In this document: in pieces, positions 1-64,000 of the stretch
How the letters are laid out: every line of letters starts with the position of its first letter
Numbering within the stretch: the stretch's first letter is position 1
Assembly: GCA_028689615.1 (NCBI GenBank)
Contig: JAQVCV010000015.1
Coordinates: 1-64,000, forward strand
Length of the DNA stretch: 64,000 bases
Reading direction: 5' to 3'
Source of the DNA: Bacteroidales bacterium
GTDB taxonomy: Bacteria > Bacteroidota > Bacteroidia > Bacteroidales > TTA-H9
Notes under the pieces: generated by a model
What the model was told of the DNA's origin: nothing
The model's database searches: none
What the model saw: only the letters and a program-made list of their open reading frames with translations
Translations under genes and position numbers: made by a program

Positions 1-210
1 TCCCTGGTTGCGGAGTCTCATTCCCTGGTTGCGGAGTCTCTTTCCCTGGTTGCGGAGTCTCTTTCCCTGGTTGCGGAGTCTCATTCCCTGGTTGCGGAGT
101 CTCATTCCCTGGTTGCGGAGTCTCATTCCCTGGTTGCGGAGTCTCATTCCCTGGTTGCGGAGTCTCTTTCCCAAGTTGCGGAGTCTCTTTCCCTGGTTGT
201 GGAGTCTCTT
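1..210. repeat. 21-bp minisatellite, ten copies
   Basis: Ten head-to-tail copies of a 21-bp unit fill this stretch, starting at the first base, so the array may extend beyond the window. The unit is TCCCTGGTTGCGGAGTCTC followed by AT or TT. Copies differ mainly at the AT/TT site; the ninth (from 169) and tenth (from 190) carry point changes. Because 21 is a multiple of three, the array is open in some frames and gives repetitive peptides on both strands, but no recognisable domain or credible start is attached, so I treat it as non-coding. Confidence 0.95.
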
Positions 211-818
211 TCCACAGCTTCCAGGTCCCGTTTTCGGATGGCAGAAGAGCATGAAGAGACGCCAGGACGTACTTCTGGCATGATCCGGCGAAAATTCGGT
301 GAAAGAAGACGCGACGGACAACACGGAGAGGAGGGATCAAACAAAGGCAGCGAGCCTGAAAATGGCGTCACAAAGCCTTCTGAAGCGTGAATGACAATGA
401 TTTGGATTGCTCCGGGACCCCGAAGATGGTTTTTCACATTCCGAAGTCTCTGAAAAAGTGGGTCAAAGAAAGGCAGACCAGTTGATTGCATCATAAAAAA
501 AAGCAGCTGAAACAGTAGTAGTAGTAATAAAAGCAAAAATCAATAAGTACCCATGATCAAGATGTCAAAGAACTGCGCAGCAAGCCACGTGCGCCTCTTG
601 TAGAAGAACCGGACGGTGGTGGTTGCTCACGCAACGAAGGAAACGGCACCTGACTTTACTGTTATTCTTAACGCTAAGAGCGAAAAGTGAGTGACAAAGA
701 TACATACGAAACAGAAAAAGTCAAGAGGTTTTGCGTGTTTCGCGAAAAAAAAATTGGGAAAAAAGATTTTGGCGTCTGAAAATGCCTTAGCGTTCTTAGC
801 GGAAGCTATCTTTGCGGA
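211..818. other. Gene-poor stretch, no supported gene
   Basis: I find no recognisable protein in any frame. Long open frames here translate low-complexity sequence or run into the minisatellite. A short run of AGT trinucleotides lies near 515-527. CAAAGATA at 695-702 reads TATCTTTG on the minus strand, a match to the Bacteroidota -7 promoter element, but no plausible gene follows it. CGCTAAG-type repeat fragments begin around 671. Confidence 0.6.
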
Positions 819-1015
819 CTTTACCGCTTGTTGGTTAAAACGCGAAGCTTTTAACCTAGAAGCGGTTAATCCCGAATCCCGAATCACTTCGTTCTCGGGA
901 CTATAGTCACTACGTTCTCGGGACGAAGATCGTCCCGAGAGGCATGACTTGTAGAAAAGTGGCAAGTTCAAGCCGATTCGGGATTGTGGTAAAAAAAACA
1001 CCAGCGCGAAGCGCG
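819..1015. repeat. Mosaic dispersed repeat, copy 1 (inverted relative to 9104-9293)
   Basis: Three blocks recur in inverted order about 8.2 kb away. Block A (819-875, 57 bp) matches the reverse complement of 9237-9293 with one mismatch. Block C (971-985) matches 9190-9204 exactly. Block B (988-1015) matches 9104-9130 apart from one missing base in a homopolymer. A further 20-bp block (1178-1197) matches the reverse complement of 9432-9451 exactly but is out of order. There is no transposase in or beside the repeat, so it resembles a non-autonomous dispersed repeat rather than an insertion sequence. Confidence 0.85.
916..940. repeat. Perfect hairpin inside the repeat block
   Basis: TCTCGGGACGA pairs with TCGTCCCGAGA across a three-base AGA loop, an 11-bp perfect stem. 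There is no T-tract on either side and no gene end nearby, so it is not an intrinsic terminator. It is probably structural to the dispersed repeat. Confidence 0.75.
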
Positions 1016-1060
1016 CGTGCAAAACAAAGTCATGAAACTGCACTTGCACCTCGCGAAGCA

Positions 1061-1144
1061 GCCCTGAAAGGGCACCATACACCAGCGTGGGGTGAAACCC
1101 CACGATGCGCAGAGCCCCATGAGGCAGGAGAGCCCTGAAGGGGC
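1061..1144. repeat. Cluster of short GAA-loop hairpins
   Basis: Several small GC-rich hairpins follow each other: GCCCT-GAA-AGGGC (1061-1073), GTGGGGT-GAA-ACCCCAC (1087-1103), an imperfect one around 1114-1125, and GCCC-TGAAG-GGGC (1132-1144). The first two share the loop GAA. Such hairpins resemble REP-like interspersed repeats. No REP-associated tyrosine transposase gene is present in the window. Confidence 0.7.
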
Positions 1145-1177
1145 GAAATAGAAAGCCGGGCAAAGAATGTGCTGGTC

Positions 1178-1230
1178 GGGTATTCTTTTACCGCTAAGCA
1201 CGCTAAGTTAAGAACGCTAAGAACGCAAAG
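1178..1230. repeat. CGCTAAG-type short repeats and displaced inverted block
   Basis: Bases 1178-1197 match the reverse complement of 9432-9451 exactly. From about 1190 CGCTAAG and its variant GCTAAGAACGC recur several times. The same words occur near 671, 790 and 9130-9170. From 1231 to 1469 I see no gene, only a small ACCC/GGGT hairpin near 1278. Confidence 0.75.
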
Positions 1231-1469
1231 ATTCATGGACGGGTACACTTACCCTGCATCGTCTGCCACACGCACAACCCTACGGGTGAAAAACCCAACC
1301 AACACGATGTATTTAACAGTTGAAAAAATCCCTTTTCTCAAAGGCGCATTGCTGTTGAAGCAATATTCTATTTAGGTTTGCAAGGGTGCTTGTTTTTTGC
1401 CCCGATGAAGGCAATTGAACGAATCTCGTCCCGCGGGTGGAGTGAAGCCGAAAACCTCCCCCAACATCC

Positions 1470-2723
1470 TCATCGCGTGGCTGCTGCTTCACCGGCCACC
1501 CAGCCGGTGCTGAAGGCTATCTGGAGGTTGTACCCGCCGGTGTCGGCGTCCACATCAAGCAATTCTCCTGCAATGTAAAGCCCTTTTATCTTTTTCGATT
1601 GCATGGTTTTGGGGTCCACCTCGCGGGTGCTTACACCGCCACGCGTCACGATGGCTTCGTTGAAACCGCGCACCCCCTTTACAGGAAACCGCAGTTCTTT
1701 CAGCCAGTTGCGAAGCCTTTTGCGTTCGTCGGCTTTCATCTGGTGCGAGGGTTTTCCGGCTTCTATGCCGGTCTCCTGGAGGCAGGCATCAACCATGGAG
1801 GCAGGCAGCAGGGTGTGAATGGTGTTTTGCACCTGGCGGTTGCCGTTCTCGTTGATTTCGCGCAAGAGCCGCTCGTCGAGTTTCTGGTGGTCGAGAGCGG
1901 GTTTGAGGTCCACCCTGATTTCGAGGTTGCAGGGTTGGTTCATCTCCTGAGCAAACCGCCTGCTGAGGGTAAGGATGATGGGACCCGTGAGGCCGAAATG
2001 GGCAAACAACATCTCGCCAAACTCTTCGCCAAGTTTTTTCCCGTCGCGCCACACCGAGGCGGTCACGTTTTTCAGGCTTACACCCTGAAGCTTCACGGCC
2101 AGGGTGCCATCGGTTTCCACGGGAACCAGGGCCGGCAACACGGGGGTGATGGTGTGTCCGGCTTGTCGCAACATGGGGTAGCCGTCGCCCGAACTTCCGG
2201 TGGCGGGATAGGAGGCTCCACCGGTGGCCACCACCACGGCGCGTGCTGTTATCAAACCTTCGGTTTCGGTCTCAACCCCGGTCACGCAACCCTCGTCTAT
2301 CACCAGGCGTTTCACGCGGCAATTCCCTTTGTAGGTCACGCCGGCGAGTTTCATGCCCCGAGCAAGGGCTTCGCTGATGTCGGCGGCACGGTTGCTGGCC
2401 GGGAACACCCTCCCTCCGCGCTCCTCCACGGTGTCAACGCCCAGGTTGTTGAGCAACTCTACCACGTGTGGCGCGAAGAACCGCGCGAAGGCGTTGCGAA
2501 GGAACTTCTGATCGGGACCGGTCTTCTCGAGGAAGGCCGCCATGGGTGCCGTGTTGGTGATGTTGCACCGCCCTTTGCCGGTGATGTTGATTTTGCGACC
2601 CGGCCGCTCCATCTTTTCTATTAAAGCCACAGCGGCCCCTTTTCTTGCCGCGGCCAGGGCTGCCAGCATACCGGCGGCTCCGGCTCCTACTACCACCACA
2701 TCAAATGGGTAAGTGTTTGTCAT
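1470..2723 (-). CDS. BaiN/RdsA-like (HI0933 family) FAD-dependent oxidoreductase
   Basis: This 417-residue flavoprotein matches the HI0933/YhiN family in length and layout. The N-terminal dinucleotide-binding motif VVVGAGAAGMLAALAAARKG (about residues 10-29) is followed by an acidic strand end (LIEK). The family signature GRKINITGKGRCNITN lies at about 42-57. ATGGASYPATGSSGDGY near 165-182 and the C-terminal GLYIAGELLDVDADTGGYNL complete the FAD-binding fold. The substrate is unknown; some relatives (BaiN) act in bile-acid reduction, which cannot be inferred here. It starts at ATG, 34 bp after the stop of the next flavoprotein, so the two are probably co-transcribed. It is presumably cytoplasmic. 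No T-rich terminator hairpin is seen downstream. Confidence 0.9.
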   Translation of the reverse strand: MTNTYPFDVVVVGAGAAGMLAALAAARKGAAVALIEKMERPGRKINITGKGRCNITNTAPMAAFLEKTGPDQKFLRNAFARFFAPHVVELLNNLGVDTVEERGGRVFPASNRAADISEALARGMKLAGVTYKGNCRVKRLVIDEGCVTGVETETEGLITARAVVVATGGASYPATGSSGDGYPMLRQAGHTITPVLPALVPVETDGTLAVKLQGVSLKNVTASVWRDGKKLGEEFGEMLFAHFGLTGPIILTLSRRFAQEMNQPCNLEIRVDLKPALDHQKLDERLLREINENGNRQVQNTIHTLLPASMVDACLQETGIEAGKPSHQMKADERKRLRNWLKELRFPVKGVRGFNEAIVTRGGVSTREVDPKTMQSKKIKGLYIAGELLDVDADTGGYNLQIAFSTGWVAGEAAATR

Positions 2724-2757
2724 CTTCGTGCTTTTTGACGGTTATAAACAGATTGCT

Positions 2758-4362
2758 TCAGGCGTTGAGTTCATTCAGTATGGCTTCGGCAGCTTTGATG
2801 CCATCCACGGCAGCCGACACGATGCCTCCGGCATATCCTGCCCCTTCGCCTGCCGGGAAGATGCCTTGCACCGAGGACTGACCGTGGTCGTCGCGAACAA
2901 TTCGCACGGGCGAAGAACTCCGGCTTTCGATGGCCGTGAGCAACGCCGATGGCATGGCAAAGCCTTTCATCTTCTGATCGAAAAGGGGAAGGGCTGCCGC
3001 GAGGCTTTTGGCAACGGGGCGGGGCAAACAAAGGCTCAGGCGGGTAAGCCTGATGCCTGGCTGGTAGGTGGGATGCACATCGAGCAAGCGTGTTGAGGGG
3101 CGATCGGCAAGGAAATCTTCAACCAACTGTGCCGGTGCCACGTAGCCGCCACCTCCGGTGCTGTAGGCCTTCTCTTCCCAATGGCGCTGGAAGTGCATAC
3201 CCGCCAGGGGATGGTCGGAACCGAAATCGGCAGGACCCACGTTAACGAGCAGGGCGCTGTTGGAGTTGATGTTCATCCGGTTGTATTCGCTCATGCCGTT
3301 GGTCACCAGCCTGTTTCGCTCCGATGCAGCAGCCACCACGAAGCCACCGGGGCACATGCAGAAGGTGTAGGCAGGACGCAGGCCACGGGGTTGCACGGCC
3401 AACTTGTAGCGGGCAGTGCCCAAAGCCGGGTGGCCGGCCATGCGGCCGTATTGTATCCTGTCGATCGCTTCGCGCGGGTGTTCTATCCGCACGCCCACCG
3501 AGAATACTTTCTGTTGCATGAGCAACCCTTTGCGATGCAGCATCTCGAAGGTGTCGCGGGCCGAATGACCGATGGCCAGCACCAGGTGCGACACTTCAAA
3601 CTCGTCGCGCTGGCTGGTCATCACACCGCTCAGTTGGTGATCGGCTAAACGCAGATCGGTGAGGGTGGTGTTGAAGCGGTATTCGCCGCCCTGGCGCTCA
3701 ATCTCGGCACGGAGGTTGGCCACCACGCCGCGCAGTTTGTCGGTTCCGATGTGGGGTTTGGCGTCGTGGAGGATCTCGGGAGGCGCGCCGGCTTTTACCA
3801 ACTCCTCGAAGAGGAAGCGGGTGCGGTGGTCGTTGATGAGGGTGTAGAGCTTGCCGTCGGAGAAGGTGCCGGCTCCCCCTTCGCCAAATTGCACGTTGCT
3901 TTCGGTATCGAGCTTGCCGGTGGCGAAAAAGTGATTCACATCGGCCACCCTTTTGTCAACGCGGCTTCCCCTTTCCAGGATGATGGGCCTCAATCCGGCA
4001 CGGGCCAGCACCAGGGCGGCAAAGAGCCCGGCAGGACCGCTGCCTGCTACCACGGGACGGTGTTTCGGAGAGGCACCGTGCAAACGGGGCTGCTCGTAGC
4101 AATACAGTTCAGACGGACGGATGCGGTGTCGTTTCACCACTTCAGCGGGGGCCGACGACAGCCACGCTGCTTCGTTGTTGAAGCACACATCAACGGCATA
4201 CACCACTTTGATGGATGCTTTGTTGCGTGAGTCGATGGCTTGCTTCACCACATTAAAGGAGGTGAAGGCGGTGGTTTCAACAGCCAAAACGCGGGCTGCA
4301 GACCGGGGCAACTCGTCGGGGTGGTGCCCTGGCAGCAGGGCTATCTCTTCAATTCTGAGCAA
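2758..4362 (-). CDS. COG2509-type FAD-dependent dehydrogenase, TTG start
   Basis: This 534-residue protein has the usual length and layout of the uncharacterised COG2509 flavoproteins. A short N-terminal domain (about residues 1-95) resembles part of an alpha-beta fold. The FAD motif VVAGSGPAGLFAALVLARAG follows (about 104-123), then FGEGGAGTFSDGKLYT near 160 and the C-terminal GIFPAGEGAGYAGGIVSAA. No ATG lies at the expected N-terminus. The frame is closed by a stop two codons upstream, and the first usable codon is TTG, giving LLRIEEIALLPGH, which fits the family. A perfect -7 box 16 bp upstream supports this start. It is the first gene of a two-gene unit with the HI0933-type flavoprotein. 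The reaction is unknown. Confidence 0.88.
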   Translation of the reverse strand: MLRIEEIALLPGHHPDELPRSAARVLAVETTAFTSFNVVKQAIDSRNKASIKVVYAVDVCFNNEAAWLSSAPAEVVKRHRIRPSELYCYEQPRLHGASPKHRPVVAGSGPAGLFAALVLARAGLRPIILERGSRVDKRVADVNHFFATGKLDTESNVQFGEGGAGTFSDGKLYTLINDHRTRFLFEELVKAGAPPEILHDAKPHIGTDKLRGVVANLRAEIERQGGEYRFNTTLTDLRLADHQLSGVMTSQRDEFEVSHLVLAIGHSARDTFEMLHRKGLLMQQKVFSVGVRIEHPREAIDRIQYGRMAGHPALGTARYKLAVQPRGLRPAYTFCMCPGGFVVAAASERNRLVTNGMSEYNRMNINSNSALLVNVGPADFGSDHPLAGMHFQRHWEEKAYSTGGGGYVAPAQLVEDFLADRPSTRLLDVHPTYQPGIRLTRLSLCLPRPVAKSLAAALPLFDQKMKGFAMPSALLTAIESRSSSPVRIVRDDHGQSSVQGIFPAGEGAGYAGGIVSAAVDGIKAAEAILNELNA

Positions 4363-4377
4363 GGTTCAATTTTTGGG

Positions 4378-4385
4378 CAAAGGTA
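4378..4385 (-). promoter_or_regulatory. -7 promoter element for the flavoprotein pair
   Basis: CAAAGGTA on the plus strand reads TACCTTTG on the minus strand, a full match to the Bacteroidota -7 consensus TAnnTTTG. Transcription would start near 4371, just before the TTG start at 4362. I see no good TTTG -33 element at the usual spacing. Confidence 0.55.
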
Positions 4386-4441
4386 CTACAAACCTGCCGG
4401 ATGGCGCGTGGGGCGGCAGGCGGTCAGCACACAGGCAGCAA

Positions 4442-6442
4442 TCAGTTGGCACTGTTGCAATACCGTTTGATGAGGTTGTAGGCATTGGTGATGCCCAGTT
4501 CGCCGGCCCTGCTCAGGTCTTTGCACGCCACTTCGTTTTGTTTGAGGAAGATGAGGATGAGGGCGCGGTTGAAGTGGGCCTCGGCCAGGTTGTCGTCCTG
4601 TTCGATGGCGCGGTTGTAATCGGCCAGTGCTTCATGGTATTTCCCCAGGCGGGCTTTCACGTTGGCGCGGTTAAACCATGCGAAACTCAGGTCGGGTTTC
4701 ATCTGTATCACCTTGTTGTAGTCGGCCAGCACGGTGGCGTATTGGTTTTGAAGGTCGGGCATTTCGGCACCGGCTTTCACGGGCATGGTGCTCCCAATGC
4801 TGATGGTGTTCACGTAATCGTCGTTACCGGTGGTTTCGTCGAGAATCTGGAGGCGGGTGTTGGCGCGGTTGAGGTAAGCGAAAGCGAAACCGGGATCGAG
4901 CTCAATGGCGCGATCGTAGGCCGTCACCGCGCTGTTGTAGTTTTGAATCATCCCGTTGAGCACACCAATAAAGAAGTAGGCCAGCGGATCGGTTGGATTC
5001 ATCCGCAGGCTGCTGTCAACGCTGCCGATGTACTTCGACACCTCGTCGGCGGTGAGGTTGTTTTGCCTGTTGGTGAGGCCAAAATTCAGACGGTAGGCGT
5101 TGCGGCGGTTGAACTCGGTGATGGCCGTAATCCAGTAGGCTCCGCGCTTCTGCTTCACATACACCGAGTCGTTGTAGAGGTAGGTGATGAAGAAGTTGCG
5201 TTCCAGATCCACATACACCGGTTGGTACTGAATTCGTCCGTCAACCGCCGAGGTGTTGCGGAAGTCGGCTTCAAACTCCACGATGCGCGACAGGTAAGCG
5301 CTGTCGGCGTAGTTGGCCAGGGTTGAATCGCCGCTGGTTTCAACCGTGTGCATGATGAGGGTGGCTTTGGAATAGTCGGCCATGGCTTCCTTTTCCCTGC
5401 CGAGTTGCCGCCAGGCATCAGACCGGTTCATCCATGCCTTGGCAAAATCGGGGAACAGGGTTATGGCTCGCGAGTAATCGTCGATGGCGCCCCTGTAATC
5501 CTTGGTCATGTGTTTGATGATGGCGCGGTTGAAGGTAGCCAGCACGTTGTCGGGGCTCAGCCTGAGTACCTGATCGTAATCGTCGAGGGCTTTTTTATAC
5601 TCTTTCTGCTCTGAGTAGAGAAGTGCCCTGTTGTAGAGGGCAAGGGAGTTGTGCGGATCGAGTTCGAGCACTTTGTTGAGGTCGTCGAGCATCAGGTCGT
5701 TTTTCTCCAGTTTGTTCCAGGCCATGGCGCGGCTGAAAAAAACGGCCGGGTTGTCAGATTCAATGCGCAGGGCAGTGTTGAAATCTTCTATGGCACCCTG
5801 GTAGTCGGCGCTGTCGTAGCGTATTTGTCCACGGCGGATGTATCCTTCGGTGAAGAAGATGTTGAGGTGGGTGGCTTTGTCGAGGTCGGCCAGAGCCCCT
5901 TTGATGTCTTTCAGGGCGTTGCGCACCATGCCCCGCATGAGGTAGGCCAGCGGGTGGTCGTTGTTGAGGCGCAGGGCCGAATCCAGATCGGCCAGGGCCA
6001 GGCGGTAATCCTTGTTTTGGAAACGGGTGATGCCGCGGTTAACATAGATATCGGGGTTGAGCGGGTCGATTCGAAGGGCTGCCGCGTAGTCGTGCATGGC
6101 GTTGGTTACGTCGCGAAGCCTGTCGCGGGTGATGGCACGGTAGTGCAGGGCCGGGGCGAACAGCGGGTGGATGGAGAGGCACTGGTTGAAGTCGGCCTCG
6201 CTCCCCTTGTAGTCGCCCAGGTTGTATTTGGCAATGCCACGGTAAAACCAGGGCTCGTACATTTCGGGAGCGTTGTAAATTACAACATTGAGGTTGCGGA
6301 TGGCTTCGGTGTATTTCCCTTCTGAAAGGTTTTGCATACCACTGAACACGAAGTGGGGGATGTTCACCTGACTCATCCCTGGCAGGGAAAACAGCCACAG
6401 AACGACAATCAGAAGCGGCAATCGGATGATGTTGAATCGCAT
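4442..6442 (-). CDS. Secreted or periplasmic TPR-repeat protein
   Basis: This 666-residue protein starts with an N-terminal signal peptide (RLPLLIVVLWLFSL, cleavage likely near GMSQ). The rest is almost entirely tetratricopeptide repeats of 34 residues, recognisable by recurring A-x-x-D-Y/L-x-x-A-I/L-x-L-x-P-x-x and A-x-x-NRA words. There are at least eight in the N-terminal two thirds and three at the C-terminus. A non-TPR insert (about residues 365-465) with several aromatic residues separates the two arrays. TPR arrays hold protein partners; in this phylum such proteins often sit in the periplasm or outer membrane. Nothing identifies the partner. It has its own -7 box and appears monocistronic. 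Confidence 0.85.
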   Translation of the reverse strand: MRFNIIRLPLLIVVLWLFSLPGMSQVNIPHFVFSGMQNLSEGKYTEAIRNLNVVIYNAPEMYEPWFYRGIAKYNLGDYKGSEADFNQCLSIHPLFAPALHYRAITRDRLRDVTNAMHDYAAALRIDPLNPDIYVNRGITRFQNKDYRLALADLDSALRLNNDHPLAYLMRGMVRNALKDIKGALADLDKATHLNIFFTEGYIRRGQIRYDSADYQGAIEDFNTALRIESDNPAVFFSRAMAWNKLEKNDLMLDDLNKVLELDPHNSLALYNRALLYSEQKEYKKALDDYDQVLRLSPDNVLATFNRAIIKHMTKDYRGAIDDYSRAITLFPDFAKAWMNRSDAWRQLGREKEAMADYSKATLIMHTVETSGDSTLANYADSAYLSRIVEFEADFRNTSAVDGRIQYQPVYVDLERNFFITYLYNDSVYVKQKRGAYWITAITEFNRRNAYRLNFGLTNRQNNLTADEVSKYIGSVDSSLRMNPTDPLAYFFIGVLNGMIQNYNSAVTAYDRAIELDPGFAFAYLNRANTRLQILDETTGNDDYVNTISIGSTMPVKAGAEMPDLQNQYATVLADYNKVIQMKPDLSFAWFNRANVKARLGKYHEALADYNRAIEQDDNLAEAHFNRALILIFLKQNEVACKDLSRAGELGITNAYNLIKRYCNSAN

Positions 6443-6472
6443 CGTCGGATGATGAATTAAAAAATGTTAGCG

Positions 6473-6480
6473 CAAAGGTA
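6473..6480 (-). promoter_or_regulatory. -7 promoter element for the TPR gene
   Basis: CAAAGGTA reads TACCTTTG on the minus strand, a full TAnnTTTG match, 31 bp before the ATG at 6442. No clear -33 TTTG is present. The 6481-6652 gap holds no gene that I can support. Confidence 0.55.
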
Positions 6481-6652
6481 ACGTGTTTCATCGGGAAAGA
6501 TTGCAGCCAGGGCCATCCGCGGCAAGCGAAGAGACGGGATTGGTTTTCGTGCCTTTACTACCGGCTGAGCAATACCCCTCAAGGCTTAACCAGCATGAAT
6601 CCCATCCGGAAGCTATCCCCTTCAGGCTAAATGAATACCTGCCAATTCTTCG

Positions 6653-7198
6653 CTAGGCCGGCAACTTTTTAATGCCGATCCTTCTAATTATTTTTTTGAT
6701 GAACAAAGGCTTTACAGGAACAAACACTGTGGCTACCGGGTTTCCGGCATATCCCTTTTCGTTAAAAACGTTGAAAAATTCTTCATCGTAATAAATGAAG
6801 GCTGGCGCCCCTGTAGGGATGTAGATCGAGTTAGGTATGTAATCCTTATAAATGTAACCAAATGCTTTGCTAACATCCTCAGGCCCGCGTTTGATGGTCC
6901 GCACCGACACATACCTGCTTGCCGGCAACGTCAAGGCAGTCATGCTCAACGAAGCTTTATGACCGGCAGAGACCTCGACACCCATCGTGTACCTAAAATC
7001 AGGATTTCCTCTTTTCATCTCAAAAACACAGAGTTGGTTGTTGTTCAGCCGGTTTTCTACATCGTCAAGCTTTTTTTCTTTCAGCACGTTGTGAAAGAAC
7101 GGTGGGATTTCGTGTTTGTTTCGCTCGTTGGTAAAGCTTGTTTGCAGCGAAATGCCAACAACGTGCATTTCGGGTTTTTCAACAATTTTTGCTTCCAT
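6653..7198 (-). CDS. GyrI-like / AraC-type effector-binding domain protein
   Basis: This 181-residue stand-alone effector-binding domain (GyrI-like fold) has the opening strand VEKPEMHVVGISLQTSF, a central YTMGVEVS strand, ASRYVSVRTIKRGPEDVSKAF and the terminal PAFIYYDEEF typical of the family. There is no helix-turn-helix, so it probably binds a small molecule or a protein rather than DNA. I chose the ATG at 7198 because a longer reading frame would overlap the upstream EFR1 gene and adds residues unrelated to the family. It follows that gene by 14 bp, so the two are likely co-transcribed and may act together. Confidence 0.82.
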   Translation of the reverse strand: MEAKIVEKPEMHVVGISLQTSFTNERNKHEIPPFFHNVLKEKKLDDVENRLNNNQLCVFEMKRGNPDFRYTMGVEVSAGHKASLSMTALTLPASRYVSVRTIKRGPEDVSKAFGYIYKDYIPNSIYIPTGAPAFIYYDEEFFNVFNEKGYAGNPVATVFVPVKPLFIKKIIRRIGIKKLPA

Positions 7199-7212
7199 AT
7201 TACATTTTGTTT

Positions 7213-8049
7213 TTAACAATGGGTTTTGTTTGAAATTTCTGTTGATACAAGGCGGGTATGTTGTAAATCGGTTTTCTTTACCCGGGGATGGGTGTATTGT
7301 AAAGCATCGGCATCGAAGTTGGGATGCCTTATAGCAAATTGCGGGCACCATTGGATGCAGGCATGACACAATTCACAATTGTGCAGAAAGGTCGGCCGGC
7401 CGTTGCTTAGAACAATGTTACCCCTTGGACAAAGATCAGCGCAGGTTCCACAAGCCTTGCAAGTGTCGTCAACCACGAAAGCACTGTCGGTGCTTCGAAA
7501 GCTGTTTAAAGCCATGCCATGAAGCAACGACCCAAAGATGCCTGAAGCCAGAGAACTGGTCTCTACCTTGTGTAACTCTTTGTTTTTTACAACCGGCAGG
7601 ATCTCAGAAAAACGCTCTTCAGTTGTTTTTAACTTCTTACGTTTTCTGTCGAGCCTCATGATGATGCGATCGAGGTTGTTGAGTTTCATGAGGCTCGATC
7701 GGGGTGCTTTTACCGCAAAACCTGCACCCAGATCGCCCCCCTTGCGTCGCAAAGCGTTTTGGAGGGCAACCAGGGTGTTGCCCTGAATGGCCACACAGGT
7801 GACTACGGCAAAAATGTAAGTGGCTTTGTCTATTTTCAGTTTTTCGATGAATTCGGCAACAATCCGGGGCATTCCCCAGGCATAAACAGGGAAAACCAGA
7901 CCAACCCGTTTGCTGCTTGCCTCAACAGTTTCGCGGTCCACAAAATTGGGTATCGAAAGAATTTGGGTATTTCCTAACGCCTTAGCAAGATCGCGTGCTA
8001 CATTCAGGGAGTTTCCGGTGGCCGAAAAGTAATAAATCAGTGTATCCAT
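7213..8049 (-). CDS. EFR1 family flavodoxin-ferredoxin fusion
   Basis: The 278-residue protein starts at ATG 8049 with IYYFSATGNSLNVARDLAKA, a flavodoxin-type FMN phosphate loop. The flavodoxin-like part covers about residues 1-150. A C-terminal ferredoxin part carries two 4Fe-4S motifs, CKACGTCADLCP and CELCHACIQWCP. EFR1 proteins are thought to pass electrons between flavin and iron-sulfur centres; the partner is unknown. The upstream Crp/Fnr gene lies on the same strand 86 bp away, and a GyrI-like protein follows within 14 bp. This arrangement suggests a small redox-responsive unit. The longer reading frame upstream of 8049 adds only a few unsupported residues. Confidence 0.88.
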   Translation of the reverse strand: MDTLIYYFSATGNSLNVARDLAKALGNTQILSIPNFVDRETVEASSKRVGLVFPVYAWGMPRIVAEFIEKLKIDKATYIFAVVTCVAIQGNTLVALQNALRRKGGDLGAGFAVKAPRSSLMKLNNLDRIIMRLDRKRKKLKTTEERFSEILPVVKNKELHKVETSSLASGIFGSLLHGMALNSFRSTDSAFVVDDTCKACGTCADLCPRGNIVLSNGRPTFLHNCELCHACIQWCPQFAIRHPNFDADALQYTHPRVKKTDLQHTRLVSTEISNKTHC

Positions 8050-8135
8050 TTTCAAGTGATTAAATTTTCTGCAAAAAAACACAACCCCCGATCGTTATCA
8101 CTTGCCAAATGGCAAAAAAAACACCAGAAACGAAA

Positions 8136-8714
8136 TTATTCTATCTGGCGGCGAATTCTGCTCAACGAACTCTGGGTTATTCGCAGGAATGAGGCGATGT
8201 ATTTTAGTGGAACCTGTTGAACCAGATGAGGATAGTTTTCGAGGAAATGACGGTAATGGTCGGTCGAGTCGCCAAGCAACAGGAACTCCTTTTTCCGGAG
8301 CATTGCACTCATCGCTTCCAGCCCTCCTGTTTTCATCATAAAACCCCATTGTGGCACCAACTGAATCAGATGCTCACATGCTGTTTTGGTTATACTCAGA
8401 ACCAGGCAATCGGTCACAGCACTCACGTTGATTCGAGAGATCCCATTTCTGTCAAAGCTCTCGAATTCGGCAAAAAAACCATTCGGCTCAATGAAGTTTT
8501 TCACCACTTCCTCTCCGTTGCTGTCGATAATAAACACCCTCAGAATACCTTCAACCACAAAAAGCAGCTTTTTGTATTGTGTCCCCTCTTTTACCACTGC
8601 TTCTTCACGTTTCAGATGCTCTTCACAAAAATGTTGGCATATCACCCCAATTTCCCTCTGGCTAAGGGTTGGGTCTTTCTCCAAATATTTCGCTAAAAAA
8701 TCTGTCGATTCCAT
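8136..8714 (-). CDS. Crp/Fnr family transcriptional regulator
   Basis: This 192-residue regulator has an N-terminal cyclic-nucleotide-binding-like beta-roll (about residues 20-110; KLLFVVEGILRVFIIDSNGE and NFIEPNGFFAEFESF) and a C-terminal winged helix with VPLKYIASFLRITQSSLSRI as recognition segment. This is the common Bacteroidota layout. No Fnr-type N-terminal cysteine cluster is visible, so it is unlikely to sense oxygen through an iron-sulfur centre. ATG 8714 is preferred over an upstream TTG at 8744. It probably regulates the downstream EFR1 and GyrI-like genes, which is an inference from position only. Confidence 0.88.
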   Translation of the reverse strand: MESTDFLAKYLEKDPTLSQREIGVICQHFCEEHLKREEAVVKEGTQYKKLLFVVEGILRVFIIDSNGEEVVKNFIEPNGFFAEFESFDRNGISRINVSAVTDCLVLSITKTACEHLIQLVPQWGFMMKTGGLEAMSAMLRKKEFLLLGDSTDHYRHFLENYPHLVQQVPLKYIASFLRITQSSLSRIRRQIE

Positions 8715-8802
8715 AACTAATTCATTTATTTCACTTAATCCCAACTACTTACCACCTGATTATGAGAAGGTTTAGCGGCATAAGATCAGCATGTATCTGA
8801 AG

Positions 8803-8810
8803 CAAAATTA
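8803..8810 (-). promoter_or_regulatory. -7 promoter element for the Crp/Fnr gene
   Basis: CAAAATTA reads TAATTTTG on the minus strand, a full TAnnTTTG match. The leader to ATG 8714 would be about 82 bases. No -33 match is seen at the usual spacing. Confidence 0.4.
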
Positions 8811-9048
8811 ATGATTTTCAATGGGTAGATTAACATTATTATCTTTTGCGATCAACTCCTCAGTTGGCGACCGAAACACCTGCTGCCTCACAAAGTACCG
8901 CGGCATCAGGTCCAAGGCTGCTCAGTTGGTGTTCAAACCGGCAAGCACGAAACCTGTGCAACAGGATGAGGTTTCAAGAAGCTGAGAAAACCTACCATCC
9001 TCTCCCCATTTCAATTACCTTTCTCCTATAAATCGTTGTTAAAAAAAA
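8811..9048. other. No supported gene; possible coding remnant
   Basis: Around 8860-8985 one plus-strand frame is open for about 40 codons (containing KYRGIRSKAAQLVFKP) and ends in TGA, with no start or identifiable domain. It could be the decayed end of a gene, but I cannot name it and would not annotate it as one. Confidence 0.3.
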
Positions 9049-9528
9049 CTGAACTTTTGGATAATCCGCTGGCTCGATTTCTCTGTCTTCGACATTGAGC
9101 ACCCGCGCTTCGCGCTGGTGTTTTTTTACCGCTAAGAACGCAAAGATAGCTTCACGCTAAGAACGCGAAGATGCCGGACACTGATTTTTAATCCCGAATC
9201 GGCTATAATCATGGTCGTTACTATTATTAAAGCCTCTCGGGATTAACCGCTTCTAGGTTAAAAGCTTCGCATTTTAACCAACAAGCGGTAAAGACCGCTA
9301 AGGCACTTCGTGCTGACTTGACGTGCAATACCCTTCTACATCTGCGTCCGATAGATGACGTAGGCATCTCAGCGGTCTTAACCATACCCGTCGAAAAATA
9401 TTAGCGCTCTTAGCGTCTTATCATAGCGTTTTTAGCGGTAAAAGAATACCCGTCCGGCAAATACATCTTACTGTTAATCCTTGTTATAACAGACCTGAAC
9501 TAACCGATAATCCACTGGTTCGATTCTT
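9049..9528. repeat. Repeat block bracketed by imperfect 34-bp direct repeats
   Basis: Bases 9049-9082 and 9495-9528 are imperfect direct repeats sharing CTGAACT and then a GATAATCC-CTGG-TCGATT core. The 412 bp between them hold the inverted mosaic repeat (9104-9293), several CGCTAAG words and the displaced 20-bp block (9432-9451). The layout looks like an inserted or expanded repeat unit whose boundaries were duplicated. No open frame in it encodes a transposase. Confidence 0.65.
9104..9293. repeat. Mosaic dispersed repeat, copy 2
   Basis: This carries blocks B' (9104-9130), C' (9190-9204) and A' (9237-9293), in the order expected for an inverted copy of 819-1015. A' differs from A at one base in 57. 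The bases between blocks are not conserved, so the blocks behave as independent modules. Confidence 0.85.
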
Positions 9529-9557
9529 ATTCGTCTGTGTGTAAAGGCGATTTCATG

Positions 9558-9565
9558 TATATTTG
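9558..9565 (+). promoter_or_regulatory. -7 promoter element for the YdcF-like gene
   Basis: TATATTTG matches TAnnTTTG in full. Transcription would start near 9572, which rules out the ATGs at 9555 and 9570 and favours the ATG at 9588 as the true start. Confidence 0.5.
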
Positions 9566-9587
9566 CCACATGATGTTTTTTATTGGC

Positions 9588-10301
9588 ATGAAGCAATTGG
9601 CTCGCAGGGTGCAAAAGGTGGTTGTTAAAACCATCTTCGCCTCGGGATTGCTTTTCTTGTTAGCGGCAGGACTGGCACTTACCGACCTCCCTTTCTGGGG
9701 GTGCTACCATCTGGCAGTAACCGGCACCGCGCTGGAGGCCGATCCCCACTACATCGTGGTGTTGGGTGCCGGCGGCATGCCAGGCCCCGAAGGTTTGATG
9801 CGCTGCCACACGGCAGCCCTGGCAGCAGAAACTTACCCACACGCCAAAGTGGTGATAGCCATGCCCACGCTGCCCCAATATTTCGCGAGCAGCCACACCC
9901 GCAGCATGTATCGCGAAATGGTGCTTCGCGGGGTTGACTCCACCCGCTTCCTTTTCGAGACAACCGGAACCAACACCCGCGATCAGGCCCTCGGGGTGGC
10001 CTCTCTGGTTAAACGACCCGATACGGCAAGAGTTCTCATCGTTTCGTCGCCCGAACACCTCTACAGGGCCGTCAGGGCTTTCCGCAAAGCAGGCTTCGCC
10101 ATGGCGGGAGGCCGGCCGGCGTTTGAGTCGGGAATCGACGAAGACCTCCTGATCACCGAGGAAGAAAAACGCCAGGGCTTCCTTGCCCCCAACCGAATGC
10201 CCGGCCTGCGCTACAACCTTTGGAACTACATGAAACTGGAAATCGACTTCATGAGGGAGGTTGTGGCCATTGGGTGGTATAAATGGAAGGGGTGGATTTG
10301 A
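9588..10301 (+). CDS. YdcF/SanA-like (DUF218) membrane protein
   Basis: This 237-residue protein has one N-terminal membrane segment (IFASGLLFLLAAGLALTDL) followed by a DUF218 domain. Family features are the strand and glycine turn PHYIVVLGAGGMPGPEGLMR, the conserved stretch GTNTRDQALGVASL (usually TxxNA in relatives) and VLIVSSPEHLYRA. Related SanA/ElyC proteins affect cell-envelope integrity, but the activity is not settled. I use ATG 9588 because the -7 element at 9558-9565 would leave the earlier ATGs untranscribed or leaderless. Its neighbours give no functional clue. Confidence 0.8.
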   Translation: MKQLARRVQKVVVKTIFASGLLFLLAAGLALTDLPFWGCYHLAVTGTALEADPHYIVVLGAGGMPGPEGLMRCHTAALAAETYPHAKVVIAMPTLPQYFASSHTRSMYREMVLRGVDSTRFLFETTGTNTRDQALGVASLVKRPDTARVLIVSSPEHLYRAVRAFRKAGFAMAGGRPAFESGIDEDLLITEEEKRQGFLAPNRMPGLRYNLWNYMKLEIDFMREVVAIGWYKWKGWI

Positions 10302-10302
10302 G

Positions 10303-10340
10303 GATTCAAAGATTCAAAAATTCAAGGATTCAAAGATTCA
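10303..10340. repeat. Short GATTCAA tandem repeats
   Basis: GATTCAA-type words recur with one- to two-base variation just after the YdcF-like stop codon. They are followed by an 18-bp perfect palindrome. Confidence 0.7.
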
Positions 10341-10343
10341 TCC

Positions 10344-10361
10344 CCCCGATAGCTATCGGGG
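10344..10361. repeat. 18-bp perfect palindrome
   Basis: CCCCGATAGCTATCGGGG is fully self-complementary. It could form a hairpin but lacks a T-tract, so it is not a standard terminator. The remainder of the gap to 10527 holds a TGAGCGTAGTCGAACC-type repeat near 10460 and no gene. Confidence 0.7.
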
Positions 10362-10527
10362 CGATCGGGATCAAGGATTCTGGAGTGCAGCGACAGTCCC
10401 GCGAATGCGGGATGAGGATTTGAAAGATTTGTTTTAGCCGGAGAATGAGTGTGGTCGGTGAGCGTAGTCGAACCGTGGTCGAAGGCGGCGTGAGTCAATT
10501 TTTTTCACACCAAATCCAATTATTGCT

Positions 10528-11232
10528 ATGAACAAAAAACTGATCGTGTTGACGGGTGCAGGTATAAGTGCCGAGAGCGGTATCAGCACTTTTCGCGATG
10601 CCAACGGGCTGTGGCGCAACCACCGCATCGAGGAGGTGGCCAGCCCTGTAGCCTGGCACAACAACCCCGGACTTGTACTGGAGTTTTACAACCTCCGACG
10701 CAAACAACTCTTCGAGGTAAACCCCAATGCCGCTCATCTGGCTCTGGTGAGCCTGGAAAAGCATTATGAAGTGGTGGTGGTGACACAAAATGTTGACGAC
10801 CTCCACGAGCGGGCGGGATCACGAAACGTGTTGCACCTGCACGGCGAGTTAAAAAAAGCCCGCAGCACCCGCGATCCTCAACGGGTGTATGAGCTAAAAC
10901 ACTGGGAATTGAAACTCGGCGACCTGTGCGAACTGGGATCACAACTCAGGCCCCACATCGTGTGGTTTGGCGAAGAGGTTCCTGCCTTTCAGGAGGCTGT
11001 GCAACTAGTGGCAGAGGCCGGGTTGCTGCTGGTGATTGGCACCTCGCTGCAAGTTTATCCCGCAGCAGGACTTCTGGCTTATGCTCCAGCCCACTGCCGC
11101 ATCTGGCTTATTGACCCGACTGCAACACCCGGCTATGCCGTGCCAAACCTCACCACCCTTCGCGAGAAAGCAACTACCGGAGTTCCCTCCCTTGTAAGTA
11201 GCCTGATAACCGAGGCAACAAAAGAGAATTAA
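10528..11232 (+). CDS. NAD-dependent protein deacylase, sirtuin (CobB-like)
   Basis: The 234-residue Sir2 domain is complete: GAGIS (10-14), TFRD, TQNVD (86-90) and catalytic His105 in LHLHGE. Tyr54 and Arg57 in FYNLRRK are the pair that recognises succinyl and malonyl groups in SIRT5-type sirtuins, so desuccinylation is likely. The zinc-binding cysteine quartet is missing: the region between 105 and 150 holds only Cys134. Bacteroidota sirtuins of this kind are known without zinc cysteines. It would act in the cytoplasm on acylated lysines, using NAD+. It lies alone between non-coding stretches. Confidence 0.93.
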   Translation: MNKKLIVLTGAGISAESGISTFRDANGLWRNHRIEEVASPVAWHNNPGLVLEFYNLRRKQLFEVNPNAAHLALVSLEKHYEVVVVTQNVDDLHERAGSRNVLHLHGELKKARSTRDPQRVYELKHWELKLGDLCELGSQLRPHIVWFGEEVPAFQEAVQLVAEAGLLLVIGTSLQVYPAAGLLAYAPAHCRIWLIDPTATPGYAVPNLTTLREKATTGVPSLVSSLITEATKEN

Positions 11233-11317
11233 CCGTGAGAGCAGCTGTTTAATTCTTAAATGAACCCAATTTAGGTCGCTTTTCTAACAGAATGGCAAAT
11301 CATTACACAAGATGTTG

Positions 11318-11325
11318 TACATTTG
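11318..11325 (+). promoter_or_regulatory. -7 promoter element for the T9SS protein at 11355
   Basis: TACATTTG is a full TAnnTTTG match 29 bp before ATG 11355. It supports that start over an ATG at 11292 that lies upstream of the box. Confidence 0.5.
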
Positions 11326-11354
11326 TGTTTTATAACTCTCAAAATTTTAGGTAT

Positions 11355-12914
11355 ATGAGAAATATTCTTTTCACCCTGTCAATGCTGTTGACTATAGCTG
11401 CAACAGCCCAGACCAACGTTTTCAACATGGTGTATTTGGATACAGTAGAAATTAACGGAGGCACCTCAGGCTTGAGGCTAAGAGCCACAACCGACGGTCA
11501 GTATGCCTGGGCTGGAGCCTTCCACGGCGACGATCCCCTGGTTGTTAAGACCGACACTTTGGGAATCCCCTTATGGAGCAAGACTACCGACGGTAGCGAA
11601 CCCTTTCGCGCGCTGCTGCCTGCACCCGATTCGGGGTTGATTGCAGCCGGCGAAAACATCATCGCCAGGTTCAACGCCAACGGCGAAACCATATGGTCGT
11701 ATCAACTCTCCAGCACCACGCTCCACATCCGATCGGTTGAATTCTGCACCAATGGCGACCTTCTCGTTTCAGGCAACAGCAGCACCCCGGGAATCTTCGC
11801 CTCCGAGGGTTTCCTAATGAGAATAAGCCAGGCCGGCGTGCTGGTTTTTGCCCGAATTTACACCTTGGTTCCCAACCTTTTCACCTCTTTTGTAAAAGCC
11901 CTCGAACATCCCGATGGGGGCTACCTGGTGTACGGAGCCACCTCCACAACACCCAATGGAACTCCGATGGGGATAACGCTTTGCAGGCTCGACGAAGAAG
12001 GCAATGGCCAGTGGGTTAAAATTTTCAGCTACGGCGCGGGAAATTACCAGCCCGAATATGCTTTGGATATGGTTGCCACACCCACAGGAATAGCCATGCT
12101 GGCAGCATCGTGGTGGGGGGACAAAAACCTGACCCTCTTTGAAACCAATTATGCGGGGGACCTTTCGTGGGCCAAATCTTACAATACTTATATTGACCCC
12201 CTCTACCATTTCGACATTTCAAGCACTCTCAACCAATTGCCCGACGGAGGATTCGCCTTCTCTGTCCCCTCAGGGTTTACTTTAGACTCTCCGTTGATCA
12301 TCACCGATTCTTTAGGTGTCGTTACGAAAGCCTATGAGGCATTTATGGATATGACAGATGCCATTGTGACAAACCAACTGAACTACCTGGCACTGGGTCT
12401 GGGACCTTTAATGGGGGTTAAAGACAACGCTTATGGGCTTCACACGGGGTTTTACAAGATTGATACTCTGGGAGTGTACCCTTATTGTTCCTATCCATCG
12501 TGGAACTTGTATGAAGCCACATCTGTTCAACTTCAAAGCGATACTCTTGAATTGCTGTCGGAACAAATTCCAATTTCTCTTGAACCAGGCCCGCAATTCA
12601 CCGATGCCGTTTTCAAAATAAGGGGAGGTTGCGTTGATTTTGCAGGAGGTATTGCCGATGAGCCCGCTCCCGCATTCACCCTCACCCCAAACCCCGCCAA
12701 CGAACAGGTGCAAATAACAACCAACGGGTTGGCTCCGGAAAACCATTGGAAGACCGAAGTATTTACCGCCACCGGAACCAGGATATTGGAAAGGGCTGAT
12801 TTCGATATTCAAAACGACAGAATAGAAACCCGCCACCTGCCTTCGGGCTTTTACATGGTGGTGCTTACCCACAACAACCAGCGATTGAGCATGAAACTGA
12901 TGGTGCAACATTAA
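11355..12914 (+). CDS. Secreted T9SS-sorted protein with repeated beta strands
   Basis: This 519-residue protein has a signal peptide (RNILFTLSMLLTIAATAQ) and a C-terminal type A sorting domain (TLTPNPANEQVQI ... LPSGFYMVV ... LMVQH). The body has repeating strands such as GGYLVYGATSTTPNG, GDLLVSGNSST and GGFAFSVPSG, each about 50 residues apart, as in beta-propeller-like proteins found next to these sorting domains. No catalytic motif is visible. It would be exported across the outer membrane by T9SS and anchored or released. A strong terminator follows. The binding or structural role is unknown. Confidence 0.85.
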   Translation: MRNILFTLSMLLTIAATAQTNVFNMVYLDTVEINGGTSGLRLRATTDGQYAWAGAFHGDDPLVVKTDTLGIPLWSKTTDGSEPFRALLPAPDSGLIAAGENIIARFNANGETIWSYQLSSTTLHIRSVEFCTNGDLLVSGNSSTPGIFASEGFLMRISQAGVLVFARIYTLVPNLFTSFVKALEHPDGGYLVYGATSTTPNGTPMGITLCRLDEEGNGQWVKIFSYGAGNYQPEYALDMVATPTGIAMLAASWWGDKNLTLFETNYAGDLSWAKSYNTYIDPLYHFDISSTLNQLPDGGFAFSVPSGFTLDSPLIITDSLGVVTKAYEAFMDMTDAIVTNQLNYLALGLGPLMGVKDNAYGLHTGFYKIDTLGVYPYCSYPSWNLYEATSVQLQSDTLELLSEQIPISLEPGPQFTDAVFKIRGGCVDFAGGIADEPAPAFTLTPNPANEQVQITTNGLAPENHWKTEVFTATGTRILERADFDIQNDRIETRHLPSGFYMVVLTHNNQRLSMKLMVQH

Positions 12915-12952
12915 ACCGGCACGAAACAATCGCACTCGGAAGTTGTTAAAAG

Positions 12953-12997
12953 ACACTGGCTGGTTAATCTGCTAAAACCAGCCAGTGTACTTTTTTT
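12953..12997 (+). terminator. Intrinsic terminator
   Basis: A 13-bp perfect stem (ACACTGGCTGGTT with AACCAGCCAGTGT) with a ten-base loop is followed by AC and seven T. It closes the T9SS gene ending at 12914. Confidence 0.9.
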
Positions 12998-13050
12998 ATC
13001 AACCGCGGTGGCAATTTTCAACGAATTGCCCAGGCAAAATAATTTTTTTC

Positions 13051-13515
13051 ATGAACGGCATCCAGGATTACTACCCCGACCACTTCGCCCACTGCCATGG
13101 CTGCGGGCGACTCAACCACCAGGGACTTCAACTCAAAACCAACTGGAACGGCAACGAAACGCTGACCACCTTCATCCCTCTTCCCCACCACACCGCCATT
13201 CCGGGTTTCGTTTATGGAGGGTTGCTCGCTTCGCTCATCGATTGCCACGGCACCGGATCGGCAGCCCTGGCTCTGGCGCGTGAGAGAGGAATCGAACTAA
13301 CCCAACACAATGCACCACGCTGCGTAACAGCCTCGCTGCATGTGAACTTCAAAAAAGCCACCCCGCTTGGTCCCGAGCTGCAAATCAGGGGAACCATCAA
13401 AGAGGTGAAAGGGCGCAAAGTGGTGATAGAGGCCGAGGTGATAGCCAACGGCGAGGTGTGTGTAACTGGCGAAGTGGTGGCCGTGGAGGTGCCCGAAAAC
13501 TTCGGGGCGCGTTGA
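13051..13515 (+). CDS. PaaI-type hotdog-fold thioesterase
   Basis: This 154-residue hotdog-fold protein has the family helix HTAIPGFVYGGLLASLIDCHGTG, where the strand-turn GFVYGG and the acidic Asp in LIDCH are typical. LHVNFKKATPLGPEL and the strand AEVIANGEVCVTGEVVAVEV follow. The N-terminal CHGCG pair is common in these relatives. It would hydrolyse an acyl-CoA thioester in the cytoplasm; the acyl group is unknown. The ATG at 13051 is preferred because the upstream extension overlaps terminator sequence and lacks similarity to the fold. Confidence 0.85.
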   Translation: MNGIQDYYPDHFAHCHGCGRLNHQGLQLKTNWNGNETLTTFIPLPHHTAIPGFVYGGLLASLIDCHGTGSAALALARERGIELTQHNAPRCVTASLHVNFKKATPLGPELQIRGTIKEVKGRKVVIEAEVIANGEVCVTGEVVAVEVPENFGAR

Positions 13516-13549
13516 CCCTGCCATAAAAATCCGGGTAAAGCTGGTGATG

Positions 13550-13580
13550 TTGTAAACCCAATAAGGGTTGGCTATCTTTG
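13550..13580 (+). promoter_or_regulatory. Promoter of the glutaminase gene
   Basis: TTG (13550-13552), 20 bp, then TATCTTTG (13573-13580) matches the Bacteroidota -33/-7 layout. The ATG at 13602 lies 21 bp after the box. Confidence 0.65.
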
Positions 13581-13601
13581 CACCCCACCAATCGTAGCGC
13601 T

Positions 13602-14519
13602 ATGAACACCGATTACCAACAGATCATCAATCAGATAGCTCAGGAAGTAGCGCCACTCACCCATCAGGGAGCTGTGGCCGATTACATCCCCGCTCTGGCC
13701 GCCGTCAAACCCGGGAGGTTTGCCATGGCCGTAAAACTTGCCGATGGCCGCGAGTTTACCACCGGCGAAGCCTTGGCACCTTTCTCCATTCAAAGCATAT
13801 CGAAGTTGTTAACCCTCACCCTGTTCATTCAAAAACAGGGGCTTGAATTGGGCGATCGCGTAGGTGTGGAACCTTCGGGAAACCCTTTCAACTCGTTGGT
13901 TCAGCTCGAATACGAGGGAGGCAAACCCCGCAACCCGTTTATCAACGCCGGAGCCCTGGTAGTAACCGACGGGGTGATGAGTCATTACGGTGATGCCAAG
14001 TCGTTGATACTTCAAACAGCGCGAAAGCTGAGCAGCAATCCCGCGTTGGATTACGACCAGGCAGTTGCTGCCTCCGAGAAACAAACCGGATTTCGCAACG
14101 CGGCGTTGGCCAATTTCATGAAAAGTTACGGCAACATTCTGAACCCCGTAGAAGAGGTTCTCGACACCTATTTTCATCAATGTTCGCTGGCAATGAGCTG
14201 CACCGATCTGGCCCGTATGTTTTTCTTTCTGGCCAACGAAGGTGTTGACCAGCGGGGTGAAGTGGTCACCTCGCCCCGAGAAACCAAACGGATCAACGCC
14301 CTGATGATGACCTGCGGAACCTACGATGCAGTAGGCGATTTTGCATTCCGTGTGGGCATTCCGGCCAAGAGTGGGGTTGGAGGCGGCATCGTGGCGGTGA
14401 TACCGCGCCAGATGAGCATCGCTGTTTGGTCGCCCACGCTCAACCAGCAAGGCAACTCTGTAGCCGGAAGCCGTGCCCTCGACCTGTTTACTACCTACAC
14501 CCGCTGCTCGGTGTTTTAG
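13602..14519 (+). CDS. glsA: Glutaminase
   Basis: This 305-residue protein is a serine-dependent glutaminase of the beta-lactamase-like fold. It converts glutamine to glutamate and ammonia. The catalytic Ser65-x-x-Lys68 sits in FSIQSISKLLTL. Other family markers are GNPFNSLVQLEYEGGKPRNP, NPFINAGAL, YGNILNPVEEVLDTYF, MTCGTYDAVGDFAFRVG and PAKSGVGGGIVAVIP. Length matches E. coli YbaS/YneH. Product glutamate feeds 2-oxoglutarate, which fits the neighbouring KorAB and SucAB genes, although it lies on the opposite strand to korBA and has its own promoter. A bidirectional terminator separates it from korB. Confidence 0.95.
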   Translation: MNTDYQQIINQIAQEVAPLTHQGAVADYIPALAAVKPGRFAMAVKLADGREFTTGEALAPFSIQSISKLLTLTLFIQKQGLELGDRVGVEPSGNPFNSLVQLEYEGGKPRNPFINAGALVVTDGVMSHYGDAKSLILQTARKLSSNPALDYDQAVAASEKQTGFRNAALANFMKSYGNILNPVEEVLDTYFHQCSLAMSCTDLARMFFFLANEGVDQRGEVVTSPRETKRINALMMTCGTYDAVGDFAFRVGIPAKSGVGGGIVAVIPRQMSIAVWSPTLNQQGNSVAGSRALDLFTTYTRCSVF

Positions 14520-14537
14520 ATCGTCGCGAATCGGATT

Positions 14538-14573
14538 AAAAAAAGGCCGACAACATGTTGCCGGCCTTTTTTT
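14538..14573. terminator. Bidirectional terminator between glsA and korB
   Basis: A-tract, GGCCG stem, the palindrome CAACATGTTG, CGGCC and T-tract form a symmetrical hairpin with one internal mismatch. It serves both converging genes. Confidence 0.9.
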
Positions 14574-14589
14574 ATAAAATGATTAAGCA

Positions 14590-15630
14590 TTAAATCATCC
14601 AGGTATCGCCACTGTTGAGCAGGTCGTCCATGCAATGGATTTTGCTCTTGGCGCTGATAGAGGCAATTTGCTCTTCCATCAAGTCGTCGTAGGTGGCATA
14701 AGCTTTGGCAGCCCTGATGACGCCCAGTGCAACGGGGAAATCGGGGCCGGCCATCTTGGCCAGCATCAGGTGAATTCCAGGATCGGTCTGGTAGGGGTCG
14801 TGCACCAGCAAATCGTCTTCGGTAATGCCATTCTCGCCAAGGGTTACCACTTCGAGGCTTGTGCCGTTAAGTCGGATCCCTTTGTCGCGTTTCGCTCCAA
14901 AAATCATCTTTTCGCCGGCGCGCAGGGTGATGGTACGCTCTTCGCGAACGGTTTTATCGGTGATTTCGTCGTAGGCACCATCGTTGAAAATCACACAATT
15001 CTGAAGCACTTCCACCACCGAGGTGCCGTCGTGACGGGCGGCCTCGAACATGATTTCGGTCATCAGTTTGGGATTAACATCGAGTGCACGGGCATAGAAG
15101 GTTCCCTGGGCTCCCAGCACCAGTTCGCCGGGGTTGAAGGGGTGCTCGATGGTTCCATAAGGCGAGGTTTTTGTAACTGCCCCCAGTGGCGATGTTGGCG
15201 AATACTGCCCTTTGGTAAGACCGTAGATGCGGTTGTTGAGCAGCAACAGGTTAACGTCGATGTTGCGGCGGATCAGGTGGATGAAGTGGTTTCCACCAAT
15301 GGCCATCGAATCGCCATCGCCCGAAACAATCCATACCGAGAGTTTGGGATTGGCAATCTTGACGCCCGATGCGATGGCAGCAGCGCGACCATGAATGCCA
15401 TGGAAACCATAGGTATTCACATAATAAGGGAAGCGCGACGAGCAACCGATACCCGAAACGAAAACGAAGTTCTCTTTCTTGTAGCCGATTTCAGGGAACA
15501 CTTTCGACACGGCAGCCAACACGGCATGGTCGCCACAACCCGGGCACCATTTCACCATTTGGTCGCTCATAAAGTCTTCGCGGGTTAGTTTAACCGGCGA
15601 TTTTTCGATGGTGTTGTTAATTTCGGTCAT
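14590..15630 (-). CDS. korB: 2-oxoacid:ferredoxin oxidoreductase, beta subunit
   Basis: This 346-residue beta subunit binds thiamine diphosphate and one 4Fe-4S cluster. The cluster ligands fit Cys29 and Cys32 (WCPGCGDH), Cys63 (GIGCSSR) and Cys212 (VLQNCVIF). The TPP motif is GDGDSMAIGGNH with NNRIYGLTKGQ. It oxidatively decarboxylates a 2-oxoacid with CoA and passes electrons to ferredoxin. The family and the neighbouring sucAB and glutaminase point to 2-oxoglutarate, but pyruvate or branched-chain acids cannot be excluded. Its ATG lies two bases after the korA stop, so translation is probably coupled. Confidence 0.93.
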   Translation of the reverse strand: MTEINNTIEKSPVKLTREDFMSDQMVKWCPGCGDHAVLAAVSKVFPEIGYKKENFVFVSGIGCSSRFPYYVNTYGFHGIHGRAAAIASGVKIANPKLSVWIVSGDGDSMAIGGNHFIHLIRRNIDVNLLLLNNRIYGLTKGQYSPTSPLGAVTKTSPYGTIEHPFNPGELVLGAQGTFYARALDVNPKLMTEIMFEAARHDGTSVVEVLQNCVIFNDGAYDEITDKTVREERTITLRAGEKMIFGAKRDKGIRLNGTSLEVVTLGENGITEDDLLVHDPYQTDPGIHLMLAKMAGPDFPVALGVIRAAKAYATYDDLMEEQIASISAKSKIHCMDDLLNSGDTWMI

Positions 15631-15632
15631 TG

Positions 15633-17480
15633 TTAAGCCTCCTGAATCGTTTGGGTGAATTTTTCGGTAAGTTCAATCACGGTGAAGGGCTGCCCCTGCA
15701 CTTTGTTGTATTGGCTCATGGCGATGTCGGGGAAGTTCATCCGCAGGTATTTCACAAATTGACCTGCATTGAGTTCGCAAACAAGCACCTTTTTATAGGC
15801 CGACAACACCTGCCGCGTGTTCTTTGGAAGTGGCATAATATAGCGGAAGTGGGCGTGCCCAACCTTATGGCCGGCTTTCTGCATCCGTTCAACTGCTGAT
15901 CTGACGAAGCCACGGGTGCCACCCCAGCTCACCACCAGCAGATCGCCTTCGGGTTGTCCGAAGATTTCTTGCTCAGGAAGACGGTTAGCTATGCGTTGCA
16001 CTTTCTCTTCGCGCAGGAAGGTCATCCGTTCGTGGTTTTGCGGATCGGTGGAAACCTGTCCGTAAACATCGCTTTTCTCCAGGCCACCTATCCTGTGGCG
16101 CAACCCTTCGGTGCCAGGCAGCGCCCATTGGCGTGCCAGGGTTTCCGGATCGCGGGCATAGGGTTTGAAGTCGCTGTTGGGAGCGGCAATAGGAGGTTTG
16201 ATTTCGGGGAAATCGGCCATTTTGGGGATTCGGAAGAGTTCCGAGCCAAACCCGATATAGCCGTCGGTAAGCAGAATGGAGGGGGTCATGTGCTCCATGG
16301 CAATCTGAGCCGTTTCGAATGCGGCATAGAAGCAATCAACCGGTGAGGCAGCAGCCATGATGAACATGGGAGCTTCGCCGTTGCGTCCGTAAAGAGCCTG
16401 CAGCAGATCGCCCTGTTCGCTCTTGGTAGGGAGACCCGTTGAGGGTCCGCCACGCTGAACATTCACCACCACCAAAGGCAATTCGGTGATAACGGCCAAT
16501 CCCAGGGCTTCCGATTTAAGCGAAAGACCCGGACCAGATGTGGTTGTAACGCCCATGCTACCGGCAAAACAAGCTCCGATGGCCGAGGTTACCCCGGCAA
16601 TCTCGTCTTCGGCCTGGAAGGTTTTCACACCCAGGTTGCGGTGCTTCGACAGTTCCATAAGAATCTCGGTAGCAGGAGTGATGGGATAGGAACCCAGGAA
16701 AAGCTTGCGACCCGATTTCTCGGATGCTGCCATCAAACCCCAGGCAGTAGCAGTATTACCGGTAATGTTGCGGTACTTCCCTTTCTCGATGCTGGCCGGT
16801 TTCACCTCGATGGTCGATTTGATAGCCTCCACATTCTCGCCGAAAATGTAGCCAGCTTTCAAAACCAGTTTGTTGGCTTCGATCACCACAGGTTTTTTAG
16901 CAAATTTTTTCTCAAGGAAATGGAAAGTGTGATCCAACTCCTTGTTAAACATATAGAACAGAAGCCCAAGGGCAAACATGTTCTTCGACTTGTCAGCTGT
17001 TTTGGCATCGAGGCCAAGTTCGGCAACAGCCTCACGGGTGAGTTTCCTGATAGGAGCCTTCACCAAAGTGTAATCGCCCAAAGAACCATCTTCAAGAGGA
17101 TTGGACGCGAATCCGGCTTTCTCCAGAATTTTTGGTTCATAATTATCAATATCGGTGATAATGGTAGCCCCTTTTTTGGCGTGCTTCAGGTTCGATTTGA
17201 GCGAGGCGGGGTTCATTGCAACCAAAACATCACACAAGTCGCCGCTGGTGTGAATTTTTGAGCTGCCAAAGTGTAACTGAAAACCAGAAACACCGGCCAC
17301 AGTATTCTGTGGAGCCCTGATTTCTGCTGGGAAATCGGGGAAAGTGGAAAGGTCGTTGCCTGAGAGGGCGGCAGTATCGGAAAACAGGGTACCGGTGAGT
17401 TGCATCCCATCGCCGGAATCGCCTGAAAAACGAATAACAACCTCTTCCATCTCAACAACTTTGCTATCTTTTGCTGCCAT
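15633..17480 (-). CDS. korA: 2-oxoacid:ferredoxin oxidoreductase, fused gamma-alpha subunit
   Basis: This 615-residue protein joins a gamma domain (about 1-190; FSGDSGDGMQLTGTLFSDTA and FPDFPAEIRAPQNTVAGVSG) to an alpha domain (about 220-610; GSYPITPATEILMELSKH, QAEDEIAGVTSAIGACFAG, TTTSGPGLSLKSEALGLA). This fused form is typical of KorA in Bacteroidota. With KorB it forms the CoA-dependent 2-oxoacid oxidoreductase. It is the first gene of the korAB operon with a good promoter. The 2x[4Fe-4S] ferredoxin at 17690 is divergent and could be its electron acceptor. Confidence 0.93.
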   Translation of the reverse strand: MAAKDSKVVEMEEVVIRFSGDSGDGMQLTGTLFSDTAALSGNDLSTFPDFPAEIRAPQNTVAGVSGFQLHFGSSKIHTSGDLCDVLVAMNPASLKSNLKHAKKGATIITDIDNYEPKILEKAGFASNPLEDGSLGDYTLVKAPIRKLTREAVAELGLDAKTADKSKNMFALGLLFYMFNKELDHTFHFLEKKFAKKPVVIEANKLVLKAGYIFGENVEAIKSTIEVKPASIEKGKYRNITGNTATAWGLMAASEKSGRKLFLGSYPITPATEILMELSKHRNLGVKTFQAEDEIAGVTSAIGACFAGSMGVTTTSGPGLSLKSEALGLAVITELPLVVVNVQRGGPSTGLPTKSEQGDLLQALYGRNGEAPMFIMAAASPVDCFYAAFETAQIAMEHMTPSILLTDGYIGFGSELFRIPKMADFPEIKPPIAAPNSDFKPYARDPETLARQWALPGTEGLRHRIGGLEKSDVYGQVSTDPQNHERMTFLREEKVQRIANRLPEQEIFGQPEGDLLVVSWGGTRGFVRSAVERMQKAGHKVGHAHFRYIMPLPKNTRQVLSAYKKVLVCELNAGQFVKYLRMNFPDIAMSQYNKVQGQPFTVIELTEKFTQTIQEA

Positions 17481-17506
17481 ATCGGATGGTTTTAAAATAT
17501 TGGGGG

Positions 17507-17539
17507 CAAAGGTATGGTTTTTTCTATGTCGCTAACCAA
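17507..17539 (-). promoter_or_regulatory. Promoter of korAB
   Basis: On the minus strand TTG (17537-17539), 22 bp, then TACCTTTG (17507-17514) matches the Bacteroidota layout. ATG 17480 lies 26 bp downstream of the box. Confidence 0.65.
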
Positions 17540-17641
17540 TGTTTTTAGTTTTAAATGTGTTCACCTTTAGATTTTTAATTTAGATTGATTTTAAATTTTG
17601 CCCATGTGGTTTATGATTTCATTTTGCTTGGCGAAATGTTC

Positions 17642-17649
17642 TATTTTTG
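17642..17649 (+). promoter_or_regulatory. -7 promoter element for ferredoxin
   Basis: TATTTTTG matches TAnnTTTG, 40 bp before ATG 17690. TTG upstream is at shorter spacing than usual (15 bp). Confidence 0.5.
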
Positions 17650-17689
17650 CCGTCCCATTAGATTTGTAAACCTTAAAAAATCATTTATT

Positions 17690-17860
17690 ATGGCATATGT
17701 AATTAATGAAGAATGCGTTGCCTGTGGCACTTGCATCGACGAATGTCCTGTTGAAGCTATCAGCGAAGGCGAAATCTACAAGATTGATGCTGATGTATGC
17801 ACCGATTGCGGTTCATGCGCTGCTGTTTGTCCTACCGAGGCCATTCACCCCGCTGAATAA
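17690..17860 (+). CDS. 2x[4Fe-4S] ferredoxin
   Basis: This 56-residue ferredoxin carries two CxxCxxCxxxC motifs: Cys9, 12, 15, 19 and Cys37, 40, 43, 47. Length and spacing are those of clostridial-type ferredoxins. The frame could extend further upstream, but the promoter box and the motif position fix the start at 17690. It is the likely electron carrier for KorAB, which is transcribed divergently. A strong terminator follows. Confidence 0.95.
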   Translation: MAYVINEECVACGTCIDECPVEAISEGEIYKIDADVCTDCGSCAAVCPTEAIHPAE

Positions 17861-17887
17861 GCCCGACAGCTTAACACGATAACCTGT

Positions 17888-17923
17888 AAAAAGGGGGCTG
17901 CCCGTTGGGCAGCCCCCTTTTTT
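17888..17923. terminator. Bidirectional terminator between ferredoxin and GT39 gene
   Basis: An 11-bp stem (GGGGGCTGCCC with GGGCAGCCCCC, loop GTT) is flanked by an A-tract and a T-tract, so it works both ways. The stop codon of the minus-strand glycosyltransferase overlaps the T-tract. Confidence 0.92.
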
Positions 17924-19502
17924 ATTCAACATTCACCACCTTCACTTCTTGGTTTTGGGCTAAATAATCGGGCAGAGTGCCCCCGTTGATAAACCAAACC
18001 TGTTTCCCGTCACTCAAGAACTGCTCCACCTGTGTTTTCGATGGAACATAACCATACACGTTGCATCCGGCGTAAAAACTAAGGCCGGGTGCCTGAAGCC
18101 TGAAATTGGTAAACACCAGCACCCGATTGTTACCAGCCCAGGCCTGCTTCATCGCGTCGATGGCAGTCAAAAGCTGTTGCTGCTTGAGGCGTGCAGCCAA
18201 TTCCGGCGAATCGGGAAGGAACCGCACACGCGCCATCTCGTTGAGGTTAAACATCAAAAAAGCAACTGTAAGCCACACAGCCAACCCTCCCAACAGTTTT
18301 GGCCCTTTCAACCATCGCCGGTTGGTGTCAGGCACCAGACTCAGCAACCGGTCGATAACCACGGCCAGACTCATCCACACAACAGGGGCGGCGGGCAGAC
18401 AAAAAGCCTTCATCTTGGTGGCAGCCAGGGTAAACACCACATAAGGAACCACCACCCAGGCAAGAGGAGCCACCACCTCGGTGCGACGCACCAAGAGAGG
18501 AAACAACACGATGGCTGCCAACACCACAGCAATCATTGCATCGCCACTGCCGTACAAATCTTCAAGAGCCTTGAAATGGAAAAACCAACCGCCGCCATGG
18601 CCCTCAATCACCTCGTTGAAATGACGTGAATTATACTCCAGTTCAAACCGCGCTTCCGTCGGGAAAGCCATCAGGGTATAAACCTGCCAGGGAACCACCA
18701 AAACAACACTCACGGCAAAGGCCAGCGCCACATGCCACCACAAACGGGCCACAACACGATGCCGGCCTGCCAGCAACCACGCTCCCCAACCCGCGAATAC
18801 CAACAAACCCGGCAGCCACTTCACCATAACGGCAGCACCTGCCAAAACCCCAACCAACACGGCATTTTGCCATGCAGGCTTTTTCAGATAACGGGTAAAA
18901 GCCCACAGGCTCGCCGTGGTATAAACCAGAAACACAACATCGTTGTGATCGGTAGCAAAACGTCCCGAAATCAATTCATAAACAAAAAAAGAGGTGGAAC
19001 TCAGCAATGCGGCAATCCAACCAACCCGGGCATTGGCAAAAAAACGACCCATCGAAAAAACCATCAAAGGCATCAACGAGAAAAGAAGAACCGACGGAAG
19101 CCTGACAGCCCATACCGATGGCCCCAACACTTTGATGAACAATGCCATTTGCCAAAGAAACAGGGGTTGCTTGTGAAGCCAGATGGTTCCATGGGTCCAC
19201 ATCCCGGGCCGAACCTGATAAGGTGTTTCAGTATAAAGCATGGGTTTAAAAGGATCAAGAGCCAAATTCCTGGCAACCAAAGCATGAAACTGCTCGTCCC
19301 ACAGGTTTAGATACGGATCGAGACTGGCTGCAAACACACCCGCCAGCAAGGCAAAAGCAGCAAGAAACCAGGTTGCTGTTGTGTAGCGATGCAAAAGAGC
19401 GAGCCAAATGCCTGCTGCAAGCATGCAAACTGCAGGCAACAAAGGCCAAAGCAAAGGGGCAGGTATCGAATACCAGGCAACGGAACTGATGCTAGGGGTC
19501 AT
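17922..19502 (-). CDS. GT39-like (ArnT/PMT type) membrane glycosyltransferase
   Basis: This 526-residue integral membrane protein has about 11 hydrophobic segments. After the first segments comes LDPYLNLWDEQFHALVARN, where Asp69-Glu70 is the catalytic acidic pair of PMT/ArnT enzymes in the first periplasmic loop. QPLFLWQMALFIKVLG and RLPSVLLFSLMPLMVFSMG follow the GT-C pattern. It would transfer a sugar from a polyprenyl-phosphate donor to lipid or protein; acceptor unknown. I use ATG 19502 because the longer frame reaches 19751 and overlaps the sucA start and promoter. It stands alone between the ferredoxin and sucA. Confidence 0.88.
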   Translation of the reverse strand: MTPSISSVAWYSIPAPLLWPLLPAVCMLAAGIWLALLHRYTTATWFLAAFALLAGVFAASLDPYLNLWDEQFHALVARNLALDPFKPMLYTETPYQVRPGMWTHGTIWLHKQPLFLWQMALFIKVLGPSVWAVRLPSVLLFSLMPLMVFSMGRFFANARVGWIAALLSSTSFFVYELISGRFATDHNDVVFLVYTTASLWAFTRYLKKPAWQNAVLVGVLAGAAVMVKWLPGLLVFAGWGAWLLAGRHRVVARLWWHVALAFAVSVVLVVPWQVYTLMAFPTEARFELEYNSRHFNEVIEGHGGGWFFHFKALEDLYGSGDAMIAVVLAAIVLFPLLVRRTEVVAPLAWVVVPYVVFTLAATKMKAFCLPAAPVVWMSLAVVIDRLLSLVPDTNRRWLKGPKLLGGLAVWLTVAFLMFNLNEMARVRFLPDSPELAARLKQQQLLTAIDAMKQAWAGNNRVLVFTNFRLQAPGLSFYAGCNVYGYVPSKTQVEQFLSDGKQVWFINGGTLPDYLAQNQEVKVVNVE

Positions 19503-19709
19503 GAAAACTAAAATATCGGATGGTTGGCAAAGATAAGAATAGCCCGCGCAATCATTCCAAACCCTAACCCCCAAATAAACCAGTGTATGAAACCCTGTGG
19601 AAAAATCCTGAAGTCGGAAAAAACAAGGAGGCAGGTGGCAGCAGGCAAGAATTAAGGGTGGCAACCCCGCGTGATTTGGAATTTCGTGAACCTTTTTTGC
19701 TTCTTTCTG

Positions 19710-19717
19710 TAACTTTG
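19710..19717 (+). promoter_or_regulatory. -7 promoter element for sucAB
   Basis: TAACTTTG matches TAnnTTTG, 26 bp before the sucA ATG. No -33 match at the normal spacing. Confidence 0.55.
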
Positions 19718-19743
19718 TAAGTATAACATCACCTCCTAGTAAA

Positions 19744-22545
19744 ATGGACAAGTATTCATATCTGAGTGCCAGCGACCCCCAGGCTCTCGAATCGCTCTAC
19801 CAGGCCTGGCTCGAATCGCCTGAAAATGTTGAGCCGGCATGGCGGAATTTTTTCGACGGCTTCAACTTTGCTTCGCGACATTACAGCCCAAAACCATCGG
19901 GCCCCATGCCTGCCGAATTTAACGTCATCGGCCTGATAAACGCCTACAGGCAACGAGGACACCTCTTCACCCAAACCAATCCGGTAAGAAAACGCAGAGA
20001 TTACCATCCCACCCTCGATTTGCAGAACTTCGGGCTGACGGTTGCCGACCTTCCCCGGCGCTTCGAAGCCGGAAAAACCATAGGTATTGGAACAGCAACC
20101 CTGCAAAACATTGTAGATCACCTCCAAACCACCTACTGCCGATCGGTGGGTGTTGAATACCTCTACATTCGCAACACCGAAATGGTAGAATGGCTTCAAC
20201 AAAGAATGGAATCGACCCGCAACCTGCCCGAATTCAATACAGCACAGAAACACCGGATGTTGGAGAAACTGAGTGAAGCGGTTCTGTTTGAAAAATTTAT
20301 TCACAAAAAATTCCCGGGACAAAAACGGTTTTCGCTCGAAGGGGCAGAAACACTAATTCCCGCTTTGGAAGCCACCATCGAAACGGGGATCAACCTGGGC
20401 AACGAAGAGTTTGTGATAGGGATGCCCCACAGAGGGCGACTCAACGTGCTGGCCAATATCATGGGAAAATCGCCCCGCGATATTTTCACCGAGTTCCAGG
20501 GGCTTGAATACGACGACGAATTGCTGCTTGGCGATGTGAAATACCACCTGGGTTATACCACCGAGACCACCCGTGACGACAAGCCGCTAAAACTCACCCT
20601 TTCACCCAACCCTTCGCACCTCGAAACGGTGAACAGCGTTGTGGAAGGGATTGTTCGCGCCCGAGCCGACCAACGCTATCAAGGCAACTTCGACAAAATA
20701 ACCCCAATCCTCATTCACGGCGATGCCGCCATAGCTGGCCAGGGTGTCGTGTATGAAGTGGCACAAATGTCGGATCTTCCCGGATACAAAACAGGGGGAA
20801 CCATTCACATTGTGGTAAACAACCAGATTGGCTTCACAACCAACTACCTCGACGCCCGTACATCGACCTACAGCACCGATGTGGCTAAAGTAATACAATC
20901 GCCCGTTTTTCATGTTAACGGCGACGATGTTGAAGCTGTGGTTTACACCATGAAACTGGCCATGGAATTTCGCGAACGGTGGCACCGCGATGTGTTCATC
21001 GACCTTTTGTGCTACCGCAAATACGGCCACAACGAAAGCGATGAGCCCCGGTTTACACAACCCACCCTCTACAAAATCATCGAAAAACACCCCAATCCAC
21101 GCGATATTTACGCAGCAAATCTCCTGCGCGACAACAACCTGCCCGACGGACTGACCGAATCGATCGACAACGCCATCAACCAACGCCTCGAAGCCGACCT
21201 GTCGCTGTCGAAAGAAGCAGATAAGGCTCACATAACCAATTTTCTGCATCGCGATTGGACCGCCATTCGACGGGCTAAACCAACCGACTTCGATGCTTCG
21301 CCGCCTACTGCCATCACCCAAAAAAAGCTTCACGATTTGACCCGGGCCATTACCCATTTGCCAGAAGGGAAAAAATTCTTCAGAAAAATTGAGAAACTGA
21401 TGGACGACCGGCGCGATATGGTGCTCAAAACCGGCAAAATAGATTGGGGAATGGCCGAGCTGCTGGCATACGCCTCGCTTGCCGACGAGGGCTTCGCGGT
21501 GCGACTTAGCGGACAGGATGTTGAGCGCGGAACCTTCTCACACCGTCATGCAGTGCTCACCCTCGACCAAACCGACGAGAAATACAACACCCTGGCCAAC
21601 CTGGGACCCCATCAGGCATCAGTAAACATCTTCAACTCATCCCTTTCAGAATATGGAGTTTTGGGATTTGAATACGGTTATGCCCTGGCATCGCCATCAA
21701 CCCTCACCCTGTGGGAAGCTCAGTTTGGCGATTTCAGCAACGGCGCCCAGATTATTCTTGACCAATTCATCAGCAGTGCCGAAGACAAATGGAACGTGAT
21801 GAACGGGCTGGTAATGCTGTTGCCTCACGGCTACGAGGGACAAGGCCCCGAACACAGCAGCGCACGCATGGAACGATACCTCACCCTGTGTGCCGAAAAC
21901 AATTTCCAGGTGGCCAACTGCACCACACCTTCCAACTTCTTCCACCTACTGCGCAGGCAGTTACACCGACCTTTCCGCAAACCCCTGGTAGTTTTCACCC
22001 CCAAGAGCCTGCTTCGCCACCCCCTTTGCACAAGTTCCCCCGACGAATTCACTTCGGGTGGATTTCGTGAACTGATCGACGATCCGTCGGCAGATCCGGC
22101 CAAAGTGGAGCGGGTGGTAATGTGCACAGGGAAGGTTTATTATGACCTGCTGTCGGAGCAGCAAGCCACAGGCCGCACCGATATAGCTTTGGTCAGGTTG
22201 GAACAACTTCACCCCCTCCCCATAGCCCAAATCGACAAACTAAAAGAGCGCTACGGCAATCAAGTAAGGTGGTTGTGGGTTCAGGAAGAGCCAGCCAACA
22301 TGGGAGCCTGGTCGTTTTTGCGGCTTAACCTGCCCCAGATCGACCTGAAGCTAATCTCCAGGCCAGCTTCAGGAAGCCCGGCAACAGGTTCAAGCAAGTT
22401 CCATTTCATCCAGCAAAAGAAAATTGTTGATAAAGCATTCCACCAGTGCCAATGTCCCCGCCTCGATTCTGAATGCAGAATGGTTTGCATTGGCAATCAA
22501 TGGAAAAGTTTTGAAAAAGAGTTACAAGCCAATTCAAAAGAATAA
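19744..22545 (+). CDS. sucA: 2-oxoglutarate dehydrogenase E1 component
   Basis: This 933-residue thiamine-dependent E1o catalyses the first step of the 2-oxoglutarate dehydrogenase complex. The N-terminus (SASDPQALESLYQAWLESP) is the E2-binding segment of SucA. TPP-binding and catalytic motifs include IGMPHRGRLNVLANI, LSPNPSHLETVNSVVEG, GDAAIAGQGVVYEVAQMSDL, HIVVNNQIGFTT and YRKYGHNESDEPRFTQP. The C-terminal half is the pyrimidine-binding domain (HGYEGQGPEHSSARMERYL). Length is usual. sucB starts 9 bp later, so they form one operon. No lpd (E3) gene lies in this window. Confidence 0.97.
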   Translation: MDKYSYLSASDPQALESLYQAWLESPENVEPAWRNFFDGFNFASRHYSPKPSGPMPAEFNVIGLINAYRQRGHLFTQTNPVRKRRDYHPTLDLQNFGLTVADLPRRFEAGKTIGIGTATLQNIVDHLQTTYCRSVGVEYLYIRNTEMVEWLQQRMESTRNLPEFNTAQKHRMLEKLSEAVLFEKFIHKKFPGQKRFSLEGAETLIPALEATIETGINLGNEEFVIGMPHRGRLNVLANIMGKSPRDIFTEFQGLEYDDELLLGDVKYHLGYTTETTRDDKPLKLTLSPNPSHLETVNSVVEGIVRARADQRYQGNFDKITPILIHGDAAIAGQGVVYEVAQMSDLPGYKTGGTIHIVVNNQIGFTTNYLDARTSTYSTDVAKVIQSPVFHVNGDDVEAVVYTMKLAMEFRERWHRDVFIDLLCYRKYGHNESDEPRFTQPTLYKIIEKHPNPRDIYAANLLRDNNLPDGLTESIDNAINQRLEADLSLSKEADKAHITNFLHRDWTAIRRAKPTDFDASPPTAITQKKLHDLTRAITHLPEGKKFFRKIEKLMDDRRDMVLKTGKIDWGMAELLAYASLADEGFAVRLSGQDVERGTFSHRHAVLTLDQTDEKYNTLANLGPHQASVNIFNSSLSEYGVLGFEYGYALASPSTLTLWEAQFGDFSNGAQIILDQFISSAEDKWNVMNGLVMLLPHGYEGQGPEHSSARMERYLTLCAENNFQVANCTTPSNFFHLLRRQLHRPFRKPLVVFTPKSLLRHPLCTSSPDEFTSGGFRELIDDPSADPAKVERVVMCTGKVYYDLLSEQQATGRTDIALVRLEQLHPLPIAQIDKLKERYGNQVRWLWVQEEPANMGAWSFLRLNLPQIDLKLISRPASGSPATGSSKFHFIQQKKIVDKAFHQCQCPRLDSECRMVCIGNQWKSFEKELQANSKE

Positions 22546-22554
22546 CAAGAAGCT

Positions 22555-23844
22555 ATGAATATCGATATCAAAATACCCAGCCCCGGCGAGTCCATCTCGC
22601 AGGTTCAAGTGGCCAATTGGCTGGTGGCCGATGGCGACCTGGTAGAAAAAGACCAGGAAATAGTTGAAATTGACAGCGACAAGGCCACCCTGGCCATAAG
22701 CGCACCCGAAGCCGGTGTGGTGAAACGGGTGATACCGGCCGGCGAAATGGCCGCAGTGGGAGCCGTTATCGCTACCCTTAACACACAGGAAACTGTGGCA
22801 AAAGACCAAAACAAAAAGAGTGAGTCAACACCGCAAACTGCGAGTATTCAAACTCCTCCGGCAACCGAAGCCAAACCTGTCGGGCCGGCTGAACCTGCCG
22901 AAACAAATGCTTCCCGTGGTGTTGCCGCCACCCCGTTGGCCCGAAAACTCATGGAACTGAATCATGTGGATTCTCAAGCACTCCGTTCCTTTTTCGAACG
23001 TTACCATTTCACACGCGAAGATGTAGAGTTTTACCTGCATCATCAAAACGATGCCATCGCGCAACCACCTCAGAAAACTGGTTCGGAGCAAACTCAGAAC
23101 AACCCTAAGGAGTTGCGCGGCGAAGAGCGAACACCCATGAGCCCCCTGCGGCGAAAACTTGCCGAAAGATTGGTATCGGTTAAAAACGAAACAGCCATGC
23201 TTACCACCTTCAACGAGGTAAACATGACCCCCGTGATGGAATTGCGCGCCAAATACAAAGAGGCCTTTCAAAAAAAACACGGTGTTTCGCTCGGGTTTAT
23301 GTCGTTTTTTACCAGAGCCTGTGCCCTGGCTTTGAGAGAGTTTCCTGCAGTGAACGGATCCATAGAAGGCGACGAGATCGTGTTTCATCACTATGCTGAT
23401 GTTGGCATTGCCGTGAGTACTCCCAAGGGACTTATGGTGCCTGTGCTTCGCGATGCCGCCACTTTGTCGTTGGCCGACATAGAACATAAAATCAAAGATT
23501 TAGCTACCCGGGCCCGCGACCGCAAACTCACCCTCGACGAAATGAGCGGTGGCACATTTACCATCACCAACGGCGGAGTATTCGGATCGTTGCTAAGCAC
23601 ACCCATCATCAACCCGCCGCAAAGCGCCATTCTGGGAATGCACAACATAGTGGAGCGACCCATTGCCGTGAAAGGAAAAGTAGAGATCCACCCCATGATG
23701 TATGTGGCCCTCTCCTACGATCACCGCATCATTGATGGACGCGAATCGGTGAGCTTTTTGGTGAAGGTGAAAGAACTACTCGAAAACCCGGTGAACCTCC
23801 TTTTTGAACAGGGCGATCCTGTAAAAGCGCTGCTCGGCTTATAA
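22555..23844 (+). CDS. sucB: Dihydrolipoyl succinyltransferase E2 component
   Basis: This 429-residue E2 has a lipoyl domain (1-78; lipoylated Lys43 in [11 protein letters not shown]), a linker, a peripheral-subunit-binding segment (121-163) and a catalytic core (about 195-429) with HxxxDG at His390 to Asp394-Gly ([12 protein letters not shown]). It moves the succinyl group to CoA. The E3-binding segment begins normally ([12 protein letters not shown]) but lacks the usual GTG-x-x-GR loop; FFERYHF stands in its place. This may alter E3 binding. It is the second gene of sucAB; a weak hairpin follows. Confidence 0.95.
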
Positions 23845-23871
23845 CCTAATAGCAGACAAGATGAACCCATG

Positions 23872-23915
23872 TTGTTTTCAGGTTGAAAAAATCCTGAAAC
23901 AAATACTCTTTTATT
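23872..23915 (+). terminator. Weak hairpin after sucB
   Basis: TTGTTTTCAGG pairs with CCTGAAACAA with one bulge across a ten-base loop and is followed by a broken T-run. It is a possible terminator of sucAB. Confidence 0.4.
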
Positions 23916-24154
23916 CAGAAAATCCGTAACTTTACCGCCCTTTTTACCCACAGAAAACAAGTTAAACTTATTTTAAAGCCTTCGACTGATTGTGAGTTAA
24001 CTACATATTTAATTATTGTTTAACACGAAAGATAAATTCAGGAAAGACTGATCGCGTTATTTTGCAGGTCTTATTGGTTTGTATCTGCATATTAGAACGA
24101 GACACCTTATAAGTTTTTGAAAGAACCTATTTATTCATCTAAATGCTTTAACGA
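23916..24154. other. Non-coding leader region
   Basis: No gene is seen. TAACTTTA (23927-23934) and TTATTTTG (24057-24064) each match the -7 element at seven of eight positions and are candidate promoters of the T9SS gene at 24155. The second would leave a leader of about 85 bases. Confidence 0.4.
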
Positions 24155-26398
24155 ATGAAAAAAAGCTACTTATTGTTAAAATCAATGGTTATCGCTCTGG
24201 CCCTGTTTGGGTTATCGGTAACTACGCTGCCGGCACAGACTATCACGCAGTGGAATTTCGATGATCAGACAACGAATCCATCAACAGGAACTGGTACAGC
24301 TGAACTGATTGGAGGGACTACAGCCACTTACGCCGGAGGTCTGCCATCGACTGGTAAAGGCTGGAACTCATCCACCTATCCTGCTCAGGGCACAGCATCA
24401 GGCACTGCCGGAACCCAATACAACGTTTCGACTGTGGGCTGGGGTCAGATCAATGTAAGCTGGGATCAGCGTCACAGCAACACTTCGGCCAACCGCATCA
24501 GGCTGCAATACACCCTGAACGGAACCAACTGGGTTGACTTTGTTGCCAGCGACGCCAATGCCGGAAACATCAACACAACCACCACAGTAACCGCAGGTTT
24601 CGACAACGGTCGCTACATTGCTGATGATGGTGACAAATGGTTTAACCGTTCGGCCAACCTCAGTTCGATCACCGGAGCAAACAACAACCCGAACTTTGCA
24701 ATCCGCATCGTTAGCGAGTTTGCTGACGGATCGAATTATGCCGCTGCAAAAACCACCAGCAGTTACGCCACGACAGGTACCTGGCGTTTCGACAACGTAA
24801 CCATCAGCGGCACACCTGCCGGCCCTGGCATCCCAGAACTGACCACAGCCGCTGTTACAAACATCACTTACAACAGTGCTACCGGAGGTGGCAACGTAAC
24901 CTCCGATGGCGGATCAACCATTACAGCACGTGGTGTTTGCTGGAGCACATCGCCCACTCCCACCTTGCTCGACAATTTCACTACCGAAACAGGAACTACT
25001 GGTGCTTTCACCAGTCAAATGACCAACCTGGCCTACAACACCACTTTCTACGTGAGGGCTTATGCCACCAACTCAGAAGGAACGGGTTACGGCAACGAAG
25101 TTTCGTTCACCACGCTGGTTCCACCTTTCCCTCCGGTTGTTGACTTCGAGGCTTCTATGCTGGAGATCGTTATTGGTCAGAGCATTGATTTCACCGACCT
25201 TTCAACCAATGTTCCCACTTCATGGAACTGGTCGTTCAACGGTGCAAACCCCATGTCGTCGAATGTTCAGAACCCACAAGGCATCACCTACAACTTCCCC
25301 GGCGCTTACACCGTGTGCCTTACAGCCACCAACGCCTATGGAAGCAACACCGTTTGCAAAGACGCTTACATCAATGTTGTAGAGCCGGTTAATGCACAAA
25401 TCGTTATCACCGAGATCATGTACAACTCCCCCGAATCGGGAACCGACAGCCTGGAGTACATCGAGTTTTACAACAACGGAACCGAAGCTGTGGCGATGGA
25501 AAATTATGCTATCACCTCAGGCGTTGAATTTACCTTCCCTGCCATGAACCTCAACCCCGGTGAATACGTGTTGGTGGCCGTAAACGCTGCTGCCATGCAG
25601 AACACCTTTGGCAAAACCGCCCTGCAATGGACCAGCGGCGCCTTGAGCAACAGCGGTGAAGCTATTGCCCTGAAAGACAATTACGGATTCCTGGTTGACT
25701 CCCTCTTCTACGACGACGTACTTCCCTGGGATACTTTGGCCGATGGATTTGGATATTCACTGGTACTCTGCGACCCCAACCTCGACAACTCGATGGGCGA
25801 AAACTGGGGGCACGACACCACCCTGATCGCCATCAACACTGCCGGCGACAGCATCTTTGGCAATCCCGGTGCAGGTTGCCCGCAAGCCGGCGATCCCCCT
25901 GTAGCCAACTTCGAAGGAACCCCAACCACCGTTTATGCAGGTCTCTCGGTACAATTTACCAACCTCTCAACCGGCGATCCTACCACTTATGCATGGACTT
26001 TCGACGGAGGCAACCCCGAAACCTGGAACACCGCCGATCCTCCGCTTATCACTTACAACACAGCCGGAGTTTACGACGTAGTTCTGACCGTTACCAACCA
26101 ATGGGGTACCTCCACCGAAACCAAAGTGGGCTATATTGATGTAATTACTGGCATCGACGGACGCGACAACCGTGGTTTCAACGTTTACCCCAACCCCTCA
26201 GCCGGTTTGTTCAATATTGATCTTAAAGGAGAAGCAACCCTCAAGGTTTATTCGCTGTTGGGCGATGTTATTGCCACTTACAACACCGAAAACACCAGCT
26301 TTAAGCTCAATATGAGCCGTTTCGAAAAGGGAATGTACCTGCTCGAGGTGGAATATACCGACGGAAGCAAACATACCCAGCGTTTGGTTGTTAGATAA
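24155..26398 (+). CDS. Secreted LTD/PKD multidomain protein with T9SS sorting domain
   Basis: This 747-residue protein starts with a signal peptide (SMVIALALFGLSVTTLPAQ). Next come a jelly-roll-like N-terminal domain (about 30-225), an FN3-like domain (226-325; TARGVCWSTSP and FYVRAYATNSEGTGYGNEVS), a PKD domain (326-415), a lamin-tail domain (416-580; IVITEIMYNSPESGTDSLEY), a second PKD (585-660) and a type A sorting domain (VYPNPSAGLFNIDL to RLVVR). The LTD-PKD part is closely similar to the modules of the next gene. No catalytic residues are evident, so a surface or adhesive role is likely. A terminator separates it from the next gene. Confidence 0.88.
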   Translation: MKKSYLLLKSMVIALALFGLSVTTLPAQTITQWNFDDQTTNPSTGTGTAELIGGTTATYAGGLPSTGKGWNSSTYPAQGTASGTAGTQYNVSTVGWGQINVSWDQRHSNTSANRIRLQYTLNGTNWVDFVASDANAGNINTTTTVTAGFDNGRYIADDGDKWFNRSANLSSITGANNNPNFAIRIVSEFADGSNYAAAKTTSSYATTGTWRFDNVTISGTPAGPGIPELTTAAVTNITYNSATGGGNVTSDGGSTITARGVCWSTSPTPTLLDNFTTETGTTGAFTSQMTNLAYNTTFYVRAYATNSEGTGYGNEVSFTTLVPPFPPVVDFEASMLEIVIGQSIDFTDLSTNVPTSWNWSFNGANPMSSNVQNPQGITYNFPGAYTVCLTATNAYGSNTVCKDAYINVVEPVNAQIVITEIMYNSPESGTDSLEYIEFYNNGTEAVAMENYAITSGVEFTFPAMNLNPGEYVLVAVNAAAMQNTFGKTALQWTSGALSNSGEAIALKDNYGFLVDSLFYDDVLPWDTLADGFGYSLVLCDPNLDNSMGENWGHDTTLIAINTAGDSIFGNPGAGCPQAGDPPVANFEGTPTTVYAGLSVQFTNLSTGDPTTYAWTFDGGNPETWNTADPPLITYNTAGVYDVVLTVTNQWGTSTETKVGYIDVITGIDGRDNRGFNVYPNPSAGLFNIDLKGEATLKVYSLLGDVIATYNTENTSFKLNMSRFEKGMYLLEVEYTDGSKHTQRLVVR

Positions 26399-26422
26399 TT
26401 ACAACCCTTGGTACCTTATTTG

Positions 26423-26454
26423 AGAGCGAGCCCCAGGGTTCGCTCTTTTTTTTT
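26423..26454 (+). terminator. Intrinsic terminator
   Basis: AGAGCGAGCC pairs with GGTTCGCTCT (one G-T pair) across a four-base loop and runs into nine T. The next gene starts 14 bp later, so that gene needs its own promoter or read-through. Confidence 0.88.
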
Positions 26455-26467
26455 ACCCATACTAGCT

Positions 26468-29400
26468 ATGAAAAAGTTATTTCTGTTTCTCACTGGTGTT
26501 CTTCTGTTGGCATTAAGTTGGCCCGTAAGTGCACAGCAACCGGTTCCGGCTCAAATTGCTATTACCGAAATTATGTACAATCCACCCGAATCGGGTACCG
26601 ACACCCTGGAATACCTTGAGCTTTACAATTATGGGAGTTACATCATCAATCTTCAGGGTTATACCTTTACCAGCGGTATCGAGCATACTTTTGGCTCACT
26701 GCTGCTGTATCCCGGAGATTACCTCATTATGGCACTCAACAGCACAGCCTTTACTTCTACATTCGGAGCCCCGGCTATCCAGTGGAGTGCAGGAAGGTTG
26801 AGCAATACCGGAGAAACAATTACCCTTACCGACAACAACGGCCTTTTGGTTGACCTTGTGGAATATGGCATCGCCTCGCCTTGGCCCGTGCAACCCAATG
26901 GCGGCGGATCGTCGCTTACCCTGTGCAATCCATGGACCGACAACAGCCTTGCCGTTAATTGGTCGGCCTCCTCCAACCCGGCAGCCGTTAACGGTGCAGG
27001 GCAAACCATCTTTGCCGACCCCATGAGCGGGTGTTCATCATGGAGTGGAGCTCCGGTAGCCAACTTTTATGCTGCCAGCAACACCATAGCAACCGGTGAA
27101 AGTGCAATTTTTCAGGATGTTTCTGCCGGCAATCCAACCGCGTGGGTTTGGAGTTTCACGGGAGGCAACCCCTCCTCCTCAACACTTCAGCAGCCCCCGG
27201 CCATCCAGTATGCCCAACCCGGAAACTACCAGGTTTGTCTCACTGTGGTTAACGGCAACGGGTCGCACCAGCACTGCGAGCCCAATTACATCAGCGTGAG
27301 CACACCTCCCGATGTGGATATCGTGATCAGCGAAATAATGTACAACCCACCAGGCAGCATCGACTCACTCGAATACATCGAAATTTACAACAACGGATCT
27401 GATGCGGCCAACCTTGCCGGCTACTCGTTCACACAAGGCATCGGCTTTACATTCCCCTCAATTACCCTCCAGGCCAATGGATACCTGGTGTTGGCCTACG
27501 ATGCAAAAGCCCTGGAAGCCACACTGGGGATACAAGCAACTCAATGGGGTTCAGGATTTTTATCGAACAGCGGAGAAGCCATCGTGCTGATTGACCCCAG
27601 CGGACAGGTGGTTGACTCTGTAAACTACTCCACCGACTCTCCCTGGCCGGCCATAGCCGCTGGTAATGGACCATCGCTGGTGTTGTGCGATCCATCGCTC
27701 GACAACTCATTAGGAAGCAACTGGATAGCTGCCACCGAAGAAGCCGGAGTGGTAGCTACCGGTGCCGTAGTTTATGGAACACCCGGAGGCCCCTGTGGAT
27801 TCACCATTCCCGTAGCGGCCTTTGCTGCTTCGCAAACAACCATTCCCGAAAATGGCACCGTTTTCTTCACAAGTCAGTCGCTGGGCTATGTTGAAACTTA
27901 CGAATGGACTTTCGAGGGGGGAACTCCTCCCGTTCAAAACACAGCCAACCCACAGGTTACCTACACAACAGCAGGCTCGTATCAGGTTTGCCTGAAAGTG
28001 ACCAACGTTTATGGCTCCGATCAGTTGTGTCTCGACAATTATGTAACCGTGACACCCAACCCGGAAAGCAACCTTACGATCACCGAAATTATGTACAACC
28101 CTCCCGAGGCCTCCGACTCACTTGAATACATCGAATTGCACAACCCCTCAAACGACACGCTGAACCTGAGTGGCTTCAGAGTTACACAAGGGATCACCCA
28201 CACCTTTGGCAGCGTAAAAATTGAACCCGGTGGGTTTCTGATTCTTGCACGCGACACCACCGCCATACGAAACACTTTTGGTGTAAACTCAGTCAAATGG
28301 GACAATGGAATCCTGAACAATGCAGGCGAACAACTTTTGCTCTGGGACAACTTCGGACGGCAAATTGATTCCGTTTATTATCTCAATTCCGCGCCCTGGG
28401 ATCCGGCAGCCAATGGCAACGGCTACTCCCTGTCGCTATGCAATCCTAGTTTCGATAACGCATTGGGGGAGAACTGGGTACGCTCATTCGAATTGGGAGC
28501 TCAAACAACAGGTGGCCCCATCTGGGCTACGCCTGGGTCACCCTGCAACCACGCTGTTCCTCTGCCTGATTTTTCGGTAAACCAGAACACCATCCCTGTT
28601 GGTGGTCAGGTTGTTTTCGCCGACCTCTCGGCCGGCTTTGTTGCCCAGCGATCATGGCAATTTGAAGGAGGAACTCCCTCTACATCGGCATCGGCCAGCC
28701 CTATCGTTAAATACCTGACTGCGGGCACGTTCAAGGTTTGTTTGAAAGTTCAAAATGTTTACGGGGCCGACTCCATATGCCGCGAAGCCTACATCACTGC
28801 CACAACTGGAGCTGAAAAGCAACTAGTAATCAGCGAGATCATGTACAACAGTCCCGATTCCAACACCGATAGTCTGGAATTTATTGAACTTTACAACAAC
28901 ACCCCCGACACCCTTCAACTCGATGGCTACCGGTTTACGTCGGGTATCAGCCACACTTTCAGCCCCTACGCGCTTGCCCCAGGACAATTTGTTAGTCTGG
29001 CTCGTGATTCAGTGGCAGCTGCCCGTTTTTACGGTGTTCCGTTTTTGCAATGGCGAAGCGGAGAACTTCAAAACAGTGGCGAAACCATCAGGCTGGTTGA
29101 CAACTATGGCCTTGAGATAGATTCGGTTGCCTATGGAACCACACCCCCGTGGAATAGCCTGGCCAATGGATTGGGGAGTTCGCTTGTGCTTTGCAACCCC
29201 GATGCCGACAACTCGCTGCCCGAATCGTGGTTCAGAGCTTTCGACACCGTTGGTCAGATAGCCAATGGCAAATACGTGATGGCACATCCTCAGGCCGGAT
29301 GCAACCTCACCAGGCCACAAGCAGCCTTTATAGCTGCAAACACCTATCTGTTCCCGGGCGAAGAGAATCAATTTACCGATCTCTCTTCGGGCAACCCCAC

Positions 29401-30586
29401 CGCCTGGCTGTGGAGTTTCCAGGGAGCTACTCCGCAAACATCAACCGAACAACACCCTGGCGAAATTATTTATACCTCATCCGGATTGTTTGAAGTTTGC
29501 CTGAAGGTAAGCAACGTATCGGGGAGCGACTCTTTGTGCAGACCAAACTACGTGAGGGTTACCGAAGGAGGAAGTGCCCAATTGGCCATCAGCGAGATTA
29601 TGTACAACCCACCTGATGTTATAGAAGACACGCTTGAATACATAGAAATCACCAACATCGACACCGCCGAGACAGATCTTCGCGGATTTAAAATCACCAC
29701 CGGTGTCTATTTTGAATTTCCTCACACGGTGCTTTACCCCGGCGATAAAGTGTTGGTAGCACGAAACCATCAGGCACTTTTCGATCTGACCGGCCAAAGT
29801 GCCTTTCAATGGCGAAACGGCGAAAACCTGGCCAATACTGGCGAAACCATCACTCTGACCGACCGTCTGGGCATGGTGGTTGATTCGGTAGCCTACCGCC
29901 CTTCACTTCCCTGGCCTTCTGGAACCGATGGCGGAGGCAGATCACTCACCCTTTGCGATCCGTGGCTCGACAACAACGATCCGGCAAACTGGATAGCAGC
30001 CTACGATATTGCAGGCCTTAAACTCAATGGCGACACCCTTTGGGGAACACCAGGATACAGCTGCGGCCCCTCTGCACCAATCATCAGGATAGCCTCAACA
30101 ACCACCACCATACCCCTCAACCAACCTGTGACCTACTTTCCTGTTGATCTGGCCTGGCCATCGTCAGCTTGGATGTGGGTGTTTCAAGCGGCCAACACCG
30201 ACACCAGCTACCAACAGAACCCTGTTGTTACCTACCAGCAAAAAGGGAGGTGGTCGGTTTTACTCACTGCCTACAACGAGTTTGGCAGCCAAAGCTATTA
30301 TGCCAACCGCTACATCAACGTGGTAGAAGCCCAATCCATTGAAGAAAACACTTCACCGTTCAGAATATACCCCAACCCCACCAACGGACCCTTAAAAATT
30401 GAGTCAAACAACATTAAAATTAGCCTTATTACAATTCACAACCTGCAAGGAGTGATGGTTGCCAGACAAAACATTAACAATAATTTGACACTTTTTAACC
30501 TGACTGACTACCCCGCTGGTATGTATTTTGTGACTATTCAGGCCGAAAATGGAACATCTTACACCATGAAAATAGTTCGGCGATGA
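26468..30586 (+). CDS. Giant T9SS protein with five LTD-PKD modules
   Basis: This 1372-residue protein has a signal peptide (FLFLTGVLLLALSWPVSAQ), then five consecutive modules of a lamin-tail domain plus a PKD domain, and a type A sorting domain (IYPNPTNGPLKIES to MKIVRR). Each module opens with an I-x-EIMYN word; these begin at bases 26561, 27326, 28079, 28829 and 29588, so module length is 250-255 residues. Each PKD has the WxF-x-GG/GA and VCLxVxN strands. ATG 26468 is chosen because it directly precedes the signal peptide. The likely role is a rigid surface fibre or adhesin, an inference from architecture. Confidence 0.9.
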   Translation: MKKLFLFLTGVLLLALSWPVSAQQPVPAQIAITEIMYNPPESGTDTLEYLELYNYGSYIINLQGYTFTSGIEHTFGSLLLYPGDYLIMALNSTAFTSTFGAPAIQWSAGRLSNTGETITLTDNNGLLVDLVEYGIASPWPVQPNGGGSSLTLCNPWTDNSLAVNWSASSNPAAVNGAGQTIFADPMSGCSSWSGAPVANFYAASNTIATGESAIFQDVSAGNPTAWVWSFTGGNPSSSTLQQPPAIQYAQPGNYQVCLTVVNGNGSHQHCEPNYISVSTPPDVDIVISEIMYNPPGSIDSLEYIEIYNNGSDAANLAGYSFTQGIGFTFPSITLQANGYLVLAYDAKALEATLGIQATQWGSGFLSNSGEAIVLIDPSGQVVDSVNYSTDSPWPAIAAGNGPSLVLCDPSLDNSLGSNWIAATEEAGVVATGAVVYGTPGGPCGFTIPVAAFAASQTTIPENGTVFFTSQSLGYVETYEWTFEGGTPPVQNTANPQVTYTTAGSYQVCLKVTNVYGSDQLCLDNYVTVTPNPESNLTITEIMYNPPEASDSLEYIELHNPSNDTLNLSGFRVTQGITHTFGSVKIEPGGFLILARDTTAIRNTFGVNSVKWDNGILNNAGEQLLLWDNFGRQIDSVYYLNSAPWDPAANGNGYSLSLCNPSFDNALGENWVRSFELGAQTTGGPIWATPGSPCNHAVPLPDFSVNQNTIPVGGQVVFADLSAGFVAQRSWQFEGGTPSTSASASPIVKYLTAGTFKVCLKVQNVYGADSICREAYITATTGAEKQLVISEIMYNSPDSNTDSLEFIELYNNTPDTLQLDGYRFTSGISHTFSPYALAPGQFVSLARDSVAAARFYGVPFLQWRSGELQNSGETIRLVDNYGLEIDSVAYGTTPPWNSLANGLGSSLVLCNPDADNSLPESWFRAFDTVGQIANGKYVMAHPQAGCNLTRPQAAFIAANTYLFPGEENQFTDLSSGNPTAWLWSFQGATPQTSTEQHPGEIIYTSSGLFEVCLKVSNVSGSDSLCRPNYVRVTEGGSAQLAISEIMYNPPDVIEDTLEYIEITNIDTAETDLRGFKITTGVYFEFPHTVLYPGDKVLVARNHQALFDLTGQSAFQWRNGENLANTGETITLTDRLGMVVDSVAYRPSLPWPSGTDGGGRSLTLCDPWLDNNDPANWIAAYDIAGLKLNGDTLWGTPGYSCGPSAPIIRIASTTTTIPLNQPVTYFPVDLAWPSSAWMWVFQAANTDTSYQQNPVVTYQQKGRWSVLLTAYNEFGSQSYYANRYINVVEAQSIEENTSPFRIYPNPTNGPLKIESNNIKISLITIHNLQGVMVARQNINNNLTLFNLTDYPAGMYFVTIQAENGTSYTMKIVRR

Positions 30587-30636
30587 CTTGCAGTTTTGAA
30601 TGGACAAAACTTAAGAATGAAATTGTTTTTCAAACT

Positions 30637-30668
30637 TTTGCAAAATGTGTTGCGTGTTCGTACCTTTG
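30637..30668 (+). promoter_or_regulatory. Promoter of the choice-of-anchor protein gene
   Basis: TTTG (30637-30640), 20 bp, TACCTTTG (30661-30668) is a full Bacteroidota promoter. The leader to ATG 30733 is about 58 bases. Confidence 0.75.
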
Positions 30669-30732
30669 CAGGTTCAGACAAAGCATTTTCAATAAGGATG
30701 TTTTTGGAATTAACTAATTAAATATCAATTCT

Positions 30733-32340
30733 ATGAAAAAATTCTTTACATTAATTACAAGTATTATTCTTGTAGGCATGAGCCAGTTGATGGCACAGGG
30801 TCTGGAAGATTTTACGAATTTCCCTGAAACCAGTTCCAGTTATGTATCAGGAAGTTTTGTTGGCAACAACGGCTCCACCTGGATCTACACCAATTGCAGC
30901 GGAAACCCCGAAGTGCAGATCACGGCCCCTTCACCTGTTCTTGGCAAAGGCAAAACCCCCGATGCAGCCGTTGAATCGGGCGACATACAAGGAGGCATTG
31001 GAACCCTCAGTTTCGACTACATGCAATCGTTTGGAACAAATGTGAACCTTGATGTGTATGTTAACGGCACCCTGATAACCACTGTTACCTCCTCTGCCCA
31101 ACAAAATGTGGTGCTTAACAGCGGCAACATCGACGTTAACATGGCCGGGGTTTGCATCATCAAACTGGTTCAGCACGACGCCACAGCTGGTCAGGTTACC
31201 ATCGACAACATCACCTGGACTGCCCAGGGAGGTGGGCCTCTTCCCGAGCCTACCGATTATCCAACGTCATTTGCTGCTGCCGCCAACATTGGACAGGTTG
31301 ATCTTACATGGGTTGATGCTGCCGGCACTCAGGCTCCCCAGAAATACCTTATTTTGGTGAGCACTCAGAACAACATTCAGGCTCCTGCCGACGGTACACC
31401 TGTAGCCGACGATCTTGATTTGAGCGATGGAACCGGAGCCAAAAACGTTGCTCAGGGAGCTCAGGCCTACACCTTTGCTAACTTGAATGACAATCAGATT
31501 TATTATTTCGCGATTTACCCTTACACCAACGCTGGAAGCGATATCAACTACAAAACCGATGGCACAGCTCCTGCTGCCAACGCCACAACTCCTGATATTG
31601 AAGTAATCCATTCTCAGAATTTTGAAGGCGGCAGCCTTGATCCCTGGACCCAATACAGTGTTCTGGGCGATCAGGTATGGACTTTCAGCAGCCAATATGG
31701 TGTTGGTGGAAGTGCCTGCGCTAAAATGTCGGGTTACGACGGAGCTACATTTGCCAACGAAGACTGGCTGATTTCACCAGCTTTGAACCTGGCAAACTCT
31801 ACCATGGAAAAATTCCGTTTCCAGAGTGCTAAAAACTACACAGGAAATCCCATGGAGGTGTTCATCTCTTCAAATTACGCCGGCTCGGGCGATCCTACCC
31901 AGGCCACCTGGTCGCCGCTCACAGCCACCCTTTCATCAGGCAGCTGGGCTTGGACCGAATCGGGCTTGATCGACATCTCCACTTATGGCGAAACCGTTTA
32001 CCTTGCCTTCAAATTCACCAGCTCGGCCACAGAATCGGCTACATGGGAAGTTGACGAAATTGAAGTCCTCGGCAAAACAAGCACGGGTATCAGCCCCATT
32101 AGCAAAATCAACAACAGGGTGTATCCTTCTCCTGCCAGTGGTTCGGTTACCGTGGTGTATAGCGGCAGCGAAACCGGGAAAGTTCGCGTTTATGATCTCA
32201 CCGGATCGGTTGTCATTTCGGCTAATGTTTCCAATGGAGAAAACCTCCTGAACATCGATGGACTTAACACCGGACTTTATCTGGTTAAAATCGAGAATGC
32301 TTCAGGCGTCGCTTCAACTCATAAACTTATTGTTAAATAA
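30733..32340 (+). CDS. Secreted T9SS protein with choice-of-anchor J-type domain
   Basis: This 535-residue protein has a signal peptide (LITSIILVGMSQLMAQ). It then has a jelly-roll-like domain (about 20-165), an FN3-like domain (170-290; AAANIGQVDLTWVDAAG and YYFAIYPYTNAG), a choice-of-anchor J-type domain (295-450; SQNFEGGSLDPWTQYS, NEDWLISPALNLAN, WEVDEIEVLG) and a type A sorting domain (VYPSPASGSVTVVY to HKLIVK). Such domains bind or present carbohydrates or act structurally; no enzyme motif is visible. It has its own promoter and terminator, so it is monocistronic. Export and surface anchoring by T9SS is expected. Confidence 0.87.
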   Translation: MKKFFTLITSIILVGMSQLMAQGLEDFTNFPETSSSYVSGSFVGNNGSTWIYTNCSGNPEVQITAPSPVLGKGKTPDAAVESGDIQGGIGTLSFDYMQSFGTNVNLDVYVNGTLITTVTSSAQQNVVLNSGNIDVNMAGVCIIKLVQHDATAGQVTIDNITWTAQGGGPLPEPTDYPTSFAAAANIGQVDLTWVDAAGTQAPQKYLILVSTQNNIQAPADGTPVADDLDLSDGTGAKNVAQGAQAYTFANLNDNQIYYFAIYPYTNAGSDINYKTDGTAPAANATTPDIEVIHSQNFEGGSLDPWTQYSVLGDQVWTFSSQYGVGGSACAKMSGYDGATFANEDWLISPALNLANSTMEKFRFQSAKNYTGNPMEVFISSNYAGSGDPTQATWSPLTATLSSGSWAWTESGLIDISTYGETVYLAFKFTSSATESATWEVDEIEVLGKTSTGISPISKINNRVYPSPASGSVTVVYSGSETGKVRVYDLTGSVVISANVSNGENLLNIDGLNTGLYLVKIENASGVASTHKLIVK

Positions 32341-32362
32341 AACATTACACCCGTTTTATTCC

Positions 32363-32391
32363 AAAAAGCCGACGCCTACGTCGGCTTTTTT
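32363..32391 (+). terminator. Intrinsic terminator
   Basis: A 12-bp perfect stem (AAAAAGCCGACG with CGTCGGCTTTTT, loop CCTA) ends in a T-run. The rest of the gap to 32570 holds no gene. Confidence 0.9.
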
Positions 32392-32570
32392 GTGCTTCAA
32401 CAAAATGCATACAACCAATTCAGCACGAAAATTGTTATATGTTTACCGAAAATTAATCTATAATTAATGTCGGAAGCTCCAAACGATCACACACCTCCAA
32501 AAAGGATAATCCGACCCAAGGGTCATCCAGTTTGGCCAAACAGGAGCCTTAATTACTTTATCCGCAGTTT

Positions 32571-32864
32571 ATGGACCTAATATTTTTAGCTGTCGTATAT
32601 ATCCTGACCTCGTTCATAATTGCCATCATGGCATCAAAAAGGAATCTTAGCTGGCTGAGAGCCTTGCTGCTCTCACTTTTCCTGACCCCTCTGGCAGGGG
32701 CCTTGTACCTCAACAACACATCGCATGTACAGGTATGGTATGAAGATCGTTACCGCTGTCCGCGATGCGATTTCAGTTTCACGGAACCGATGGACGAATG
32801 CCCGCATTGCCTAAGCGACGGGCACCATGTAAAACTAAACAAAACGGTAGCCAAGATGACCTAA
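32571..32864 (+). CDS. Small membrane protein with C-terminal zinc ribbon
   Basis: This 97-residue protein has two hydrophobic segments (LIFLAVVYILTSFIIAIMAS and LLLSLFLTPLAGALYL), then a short ribbon with CPRC and CPHC pairs separated by 12 residues, fitting one zinc ion. I do not recognise a named family. The topology suggests the ribbon lies on the cytoplasmic face. It precedes the GH2 gene by 48 bp on the same strand and might share a transcript, but no functional link is evident. Confidence 0.7.
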   Translation: MDLIFLAVVYILTSFIIAIMASKRNLSWLRALLLSLFLTPLAGALYLNNTSHVQVWYEDRYRCPRCDFSFTEPMDECPHCLSDGHHVKLNKTVAKMT

Positions 32865-32912
32865 ATCTAGTTACAAACAATGATTTCTTAACTTCGCCGA
32901 AAATTCAATGCT

Positions 32913-35456
32913 ATGAAGATTTTTCGGCTTTTTTTATGCATTTTGGGTCTCTTTACCACGGCAGTCATGGGGCAAAGCCACCAGGAAACCATACCCATAA
33001 ATGGTTTTGAATTTACAAAAGCTGCTGAATCTGCATGGAAACCTGCTACTGTTCCCGGAACAATTCACACCGATCTTCTTAACCTTCGTCTGATTCCGGA
33101 TCCGTTTATTGGGCAACACGAAGCGGCTGTGCAATGGATCGGTAACCAGACATGGATCTACCGTACCACGTTCAATGCCGACAAACTTGCTGATTTCAAG
33201 CATGTTGAAATCAAGTTTGGAGGGTTAGATACCCACGCCGATGTGCTGATTGATGGCAGGATCGTACTCCAAACCCACAACATGTTCAGGGCTTATTCGT
33301 TGCCACTTACCGAACCGCAACGAAAGGGAGATCACCAGTTGGAGGTGGTGTTTCATCCCGCGCAAATACACGATTCGCTGGCGGCCATGCGATACCCGAC
33401 ACGCTTGCCCGATAACCGCACCTTCAGCCGGAAAGCCGGTTACCACTATGGATGGGACTGGGGTCCGAAACTGGTAACCTGTGGCATCACGGCGCCTGTG
33501 ACCCTTGAGGGGTGGAACATCTTCAAGCTAAAATCTGTTCAGGTGCGCACCATCAGCGCAACCAACGAAAATGCTATACTCCAGGCCGAAGTGGAGGTAT
33601 TTGCCAATGAGCCACGAGAAATCGAGATAAAAGGAACCGTTGCGGAAACAGGAACCACCGTAGAAAAGAAAGCAAAATTAAACCCTGGCAACAACACCCT
33701 GGTTCTCCCATTCCAGATTCAAGATCCCAACTTGTGGTGGCCGCGTGGTCATGGCCGACAAGCACTGTATCATCTCAACCTGCTGATTGACAACCAACCT
33801 GTGACAAAACCTCACCCTTTTGGAATCAGAAAGGTTGAACTGGTTCAAAAACCCGACGACCACGGAACCTCATTCGCCTTCAAGATCAACGGGAAACTAA
33901 TCTATGCAAAAGGGGCCAACTACATCCCGCAAGACAATTTCATCACCCGGCCTGGTTACTCACAATACCACCGACTGCTGACAGACGCTGCCCACCAGGG
34001 TTTCAACATGTTGCGCGTGTGGGGCGGGGGTATCTACGAACGCGACTGCTTCTACAACCTGTGCGACTCGCTGGGGTTGATGGTCTGGCAGGATTTCATG
34101 TTTGCCTGCTATTTTGTGCCAGCTACTCCCGAGATGGTTAACGAAATATCGATGGAAGCTGACTACCAGATACGCAGACTGCGGCCGCACCCCTCTGTTG
34201 TAATGTGGTGTGGCAACAACGAAATTGACGAGGCATGGCACAACTGGGGCTATCAGAAACTCTACGGATACACAGCTTCCGATACGGCCACGGTATGGGG
34301 CGACTACCAAAAAATATTCAATCAATTGATTCCTCGGTTGCTCGAAAAACTCGACCCCGATCGACCCTATTGGCCATCGTCGCCGCAGTATGGATGGGGA
34401 CGAGCCGAAAGCCTTGCCCATGGCGATATGCACTACTGGGGAGTGTGGTGGGGTAACCAGCCGTTTGAGGTTTACCGCCAAAAAACAGGCCGGTTTATGA
34501 GCGAATACGGCTTTCAAAGCTATCCGCACCCGGCTACTATAAGCCAATGGGCCGGAGATCGCGAAAACCTTAACAGCGAAAACCCTCTGATCAAAGCTCA
34601 CCAAAAACATCCAACTGGTGCGGCAACCATCGAAACCTATCTGGCCCGCGAGTTCGCGATTCCGCAGGATTTCGACCACTACGTTTACCTCAGCCAGGTG
34701 CTTCAGGCAAAGGGGATGGCAGTAGCCATTGAAACACACCGCATAGATGCCCCACGATGCATGGGAACCCTTTTTTGGCAACTCAACGATTGCTGGCCCG
34801 TGACTTCGTGGTCGGCCACCGACTATTACCAACGTCCGAAAGCCTTTTTCCACCACCTTAAACGACTCTTCGCCCCGGTGCTGATAGCTGCTCATCTACA
34901 ATCAGACACCCTAAGCGTGAGAGCTGTAACCGACAGCGCCGACCTGGATAAACTTTCCGCGACACTTACCCTGGCCGACTACCAGGGAAACAAGCTCATG
35001 ACAAAAGCGTTTGAGTTGAGCCTAAAAAGAAACGAAGGGAAAACCCTGGCAACAATCCCGCTCAAACAACTGTTGCAAAACCGCGAGGTTGATACCACCA
35101 ACATGTTCGTACTAATCGGGTTAAACGATAAAGAAGGCCGAATGCTCAGCCATTGCCGCACACTGCTGTGCAGTCCCAAGAACTTCGCAACCTCCAGCAT
35201 TGCCCTGACCCACACCCTTCAAAAAACCGGCGATAACAGCTTTACACTGACCCTTTCTGCCACAAAACCCGCTTTCGATGTATTCATCAGTACAGAAAAA
35301 GACCCCGAAGCCAGTTTCTCCGACAACTACACCGATGTATTGCCCGGCGTGCCGGTTGAAATAACAATCAAAAGCAAGCTAACGTTGGAAGAACTGCAAA
35401 GCACCCTTGCTACCCGTTGCTGGAACCAGCAAGACGAAACTCAAAAGAGACAATGA
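32913..35456 (+). CDS. GH2 beta-mannosidase-like glycoside hydrolase
   Basis: This 847-residue enzyme starts with a signal peptide (LFLCILGLFTTAVMGQ). The N-terminal sugar-binding domain (about 30-195; TWIYRTTFNADKL, GLDTHADVLIDG), the Ig-like domain and the TIM barrel follow the GH2 mannosidase layout. KGANYIPQDNF and LRVWGGGIYERD mark the barrel. The acid/base is Glu437 in WCGNNEIDEAW and the nucleophile Glu531 in FMSEYGFQSYP. It would remove terminal beta-mannose residues, such as the core mannose of N-glycans or mannan ends, probably in the periplasm. It lacks a sorting domain. The PNGase/SusCD locus lies convergently downstream. Confidence 0.92.
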   Translation: MKIFRLFLCILGLFTTAVMGQSHQETIPINGFEFTKAAESAWKPATVPGTIHTDLLNLRLIPDPFIGQHEAAVQWIGNQTWIYRTTFNADKLADFKHVEIKFGGLDTHADVLIDGRIVLQTHNMFRAYSLPLTEPQRKGDHQLEVVFHPAQIHDSLAAMRYPTRLPDNRTFSRKAGYHYGWDWGPKLVTCGITAPVTLEGWNIFKLKSVQVRTISATNENAILQAEVEVFANEPREIEIKGTVAETGTTVEKKAKLNPGNNTLVLPFQIQDPNLWWPRGHGRQALYHLNLLIDNQPVTKPHPFGIRKVELVQKPDDHGTSFAFKINGKLIYAKGANYIPQDNFITRPGYSQYHRLLTDAAHQGFNMLRVWGGGIYERDCFYNLCDSLGLMVWQDFMFACYFVPATPEMVNEISMEADYQIRRLRPHPSVVMWCGNNEIDEAWHNWGYQKLYGYTASDTATVWGDYQKIFNQLIPRLLEKLDPDRPYWPSSPQYGWGRAESLAHGDMHYWGVWWGNQPFEVYRQKTGRFMSEYGFQSYPHPATISQWAGDRENLNSENPLIKAHQKHPTGAATIETYLAREFAIPQDFDHYVYLSQVLQAKGMAVAIETHRIDAPRCMGTLFWQLNDCWPVTSWSATDYYQRPKAFFHHLKRLFAPVLIAAHLQSDTLSVRAVTDSADLDKLSATLTLADYQGNKLMTKAFELSLKRNEGKTLATIPLKQLLQNREVDTTNMFVLIGLNDKEGRMLSHCRTLLCSPKNFATSSIALTHTLQKTGDNSFTLTLSATKPAFDVFISTEKDPEASFSDNYTDVLPGVPVEITIKSKLTLEELQSTLATRCWNQQDETQKRQ

Positions 35457-35567
35457 ACTGTATTGCCCCCCGAAAACCTATCCGCCAGTTTTCATTTGTC
35501 AAATAAGCAGAAAAGGTTTCTATTAGCAAACACAATTGTTTGACAATTTGGGACCTTATCAACTTTT

Positions 35568-37490
35568 TCAATCGACCTTTTGTACCAGAACACTCCTTTG
35601 GGCAGTATGAACCAGATAAACTCCGGCCGGGAGACCCGACATATTCACGATATGCCTTAGCGCTTGAGCCGAAGTGTACACAATTTGTCCGGTGAAGCTA
35701 TAAACACGCACTTCGGAAGGATTGGAAAGTTGTACTATAAGGGTGGTTTGTACAGGATTTGGATAGAAAACATCAGAACTGGACTGCAACCGCTCAGTGG
35801 ATGTTGAATAATCGACAATCAGGCTAAGGGCCTCACCAGTAGTTTGTCCACAACTGTTCAGAGCATTGCAGCGAAGCACACCTTGACCAACATATTGCCA
35901 GAATATGGTTGCTGTAGTATCGCTTTGGAAAACAATCCCAAGGCTGTCGGGATCCAACACCCACTCATAGGCACCAGCATTATCAACTGTGGGTACCCAA
36001 TAAGAAGAAGAGGGGCTTAAGCGATAATCGACGGTATCTGGTCCTTGAGGCTGAGTGGGTGGCTGGGGCAAAGGGAAAACAGTTATGGAAACTGTATCGC
36101 TTGCCAATCCGATTCCATCCGACACGACCACAGAAAAAAGAGCAGGTGCCATTGGGATTGCTGTTGGATTCTGCTCGCTGCTGTAAAACCCAGGAGGCTC
36201 GCTCGACCATGAATAGGAGTAATTTCCAGACCCATTCATTGGCATGGCTGACAGAAACACCTCTTCGCCTGCACAAACAGCAGTTGGGGAGGCCCCGGCA
36301 TTCACCTCCACAGGCAAGCCATTGATGCTAATATCAACATCATCGTTGGCCGTACATTGCGTATTCAGATCGGTTACTGTGAGTGTAAAGGTTGTAAATG
36401 ACATCAATTGAACGGTAAGCGGATTTTGGATGGTTGGATTGACAAGCTGGGATGAAGGCGACCATTGCCAACTGTAGTTGCCACTTCCAGCCAGCCCACT
36501 ACCATAAAGTGAAGCCTGTGAGCCATAACCAATCAACAAATCCTCTCCGGCATTGGCTTCAAGAGGCCATACGAAGACAGATTGGCTGATGCATGAGGAG
36601 ATACCGCAAACCGATTCAGCCCTAACCTGATAGAGTGTTGACTGCTGGGGAGTTACAACAATCGTGTCGCCAAATCCCACAGGAGAAAGCCCACAACCAT
36701 CGGCATACCAACACCACTGTTCCCCTTCAGCCAAAGGAGGCCCGATCACAGAGAGGCTAACCTGGTTGCCTTTGCAAATTGTATCGCTGGAGATGTTGAT
36801 GGCTACAGGAGCAGAAGGGGCAGTGCTAATTGTAACTACCACAGATTTGCACATCGATGAACCACACGCATTGACAGTTCTTGCATAGTATGTTTGGGTA
36901 GCAATCGGGTTGACAACTACACTACTTCCAAGGCCTACTGGTGTAATGCCGCAACCATCAGAGAACCATTCAACAACATCGCCAGTTCCAACAGAGCCTC
37001 CCCATGCAGAAAGCATCACGGGATTTCCGGCACAGGACACAGATGGGCTGGCCTGGACAGAATCAGGGGCAGAGGGAAGCGGGACAACAACAAATGTAGC
37101 AAAGGCACATGACGAAGTATCACCGGGGCTTTCCCAACGGGCATAATAGGTTGTTGTGACCGCAGGCATGGAAGTTGCCAGCACACTACCTTCTCCAATA
37201 AAAATATTGCCACACCCACTTATGTACCATCGACAAACCTCACCTGAGCCACCATTTGCCTGCAGCATTAAAACATCCTGATTTCCCGCGCATGAAGAAG
37301 GTGGACTCATGGTAACCGATGTAGGAGGAATGGATAACTGACTACCCGAAACAGAAGAAGCATCGTAAAGATACGTGCGAAAAACAGAAGAAACCTCAAC
37401 GCAATGGCCTTCTGCTTTTCCCTTTAAACCCCAAACCGACAAATTTGCCACAACAGCAAAAAGCCAGAAAATTGATGTTTTGTTAATCAT
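35568..37490 (-). CDS. Secreted T9SS protein with repeated Ig-like domains
   Basis: This 640-residue protein begins with a signal peptide (ASIFWLF-type; SIFWLFAVVANLSVWGLKG). Three Ig-like repeats of about 80 residues (60-310) share WxxxGCG, a G-x-G-x-x-V turn, TYYAR-type strands and two or more cysteines. A PKD-like domain (about 320-395; ANAGEDLLIGYGSQASLYG), a second one (400-475) and a bridging domain follow, then a type A sorting domain (YPNPVQTTLIVQL to VLVQKVD). No enzyme motif is seen. It is a likely surface protein. It has its own promoter and lies downstream of the PNGase gene terminator, so it is a separate unit. Confidence 0.83.
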   Translation of the reverse strand: MINKTSIFWLFAVVANLSVWGLKGKAEGHCVEVSSVFRTYLYDASSVSGSQLSIPPTSVTMSPPSSCAGNQDVLMLQANGGSGEVCRWYISGCGNIFIGEGSVLATSMPAVTTTYYARWESPGDTSSCAFATFVVVPLPSAPDSVQASPSVSCAGNPVMLSAWGGSVGTGDVVEWFSDGCGITPVGLGSSVVVNPIATQTYYARTVNACGSSMCKSVVVTISTAPSAPVAINISSDTICKGNQVSLSVIGPPLAEGEQWCWYADGCGLSPVGFGDTIVVTPQQSTLYQVRAESVCGISSCISQSVFVWPLEANAGEDLLIGYGSQASLYGSGLAGSGNYSWQWSPSSQLVNPTIQNPLTVQLMSFTTFTLTVTDLNTQCTANDDVDISINGLPVEVNAGASPTAVCAGEEVFLSAMPMNGSGNYSYSWSSEPPGFYSSEQNPTAIPMAPALFSVVVSDGIGLASDTVSITVFPLPQPPTQPQGPDTVDYRLSPSSSYWVPTVDNAGAYEWVLDPDSLGIVFQSDTTATIFWQYVGQGVLRCNALNSCGQTTGEALSLIVDYSTSTERLQSSSDVFYPNPVQTTLIVQLSNPSEVRVYSFTGQIVYTSAQALRHIVNMSGLPAGVYLVHTAQRSVLVQKVD

Positions 37491-37544
37491 ACGCCCATAT
37501 TTTCGATGTTATTCGATAACTGAAATGTTTCAGACATTCCGCTT

Positions 37545-37575
37545 CAAATGTAACAACAATTACTTAAAAAATCAA
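37545..37575 (-). promoter_or_regulatory. Promoter of the Ig-like T9SS gene
   Basis: On the minus strand TTG (37573-37575), 20 bp, then TACATTTG (37545-37552). The leader to ATG 37490 is about 48 bases. Confidence 0.65.
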
Positions 37576-37700
37576 CAACTTTAATAACCCGTTTTCCCAC
37601 AAAAAAATCAAATATCCACCAATCATGATTAATCCTCAGGAAATACCAAATTCTGACCAAAAAAATGCCCGAATAAAAAACTTCCGACATCCGCACATAC

Positions 37701-37728
37701 AAAACGCTCCCCGATGTTTCGGGGAGCG
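37701..37728 (-). terminator. Terminator of the SusCD-PNGase unit
   Basis: On the minus strand CGCTCCCCG, loop AAACAT, CGGGGAGCG, then TTTTG. The nine-bp stem lies 38 bp after the PNGase-like gene stop. Confidence 0.8.
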
Positions 37729-37766
37729 CTTGGAGCACCAGAGGACTCACAAATCAGACACGCAAC

Positions 37767-40277
37767 TTATTGCAAAACAATTTTATGCGCTTCGGAGAAA
37801 CCATTTCCCTGCAACTGTATGAAATACAAGCCACGGGGAAAGCCAGTAAAATCAATCTGGCGGGTGGAGCCGTCCCACATGAAACTGCTAACCACCTTAC
37901 CCGAAAGGTTATAGACACTAACAACGGCACTTTTTATCTTCATATTTCCGGTTAGCGACAGCTCAATTTTCCCTTTAGTAGGGTTAGGATTGGCGTTGAA
38001 AGCTGCCTCGCGAGCCATCGCAGGCTGATCCTGTCCAACAACAATTATTGGCGAATTGGCAAAAGTAACAATATGAGAAGCAACAATCAGATGAGGGTTG
38101 AACCCGTCATCGCAGTTGGAGCACGTTACGCCGGTAACGCAATCGGGATGGTTGGGGTGGCACAAATCCACGTAGTTTTCGTAGAATTTGTATTGCATCT
38201 CAATATTTCCAGCTGCGACGAATTGGGTCATATCAAAATCGAACCAACGCGCAATGGCTCCCGGGCACCAACCGGCACGGTCGTGATACCAAGTTCCGTT
38301 TTGGGGCTGACAACCATCGGGATTGGGGTTGCAATCCTGCCAGTTGAGCTGGTCGAACTTTTTCACGCCATCAACCCAGATTGAATGCGTAGCGTTGTAG
38401 AATTCAGCCGCGTTGCTGGTGTTCAGTGATCCCCATCCATGACCTGTTGAAACGAGCTTTAGTTTGGCTGCCTCGGTATTGGCCGGGAACTCATAATCAA
38501 ACAACTCAACAGGTTGCAAGTTGGCGTAATCGCCAAACTGATAGGTATCGTTCCACACCTTTTGCATGAAACTGTACTTGTAAGGAGGAGTTCCGGCTTT
38601 ATAAGTAAGGTTAAGATCATACACATAACCATTATCGAGGGTCTCGCAATTTACTCTGAAATCGATTTTTCCACGCAACACCATGGCATAGTCGGTGAGG
38701 TTGATGGTGTGCGAGCAAGCTTTGCCGTAAGGGGTGATGTAGCGGATAATCTCATACCACTCGCCATCGTGGCCACGAGCCTCAATCCAGGCTACACGAT
38801 CCCATTCACCACAACCGCCTGCCGGACACGAAACAGTGAGGGTGGCCATGATGGTATCGAAAGCTGCGAGAAACGAAGGGAGCTCAGCCGTAACAACTTT
38901 TGAATTGTTGGCAGTGTTGATCAGAACATCCTGCACAGCAATCACATCCATGTTGGTGGCAGTAGGAGCAATGTTGATGGCCACAGTTTTTGAAGAAACA
39001 GCACCAAAGTTGTTGGTGCTTTGAACCTCAAGCACATAATTGCCATAAGCCGGGGGCGTCCACCAACCGGTGTAATGCCCGTTCCAGTAATTGCGAGCCA
39101 TAATAGTTTGCCCGTTGATGATAAACTTAACATTAGCCACGAAGAACAATTCGGGGTAAGTGATTTCGCTAACAGTAGCCAATTCGAGCGGCGACAGTGA
39201 ACTCATGTAAACATCGCCGGCAAGCGGATGGCGGATGTCGATTTCGGGTACGTGCAACGTGGGGCTCAGTACCATGAATCGTTGGCGAACCGGTGTAGCG
39301 GCGTTGTACTGACCGCCTCCGGCTTGTGTTGCTTCAACGGTCACCAAGCCGGTATCTCCGGACAGAGTAATCAGATTTCCATCGATGGTGGCAGGACCGC
39401 TGATGATGGCAAAACTCACCGGCAAACCTGAAGTGGCTGTTGCTTCAATAGTGAAAGGCTCGCTGGTGGTAAGTTTGTTAGGAATAGGCGGAAAAGCTAT
39501 TGCCTGGAATGAGGGATCGAGTGTTCCAAGAAAGTTGGAGGAGTTTCCGGTGAGGGCAAAGTTGAGCAGGTCGCCATCGCGCGCAGGCGATTCCACCTCT
39601 GAGGTGAGTTTGGTGATTGCTGTGTTGTTGCCTCCTGGAACACCCTGGTTGAATTTGTAATACATCTGCAAACCAGCCTCTGAACCGGTGAGCTCGTTTT
39701 GCATCATGTCCTGGATTTCGGTCTGTGTAAGTCCTTTATTCCAAACCGAAACCTCATCGGCACGGCCTCCAAAATAGAATTGAAAACTACCCACAGGCGA
39801 CTTTCCAATTGCAAAGGGAACTGTACCATCGGTAAGAACACCCGATGCAGCAGCACTCCCTTTTACATTCCCATTGACATAAAGAGTGAGCGTTGACCCG
39901 TTGTAAACCAGCGCCAGGTGTTGCCACACCTGAGGAATTATGGTGTTGGCCGGTCCCACATATTCATGAAAACCGGTGCTGCTGATGTAGCGACACTCCA
40001 GCTTGCCGTCGCCGATTTGGATCATGTAAAACTCCGTAGCTCCGCCACGGAAGCCCATCATCCCCTGACCATACGAAAGGTCGTCGGAAAAAAACCAGCC
40101 GGCCATCGAAACGCCCTGGGTAGAATTAAGAACGTACGACTCGCCATTGGGTGTTGATACCCAGTCGTCAACACGATCGAAATGTAGATACTGGTTGCTC
40201 TGCGACATCAACTGAACCGAGAGGCACAGCATCACAGCCACCATAAAAAACCTGAAAGAGTAAAGCACTTTGTTCAT
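37767..40277 (-). CDS. LamG / PNGase F-type peptide:N-glycanase-like T9SS protein
   Basis: This 836-residue protein has a signal peptide (1-25), a LamG domain (27-215), two Ig-like domains (about 260-435), a PNGase F-type two-jelly-roll domain (445-740) and a T9SS sorting domain (762-836). The last domain matches Elizabethkingia PNGase F in key words: CGEWDRVA, GEWYEIIRYITPYG and DRAGWCPG. The acidic residues Asp493, Glu545 and Glu625 align with PNGase F Asp60, Glu118 and Glu206, the known catalytic trio. It would cleave the glycan-asparagine bond of N-glycoproteins at the cell surface. It sits 172 bp downstream of SusD on the same strand and ends in a terminator. Confidence 0.9.
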   Translation of the reverse strand: MNKVLYSFRFFMVAVMLCLSVQLMSQSNQYLHFDRVDDWVSTPNGESYVLNSTQGVSMAGWFFSDDLSYGQGMMGFRGGATEFYMIQIGDGKLECRYISSTGFHEYVGPANTIIPQVWQHLALVYNGSTLTLYVNGNVKGSAAASGVLTDGTVPFAIGKSPVGSFQFYFGGRADEVSVWNKGLTQTEIQDMMQNELTGSEAGLQMYYKFNQGVPGGNNTAITKLTSEVESPARDGDLLNFALTGNSSNFLGTLDPSFQAIAFPPIPNKLTTSEPFTIEATATSGLPVSFAIISGPATIDGNLITLSGDTGLVTVEATQAGGGQYNAATPVRQRFMVLSPTLHVPEIDIRHPLAGDVYMSSLSPLELATVSEITYPELFFVANVKFIINGQTIMARNYWNGHYTGWWTPPAYGNYVLEVQSTNNFGAVSSKTVAINIAPTATNMDVIAVQDVLINTANNSKVVTAELPSFLAAFDTIMATLTVSCPAGGCGEWDRVAWIEARGHDGEWYEIIRYITPYGKACSHTINLTDYAMVLRGKIDFRVNCETLDNGYVYDLNLTYKAGTPPYKYSFMQKVWNDTYQFGDYANLQPVELFDYEFPANTEAAKLKLVSTGHGWGSLNTSNAAEFYNATHSIWVDGVKKFDQLNWQDCNPNPDGCQPQNGTWYHDRAGWCPGAIARWFDFDMTQFVAAGNIEMQYKFYENYVDLCHPNHPDCVTGVTCSNCDDGFNPHLIVASHIVTFANSPIIVVGQDQPAMAREAAFNANPNPTKGKIELSLTGNMKIKSAVVSVYNLSGKVVSSFMWDGSTRQIDFTGFPRGLYFIQLQGNGFSEAHKIVLQ

Positions 40278-40449
40278 AACTACGATATTTAATTAAACAT
40301 GAGGAGGATTCGGGAAAAAATTGGTTTATAGGTTATTTCTATTTTGGCAAGAACCGGCCTCTTTGCCCCCTCTTGATTTCGCAATCGGGAAGACCAGCCC
40401 TTGGCCTCCAAAACAACCATCAGATTCATCTTTCGTCATACAACACAAA

Positions 40450-42105
40450 TCAATGGCACCACCATATTTTCACATCGGGTGAATCGCCGCCCTGCCGGGC
40501 CCTGGCATCCGACCAGTTTGTTGTGTTGTAAATACTCTCCGACGACGGGTAAGGAAGCCTGAAATGACCAACAGGATTGCCTTCCCTGGGCAACAAAGCT
40601 ACCCGGCGCACCAGGGCATAAGCCTCGGAAGGCTGGCGGAAAGCATCAATCCATCTCTGAGTATAGAGAAACCGGAGCTTCTCTTCGTCGTTCTGGGCAT
40701 TCCACGAGCCAAACACATTAAGTACCGATGAGGCATTCAAATGAGCCGGAATGGAAAGCAGATCGTCGAAACGGGCACCCGACAAAGGCAGGCGTGAATT
40801 ATGAGCCACCTTTGACCACCACTCTATCGAAGAGTTGATGCCATTCATATACTCTATATCAGCCATATCAGGATCCATGGGCACACCAATCCCTCTCAGG
40901 TAAGCTTCGGCCTTCAGATAATGGACCTCGGCACCTGTCATCAGAATGATGGGCATGAAATCTTCGTCGCGAATCACGAAATAGTTGAAATACGAATAAT
41001 TGCAATTTTCGCCTTTGATGGTGAAATTGCCAGGATCGTCGCGGTGTTCACCATAAGGCACGCCACCGGGCATCGGGGTGTTTATCTCAGGAACCTGCGG
41101 GAAAGCCACCCATTGGTTGTCGCCGTTGGGTTCAAAGAAAATATAGGCACGGGGATCAAATATGCCGCTTCCGTCAACGTTGTCGTTGCTCGACATCTGA
41201 TGCCACATATTGGAGCCCATCCGAAGCCATTTGTGCTCGCGAAACGACCAGTTAAGGCTCCAGTTTTCGAAACCCGAAATGGCAGGCCAAATGCAGGCGG
41301 CCTCCAGCACGGGGCTCGTGAAGTCGTAGCCCAATAGCACCGGTTCGTTATTCTGAATGATAGCGGCAATGATTTCACCGGCTTTCTCGGGTTCCTTTTC
41401 CGACATCCGCATGGCATAACGCAACCTCAGCGAGTTAGCAACCTTCTTCCAGGCAAGCATTTCGCCAAAGAAAAGCCTGTCGAACTTCACAAAAGTCTTG
41501 AAAGGTTCTACGGCAGCAGCCGTATCGTTGATCATAGCAGCAGCTTCTTCGAGCGATTGCAGTTGCGAGAGGTAGATATCGCGTTGCCGGTCGTAAGGTG
41601 GATAGAGCTTTTCCAGATCCAAATAACCAAAGCCGGCTTCCGAAAAGGGGATATCGCCAAAGTAATCGGTCATTTTAAAGGTTTTATAGGCCAGCAAAAT
41701 TTTCACCATGGCCTTCATATTGTTCACACCGGCACTTTGAGGATAGGAGGCCAGCCTTCTCTCCAGCTCCCTGATGGCTGGCAAGGTATTGTAGTAGTTT
41801 TTCCACAACTCCTCGGTGCCAATAGAAAAGTTGCCCCAGGCCTCGCTACCGAGGGCTGCTTGCTGGGTTTGTTTGTAGAGAATCTCGTTCCAGATATAAA
41901 ACTGCTCGTTGCCGGTGGGAACCAACGATTCGATCACCCCGTTGAACAGCGAACCGTCGCTGGCAACGGTAAATTTTAGCGGATCGGTATTAATCTCTTC
42001 AAAATCTTTGGTGCAGGCTCCATTCAGCAACAACAACAAACCAAGCGAAACGCCAATGACTGATTGGGCAGCAGATGCAAAATATGTTTGGATGTTTTTT
42101 CTCAT
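40450..42105 (-). CDS. SusD/RagB-family nutrient-binding lipoprotein
   Basis: This 551-residue lipoprotein has a signal and lipobox ending at Cys31 (LLLLLNGACTKDFEEIN). The motif EEINTDP just after the anchor and the TPR-rich helical layout fit the SusD-like group often labelled SusD-like_2. YLKAEAYLRGIG and RWIDAFRQPSEAYALVRR near the C-terminus fit the family. It would sit on the outer leaflet over the SusC channel and bind the substrate. It starts 12 bp after the SusC stop, so the pair is one operon. The ligand is unknown; locus context suggests glycoprotein pieces. Confidence 0.92.
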   Translation of the reverse strand: MRKNIQTYFASAAQSVIGVSLGLLLLLNGACTKDFEEINTDPLKFTVASDGSLFNGVIESLVPTGNEQFYIWNEILYKQTQQAALGSEAWGNFSIGTEELWKNYYNTLPAIRELERRLASYPQSAGVNNMKAMVKILLAYKTFKMTDYFGDIPFSEAGFGYLDLEKLYPPYDRQRDIYLSQLQSLEEAAAMINDTAAAVEPFKTFVKFDRLFFGEMLAWKKVANSLRLRYAMRMSEKEPEKAGEIIAAIIQNNEPVLLGYDFTSPVLEAACIWPAISGFENWSLNWSFREHKWLRMGSNMWHQMSSNDNVDGSGIFDPRAYIFFEPNGDNQWVAFPQVPEINTPMPGGVPYGEHRDDPGNFTIKGENCNYSYFNYFVIRDEDFMPIILMTGAEVHYLKAEAYLRGIGVPMDPDMADIEYMNGINSSIEWWSKVAHNSRLPLSGARFDDLLSIPAHLNASSVLNVFGSWNAQNDEEKLRFLYTQRWIDAFRQPSEAYALVRRVALLPREGNPVGHFRLPYPSSESIYNTTNWSDARARQGGDSPDVKIWWCH

Positions 42106-42117
42106 GACGAATAATGT

Positions 42118-45100
42118 TTAAAAAGTGGCACTAATTCCGAATGTAAACGAACGGGTTCCTGGATACGAGGCCCATTCGAAACCCTGTGCATTGCCCGAAC
42201 CCATAATGCCTTCGGGATTGATGTTGTCGGGGAGTGTTTTGTAAAAATAAAACAGATCGTGGCCCGTAACCGAAACTCGCAGCTTTTGTACGAACTTCAG
42301 TTTTCTGATGAGCGATTGAGGCAGGTTGTAGCTAAGCGACAATTCGCGCATTTTCACCCAGGTATTCTCAACAATTCCGGGCGTAGAAATTATTTTTCCC
42401 CAACCACCGGCGTTGGGCATGTATTTGTAGTAATAATGCACCACGGTTGTGTTGGGAGTTCCATCGGCATGAACCCCATCCAGAATCACCCCCACGTTGC
42501 GCACGTTGCCTTCCGGATCGGTATAGGGCAACCCGCCGCCGTCGCGTTCGAGCAGAGTTTCGGGACTCTGCCCGGTTTGCAGCCCGATAACGTAGGAACC
42601 ACAATAGATGTCGCCGCCCCATTTGGTGTTGACCAACGCACTAAAGGTAAAATTTTTATAGGTAATCTGCGAAGTGTAAGCAGCCAGAAAATCGGGAGAA
42701 GCATTGCCAATTTTCACGCGCGTATCGGTGATCTCGTAAGCAGTACCGGCATCGTTGACGATGCGGTTGCCGTTGGCATCGTACACGTAGTCGTAGCCCA
42801 CGATTGTACCATAATCGTCGCCTTCGTGAAGCTCCATTGCCGGACCGTTCAATCCCCAGATGTCGGCTAGCGGGAATGGGCTCTCCATGTTACCCAGGCT
42901 TTCGATCCGGTTGCGGTTGACCGACACATTGAGGCCGGTGCGCCACACAAACGTCGGGGTTTGAACCGGTACGGCATTCAACTGCAACTCAAAGCCTCGA
43001 TTCGACAGAGCTCCCTCATTAATCTTCACCTGGCTTGCGCCCGAACTAACAGGCACAGGGAGTTGCAAAATCTGATCAAATGAATATTTGTAGTAATAAG
43101 TGAACTCAACATCAAGGCGGTTGTCGAAGAGCCCCAGGTTGAAGCCCAACTCATAGGTATTCACCCGCTGTGGTTTTAGATTTATTGGAGGAATTAACCC
43201 GGGGTACGTAGAGGTTTGCTGTCCCCCAAAAAGGCCTGTAGCGAAATAGAAATTGGTTTTATAAGGATCGTCGCCAGAGGCTGTCTGGCTGATGTTACCC
43301 CTGATTTTAACAAAATTGAGCCAAGGTACCTTCTTTTGTATATCAAAAGCTTCGCTGGCTATAAAACTCAACGATAATGACGGATAGAAAAACGAGTTGG
43401 CATACGAGGGCAGGGTTGACGACCAGTCGTTGCGGCCGGTAAGATCAGCAAACAAGTAGTTTTTCCACGACAGGTTGAGGAAGGCATACACCGAATTGAT
43501 TCGTTGTCGTTTGTACAACTCCTGAGCCGCAATTTTTGAAGGCGAATCGCCCACCTGAACCACCTGCCCGTCGGCCGAAAACACATAATCGGTGTAGTTG
43601 AGGAAGGTGTACATGTTTGGATAATACCACGTTCCGGAAGTGCCATAGATGCTGTAATAATCGTAATCGTAGCGGTTGGCCCCGGTTGTGAAGGTCATGC
43701 TCAGGTTCTTCCCGAAAAGCTTATCGTAGTTGGCCGTTAAAATCAGATCATAGTTATCGGCATAGATCTTGGCCATGCTGTTTGAGTATCCACCGTTTAG
43801 AAGTCCTTCGAAATCGGTTGGTTTGCGGCGGCTCTCGTATTGCTCGAGACTGTAATCGCGGGCAACCCGGCCCGTAAGGTTTAACCACGAAGTAAGGCTG
43901 TACGATAATGACAACGCACCAACGTATTTGTCGCGATCGAGGGTTGTATTGTTGTTGTAGTAATTCCACCATATATGTTGATCTACATACATATAGGGAT
44001 AACCCTCCATCGGGTTTTGACTTCCATCGGCCAGTTGATAATGATCTTTATCGAGCCCCTTGTAGCTCCTGCCCCAGGAATACAAATAGCCTTTGCTGAA
44101 CGAATTGCCATCCTCACCCAGCAAAGGGCTGTTAAGCCTGTTGAATTTGATATAGCTAAGGGTGACGTCGGCTTTCAGCTTTTCGCTGATTTTCATGCTG
44201 GCTCCCAGGTTGATGGTGGTGCGGTCGTAATTTGAATTTTCGATGATAGGGGTATGGTCTTCGCGGGTGAGCGAAACACGCAGAGTACCTTTATCGTTGC
44301 CCGCTTCGGCCGAGATGTTGTGTTTGATGGTGTGTCCGTTGCTGAAAGGCATTTTTAAATTGTCGGGCTGTGCCGAATAGGGGCGCAGCTCGCCATCCCA
44401 CCAGCGAATCATCTGGCCGTTCATTTCGGGACCCCACGAGACCGCCGATCCGTAGTAACCGAATTCGGCTGAAACAGGCGAGGTTTGTCCCTGCTGGTTG
44501 ATAACCAGGTTATCGGCATACAGTTTCGGGAAAGTAGGTTCGCCATCCACGATTGGGAAAGAGGGTTCGAGAAGCGATACCGGGCCGCCGCTGCCGTATT
44601 TGTTCTGCACATCGCGGTAGAGATAGGGTTGTGTAACCTGATAATCCATGTTGTAGGTGATGCCGATCCCCTCCTGTTTGCGTCCCCGCTTGGTGGTGAT
44701 AAGAATGACCCCGTTGGCACCACGCGAGCCATAAAGAGCCGAGGCAGCACCTCCCTTGAGCACGGTATAGTCTTCAATGTCGTAGGCATTGATGTCGTTG
44801 ATCCCATTCCCCCAGTCGATGCCACGGCCAATGTTTTCGAGGCCTGGTGTGTTGTCAAGGGGGATGTTGTCAACCACGATCAGTGGCTGGTTGTTGCCCG
44901 AAAGGTTGTTGTTGCCCCGAATGGTGATACGTGTCGAACCGCCTTCAACGCCGTTGTTGTTGGAGATAAGCACACCGGCAGCCTTTCCCTCGATGGCACT
45001 GATGACATTGGGAGCACTGGCTTTCACCAATTCGTCGGCATTGATTTTCTCGGTAGAGTAACCAATCTCCCGTTGCTGCCGCTTCACACCCAACGCCGTA

Positions 45101-45417
45101 ACAACAACGCCGCCAAGCTCAACGCCTTTGGTTTTCAACTCAACATGAAGTGGTTCCTGATTGTTTATAACAACCTCTTTGGTTTCAAAGCCCATGTAGC
45201 TGAAAACCAATGCCTGTCCCTTCTCCACTTTCATCATGAACCGGCCATCCAAATCGCTGATAGTTCCTGTGGTGGTTTGTTTTATTTTGATGGCAACTCC
45301 CGGCAAAGGGTTTCCATCTTCAGCGGATCTCACGGTTCCGCTAATCTGCAACTGCTGGGCCCATGCCCCACTCGTGATAATGAGTGCTAAAAAACTGATT
45401 AATAAAGTTCTAATCAT
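42118..45417 (-). CDS. SusC/RagA-family TonB-dependent outer membrane transporter
   Basis: This 1099-residue protein has a signal peptide (LLISFLALIITSGAWAQ) and a carboxypeptidase-like regulatory domain (25-105; ISGTVRSAEDGNPLPGVAIK). A plug (115-225; IEGKAAGVLISNNNGVEGG and DYTVLKGGAASALYGSRGAN) and a 22-strand-type barrel follow, ending in the aromatic residue of SFTFGISATF. It imports large ligands together with SusD using TonB energy. I use ATG 45417 over an in-frame ATG at 45426. CATCTTTG (45465-45472, minus) matches the -7 box at seven of eight positions. It is the first gene of the SusC-SusD unit. Confidence 0.95.
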   Translation of the reverse strand: MIRTLLISFLALIITSGAWAQQLQISGTVRSAEDGNPLPGVAIKIKQTTTGTISDLDGRFMMKVEKGQALVFSYMGFETKEVVINNQEPLHVELKTKGVELGGVVVTALGVKRQQREIGYSTEKINADELVKASAPNVISAIEGKAAGVLISNNNGVEGGSTRITIRGNNNLSGNNQPLIVVDNIPLDNTPGLENIGRGIDWGNGINDINAYDIEDYTVLKGGAASALYGSRGANGVILITTKRGRKQEGIGITYNMDYQVTQPYLYRDVQNKYGSGGPVSLLEPSFPIVDGEPTFPKLYADNLVINQQGQTSPVSAEFGYYGSAVSWGPEMNGQMIRWWDGELRPYSAQPDNLKMPFSNGHTIKHNISAEAGNDKGTLRVSLTREDHTPIIENSNYDRTTINLGASMKISEKLKADVTLSYIKFNRLNSPLLGEDGNSFSKGYLYSWGRSYKGLDKDHYQLADGSQNPMEGYPYMYVDQHIWWNYYNNNTTLDRDKYVGALSLSYSLTSWLNLTGRVARDYSLEQYESRRKPTDFEGLLNGGYSNSMAKIYADNYDLILTANYDKLFGKNLSMTFTTGANRYDYDYYSIYGTSGTWYYPNMYTFLNYTDYVFSADGQVVQVGDSPSKIAAQELYKRQRINSVYAFLNLSWKNYLFADLTGRNDWSSTLPSYANSFFYPSLSLSFIASEAFDIQKKVPWLNFVKIRGNISQTASGDDPYKTNFYFATGLFGGQQTSTYPGLIPPINLKPQRVNTYELGFNLGLFDNRLDVEFTYYYKYSFDQILQLPVPVSSGASQVKINEGALSNRGFELQLNAVPVQTPTFVWRTGLNVSVNRNRIESLGNMESPFPLADIWGLNGPAMELHEGDDYGTIVGYDYVYDANGNRIVNDAGTAYEITDTRVKIGNASPDFLAAYTSQITYKNFTFSALVNTKWGGDIYCGSYVIGLQTGQSPETLLERDGGGLPYTDPEGNVRNVGVILDGVHADGTPNTTVVHYYYKYMPNAGGWGKIISTPGIVENTWVKMRELSLSYNLPQSLIRKLKFVQKLRVSVTGHDLFYFYKTLPDNINPEGIMGSGNAQGFEWASYPGTRSFTFGISATF

Positions 45418-45792
45418 ATCTAACATGATTTCGGTATTCGTGCCATAAAACCACTTGTTCGTTTCAAAGATGGTTGCACTTCAGCCCTTTAATCCTAACA
45501 AACAAAACAGGCTTAAACGTTTTAGTTTTTTTGCAACAAACTGTCAATCAACAATCAAAGAACCAACTCAAGCGGATTTAAAGCGGTTGCAAGATAATGT
45601 TTTTCTGATTATCAGCACAAAAGGAGAGAAAAAAAACGAGAATAAATGTGTTTTTTACACAAAAAAGTTGGAACACAAAGAGCCTCGATACTCAATGCTT
45701 TGAAATGGAAGGCAACAATTTGCTACACCGCTTTGCAAGTTGTGGTCAGATTAGTTTACAGGCTATCAACACCCGCCCAAAATGGCCCGATT
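45418..45792. other. Intergenic region before SusC
   Basis: No gene is supported. A partial -7 match (CATCTTTG, minus, 45465-45472) could serve susC. The rest is AT-rich with no clear hairpin or operator. Confidence 0.4.
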
Positions 45793-46620
45793 TCATTTAG
45801 GGGTCACAAACAAGGCATTGGCCACGGCTCGCTCGGCGGCTACAACCTTGTGCGGCACCGAAACAACCCGGTTAGGAACACCATTTCTAAGCCACAAGGA
45901 TGTGGAACTGCCACCATCGAGATTAAGAGCATCTGAGCAACCCAGATTCAACATCACCTGTTGAAGCTCCGACAAGGAGAAGCCCGAAGAGGCAGGCTCT
46001 TTGCCACTTACTGCAACCCAAACCATAACACCGTCAGGCCTGAATCCCACTGCTGAACGCCCATAGCGCTTGTTGCTGAAACTGTAGTCGGGCAAACTCA
46101 CAAGCTTGCCATTTGAGATCAACAGGGGACCGGCCGCGAAAACTGTTCTAAACGCTGTTGGTCCCCAACCCTTTTCTGGCGTCGGCAGTATGGTCCAGCC
46201 ACCAATGCGGGCTACAAGCGCGCCGTCGTCGAGTTCGGGAAGAAACCAACGTGCAGGCAAATCGGTGCGGGAAGTATCGGTAGTTTTACCATCAATTCGG
46301 GTAAAGCAAACCGATCCCCCCTCGAGGGTGTGAAAAAAATTGCCGTTGATAGCCGCAATTGCACCGGCTGAATCGGCCCAACAGCTCAGTGGTTTAAGCC
46401 TTTTACCATCATGGGCAACACGAAGCCTGTAAAGGTTGGTATCAATCAGCAGGACATTGATCCATTGGTTTACCTGATTCAATTTACCCTGAAAGTGAAG
46501 CCATTCTATACCCTCGTATGGCTGACTCTGTTGCCAGGCAGGCGATTGACCCACCATGGTGGAACTAAGAAAAAGGATGACTGCTAAAAGAACCATCAGT
46601 TTTTTCAGCAGCCATTTCAT
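45793..46620 (-). CDS. Phosphodiester glycosidase (NAGPA-like)
   Basis: This 275-residue protein has a signal peptide (MVLLAVILFLSSTMVGQ) and a phosphodiester glycosidase domain. Family words are AAINGNFFHTLEGG, RSAVGFRPDGVMVWVAVSG and the C-terminal ALNLDGGSSTSLWLRNG. The human relative removes GlcNAc from GlcNAc-phosphomannose on N-glycans; bacterial relatives act on sugar phosphodiesters. Here it lies upstream of SusC on the same strand with its own promoter. ATG 46620 is chosen because the longer frame runs through the promoter box. The substrate is an inference. Confidence 0.88.
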   Translation of the reverse strand: MKWLLKKLMVLLAVILFLSSTMVGQSPAWQQSQPYEGIEWLHFQGKLNQVNQWINVLLIDTNLYRLRVAHDGKRLKPLSCWADSAGAIAAINGNFFHTLEGGSVCFTRIDGKTTDTSRTDLPARWFLPELDDGALVARIGGWTILPTPEKGWGPTAFRTVFAAGPLLISNGKLVSLPDYSFSNKRYGRSAVGFRPDGVMVWVAVSGKEPASSGFSLSELQQVMLNLGCSDALNLDGGSSTSLWLRNGVPNRVVSVPHKVVAAERAVANALFVTPK

Positions 46621-46674
46621 TGTTAAGCAATAGCCTTCGTGTATCATGCATCTAAGATGATTAAAACTCGAAAG

Positions 46675-46708
46675 CAAAGATACCTGACTTAAGATATCGG
46701 GAGACAAA
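46675..46708 (-). promoter_or_regulatory. Promoter of the phosphodiester glycosidase gene
   Basis: On the minus strand TTTG (46705-46708), 22 bp, then TATCTTTG (46675-46682). The leader to ATG 46620 is about 48 bases. Confidence 0.65.
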
Positions 46709-46715
46709 AAAGGTT

Positions 46716-47711
46716 TTATTTCTCTCTATAAAAATGTAACGATTTAATTGCCAAGTCGATCTGACGTGAAATATCGTCGGGGTACCAATGGCCATGCGCC
46801 GGCGAAACCATTACAGAGTTGTTCATTCCGGCGTTGGTCATCTGGCGGCTGATCCTCTTTTGATCGGGAAGCGACTGATCAGCATCACCTGTAATTATAA
46901 CGCCAGCTACATGCAGTGAGGCTGCCTTTTTTATTTGCTCGTCGGCAATAGGGAAAGGAAGTCCCGGGCAAAGGGCAATAAAAGAGGTGGCAGGAATCCG
47001 CTGGTTGAGGGTCATGTCGATAGCCATTGTTGCACCCCACGAAAACCCGGTAGCCACAACTTGTAAAGTATCAACATGGTAGTTGGCCACAACGCTGCGA
47101 TAGGCTTCGGCAATTTCGCGGCGCGATCGGTCCCAGTCGTTCCATCCGTAATGATCGGGACCCACAACCAGTGACGATTGCACGAAAGCCACAATAAAAA
47201 GGCTGTCGGTTAGACCAGAATGCCAGTATTTCTTATGAAAATCGGTGTTCTCGCCGTGCCCGTGAAAAGCAAGCATCAGAGGCCAGGCCTTTTGTGCATC
47301 GTAGTTTTTGGGGAGCACCACATCGAGCTTCATCCGCGATTGAGCCATTTTCTCACTCTGGCGCGCCGACCAGGTAGCCATGAGCGGTTTCAGTCCGTTA
47401 ACTGCTGCCAGAGGCTTCCAATGTCGGGTGGTGTCAATCACAAACCACAAGCCCTCGGCGGTAGCTCTTGCCAGAGCATCAACCGATTTCTCTGGCTCTC
47501 CGGCCATCATATAGATATAGGCCAAATCGGTTGTCATCGAATAGTGTTTATCGGGAAAAAGAGGGTAAGCCTTGTCGATAATAGCAGCTGACTGCAAAAA
47601 ATTCTGAGACCTAAAGGCTGTGGTAGCCTCCTGTTCCATCTGCTCGAAGGTTTGAGCTTCGGTATAAATCCACAGGAAGAAAAATGGGATGGCAATGATG
47701 AATTTATTCAT
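46716..47711 (-). CDS. Secreted alpha/beta-hydrolase (esterase-like)
   Basis: This 331-residue protein has a signal peptide (FIIAIPFFFLWIYTEAQ), a short helical N-terminal part resembling TPR helices (22-115) and an alpha/beta-hydrolase domain (130-330). Ser224 in GFSWG is the nucleophile, His308 in SPAHGHWYP (or His306) the catalytic histidine, and Asp276 or Asp278 in ITGDADQS the acid. FHGHGENT near 150 forms the oxyanion loop. It is like carboxylesterases that remove acyl groups from polysaccharides. It lies just upstream of the phosphodiester glycosidase, 95 bp away, and may help strip acyl groups from the same substrate. Confidence 0.82.
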   Translation of the reverse strand: MNKFIIAIPFFFLWIYTEAQTFEQMEQEATTAFRSQNFLQSAAIIDKAYPLFPDKHYSMTTDLAYIYMMAGEPEKSVDALARATAEGLWFVIDTTRHWKPLAAVNGLKPLMATWSARQSEKMAQSRMKLDVVLPKNYDAQKAWPLMLAFHGHGENTDFHKKYWHSGLTDSLFIVAFVQSSLVVGPDHYGWNDWDRSRREIAEAYRSVVANYHVDTLQVVATGFSWGATMAIDMTLNQRIPATSFIALCPGLPFPIADEQIKKAASLHVAGVIITGDADQSLPDQKRISRQMTNAGMNNSVMVSPAHGHWYPDDISRQIDLAIKSLHFYREK

Positions 47712-47856
47712 ATTGTATTAGTTAAATAAGATCCTCTGAATAACCCATAACAAACAGATTGTTAAAAATTTGTTTAAAATTTTCTAGTCAAAGTGCATGA
47801 ATAATAGCAACGACCCTGCAGCGAGCAACAGATGATAAAACATTCAATGATACCCA

Positions 47857-50271
47857 TTATTCGTATTTGAGAGCTTTCACCGGATTGGCATTAGCAGCAC
47901 GGTAGGTTTGGAAAAGGATAGTAATAAGGGTCGCAAGCAGGGTAATAAATAACGAAAAGAGGAAAACCTCCCAGGGGAAGGCGATTCTATAGGCAAACCG
48001 GCTGAGCCAATTGTTCATAACCCACCATACAGGGGCTATCGAGATCAGATTGCCGGCAACAACCCAGACCATATAGCGTTGAAGGTTGAACTTTACGATT
48101 TGGCTGGTGGTAGCTCCTAACACCTTCTTAATGCCAATGGAGCGACGTTGCTGTTCAAGCTGATAAGCTGTCAGCGCAAGCAGCCCAATGAGTGCGATAG
48201 TCAAAGCTACTATTGCAAAGACCAGAAACAGATCCGACATTCTGGTTTCGTGCGTGTATTGTTTGAAATACTCCTGTTCGAGGAAATACCAGGTGAACGG
48301 CAATTCCTGCTCAAATTCCCTGTAGATGGTTTCAACTGTGGCGACTATATTTGCCGGACTTGTTGATCCAAATCGAATCAACATGAAGTTAAACCCTCCT
48401 TTACGCTGCAACACAATGAGAGGACTAATAGACTGATGTAGCGACTGAAAATTGAAATCGCTGATGATACCACTTACTTCGCCTTTTAGGTTTTGGTTTT
48501 CATCGCCGAAATAGATGATAGATTGACCAATAGGGTTTTGCAAGTTTAAAGTTCTCGCCCCGGCTTCGTTTATCAGAAAGTGGTTCACGGTGTCGGCTCC
48601 GGGATCGCGGGCTATGAATTGCCCTTCATTTATTTTTACACCGAGCACTTTTAGGAAATGCTCATCAACCCACATCTCTGAGAAAGCAAACGATGACTCA
48701 ATAGAGGTTCCAACTGCGTTGATATTGAATTGCTTTCCGGGGATATTGGTTGAGGCCCCAACGTCTGTGATGGCAGCATGAGTCAGAAGTTTTTTCCGGA
48801 ATTCGGGATAAGCAGCCTTCATTTTGTCGGTTTTAAGCGGAACTACCATGAGCTTTTCACGGCTGAAACCAGTATTTGCATTTTGCAAATAGGTGAGTTG
48901 ATTGTTGATGATAGCCATTCCGGTAAGGAGAAAAGCCGACATACCAAACTGAAAAATCAGCAATCCTTTCCGAACCCATGCCTGAGAAGGGATTCCCGAT
49001 TCGTATCCTTTCAATACAGCCGAAGGTGAAAACGATGCGAGAATAAAGGCAGGGTAACTTCCTGCGGCTAAGCCCACAATAAGCCCGAGAACAACTACAG
49101 AAGGCAGAATAAACGGGTTGTAAAAAATGAATGTTGAAATGGTTTTATCGGTGAAATGATTGAAAACCGGAAGCAATGTTTCTGTAAGAATCAGCGAAAG
49201 GACGACAGTTAGTGATGTCATCAACAAGGCCTCGCCCAGAAACTGTTTGATAAGCTGCTGTCTGGTGCTACCAAAGGTTTTCCTCAAACCGGTTTCACGT
49301 GCACGCTGCATTGCCCGGGCGGCCGAGAGGTTGGTGAAGTTGATGGAGGCGATGATCAGCAGAAGAATGGCAGCTCCGGCAAAGATCCATACATACAGAA
49401 TGCTCCCGTTGTTGCCCAATTCCCAAATTAAATCAGAGTGAAGGTGAATACTTCTGACTGGCTGTATGGCTAATCGCACCTGTCCCGATTCTACAATTCG
49501 CTTTTCAGCCGCCGACAGGGTAACATGGCGCATCACACAGGGGGCAATGGCCTTTTCTACCGCTTTTGGATCGGCTGTCGGGCTGATTTTTATATAATTA
49601 TAATGCCCGAAGTCGGCCCAGGTATAGTAATTCCCTGTTTGTCCCTGCTTCAGAGTAACATACGATACCAGCAGGTCGAACTGAAAATGGGTATTGACAG
49701 GAATATCTTCCATAACCCCTGTAACAGTGAGGGTTATCTCATTGTTGACCTTCATGGTTCGACCTAGGACATCGGATGTTCCAAAGTATTTTCCGGCAGC
49801 ATGTTTGGTAACGACAACACCCAATGGAATTTTCAATGCATTCAGTGGGTTACCGGCAATCAACCTAAAAGGGAAAACATCAAAAAAAGTACTATCGGCC
49901 GACATCACTTTGTCTTCAATGAAGGTTTTATCATCTACTTTGATGATAAACTCAGCCTTTGTCAAACCCGAATTCCATATTGGGGAGAGGCTCACAGCGG
50001 CCTCCACTCCAGCAACCTCTTTTACAAGTGTCTGAGCAAGAGGATGAGGTGTGCGAGGCTGACGAACATCGGGGCTTTCAAAATAAATCCGGTAAACCTG
50101 CCGGCTTTCCTTCAAATGTGTATCGTAGCTAAGTTCATCCAAGATCCACAACCCGATAAACATGGCAGTAGCAAAGCCCAATGTGAGGCCTGCAATATTG
50201 ATGAAGGCGAAGGCTTTGTTTCTGAAAATAATTCGAAATGAAGCCTTTAGTCCAGAACGAAACAGTATCAT
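47857..50271 (-). CDS. FtsX-type ABC transporter permease (third in operon)
   Basis: This 804-residue permease has the double FtsX/MacB_PCD layout: TM (FINIAGLTLGFATAMFIGLWI), a large periplasmic domain, three TMs (the first LLLIIASINFTNLSAARAMQ), a second TM and periplasmic domain, and three TMs at the C-terminus. RARETGLRKTFGSTRQQLI and RSIGIKKVLGATTSQIVKF are the cytoplasmic coupling helices. Ends with NPVKALKYE, shared by such permeases. It is the last of three non-identical permeases in one operon with one ATPase and one HlyD-type adaptor. Substrate unknown; MacB-type mechanotransmission is likely. Confidence 0.9.
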   Translation of the reverse strand: MILFRSGLKASFRIIFRNKAFAFINIAGLTLGFATAMFIGLWILDELSYDTHLKESRQVYRIYFESPDVRQPRTPHPLAQTLVKEVAGVEAAVSLSPIWNSGLTKAEFIIKVDDKTFIEDKVMSADSTFFDVFPFRLIAGNPLNALKIPLGVVVTKHAAGKYFGTSDVLGRTMKVNNEITLTVTGVMEDIPVNTHFQFDLLVSYVTLKQGQTGNYYTWADFGHYNYIKISPTADPKAVEKAIAPCVMRHVTLSAAEKRIVESGQVRLAIQPVRSIHLHSDLIWELGNNGSILYVWIFAGAAILLLIIASINFTNLSAARAMQRARETGLRKTFGSTRQQLIKQFLGEALLMTSLTVVLSLILTETLLPVFNHFTDKTISTFIFYNPFILPSVVVLGLIVGLAAGSYPAFILASFSPSAVLKGYESGIPSQAWVRKGLLIFQFGMSAFLLTGMAIINNQLTYLQNANTGFSREKLMVVPLKTDKMKAAYPEFRKKLLTHAAITDVGASTNIPGKQFNINAVGTSIESSFAFSEMWVDEHFLKVLGVKINEGQFIARDPGADTVNHFLINEAGARTLNLQNPIGQSIIYFGDENQNLKGEVSGIISDFNFQSLHQSISPLIVLQRKGGFNFMLIRFGSTSPANIVATVETIYREFEQELPFTWYFLEQEYFKQYTHETRMSDLFLVFAIVALTIALIGLLALTAYQLEQQRRSIGIKKVLGATTSQIVKFNLQRYMVWVVAGNLISIAPVWWVMNNWLSRFAYRIAFPWEVFLFSLFITLLATLITILFQTYRAANANPVKALKYE

Positions 50272-50283
50272 ACCAACCTGAAT

Positions 50284-52716
50284 TTATTCATATTTAAGAG
50301 CCACAACAGGGTTAGTCCGTGCTACTGCATACACCCGGTTGCCGATCGTGGTAACCGCAACAACGAGCGTAGCGGAAACCGCAACGGCCATCACCCAGGG
50401 GGACAGCCCTATCTGGTAGGCGAATTTGCTTATCATTTCACCGGCGAGAAGCCAGGCAACGGGTGCTGCTATCAAGCCCCCCAAGCCTACCAGCAATACA
50501 TATTGCTTCACAAGCAGCTTACTGATGGTCCAGTAGCTTCCGCCCATAACACGCCGGATCCCTATTTCCCTGATTCGCTGTTCCATCATCAGGCTCGACA
50601 ATCCATACAATCCCATGCAGGAAATGATAACCGAAATCAGGGCAAAGAACATGAACAATTGCATGGTGCGATTCTCGTTGGCATACCACTTTTTGATCCT
50701 TTCGGTGGCAATTTCAGGCTCGAACGGGGCTTCGGGAAAAAAATCGTTCCACACCTTTTCCAGATGCTGCATTGTAGCCGAATTGGATGCCAAATCGGCA
50801 GCTCCATCGCGTACTTTAACCAAAATGCTGCCGGTGTATTTTGTTTGCAACAAAAATACAGCCGGTTCTATTTTCCAATGAATCGAGTAGTAGTTGTAAT
50901 CGCGTATAACCCCTATCACGGCAGGTCGGAGCGTGGAGTCATCGGTAAAGCTTTTAAAGCGCATCCCGATGGGATTGTCCCATCCGAGAGCTTCAACAGC
51001 GGCCTGATTCAGGATTAGGCTTTGCGATGAATCAGAAGGGTTGTTTTTGTCGAAGTTGCGCCCCTCAACAACCGGAATCCCCATAGTGTTGAAAAAATCT
51101 TCATCAACATAGCAATAGCGCACCATCACTTTGCTATTAGCTGAGTCGGCGGCGGTTATTGGGCCCTGGCTTCCGGCAGCCCCGTTGATGTCGGCGGCAG
51201 CCGTGGCAGCTAAAACCGATGGATTCTGAAGCAGCCTGGCCTTCATTTGCGCGATAAACCTGTCAGGATTTGGCATGCGATGGTGCAAGGCAACAACTCC
51301 GTTGTATTGAATTCCCAATTCTTTTTTCACAGCGAAGCTGTATTGTTTCCAACTCACGATAACCATGAACAACATGGCCGTGGTAACAGCATACTGGAAA
51401 ACCACAAGCGAGCGGCTAAGCCATCCTGCCGATTTACCTTTGTGCGAACCAGCCCCTTTCATGACTACAGCCGGCTCGAAACGGGCCAGGTAAAAGGCAG
51501 GATAACCTCCTGAAACAATGCTCACCAACACAATGGCACAAAGCAGCAACGGCAACAGCCACGGGTTGCTCATGAGCGAGAGGGTGGTGTTGAGCATATC
51601 GTTGAAATTGGGCATCAGCACCTCGGCAAGCATCAAAGCCAGAACAGCCGATACAATAGAAAACAGGAGCGCTTCACCCAGAAACTGCCTGAAAAGATCG
51701 CCCTTGGTGGCTCCCAAAACCTTGCGAACCCCCACCTCACGCGAGCGCTTTACGGCACGAGCCAACGACATATTGATGAAATTAACACATGCAGTAATGA
51801 GTACCAGTAGGCCTACAATTAAAAACAAATAAACGGTTGTAGCCTGACCGTTGCGACTTGATATCTGAAATTTGATATGACCTGAATGAAGATAAATCTC
51901 GTCGAGTGGCTGCAAATAGAAAGTAAAGTCGGGATCACGGTCGTTTATCTCGCGGTAAAATTTTCGCAATCCCTCGTTTAGCGCCGTCTCAGCCTTGGCG
52001 TGCTGGTCCACCGAGTGCAACTTCACATAGGTAGCCAGAGAGTTGTTGCCCCACCCCTTCAAATAACTAAAACGGCTGTCGTTTCGAATTGAAGAAAAGG
52101 CCACCAGACCTTCAATCTCCAAATGACTTTTCCCGTCCATGTTGCGCATCAGACCACTGACAGCATAGGCTTGTTTATCGATAACAACTGTTTGTCCGGC
52201 AATATCGTGTTTCCGGCCAAAAAGACGTTGGGCCTCGCTTTCGGTAAGAACCACGGTATTGGGATGTACCAGAGCGGTAGCCGGATCACCTTCCAACAAC
52301 TCGAAGCCAAAAAACGCCAAAGCATTGGAATCGGCATACCAGAAGTCACGGGCTTTGTGTTGTTTGCCGGTGGCCGAGGTATCGGCACCAGGGACGCGGG
52401 TTGTAATCAGGTTAAAAAACCAGCAGGGCATCAACCTTACGGCTTCGGTAACCATAGGCATCTGGTCTTTCATGGAAGCCGCCAGGGGACCCATAGTAAC
52501 GGCAACATGTTGTTCGCCTACACCGGGTTGGTTTTGTATCTGAACAGGTCGAAACATTCGCTCATGGTCAGCCAGATGCTTGTCGAACGAGAGTTGATCA
52601 ATCACATACAATCCAATCATTAGAATGGCAGCAAAACCAACGGTCAGGCCAATAAGGTTGATAAGCGTATAAGAGCGTTGCGCAAGCAGGCGCCGGATCA
52701 GGGTAAAACGAATCAT
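50284..52716 (-). CDS. FtsX-type ABC transporter permease (second in operon)
   Basis: This 810-residue permease has the same layout as the other two: TM1 (LINLIGLTVGFAAILMIGLYV), periplasmic domain, three TMs (VLITACVNFINMSLARAVK), a second TM/periplasmic pair, three C-terminal TMs and the ending NPVVALKYE. The coupling helices are SREVGVRKVLGATKGDLFRQ and REIGIRRVMGGSYWTISKLL. It is separated by 15 bp from the first and 12 bp from the third permease. The periplasmic domains differ clearly between the three, so they are not recent copies. Confidence 0.9.
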   Translation of the reverse strand: MIRFTLIRRLLAQRSYTLINLIGLTVGFAAILMIGLYVIDQLSFDKHLADHERMFRPVQIQNQPGVGEQHVAVTMGPLAASMKDQMPMVTEAVRLMPCWFFNLITTRVPGADTSATGKQHKARDFWYADSNALAFFGFELLEGDPATALVHPNTVVLTESEAQRLFGRKHDIAGQTVVIDKQAYAVSGLMRNMDGKSHLEIEGLVAFSSIRNDSRFSYLKGWGNNSLATYVKLHSVDQHAKAETALNEGLRKFYREINDRDPDFTFYLQPLDEIYLHSGHIKFQISSRNGQATTVYLFLIVGLLVLITACVNFINMSLARAVKRSREVGVRKVLGATKGDLFRQFLGEALLFSIVSAVLALMLAEVLMPNFNDMLNTTLSLMSNPWLLPLLLCAIVLVSIVSGGYPAFYLARFEPAVVMKGAGSHKGKSAGWLSRSLVVFQYAVTTAMLFMVIVSWKQYSFAVKKELGIQYNGVVALHHRMPNPDRFIAQMKARLLQNPSVLAATAAADINGAAGSQGPITAADSANSKVMVRYCYVDEDFFNTMGIPVVEGRNFDKNNPSDSSQSLILNQAAVEALGWDNPIGMRFKSFTDDSTLRPAVIGVIRDYNYYSIHWKIEPAVFLLQTKYTGSILVKVRDGAADLASNSATMQHLEKVWNDFFPEAPFEPEIATERIKKWYANENRTMQLFMFFALISVIISCMGLYGLSSLMMEQRIREIGIRRVMGGSYWTISKLLVKQYVLLVGLGGLIAAPVAWLLAGEMISKFAYQIGLSPWVMAVAVSATLVVAVTTIGNRVYAVARTNPVVALKYE

Positions 52717-52731
52717 ATTGATATTGTATTT

Positions 52732-55116
52732 TTATTCATACCGCAAAGCTTCAGCCGGATTCATTCGCGACAGGCGATAACTCATTGACAAAGTTGCAAT
52801 AAGAGCTACTAACAAGGTAACCAGTACGGCAACCGGGTAAAGCAAATAAGGATGGCTGATGGTGTAGCTGAAACGCGAAAGCCAGTTGTCCATAACCAGC
52901 CAGGCTGCAGGCCAGGCCGGAATCGCAGCAATAAGCACCCAGGTAGCAAAACTTGTATTAAGCAGGCCAAGCACCTGATTGTCGGTAGCACCAAAGGTTT
53001 TTCGCACACCGACCTCTTTAACACGCTGCTGGAGTATGAAAGCCGATAATGCAAATAAACCAGTGAGGGACAAAACCAAAGCTAAAAGAGTGCCGATTTC
53101 GATGAGTTTATTGCTGCGGCTTTCGGAGTCGTACAATTGTTCAAGAGACTTATCAAGCAAGTTGATGTTAGCTTCGTAAATACCATCAAAGGACAGACTT
53201 TTATCAGCAATAAATTTCATGGTATTTTCAATATCTGCACCTTTTTTTATTCGGATGATGATGGCGCTGATATTAGGGGAATAGCGTGTAAGAACCAATG
53301 GCTCGATGGTATTGTGAAGCGACAGAAAATGATAATCGGCAATCACTCCTGCCACCCTCACCCGGGATTTCCATACCATGATTTCAGACCCTACAGGATT
53401 GGTAAGTCCCAGTGCCTTAACGGCTGCTTGATTGAGCAGGGCCGAATTTGAATCGGCTGCTGACCCGGCATCAAAACTGTTACCTTCAACCACAGGAATT
53501 CCAAGAGTTTCACAGAAACCCGGCTGAACACGGTTTTCGTGTATCTTGATTGCCTGATCCACCGTTTTATCAACAGGATAACTGGTTTGGATGCTGCGAA
53601 ACCGACCCGGATAACTTTGCGAAGCTGTAACCATCAATATATCAGGGTTGTGGAGCAGCTCGCCTTTCAATGCCTCGTACGATTTTCGAATTTTCTTAGT
53701 AAGGTCTTTCATCACCAAAACATTCTCTTTTTCAAATCCATACTGTTTCTTTTTTAAATAATTCACTTGAAAATACATCACACCCAACGAAACAATCATG
53801 AAAATAGCAATAGAGAATTGCAGAGTAACTAAAATTTTCTGGAATAGAAAGCCATGCCTCGTTTTACCTGAAAGTCCCCGTTTGAGTACTCTTCCGGGCT
53901 GAAAACGCGACAAATAAAATGCCGGGTAAGCTCCAGCCAATACCCCGGTAAGTACCGATCCCGCAAGTGAAGCAGTTAATAAGAGGCCATGAGTCGAAAT
54001 TCGCTCGTTGAGCTCAATACTCATGAGGTTTGCAAACGGAACTGTGAGCAACTCGGTAAGGGGCATAGCAATCAGCCACGAAAGCAGTGCCGTCAGCACC
54101 GATTCGGCAATAAACTGCGACGCCACGCTTAACCTATTTGCCCCCACTACTTTCCTCAGTCCGATTTCTCTTGCACGTCTGTCACCTCTTACCGTGAAGA
54201 GGTTCACATAATTCACCACTGCAACCAGCAAGATGATCACTGCCAGCGAGGTAAACATGATTACCGAATTCATGCTTCCTCCACGCTCAGGTTCGAGAGA
54301 TGTCATTGGATTAAGATGAACATTGGCCAAAGGTTGCAGCCCTGTCTTCAGCGCTATGCCGCTATCTTTAAAGAAAATCCTCGAAAGACTGTCGGTGAAT
54401 TTCGTGATCGCGTTGTGGGTTGACTGGTTATCAGCCTGTGGAGCGATGGCGAGGTAAGTAAAGAACGACACACCATCGCGGCGGGTCACGTCGGGGCTGC
54501 CGGGTTCGCTCAAAGAACTGAACGATCCAATCATTCCAAACTTGATGGAGGAACACTCTGGAGGATCGCTTACCAACGCGGTTATGGTATAGGTTTCTCC
54601 GTACATTGTGACGGTTTTGTTAACCGGATTTTCGTCGCCAAAAATCCGATCAGCCACACTTTTACTAACAACCAAGGCGTTTCGTCTGGCAAGTGCTGTG
54701 GCAGCATCGCCAGTCAGCAACGGGAAATGAAACAGTTTAAAAAAGTTGGAATCGGCCCAAAAGAATTTAATTTCAGTAAACCTCTTTTTATTATATTCTA
54801 TTTCCGTAGTTCCATATTGATAGATTCGCACTGCGTGTTCCACTTGTGGAAAATGGCTTTCAAGTGCCGGAGCAACAACCCCCAACGCGGTTGGAGTCAT
54901 AAACGTGGCGCTACCAGGCATGGTGGCTTTGCTGGTGAGGCGGTAGGTGTGCTCACTCAGAGGATGAAATTGATCGAAGGAGATTTCATGCCTAACATAC
55001 AACAATATCAGCAGCGAAGCACACATGCCTACAGCCAAACCCATGATGTTGATGGCCGAGAGAAGAACGTCGCGACGGAGCGTGCGAATAGCTATCTTCA
55101 GAAAACTCAGAATCAT
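52732..55116 (-). CDS. FtsX-type ABC transporter permease (first in operon)
   Basis: This 794-residue permease begins with SFLKIAIRTLRRDVLLSA and TM1 (NIMGLAVGMCASLLILLYV). The usual double-FtsX layout follows. Coupling helices are AREIGLRKVVGANRLSVASQ and KEVGVRKTFGATDNQVLGLL. It ends in NPAEALRYE. The reading frame extends to 55227, but those residues are not membrane-like; ATG 55116 directly precedes the conserved start and I prefer it. It lies 31 bp after the ATPase stop. It probably pairs with itself or with one of the other two permeases. Confidence 0.9.
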   Translation of the reverse strand: MILSFLKIAIRTLRRDVLLSAINIMGLAVGMCASLLILLYVRHEISFDQFHPLSEHTYRLTSKATMPGSATFMTPTALGVVAPALESHFPQVEHAVRIYQYGTTEIEYNKKRFTEIKFFWADSNFFKLFHFPLLTGDAATALARRNALVVSKSVADRIFGDENPVNKTVTMYGETYTITALVSDPPECSSIKFGMIGSFSSLSEPGSPDVTRRDGVSFFTYLAIAPQADNQSTHNAITKFTDSLSRIFFKDSGIALKTGLQPLANVHLNPMTSLEPERGGSMNSVIMFTSLAVIILLVAVVNYVNLFTVRGDRRAREIGLRKVVGANRLSVASQFIAESVLTALLSWLIAMPLTELLTVPFANLMSIELNERISTHGLLLTASLAGSVLTGVLAGAYPAFYLSRFQPGRVLKRGLSGKTRHGFLFQKILVTLQFSIAIFMIVSLGVMYFQVNYLKKKQYGFEKENVLVMKDLTKKIRKSYEALKGELLHNPDILMVTASQSYPGRFRSIQTSYPVDKTVDQAIKIHENRVQPGFCETLGIPVVEGNSFDAGSAADSNSALLNQAAVKALGLTNPVGSEIMVWKSRVRVAGVIADYHFLSLHNTIEPLVLTRYSPNISAIIIRIKKGADIENTMKFIADKSLSFDGIYEANINLLDKSLEQLYDSESRSNKLIEIGTLLALVLSLTGLFALSAFILQQRVKEVGVRKTFGATDNQVLGLLNTSFATWVLIAAIPAWPAAWLVMDNWLSRFSYTISHPYLLYPVAVLVTLLVALIATLSMSYRLSRMNPAEALRYE

Positions 55117-55147
55117 CGAAGAGGTATTAAAATAGAATGAGAAATTT

Positions 55148-55834
55148 CTAAATAACTCTTTCTCTGATATTCTCGTTGATAATTTGTCCATCGAAGAGGC
55201 GTACCACCCTTTGAGCGAATTCGGCATCGCGTTGTGAGTGGGTTACCATGATGATGGTGGTTCCTTTTTGATTGAGGCCATCGAGCAGGTTCATCACCTC
55301 TTCGCCATGAGCTGAGTCGAGATTCCCAGTTGGCTCGTCGGCAAGGATCATTTTCGGGCGGGCCACCACAGCACGGGCTACCGCAACACGTTGCTGCTGT
55401 CCGCCAGAAAGTTGAAGCGGGAAATGTTTCTTACGATGAATAATATTCATTTGTTCAAGAACCTCTTCCACCCTTTTGCGCCGCTCGGCAGAGCTCATCC
55501 CCAAATAAATCAGCGGGAGTTCTACGTTTTCGAACACATTGAGTTCGTCGATCAGGTTAAAATTCTGAAAAACAAATCCAATGTTTTCTTTACGCAAACG
55601 GGCCCTCTGCTTTTCAGAGAATTTTGATACCTCATGATCGGTAAAGAAATACTCGCCCGAGGAGGGATTGTCGAGCAACCCTAAAATATTGAGCAACGTT
55701 GATTTGCCACAGCCTGAAGGGCCCATGATGGCAACAAATTCACCTGATTTCACCTCCAGGGTCACCTGGTTAAGGGCAGTGGTTTCCACCTCATCGGTAC
55801 GGAATACCTTGCTTAAGTTCACAGTCTTGATCAT
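55148..55834 (-). CDS. ABC transporter ATP-binding protein (MacB/LolD type)
   Basis: This 228-residue ATPase has Walker [10 protein letters not shown] (38-46), the Q-loop [14 protein letters not shown], the signature [14 protein letters not shown] (142 onward), Walker [13 protein letters not shown] and the switch His199 in VTHS. Length and motifs match LolD/MacB-type subunits that work with FtsX-fold permeases. It is the only ATPase in the operon, so it would have to drive all three permeases. Start ATG 55834, 23 bp after the HlyD stop. Confidence 0.95.
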
Positions 55835-55857
55835 AACAACAGCAGTATTAAATTCTA

Positions 55858-57108
55858 TTAATTAAAAATGAGTTTTTCTTTCTTTCCAAACGTTTCGTAC
55901 GACGATACAATCACCTTTTCTCCGGGTTCCAACCCTTCCATAACCTCATAATAATTGGTATTCTGACGGCCAATGCGAATAGGGCGTTTCACCGCATAGC
56001 TCCCCGACTGATCGACAACATAAATCCAGTTGCCACCGGTTTCCTGGAAAAATCCACCGCGCTTCACGATGACGGCATCGGCTGCCGAACTGAATTTCAA
56101 TCTCAACTGAACAGTTTGGCCTCTTTTTATCTGGGCAGGTGCAGCGCTGTCGAATGCAAGATCAACCTGAAACGAGCCGTTGGTGACGTTGGTATAAATT
56201 TTTGAGATGCTCAACGAAAAGGTAGTTCCCGTGAAATCGAATTCGGCAGGCTGCCCCACAAACACCTTCGACACGTAGCGCTCGTCGATGTTGGCCCTCA
56301 GTTTGAATCCGTCCTGAATGTCGATTTGCCCCAAATGCTCACCAGCCGATTTGGTTTCGCCAATCTCTACACTAAACGACGACAACTTGCCGTCGGCAGG
56401 CGCTTTGATGGTCATATTCTCCATGTTTTGTTGCAACATCCCCAGGTTGTTGCTCATGCGGGTGATGGAGTTTTCAATTTGCCGCTTTTGATCGATGGTG
56501 GAAACCGAATCGAGTTTCATCAACTGAATGCTGATGGTTAATTGCTTGCGGGTATTTTTATACTCGCGGGTGGCATCCTCAAACTCCTTGTCGGAAATGA
56601 GTTTTTCCTGATGAAACGAAACCTTGCGCTGGTAATCGCGCTCTACTCCTTCGAGTTGGTATTGCAGTTGCACTATCTCTTTTTGCCTAACAAATTTGTT
56701 TTGCTCCAAAGCAATCTTCGAGTTTTGAAGGTTGTTGATAGCATCATACATGCGGGTTTCCTGATCCATATAGCTCAACTCCATGGTAGGGTTGTGAAGC
56801 TTTAAAATGGGCTCACCTTTTTGCAACAGGGCTCCGTCTTCCACAAAAATCTTTTCTACCACACCGCCCTGCATGGCGTCGATATACACTGTGGTACGGG
56901 GATGCACCACCCCGTCGATGGGAATGAACTCCTGAAACTTGTCGAGCTTCACCTCGGCAATGGTTATCTGGTTCTTATCGATATACAACCGACTGCGGTT
57001 GTCGCGAAAAAAGGCCAGCCAGGCTACGAAAGCCAGAAACAATACACCTGCCGCTATATACCCAATCTTGCGAGGTGTCCACCTCTTTTTTTCAATAATG
57101 CGATCCAT
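55858..57108 (-). CDS. HlyD-family periplasmic adaptor
   Basis: This 416-residue adaptor has one N-terminal TM (IGYIAAGVLFLAFVAWLAFF), a split barrel-sandwich (lipoyl-like) domain (PIDGVVHPRTTVYIDAMQGG and MTIKAPADGKLSSFSVEIGE), a long alpha hairpin (about 125-245, with QLQYQLEGVERDYQRKVSF) and a beta-barrel. Such adaptors link an inner-membrane ABC pump to an outer-membrane channel; no TolC homologue is in the window. It is the first gene of the operon. No clear promoter box was found in the 57109-57392 gap. Confidence 0.92.
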   Translation of the reverse strand: MDRIIEKKRWTPRKIGYIAAGVLFLAFVAWLAFFRDNRSRLYIDKNQITIAEVKLDKFQEFIPIDGVVHPRTTVYIDAMQGGVVEKIFVEDGALLQKGEPILKLHNPTMELSYMDQETRMYDAINNLQNSKIALEQNKFVRQKEIVQLQYQLEGVERDYQRKVSFHQEKLISDKEFEDATREYKNTRKQLTISIQLMKLDSVSTIDQKRQIENSITRMSNNLGMLQQNMENMTIKAPADGKLSSFSVEIGETKSAGEHLGQIDIQDGFKLRANIDERYVSKVFVGQPAEFDFTGTTFSLSISKIYTNVTNGSFQVDLAFDSAAPAQIKRGQTVQLRLKFSSAADAVIVKRGGFFQETGGNWIYVVDQSGSYAVKRPIRIGRQNTNYYEVMEGLEPGEKVIVSSYETFGKKEKLIFN

Positions 57109-57314
57109 TTTCTACAATTTTCGCCCTTGTTTGCCAACTCTGTGCCATCAAACTCATTCAATTGCACAACAGCATTTTAACACTTTTTTACACATGCAGG
57201 GTTGTTCGATTATGTTTCAACAAGGTGTACGATGCCGGACAGTTAAGCTTTACAGCACGAAATTATTTATTTTGTTTGTTGGGTTTGTTTTGTTGGTCGG
57301 GTTCACCCCATCCC

Positions 57315-57362
57315 CCAGCCATCCAGTCATCCAGTCTCCCAGTCTCCCAGTCTCCCAGTCTC
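57315..57362. repeat. 8-bp tandem repeat
   Basis: Six copies of an octamer, CCAGTCTC with variants CCAGCCAT and CCAGTCAT at the start, lie between the HlyD and GT51 genes. The rest of the 57109-57392 gap has no gene. Confidence 0.8.
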
Positions 57363-57392
57363 CCTCCCGATAGCCGTCAGGGTTATCAGGGT

Positions 57393-59387
57393 TCACCTCT
57401 CGTGGCTGAAAATCAAAAGCGAATCACCCGGCGATGTCGCATCTTGCAAAGTATCAACTGTTGAAAGAAATCCCAGGGCTGGTCCGGTTAGCTTCACATC
57501 TGGACGAAGGGCAGCGGCTTCAGCATCAGTAATAAAGCCTTTTTCTACCATTCGATGAGCCAGAAAATCGTAGTAAGGGGCCAGAAAATCGCGCAGATGC
57601 CCCTGTTCATCAAACGAATACCTGAACCACTTGGGACGTGGTACGATGCTGGCCATAAAAATGCTCTCGGCCAGCGTGAGCTTCGACGCGTCTTTGTTGA
57701 AATAAAAACGGGCTCCCTCTTCCACTCCATACACCAACGGCCCCATCTCGATGATGTTAAGGTAAACTTCAAACATCCGCTCTTTGGAGCTAAGGCGTTG
57801 GTTTTCGATGAGCCAAACGATAAGCGCCTCTTCCAGCTTGCGTGTAACGGTTTTGTTGCGGTTCAGAAACACGTTTTTCACCAGTTGCATGCTGATGGTG
57901 CTTCCACCCCTGACAAACCTTCCGGCTTTCACATTGTCAACCACAGCACTCCGGAAAGCATCGGGCAGAAAACCCTGATGCCACATAAACCCTCCATCTT
58001 CGGCCGTCATGATGGCATGCCGGAGGTAGGGTGAAATGGACTCAAGCTCGCGGAAGTTGGGATTTTCGGAACCCACCACAAAGCTACGCGCCGGCTTCCC
58101 CTGTTCATAAGCCGTATGAAGGAAAGAGCCGTTGATCAACGCCAGGTTGGTTGCACCGTATTGCACAATACCGAATTGCTTCCGATCGAGGCTGCTGTTG
58201 AACGTCAAACTGTCGGGGCAGGCCATATCGAGGCTGAAACTTAAGTCGTAACGAAGTTGTCCTTTCACTTTGATTCCCTGAAGGTTGGCAAACAAGCCGC
58301 GTGGCAGCGATTCAAACAGCTCAGAGGCTTCAAACCAGGGCTTGTGCAATTCAACAGCCACTTTCAGGGGTTTGCGAGGCTCTATTCTCACCCACGGCTT
58401 CACCTCCAAACTGTTGATACTAAAAATGCTGGATGAATCAAGCTCAATGGCCTCCTCTGTGATGTGATAGAGAAAATCGCCCTGGAGACGGTCGAACACA
58501 ACAGGTTTATCAGACAACAGGCGCTGCTCCACCCGAAGGCCGGTAAACATGCCCGTGCCTTGCAGATCAACAGTTTGATCGACCATAGGCTTCACGGCCA
58601 TAAAAAACCGCAAGGTATCGAAGCTGACGCTGGCGTTCCATTTCCAATCAAGATAAGGCAACACCCATTTTGAAGTATCGGCACGAACCACCGAAAACCC
58701 GGCTTCGCGGTGAGCGCGGTGAAAACGCCCTTTAACCACCAGGGGAACAGTTACTGACCGGTTGGTTACAAAAACACTGTTTTCGGTTTCGTGATCGCTC
58801 AGGTGAAAGGTTGGAGTGGAAACAACAAACCGGTTGCCGTTAAGATTTGCGGCAACCCTGAATCCTTTTATGCTTAAATCAGCCGGCAATTTCTCAAAAA
58901 CCAGATCAGCCAGCTTGTCAACCATTTGCGCATATCCAACGGCACCCGTTGACCGCGACGAATCGGATGAGGAACCACTTCCGGAGAGTAAAAACATGTA
59001 GTTGGTCAGGGTATCGGTTCTTGCCAGCCTTATATCAACCCTTTCCAGCACCACCTCTTTAGGTGAAAGCCGACCCACCACAAGCTTCAAAAAAGAGGGC
59101 TTCACCGTTGCCCGGCCTAGAGTAAGCAGGGTGTCGCCGTTTGCCGGACGCAACATCAACGAATCTATATGAAGGGTGGCCCAACCGGTAAAAAACACAT
59201 CGCCCACGGTAAGCACGGCTCCGAAGCGTTGCCTGAAAGCTTCCAGATGAGGGCCGGCAAGGCGGTGTAACACCACGTTGCGCAGCCCGAAAAAAGCTGT
59301 CAACACCAATGAAATCACCAGCGTGGTACCTAAAAGGCACCGCCTGAACCACCGGCGGTTGACCAAAGTTATGATCCTGTTTTCCAT
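57393..59387 (-). CDS. AsmA-like / GT51 transglycosylase fusion
   Basis: This 664-residue protein has one N-terminal TM (CLLGTTLVISLVLTAFFGL), a long beta-rich region (about 40-440) resembling AsmA-type repeats (LEVKPWVRIEPRKPLKVAVE), and a C-terminal GT51 peptidoglycan glycosyltransferase domain (450-610). GT51 markers are TAEDGGFMWHQGF (catalytic Glu463), RGGSTISMQLVKNVFLNRN, YLNIIEMGPLVYGVEEGA and AESIFMASIVPRP. It lacks a transpeptidase domain. It would polymerise lipid II glycan chains, though the AsmA-like part suggests an added envelope role. Start ATG 59387 follows the promoter box; ATG 59408 lies inside the box and is excluded. Confidence 0.88.
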   Translation of the reverse strand: MENRIITLVNRRWFRRCLLGTTLVISLVLTAFFGLRNVVLHRLAGPHLEAFRQRFGAVLTVGDVFFTGWATLHIDSLMLRPANGDTLLTLGRATVKPSFLKLVVGRLSPKEVVLERVDIRLARTDTLTNYMFLLSGSGSSSDSSRSTGAVGYAQMVDKLADLVFEKLPADLSIKGFRVAANLNGNRFVVSTPTFHLSDHETENSVFVTNRSVTVPLVVKGRFHRAHREAGFSVVRADTSKWVLPYLDWKWNASVSFDTLRFFMAVKPMVDQTVDLQGTGMFTGLRVEQRLLSDKPVVFDRLQGDFLYHITEEAIELDSSSIFSINSLEVKPWVRIEPRKPLKVAVELHKPWFEASELFESLPRGLFANLQGIKVKGQLRYDLSFSLDMACPDSLTFNSSLDRKQFGIVQYGATNLALINGSFLHTAYEQGKPARSFVVGSENPNFRELESISPYLRHAIMTAEDGGFMWHQGFLPDAFRSAVVDNVKAGRFVRGGSTISMQLVKNVFLNRNKTVTRKLEEALIVWLIENQRLSSKERMFEVYLNIIEMGPLVYGVEEGARFYFNKDASKLTLAESIFMASIVPRPKWFRYSFDEQGHLRDFLAPYYDFLAHRMVEKGFITDAEAAALRPDVKLTGPALGFLSTVDTLQDATSPGDSLLIFSHER

Positions 59388-59405
59388 CCCCTGAAATTGA
59401 GGGCG

Positions 59406-59434
59406 CAAAGATAGCGCTTCCCTGCGGTTGCCAA
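59406..59434 (-). promoter_or_regulatory. Promoter of the GT51 fusion gene
   Basis: On the minus strand TTG (59432-59434), 18 bp, then TATCTTTG (59406-59413). It decides the start of the GT51 gene at 59387. Confidence 0.6.
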
Positions 59435-59462
59435 CGCGAAAAGCGGTGTATCAGCAGATAAT

Positions 59463-60779
59463 TTACCTTTTGCGAAACCTCTTAACCATTTCGAAAACCT
59501 GTTGCCAATCGGTTGCCGAGGGGATAAAAAGGTGCCTTATGCTGCTTTTGGTGTGTCTGATATAAATGAGGATGTAAACCAAGGTAGCTGCCGAATAGCT
59601 GATGTTGGTGGCCCAGGCTGCGCCCAAGGCTCCATAGCGGGGGATAAGCCAAAGGTTAAGCCCAAGATTGATTACAAGCGAAGGAACCAGTGCCCACAAC
59701 GCGAGCCAGGGTTTGCCCAGCCCTGCCAGATGACTTTCGAGCAACCTGAAAACCACAAAAACCACGATGCCTGGCACAATGGCTTGAACCACACCAACAC
59801 TGGCAACGAAATCGCTTCCAAAAACAAGAGGTATCAGCACAGGAACAGCAAACCACAGCACTACCGATCCCACAATGCTCAAAGCCAGCCCCCCTTTAAC
59901 CAACAAGGCTGTGCGGCGGGCCGATAACTCCCGATTGGCTTCGTTGGCCGTTCGGCTCATCAGCACCATACCCATCGCGAAGGGGATGAGCCACAACTGT
60001 TCGCTTACCGAAACACCAAGCGAATAGAACCCAACCTCGGCAGCAGGTCTCAGCTTCTGAAGCAGCAACACATCGGCTTTGTAGTTGAGTTGAAGCAGCA
60101 TAAAGGTGAAGGCATACATCACCCCCAGCCTGCTCACTTTCACAAGCATATCGCCAGGAGCAGGAAACACCCATCCAAACCTCTTCACCAGTTGAAAAAA
60201 AGTGACACCAAACACCAGGCTGCTGCTAACCAAAGCGGCCCCAAGAGCCCCTGCAACGCCCCAATCCAGCCACCACACCATCAAAATGCTGAGCAGAAAT
60301 GTGAGGGTTGCCGGAAGGTAGTAGAGCCGGTTGCTCTGCCTGATCTCCTCAAGCCCCAGAAACACCCCGCCCAAGTACACATTCCCGAGAATCATGGGAA
60401 TAACCGGCAAGGCCAGAGCCACCATAGGCCAGGTGAAATTGCCGTTGTTCAACACTGCAACTGCCAACAGGCTGATAAATACCCCTGCCACAGAGGTGAT
60501 TATCCAGAGATTGAATACAGCATGAACCACCGTGGGGCGCTGTGCAGGGTTTTGACCCAGATGAAAAACTGCTGAACGTGTAATACCCAACTGTACAATA
60601 CTCACACTGATGAGCAGCACCGCCAGCAACGAGGTATAAACACCGTAGTTGGCAGGCCCCAAAGTCCTCGACAATACGATGTTGGTAAGCAACACAGCAA
60701 CCATAGCAGCCACGTTGCCACTAAAAACTCCTGCAATATCATGCAAGAGGCTCCGTTTCCGACCCGGCAGTTTTGTCAT
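59463..60779 (-). CDS. Wzx-like polysaccharide flippase
   Basis: This 438-residue membrane protein has about 12-14 TM segments and the MATE/Wzx fold; FSGNVAAMVAVLLTNIVLSR at the N-terminus is characteristic, with GPANYGVYTSLLAV in the first loop. It would flip polyprenyl-linked oligosaccharides across the inner membrane. The divergent neighbour is a sugar aminotransferase of the WecE type, so the pair suggests a surface polysaccharide or common-antigen-like pathway. ATG 60779 is the first good start; the longer frame is unsupported. Confidence 0.88.
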   Translation of the reverse strand: MTKLPGRKRSLLHDIAGVFSGNVAAMVAVLLTNIVLSRTLGPANYGVYTSLLAVLLISVSIVQLGITRSAVFHLGQNPAQRPTVVHAVFNLWIITSVAGVFISLLAVAVLNNGNFTWPMVALALPVIPMILGNVYLGGVFLGLEEIRQSNRLYYLPATLTFLLSILMVWWLDWGVAGALGAALVSSSLVFGVTFFQLVKRFGWVFPAPGDMLVKVSRLGVMYAFTFMLLQLNYKADVLLLQKLRPAAEVGFYSLGVSVSEQLWLIPFAMGMVLMSRTANEANRELSARRTALLVKGGLALSIVGSVVLWFAVPVLIPLVFGSDFVASVGVVQAIVPGIVVFVVFRLLESHLAGLGKPWLALWALVPSLVINLGLNLWLIPRYGALGAAWATNISYSAATLVYILIYIRHTKSSIRHLFIPSATDWQQVFEMVKRFRKR

Positions 60780-60856
60780 GATGCGAAGGTACGGCAAACC
60801 GACCAATCGGCAAGAAACAGTAACTTAGCGCCGTTTTTCGTAACCTACAGTTGACG

Positions 60857-61996
60857 ATGAAAATACCCTTCAACAAGCCCTGGTTTACAGGGCAGGAACC
60901 ACGCCACATGCAGATGGCCGCTCTTTTCGGGCAGATATCGGGCAACGGGGCCTTCACCAAAAAATGCCACCGTTTTTTCGAACAGCGGCTGAAAACAAGA
61001 AAGGCTCTCCTCACAACCAGTTGCAGCGATGCACTGGAAATGTCGGCCATATTGAGCAACGTGGGCCCTGGCGACGAGGTGATCCTCCCTTCGTTCACTT
61101 TCGTGAGCACCGCCAATGCTTTTGCACTGCGGGGTGCTAAACTGGTGTTTGCCGATGTGGAACCTGGTTACCCCAACCTCGATCCCAAAGCCGTTGCAAA
61201 GCTCATCACCCCTGCCACACGTGCTGTTGTGGTGGTGCATTATGCCGGTGTGGCCTGCCAAATGGACGAGTTTGTTGGCCTGGCCGAAAAACACAACCTG
61301 TGGCTCATCGAAGATGCTGCCCATGCCATTGGAGCATCTTACCGCCGACGCCCTCTGGGCAGCATCGGCCATATGGCCACATTCTCGTTTCACGAAACCA
61401 AAAACATCATCTGTGGCGAAGGGGGCTTGTTGGCCGTGAACGACAAACGGCTCATGCAACGGGCCGAAATCATCTGGGAGAAAGGAACCAACCGCGCAGC
61501 CTTCTATCGTGGCGAGGTGAACAAATACGGTTGGGTGGATGTGGGCTCATCGTTTTTGCCGTCGGAACTCATTGCTGCTTTCCTTTACGCCCAGCTCGAA
61601 GCCTTCGACGATATTCAAAAGGAACGAATCAGGGTAAGACGCAGCTACCTCGACAAACTCGCCTTTGTGGAAGCCAACTCATGGGCTCAAATCCCCCGGT
61701 TGCCAGAGTATGCCTCCGACAACGGGAACATGTTTTTCATGGTAACCAACAGCATCAACCACCGCGATGCCCTGCTGAAACACCTGGGACGCGATGGAAT
61801 CCATGCCGTGTTTCATTATCTGCCCCTGCACAGCAGTCAGCATGGAACCCTGCTCCACGATGGGCGCGAGCTTCCAAATACCGACCGCTTCAGCCAATGC
61901 ATCATCCGGCTCCCCTTCTTCAGCGGCCTCACCGAAGCCGAAGTTGACAGCGTGGCCCGAAGCATCAGAAAATTCTACGAAAAACAAACCCGATAA
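60857..61996 (+). CDS. rffA: dTDP-4-amino-4,6-dideoxygalactose transaminase-like
   Basis: This 379-residue PLP-dependent aminotransferase belongs to the DegT/DnrJ family and resembles WecE/RffA. PFNKPWFTGQEPRHM, ISGNGAFTKKCHRFFE, IEDAAHAIGA (PLP-binding Asp153) and SFHETKNIICGEGG with the Schiff-base Lys182 are typical. It would aminate dTDP-4-keto-6-deoxyglucose with glutamate as donor. It is divergent from the flippase gene by 77 bp. ATG 60857 is preferred over an upstream TTG at 60851. TAACTTAG at about 60830 is a near -7 match. Exact sugar product is not certain. Confidence 0.88.
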   Translation: MKIPFNKPWFTGQEPRHMQMAALFGQISGNGAFTKKCHRFFEQRLKTRKALLTTSCSDALEMSAILSNVGPGDEVILPSFTFVSTANAFALRGAKLVFADVEPGYPNLDPKAVAKLITPATRAVVVVHYAGVACQMDEFVGLAEKHNLWLIEDAAHAIGASYRRRPLGSIGHMATFSFHETKNIICGEGGLLAVNDKRLMQRAEIIWEKGTNRAAFYRGEVNKYGWVDVGSSFLPSELIAAFLYAQLEAFDDIQKERIRVRRSYLDKLAFVEANSWAQIPRLPEYASDNGNMFFMVTNSINHRDALLKHLGRDGIHAVFHYLPLHSSQHGTLLHDGRELPNTDRFSQCIIRLPFFSGLTEAEVDSVARSIRKFYEKQTR

Positions 61997-62036
61997 CCCG
62001 CACCTATCCTTCACACCCTAAAGGCACAAAAGAATT

Positions 62037-62741
62037 TCATGCGCCCAAGCTGCCGTTCTGTTGAAAAAACATCAGCCCTCCAACGTCATGAAGCTCTTCG
62101 GACAGACTGATCCACTCCACGTTTTTTGATCGTAACAAATCTGCGAGACGATTGCCACCAACCAGGTGCGAAAGGTTGCCCGTAAACACCAGCAGGTTGC
62201 CCATCCATCCGGCACAACCTCCCAGGAAACCGTGATGAAACCCCGGAAGGGTTATGCCCTGTGGTTCGACATAATGGGATTCGACGCCAAAACGGGTCAG
62301 GCAATTCACGATCCCTTGGTCGGAGCTTATGAAAGAACCATCGGGTAGTGAAATCAGGTTGCAGGCCGAATAGCCCTGGTTCACATGCAAAAACTTAAAC
62401 TGCCGCGCTGCACGCGCCACAGCCTCATCGGTATGACGCAGGTTGTGTATCAACAATCCATGCGCTACCACAGCGTTGTAGCGTGCTGTTGTCGGATACC
62501 GGCCTCTGGCAGGCAGATTTCCTGCAACAACGGGCACTGCGTGCCTGGCAAGGGCTTCAAGCACGTTGACAGGGGTGTTGGGTGCCGCCACAACCCCATG
62601 AGGCAACCTACACAGGAAAACATCGGGGTGACCGCTCAGGGCATCATACACATCGGCACTTTGCAGCAGCACCACCTCTCCAAATTGGCACAACCTCCCG
62701 AAGGCCTGTTCCGATAGTCTGTAATCAGCTACAATCAACAT
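62037..62741 (-). CDS. DUF6873-like (guanidino-modifying-enzyme fold) protein
   Basis: This 234-residue protein resembles a family of unknown function that I recall as DUF6873 with a GME-like fold. Visible family words are LHVNQGYSACNLISLPDGS, FISSDQGIVNCLTRFGVES, LPGFHHGFLGGCAGWMGN and LVFTGNLSH. The pattern of Asp, His and Cys in these stretches may form a catalytic centre as in guanidino-modifying enzymes, but I cannot confirm this. It overlaps the radical SAM start by 17 bp, so the two are coupled. Cytoplasmic. It is the last gene of the purN operon fragment seen here. Confidence 0.6.
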   Translation of the reverse strand: MLIVADYRLSEQAFGRLCQFGEVVLLQSADVYDALSGHPDVFLCRLPHGVVAAPNTPVNVLEALARHAVPVVAGNLPARGRYPTTARYNAVVAHGLLIHNLRHTDEAVARAARQFKFLHVNQGYSACNLISLPDGSFISSDQGIVNCLTRFGVESHYVEPQGITLPGFHHGFLGGCAGWMGNLLVFTGNLSHLVGGNRLADLLRSKNVEWISLSEELHDVGGLMFFQQNGSLGA

Positions 62742-63726
62742 GCAATTCAGGGCTTTTGAGGTGGGCCAGCGTGGTGAAACTCACCCTCGAAAACAACGTT
62801 TCGAGCCACCGCCGGTTCGATGCCCGATAGCCTGCCACATGATTCACTTCACCAGGTGCGCAAGCTATGGCGATCTGCTCACCACCGCAACGGTTCTGAA
62901 GGAGGGTGTGGAGGCGGTGGTGGTAGAAACGTGTTGACACCAACTCGCTCATGGCTTTGTGCCACGGCCCGGCTAACACATGCGATGCTGCATCGGGATG
63001 CAATCCGACGCGCAGAACCACGATACCAGCCTCCAAAAAAAGAGACAACAAACGAGCTGCCAGTTCCACCGCCTGATCGAGCGTCTGCGGGGTGTATTTG
63101 CCGGCACGGTAAAGTTGAGCCAAAGGGGAATCGCGCATCACCAGGCAAGGGTAAATGCGAACAGCATCGGGGGCAAGAGCAACCAAACCACCCGCTGTGC
63201 TTAAACAGGTTTCGGGGGTATCGGAAGGCAGCCCGGTCATCATCTGAAGCACCAATCCCAACCCGTGTTCTTGGATCAATCGAACAGCTCTGAGGGTATC
63301 GGCCGCGGTATGTCCGCGCCCCGATGCAAGCAGCACCCCATCGTCGAGCGACTGAACGCCCAGTTCAACCGTGTTGACACCAAACCTGACCAATCGGTTC
63401 AGAGTTGCTTCATCCACGTAATCGGGTCGGGTGCTGAGCCTGATGGCATCAATTTCACCAGCGCTCTTCAGTTCGGCGGCCACCTTCAGGAAAGCTTCCT
63501 GCCTCGAAGGGGATATGCCCGTAAAACTGCCGCCAAAAAAGGCCAGTTCGACATGGCGATGGGGATGGCCGAAACGTGCCGTCCATTGCTTCACGATTTG
63601 GGGAACCTCGGCAGGATCGGGGGCCGATTGGGTGTGGGTGATGGCGTGTTGGTTGCAAAAAATGCAACGATGAGGGCACCCCTCCTCGGGAACAAACACC
63701 GGAATGTTATAGTGTTTGAGCGGCAT
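62725..63726 (-). CDS. Radical SAM protein (COG1243/Elp3-like N-terminal half)
   Basis: This 333-residue protein carries the radical SAM motif CPHRCIFCNQ with Cys17, Cys21 and Cys24. FFGGSFTGISPSRQEAFL, STRPDYVDEATLNRL and VELGVQSLDDGVLLASGRGH are typical of the Elp3/TIGR01212-like radical SAM core. It lacks the acetyltransferase half of Elp3. It would use SAM and a 4Fe-4S cluster; the substrate is unknown, possibly tRNA. It overlaps the purN 3' end by 20 bp and the DUF6873-like gene by 17 bp. Confidence 0.9.
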   Translation of the reverse strand: MPLKHYNIPVFVPEEGCPHRCIFCNQHAITHTQSAPDPAEVPQIVKQWTARFGHPHRHVELAFFGGSFTGISPSRQEAFLKVAAELKSAGEIDAIRLSTRPDYVDEATLNRLVRFGVNTVELGVQSLDDGVLLASGRGHTAADTLRAVRLIQEHGLGLVLQMMTGLPSDTPETCLSTAGGLVALAPDAVRIYPCLVMRDSPLAQLYRAGKYTPQTLDQAVELAARLLSLFLEAGIVVLRVGLHPDAASHVLAGPWHKAMSELVSTRFYHHRLHTLLQNRCGGEQIAIACAPGEVNHVAGYRASNRRWLETLFSRVSFTTLAHLKSPELHVDCS

Positions 63727-64000
63727 GCTGTGTTTTGAGATGAAGAACTCCGCGGGTGATGCAGGTCTCTACCACCTCAGGAAACCAGCGGTGTTCGAGC
63801 GCGTGAATCCGGGAAGCCAGCGTATCGGCGGTGTCATCGGGCAAAACAGGGCAAGTGACCTGAAACAGCGTGTCGCCATGATCGTAGCGGTGATCGACCA
63901 GGTGGATCGTGATACCCGATTTCGGTTCACGGGCGGCCAGAACGGCCTGATGCACATGGTGGCCAAACATCCCCTTGCCTCCATAAGCCGGCAGCAAGGC
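63707..64000 (-). CDS. purN: Phosphoribosylglycinamide formyltransferase, C-terminal part
   Basis: The 97 C-terminal codons are inside the window; the gene continues beyond base 64000. ALLPAYGGKGMFGHHVHQAV with the catalytic-loop residues and SGITIHLVDHRYDHGDTLFQ match PurN, which adds a formyl group from 10-formyl-tetrahydrofolate to GAR in purine synthesis. The expected Asn-His pair lies just outside the window. Its 3' end overlaps the radical SAM gene. Confidence 0.92.
   Translation of the reverse strand, partial: ALLPAYGGKGMFGHHVHQAVLAAREPKSGITIHLVDHRYDHGDTLFQVTCPVLPDDTADTLASRIHALEHRWFPEVVETCITRGVLHLKTQHAAQTL

What the first reader, a model, noticed from the sequence alone, without database searches (positions are those of the whole stretch)
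37767..40277. PNGase F-type domain with intact catalytic trio in a LamG / T9SS scaffold
Seen: Asp493 (CGEWDRVA), Glu545 (VNCETLD) and Glu625 (NAAEFYN) align with Asp60, Glu118 and Glu206 of PNGase F, and the flanks GEWYEIIRYITPYG and DRAGWCPG are shared. Known: these residues are catalytic in Elizabethkingia PNGase F. The protein is more than twice as long, with an N-terminal LamG and two Ig-like domains, and it carries a T9SS sorting signal. Inference: a surface-displayed, substrate-tethered N-glycanase. The cysteine flanking Glu206 in PNGase F is absent (AAEFY here), so the local disulfide may differ.
Basis: partly seen in the sequence, partly recalled or inferred. Interest (0 to 1): 0.62.

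Follow-up and report, generated by a model that had tools for sequence, protein, structure and literature searches.

The report
Surface N-glycan-cutting enzyme with dedicated importer
An uncultured Bacteroidota bacterium encodes a secreted relative of the laboratory enzyme PNGase F, fused to a lectin-like module and made from a three-gene set with its own outer-membrane importer, which looks like a compact and widespread way of stripping sugars off glycoproteins and taking them up.

Summary
The protein is real: 836 aa on the minus strand at the stated coordinates. It carries a LamG module, two Ig-like modules, a full PNGase F domain and a T9SS tail. The modelled domain superposes on PNGase F over 289 residues (Z 31, rmsd 2.5 Å).

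The 'intact catalytic trio' needs correcting. Asp493 and Glu625 (= Asp60, Glu206) are invariant in 101 homologues. Glu545 (= Glu118) is Glu in only 16 of 101 and is the fourth most variable of 304 columns. Published work treats this position as the one that admits or blocks core α1,3-fucose. The enzyme therefore has a catalytic dyad plus a specificity switch. The missing Cys pair beside Glu206 is a family-wide trait.

susC and susD lie directly upstream in 63 of 71 related loci, and this SusD type occurs in all 26 PNGase-bearing genomes of the order but in only 1 of 269 others. No other neighbour is conserved. The genome also has GH92, GH20, its only recognised β-mannosidase (beside the cluster) and T9SS SprA; no GH18 was detected.

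Best reading: a T9SS-exported N-glycanase that feeds a dedicated SusCD importer. T9SS PNGases with β-modules are already published; the conserved three-gene unit is the new part.

The parts
37767..40277 (-). LamG-Ig-Ig-PNGase F-T9SS protein, 836 aa
39513..40202 (-). LamG/concanavalin-like module, residues about 26-255
   Evidence: Pfam Laminin_G_3 37-189 at 4.9e-23; model matches 4dqa Z 23.3 over residues 21-255
38967..39515 (-). two Ig-like beta modules, residues about 255-437
   Evidence: Predicted strands only; no Pfam match
38040..38966 (-). PNGase F catalytic domain, residues about 438-746
   Evidence: PDB phmmer 2.9e-25; 1pnf Z 31.2, rmsd 2.5, 289 aligned
38799..38801 (-). codon of Asp493 (= Asp60 of PNGase F), catalytic
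   Evidence: 101/101 homologues
38643..38645 (-). codon of Glu545 (= Glu118), variable, putative specificity position
   Evidence: Glu in 16/101; 4th most variable of 304 columns
38403..38405 (-). codon of Glu625 (= Glu206), catalytic
   Evidence: 101/101 homologues
37770..37988 (-). T9SS type A sorting domain, residues 764-836
   Evidence: TIGR04183 2.6e-10, PF18962 4.9e-11
40450..42105 (-). SusD-like surface lipoprotein (lipobox LNGAC), partner gene
   Evidence: PF12771 9.5e-44; upstream of PNGase in 63/71 loci; 26/26 versus 1/269 genomes
42118..45426 (-). SusC/RagA TonB-dependent transporter, partner gene
   Evidence: TIGR04056 7.2e-175; conserved upstream
32913..35456 (+). GH2 beta-mannosidase, only hit of its Ig-domain family in this genome; adjacent here, not conserved in related loci
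   Evidence: 2je8 BtMan2A 2.9e-186; only PF17786 hit in the genome; absent next to PNGase in relatives

Best explanation
It is a T9SS-exported peptide:N-glycosidase of the PNGase F family. It hydrolyses the GlcNAc-Asn bond of N-glycoproteins at the cell surface with the Asp493/Glu625 pair. Its LamG module probably holds the substrate, with two Ig-like modules as spacers. The released N-glycan is caught and imported by the SusC-SusD pair encoded just upstream. The glycan is then dismantled by GH92 alpha-mannosidases, GH2 beta-mannosidase and GH20. Position 545 tunes which core structures are accepted; with Glu there, this protein should resemble PNGase F in excluding core alpha1,3-fucose. Shown: family, fold, invariance of the dyad, variability of 545, the conserved susC-susD-PNGase unit, and the presence of the other enzymes and of T9SS SprA. 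Inferred: activity, surface location, the LamG role, that the SusCD cargo is the glycan, and the fucose prediction.
For: Family and fold. Dyad invariant in 101 homologues with Arg667, His613 and Trp670 essentially invariant. Dyad-only requirement in a distant active relative, zebrafish Ngly2 Asp421/Glu555 (PMC12753239). Glu118 as the alpha1,3-fucose-blocking position (PMC9522356). T9SS tail and SprA in the genome. susC-susD directly upstream in 63/71 loci, with no other conserved neighbour. SusD type in 26/26 PNGase-bearing genomes versus 1/269 others. GH92 x2 in this genome and GH92 in 25/26 such genomes versus 170/269. GH20, beta-mannosidase, no GH18 or GH130 detected. PNGase F-superfamily enzymes with beta modules and T9SS tails are active N-glycanases (PMC12381499).
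Against: No activity data. Distances between the acidic residues could not be measured. SusC's closest solved relative is BT2264, whose structure holds a peptide, so the imported cargo could be peptide. The gene lies in an uncultured lineage with no known glycoprotein diet. The GH2 neighbour is not conserved.
Confidence: 0.74

Rival explanations
1. The unit scavenges protein rather than glycan: the PNGase strips N-glycans so that proteases can reach the polypeptide, and the SusCD pair imports peptides or glycopeptides.
For: The closest solved SusC is BT2264 (1.6e-86, next best 3e-40), described with a bound peptide (PMC7782687). No glycoside hydrolase is conserved in the unit.
Against: GH92 enrichment in PNGase-bearing genomes (25/26 versus 170/269) and a plausible exo-glycosidase set in this genome. 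SusD is closer to glycan-binding SusDs than to BT2263. No protease is conserved in the unit.
Confidence: 0.15
2. The domain keeps the fold but acts mainly as a glycan-binding or otherwise modified protein, not as an N-glycanase.
For: One of the three residues named for PNGase F is not conserved. Accessory lectin module present.
Against: Asp60, Glu206, Arg248 and Trp251 equivalents are essentially invariant over a broad set, including tandem copies. Active enzymes elsewhere also lack Glu118.
Confidence: 0.06
3. The protein is a PNGase but its neighbours are coincidental: SusCD serves another polysaccharide.
For: SusCD pairs are abundant in Bacteroidota; eight of 71 loci lack the pair upstream.
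Against: Same-strand adjacency in 63/71 loci and near-exclusive genome co-occurrence, 26/26 versus 1/269. Sampling within one order makes these partly non-independent, but the group spans 45-88% identity.
Confidence: 0.04

Closest known systems
PNGase F of Elizabethkingia meningoseptica (1PNF, PF09112/PF09113)
   Same: Whole two-jelly-roll fold (Z 31.2, 289 residues), Asp60/Glu206/Arg61/Arg248/Trp251, Cys51-Cys56, and Glu at the 118 position
   Different: 314 aa mature protein without LamG, Ig or T9SS modules; has Cys204/Cys208 and Trp191 where this family has Ala/Tyr and His
PNGaseDo and PNGaseL (PMC12381499)
   Same: PNGase F-superfamily catalytic domain with beta-sheet accessory modules and a C-terminal T9SS signal; demonstrated N-glycan release. 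PNGaseDo has three beta modules, as here
PNGF-II and Bacteroides group 2 PNGases (4R4X, 7ZGN)
   Same: Same catalytic fold (Z about 24), no Cys pair beside Glu206, variable residue at the Glu118 position
   Different: N-terminal bowl-like domain instead of LamG-Ig; Gly at position 118 with a compensating Glu419 that aligns one residue from Asp583 here
Gpd complex of Capnocytophaga canimorsus (PMC3128124)
   Same: SusC-SusD pair plus surface deglycosylating enzyme and a ConA-like protein, for harvesting N-glycans
   Different: Uses a GH18 endo-beta-N-acetylglucosaminidase and separate surface lipoproteins; here one T9SS protein combines lectin-like and PNGase modules
Zebrafish Ngly2 (9LWG)
   Same: PNGase F domain in which mutation of the Asp/Glu pair abolishes activity
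   Different: Lysosomal, acid-active, with protease-associated and thioredoxin-like modules

Membership tests
PNGase F family (EC 3.5.1.52, PF09112+PF09113) | Two side-by-side eight-stranded jelly rolls | tested here: met
   AlphaFold model superposes on 1pnf over 437-755, Z 31.2, rmsd 2.5
PNGase F family (EC 3.5.1.52, PF09112+PF09113) | Significant match to the C-terminal Pfam family | tested here: met
   PF09113 6.2e-13, above cut-off; the N-terminal model PF09112 gave no hit, though phmmer aligns that half with PNGase F
PNGase F family (EC 3.5.1.52, PF09112+PF09113) | Catalytic Asp60 and Glu206 | tested here: met
   Asp493 and Glu625, invariant in 101 homologues
PNGase F family (EC 3.5.1.52, PF09112+PF09113) | Glu118 (not family-wide; specificity position) | tested here: met
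   Glu545 here, but only 16/101 homologues; Asp or Gly in Bacteroides enzymes
PNGase F family (EC 3.5.1.52, PF09112+PF09113) | Residues converge in one cleft | tested here: inconclusive
   Implied by superposition; coordinates not available for distances
PNGase F family (EC 3.5.1.52, PF09112+PF09113) | Releases N-glycans from Asn | not testable with these tools
   Needs an enzyme assay
T9SS type A cargo | C-terminal sorting domain plus signal peptide in a T9SS-bearing genome | tested here: met
   TIGR04183 2.6e-10; SprA 2684 bits in own genome; N-terminal hydrophobic helix 2-21, no dedicated signal-peptide predictor was run
T9SS type A cargo | Surface location or secretion | not testable with these tools
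   Needs fractionation or proteomics
Gpd-like SusCD glycoprotein-deglycosylation locus | SusC-SusD pair linked to a glycoprotein-deglycosylating enzyme | tested here: met
   63/71 loci; 26/26 versus 1/269 genomes
Gpd-like SusCD glycoprotein-deglycosylation locus | GH18 ENGase as the cleaving enzyme | tested here: not met
   Cleaving enzyme is a PNGase; no GH18 detected in the draft genome

The most novel reading that the evidence does not exclude
A Bacteroidota-wide minimal N-glycan harvesting unit, susC-susD plus a T9SS LamG-PNGase. Its catalytic dyad is frozen while the core-fucose contact site (position 545) is hypervariable and differs between most tandem copies, so that copies diversify to cover different N-glycan cores.
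Probability: 0.35. Interest if true: 0.58.

Novelty: new variant of a known kind. Interest (0 to 1): 0.42.

Why it matters
PNGase F is a standard laboratory reagent limited by core alpha1,3-fucose. A large family (529 relatives found in GTDB genomes) with a constant catalytic pair and a naturally varied fucose-contact position is a ready panel for enzymes of different specificity. The dedicated SusCD pair also gives a testable model of how environmental Bacteroidota harvest N-glycans without a GH18 endoglycosidase.

Tried and rejected
Glu545 as a conserved third catalytic residue: rejected. Asp548 of the LDNG motif as a substitute: conserved in 75/82 close homologues but absent in many distant ones, so not family-wide. 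Asp583 as the counterpart of Glu419 of PNGF-II: plausible, 90 Asp and 10 Asn of 101, but the alignment is one residue off and no coordinates were available, so left open. NAGPA, Ig_7 and GH2 neighbours as parts of a conserved locus: rejected, none recurs near the PNGase in 80 loci. Bacteroidota-type promoter upstream of susC: no match there, and window-wide matches are near chance; sigma-70 scan uninformative. Pfam annotation of the two middle modules: no match. The PNGF-II paper (PMC4367255) was not held.

Full report
Observation. The ORF at 37767-40277 is on the minus strand and encodes 836 aa. Pfam finds Laminin_G_3 (37-189), N-glycanase_C (594-696, 6.2e-13) and Por_Secre_tail (764-834), each above its cut-off. 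phmmer against PDB sequences finds PNGase F at 2.9e-25 over 460-699, so the resemblance is far beyond chance. A profile of 11 homologous domains finds PNGase F at 1.1e-45, zebrafish Ngly2 at 1.8e-15 and the Bacteroides and PNGF-II enzymes at 1e-8 to 1e-10.

Structure. An AlphaFold2 model built on 68 homologues has mean pLDDT 87. Its residues 437-755 superpose on 1PNF with Z 31.2, rmsd 2.5 over 289 residues. Ngly2, the Bacteroides enzymes and PNGF-II follow at Z 24-26. Residues 21-255 match a lectin-like protein (4dqa, Z 23.3), so the LamG fold runs further than the Pfam hit. Two beta modules lie between, visible only in the predicted strands.

Catalytic residues. In an alignment of 101 homologues, Asp493 (Asp60) and Glu625 (Glu206) are invariant. 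His613, Arg667 and Trp670 are essentially invariant. Glu545 aligns with Glu118 but is Glu in only 16 of 101, with Gly, Ala, Ser and Pro common, although its neighbours Thr546, Asn549 and Gly550 hardly vary among close homologues. It is the fourth most variable of 304 columns. Published work describes this position as the residue blocking core alpha1,3-fucose in PNGase F, Asp in Bacteroides group 1 and Gly in group 2 (PMC9522356). In Ngly2, mutation of the Asp60 and Glu206 counterparts abolishes activity (PMC12753239). The 'trio' is therefore a dyad plus a variable site. Copies in tandem arrays all keep the dyad and in most arrays differ at 545. Glu419 of PNGF-II, said to replace Glu118, aligns one residue from Asp583 here, which is Asp or Asn in 100 of 101; this is a lead, not a result. 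The Cys pair flanking Glu206 is absent in all 82 close homologues, so it is a family trait.

Setting. susD ends 172 bases upstream and susC lies 12 bases before susD, all on the same strand. In GTDB genomes 529 relatives were found and the best 80 kept. Of 71 loci with enough upstream sequence, 63 have this SusD upstream on the same strand, 59 within 400 bases, and 58 also show SusC. Clustering all neighbours shows that only SusC and SusD recur; the next cluster, a LacI-type regulator by its sequence, is in 10 loci. In 295 genomes of the order, 26 have the close PNGase type; all 26 have the close SusD and only 1 of 269 others does. Related genomes are not independent, so the p-value of 2e-36 overstates certainty, but the pattern is plain.

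Pathway. The genome holds two GH92, one GH20, three GH29-type hits and one beta-mannosidase-type Ig domain. That last is the GH2 at 32913-35456, closest to B. thetaiotaomicron beta-mannosidase 2je8. No GH18 or GH130 was detected; the draft is 96% complete. GH92 occurs in 25 of 26 PNGase-bearing genomes versus 170 of 269 others. SprA of the T9SS is present.

Mechanism. The best reading is export by T9SS, capture of glycoprotein with help of LamG, hydrolysis at Asn by Asp493/Glu625, import of the glycan by SusCD, and stepwise breakdown. The main rival is peptide import, because the nearest solved SusC is BT2264, which was solved with a peptide.

Known work. T9SS PNGases with beta modules, including PNGaseDo with three, have been made and shown active (PMC12381499). 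The Gpd complex pairs SusCD with a GH18 enzyme and a ConA-like protein for the same purpose (PMC3128124). I found no paper in the library describing a conserved susC-susD-PNGase unit or the hypervariability of position 545; that is absence from this library only. It is therefore a new variant of a known kind, of moderate interest.

Noticed in passing
window 45793-46707 (-): NAGPA-type phosphodiester glycosidase (PF09992, 9.8e-31) just upstream of susC; it could act on phosphorylated glycans but is not conserved near the PNGase in relatives.
   Followed up: partly
window 24155-30586 (+): Two large T9SS proteins in a row, one with LTD and PKD domains by Pfam (24155-26398) and one of 1392 aa that reads as repeated units of the same kind (26408-30586, not scanned).
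   Followed up: no
window 35568-37490 (-): T9SS protein with three Ig_7 stretches directly downstream of the PNGase gene; not conserved in relatives.
   Followed up: partly
L053, L055, L064, L075, L089, L096, L097, L099: Tandem PNGase arrays of two or three copies, all with the Asp/Glu dyad, most with different residues at the 545 position.
   Followed up: partly
L061:990-2075 and nine other loci: A LacI-type regulator upstream of the susC-susD-PNGase unit in 10 of 80 loci, a possible regulator of the unit (named from its sequence, no family scan).
   Followed up: no
L088:3276-6830 and the 1100-1200 aa hits: A second, longer PNGase F-like type with about 30% identity, widespread in the order and often in the same genomes; not studied here.
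   Followed up: no
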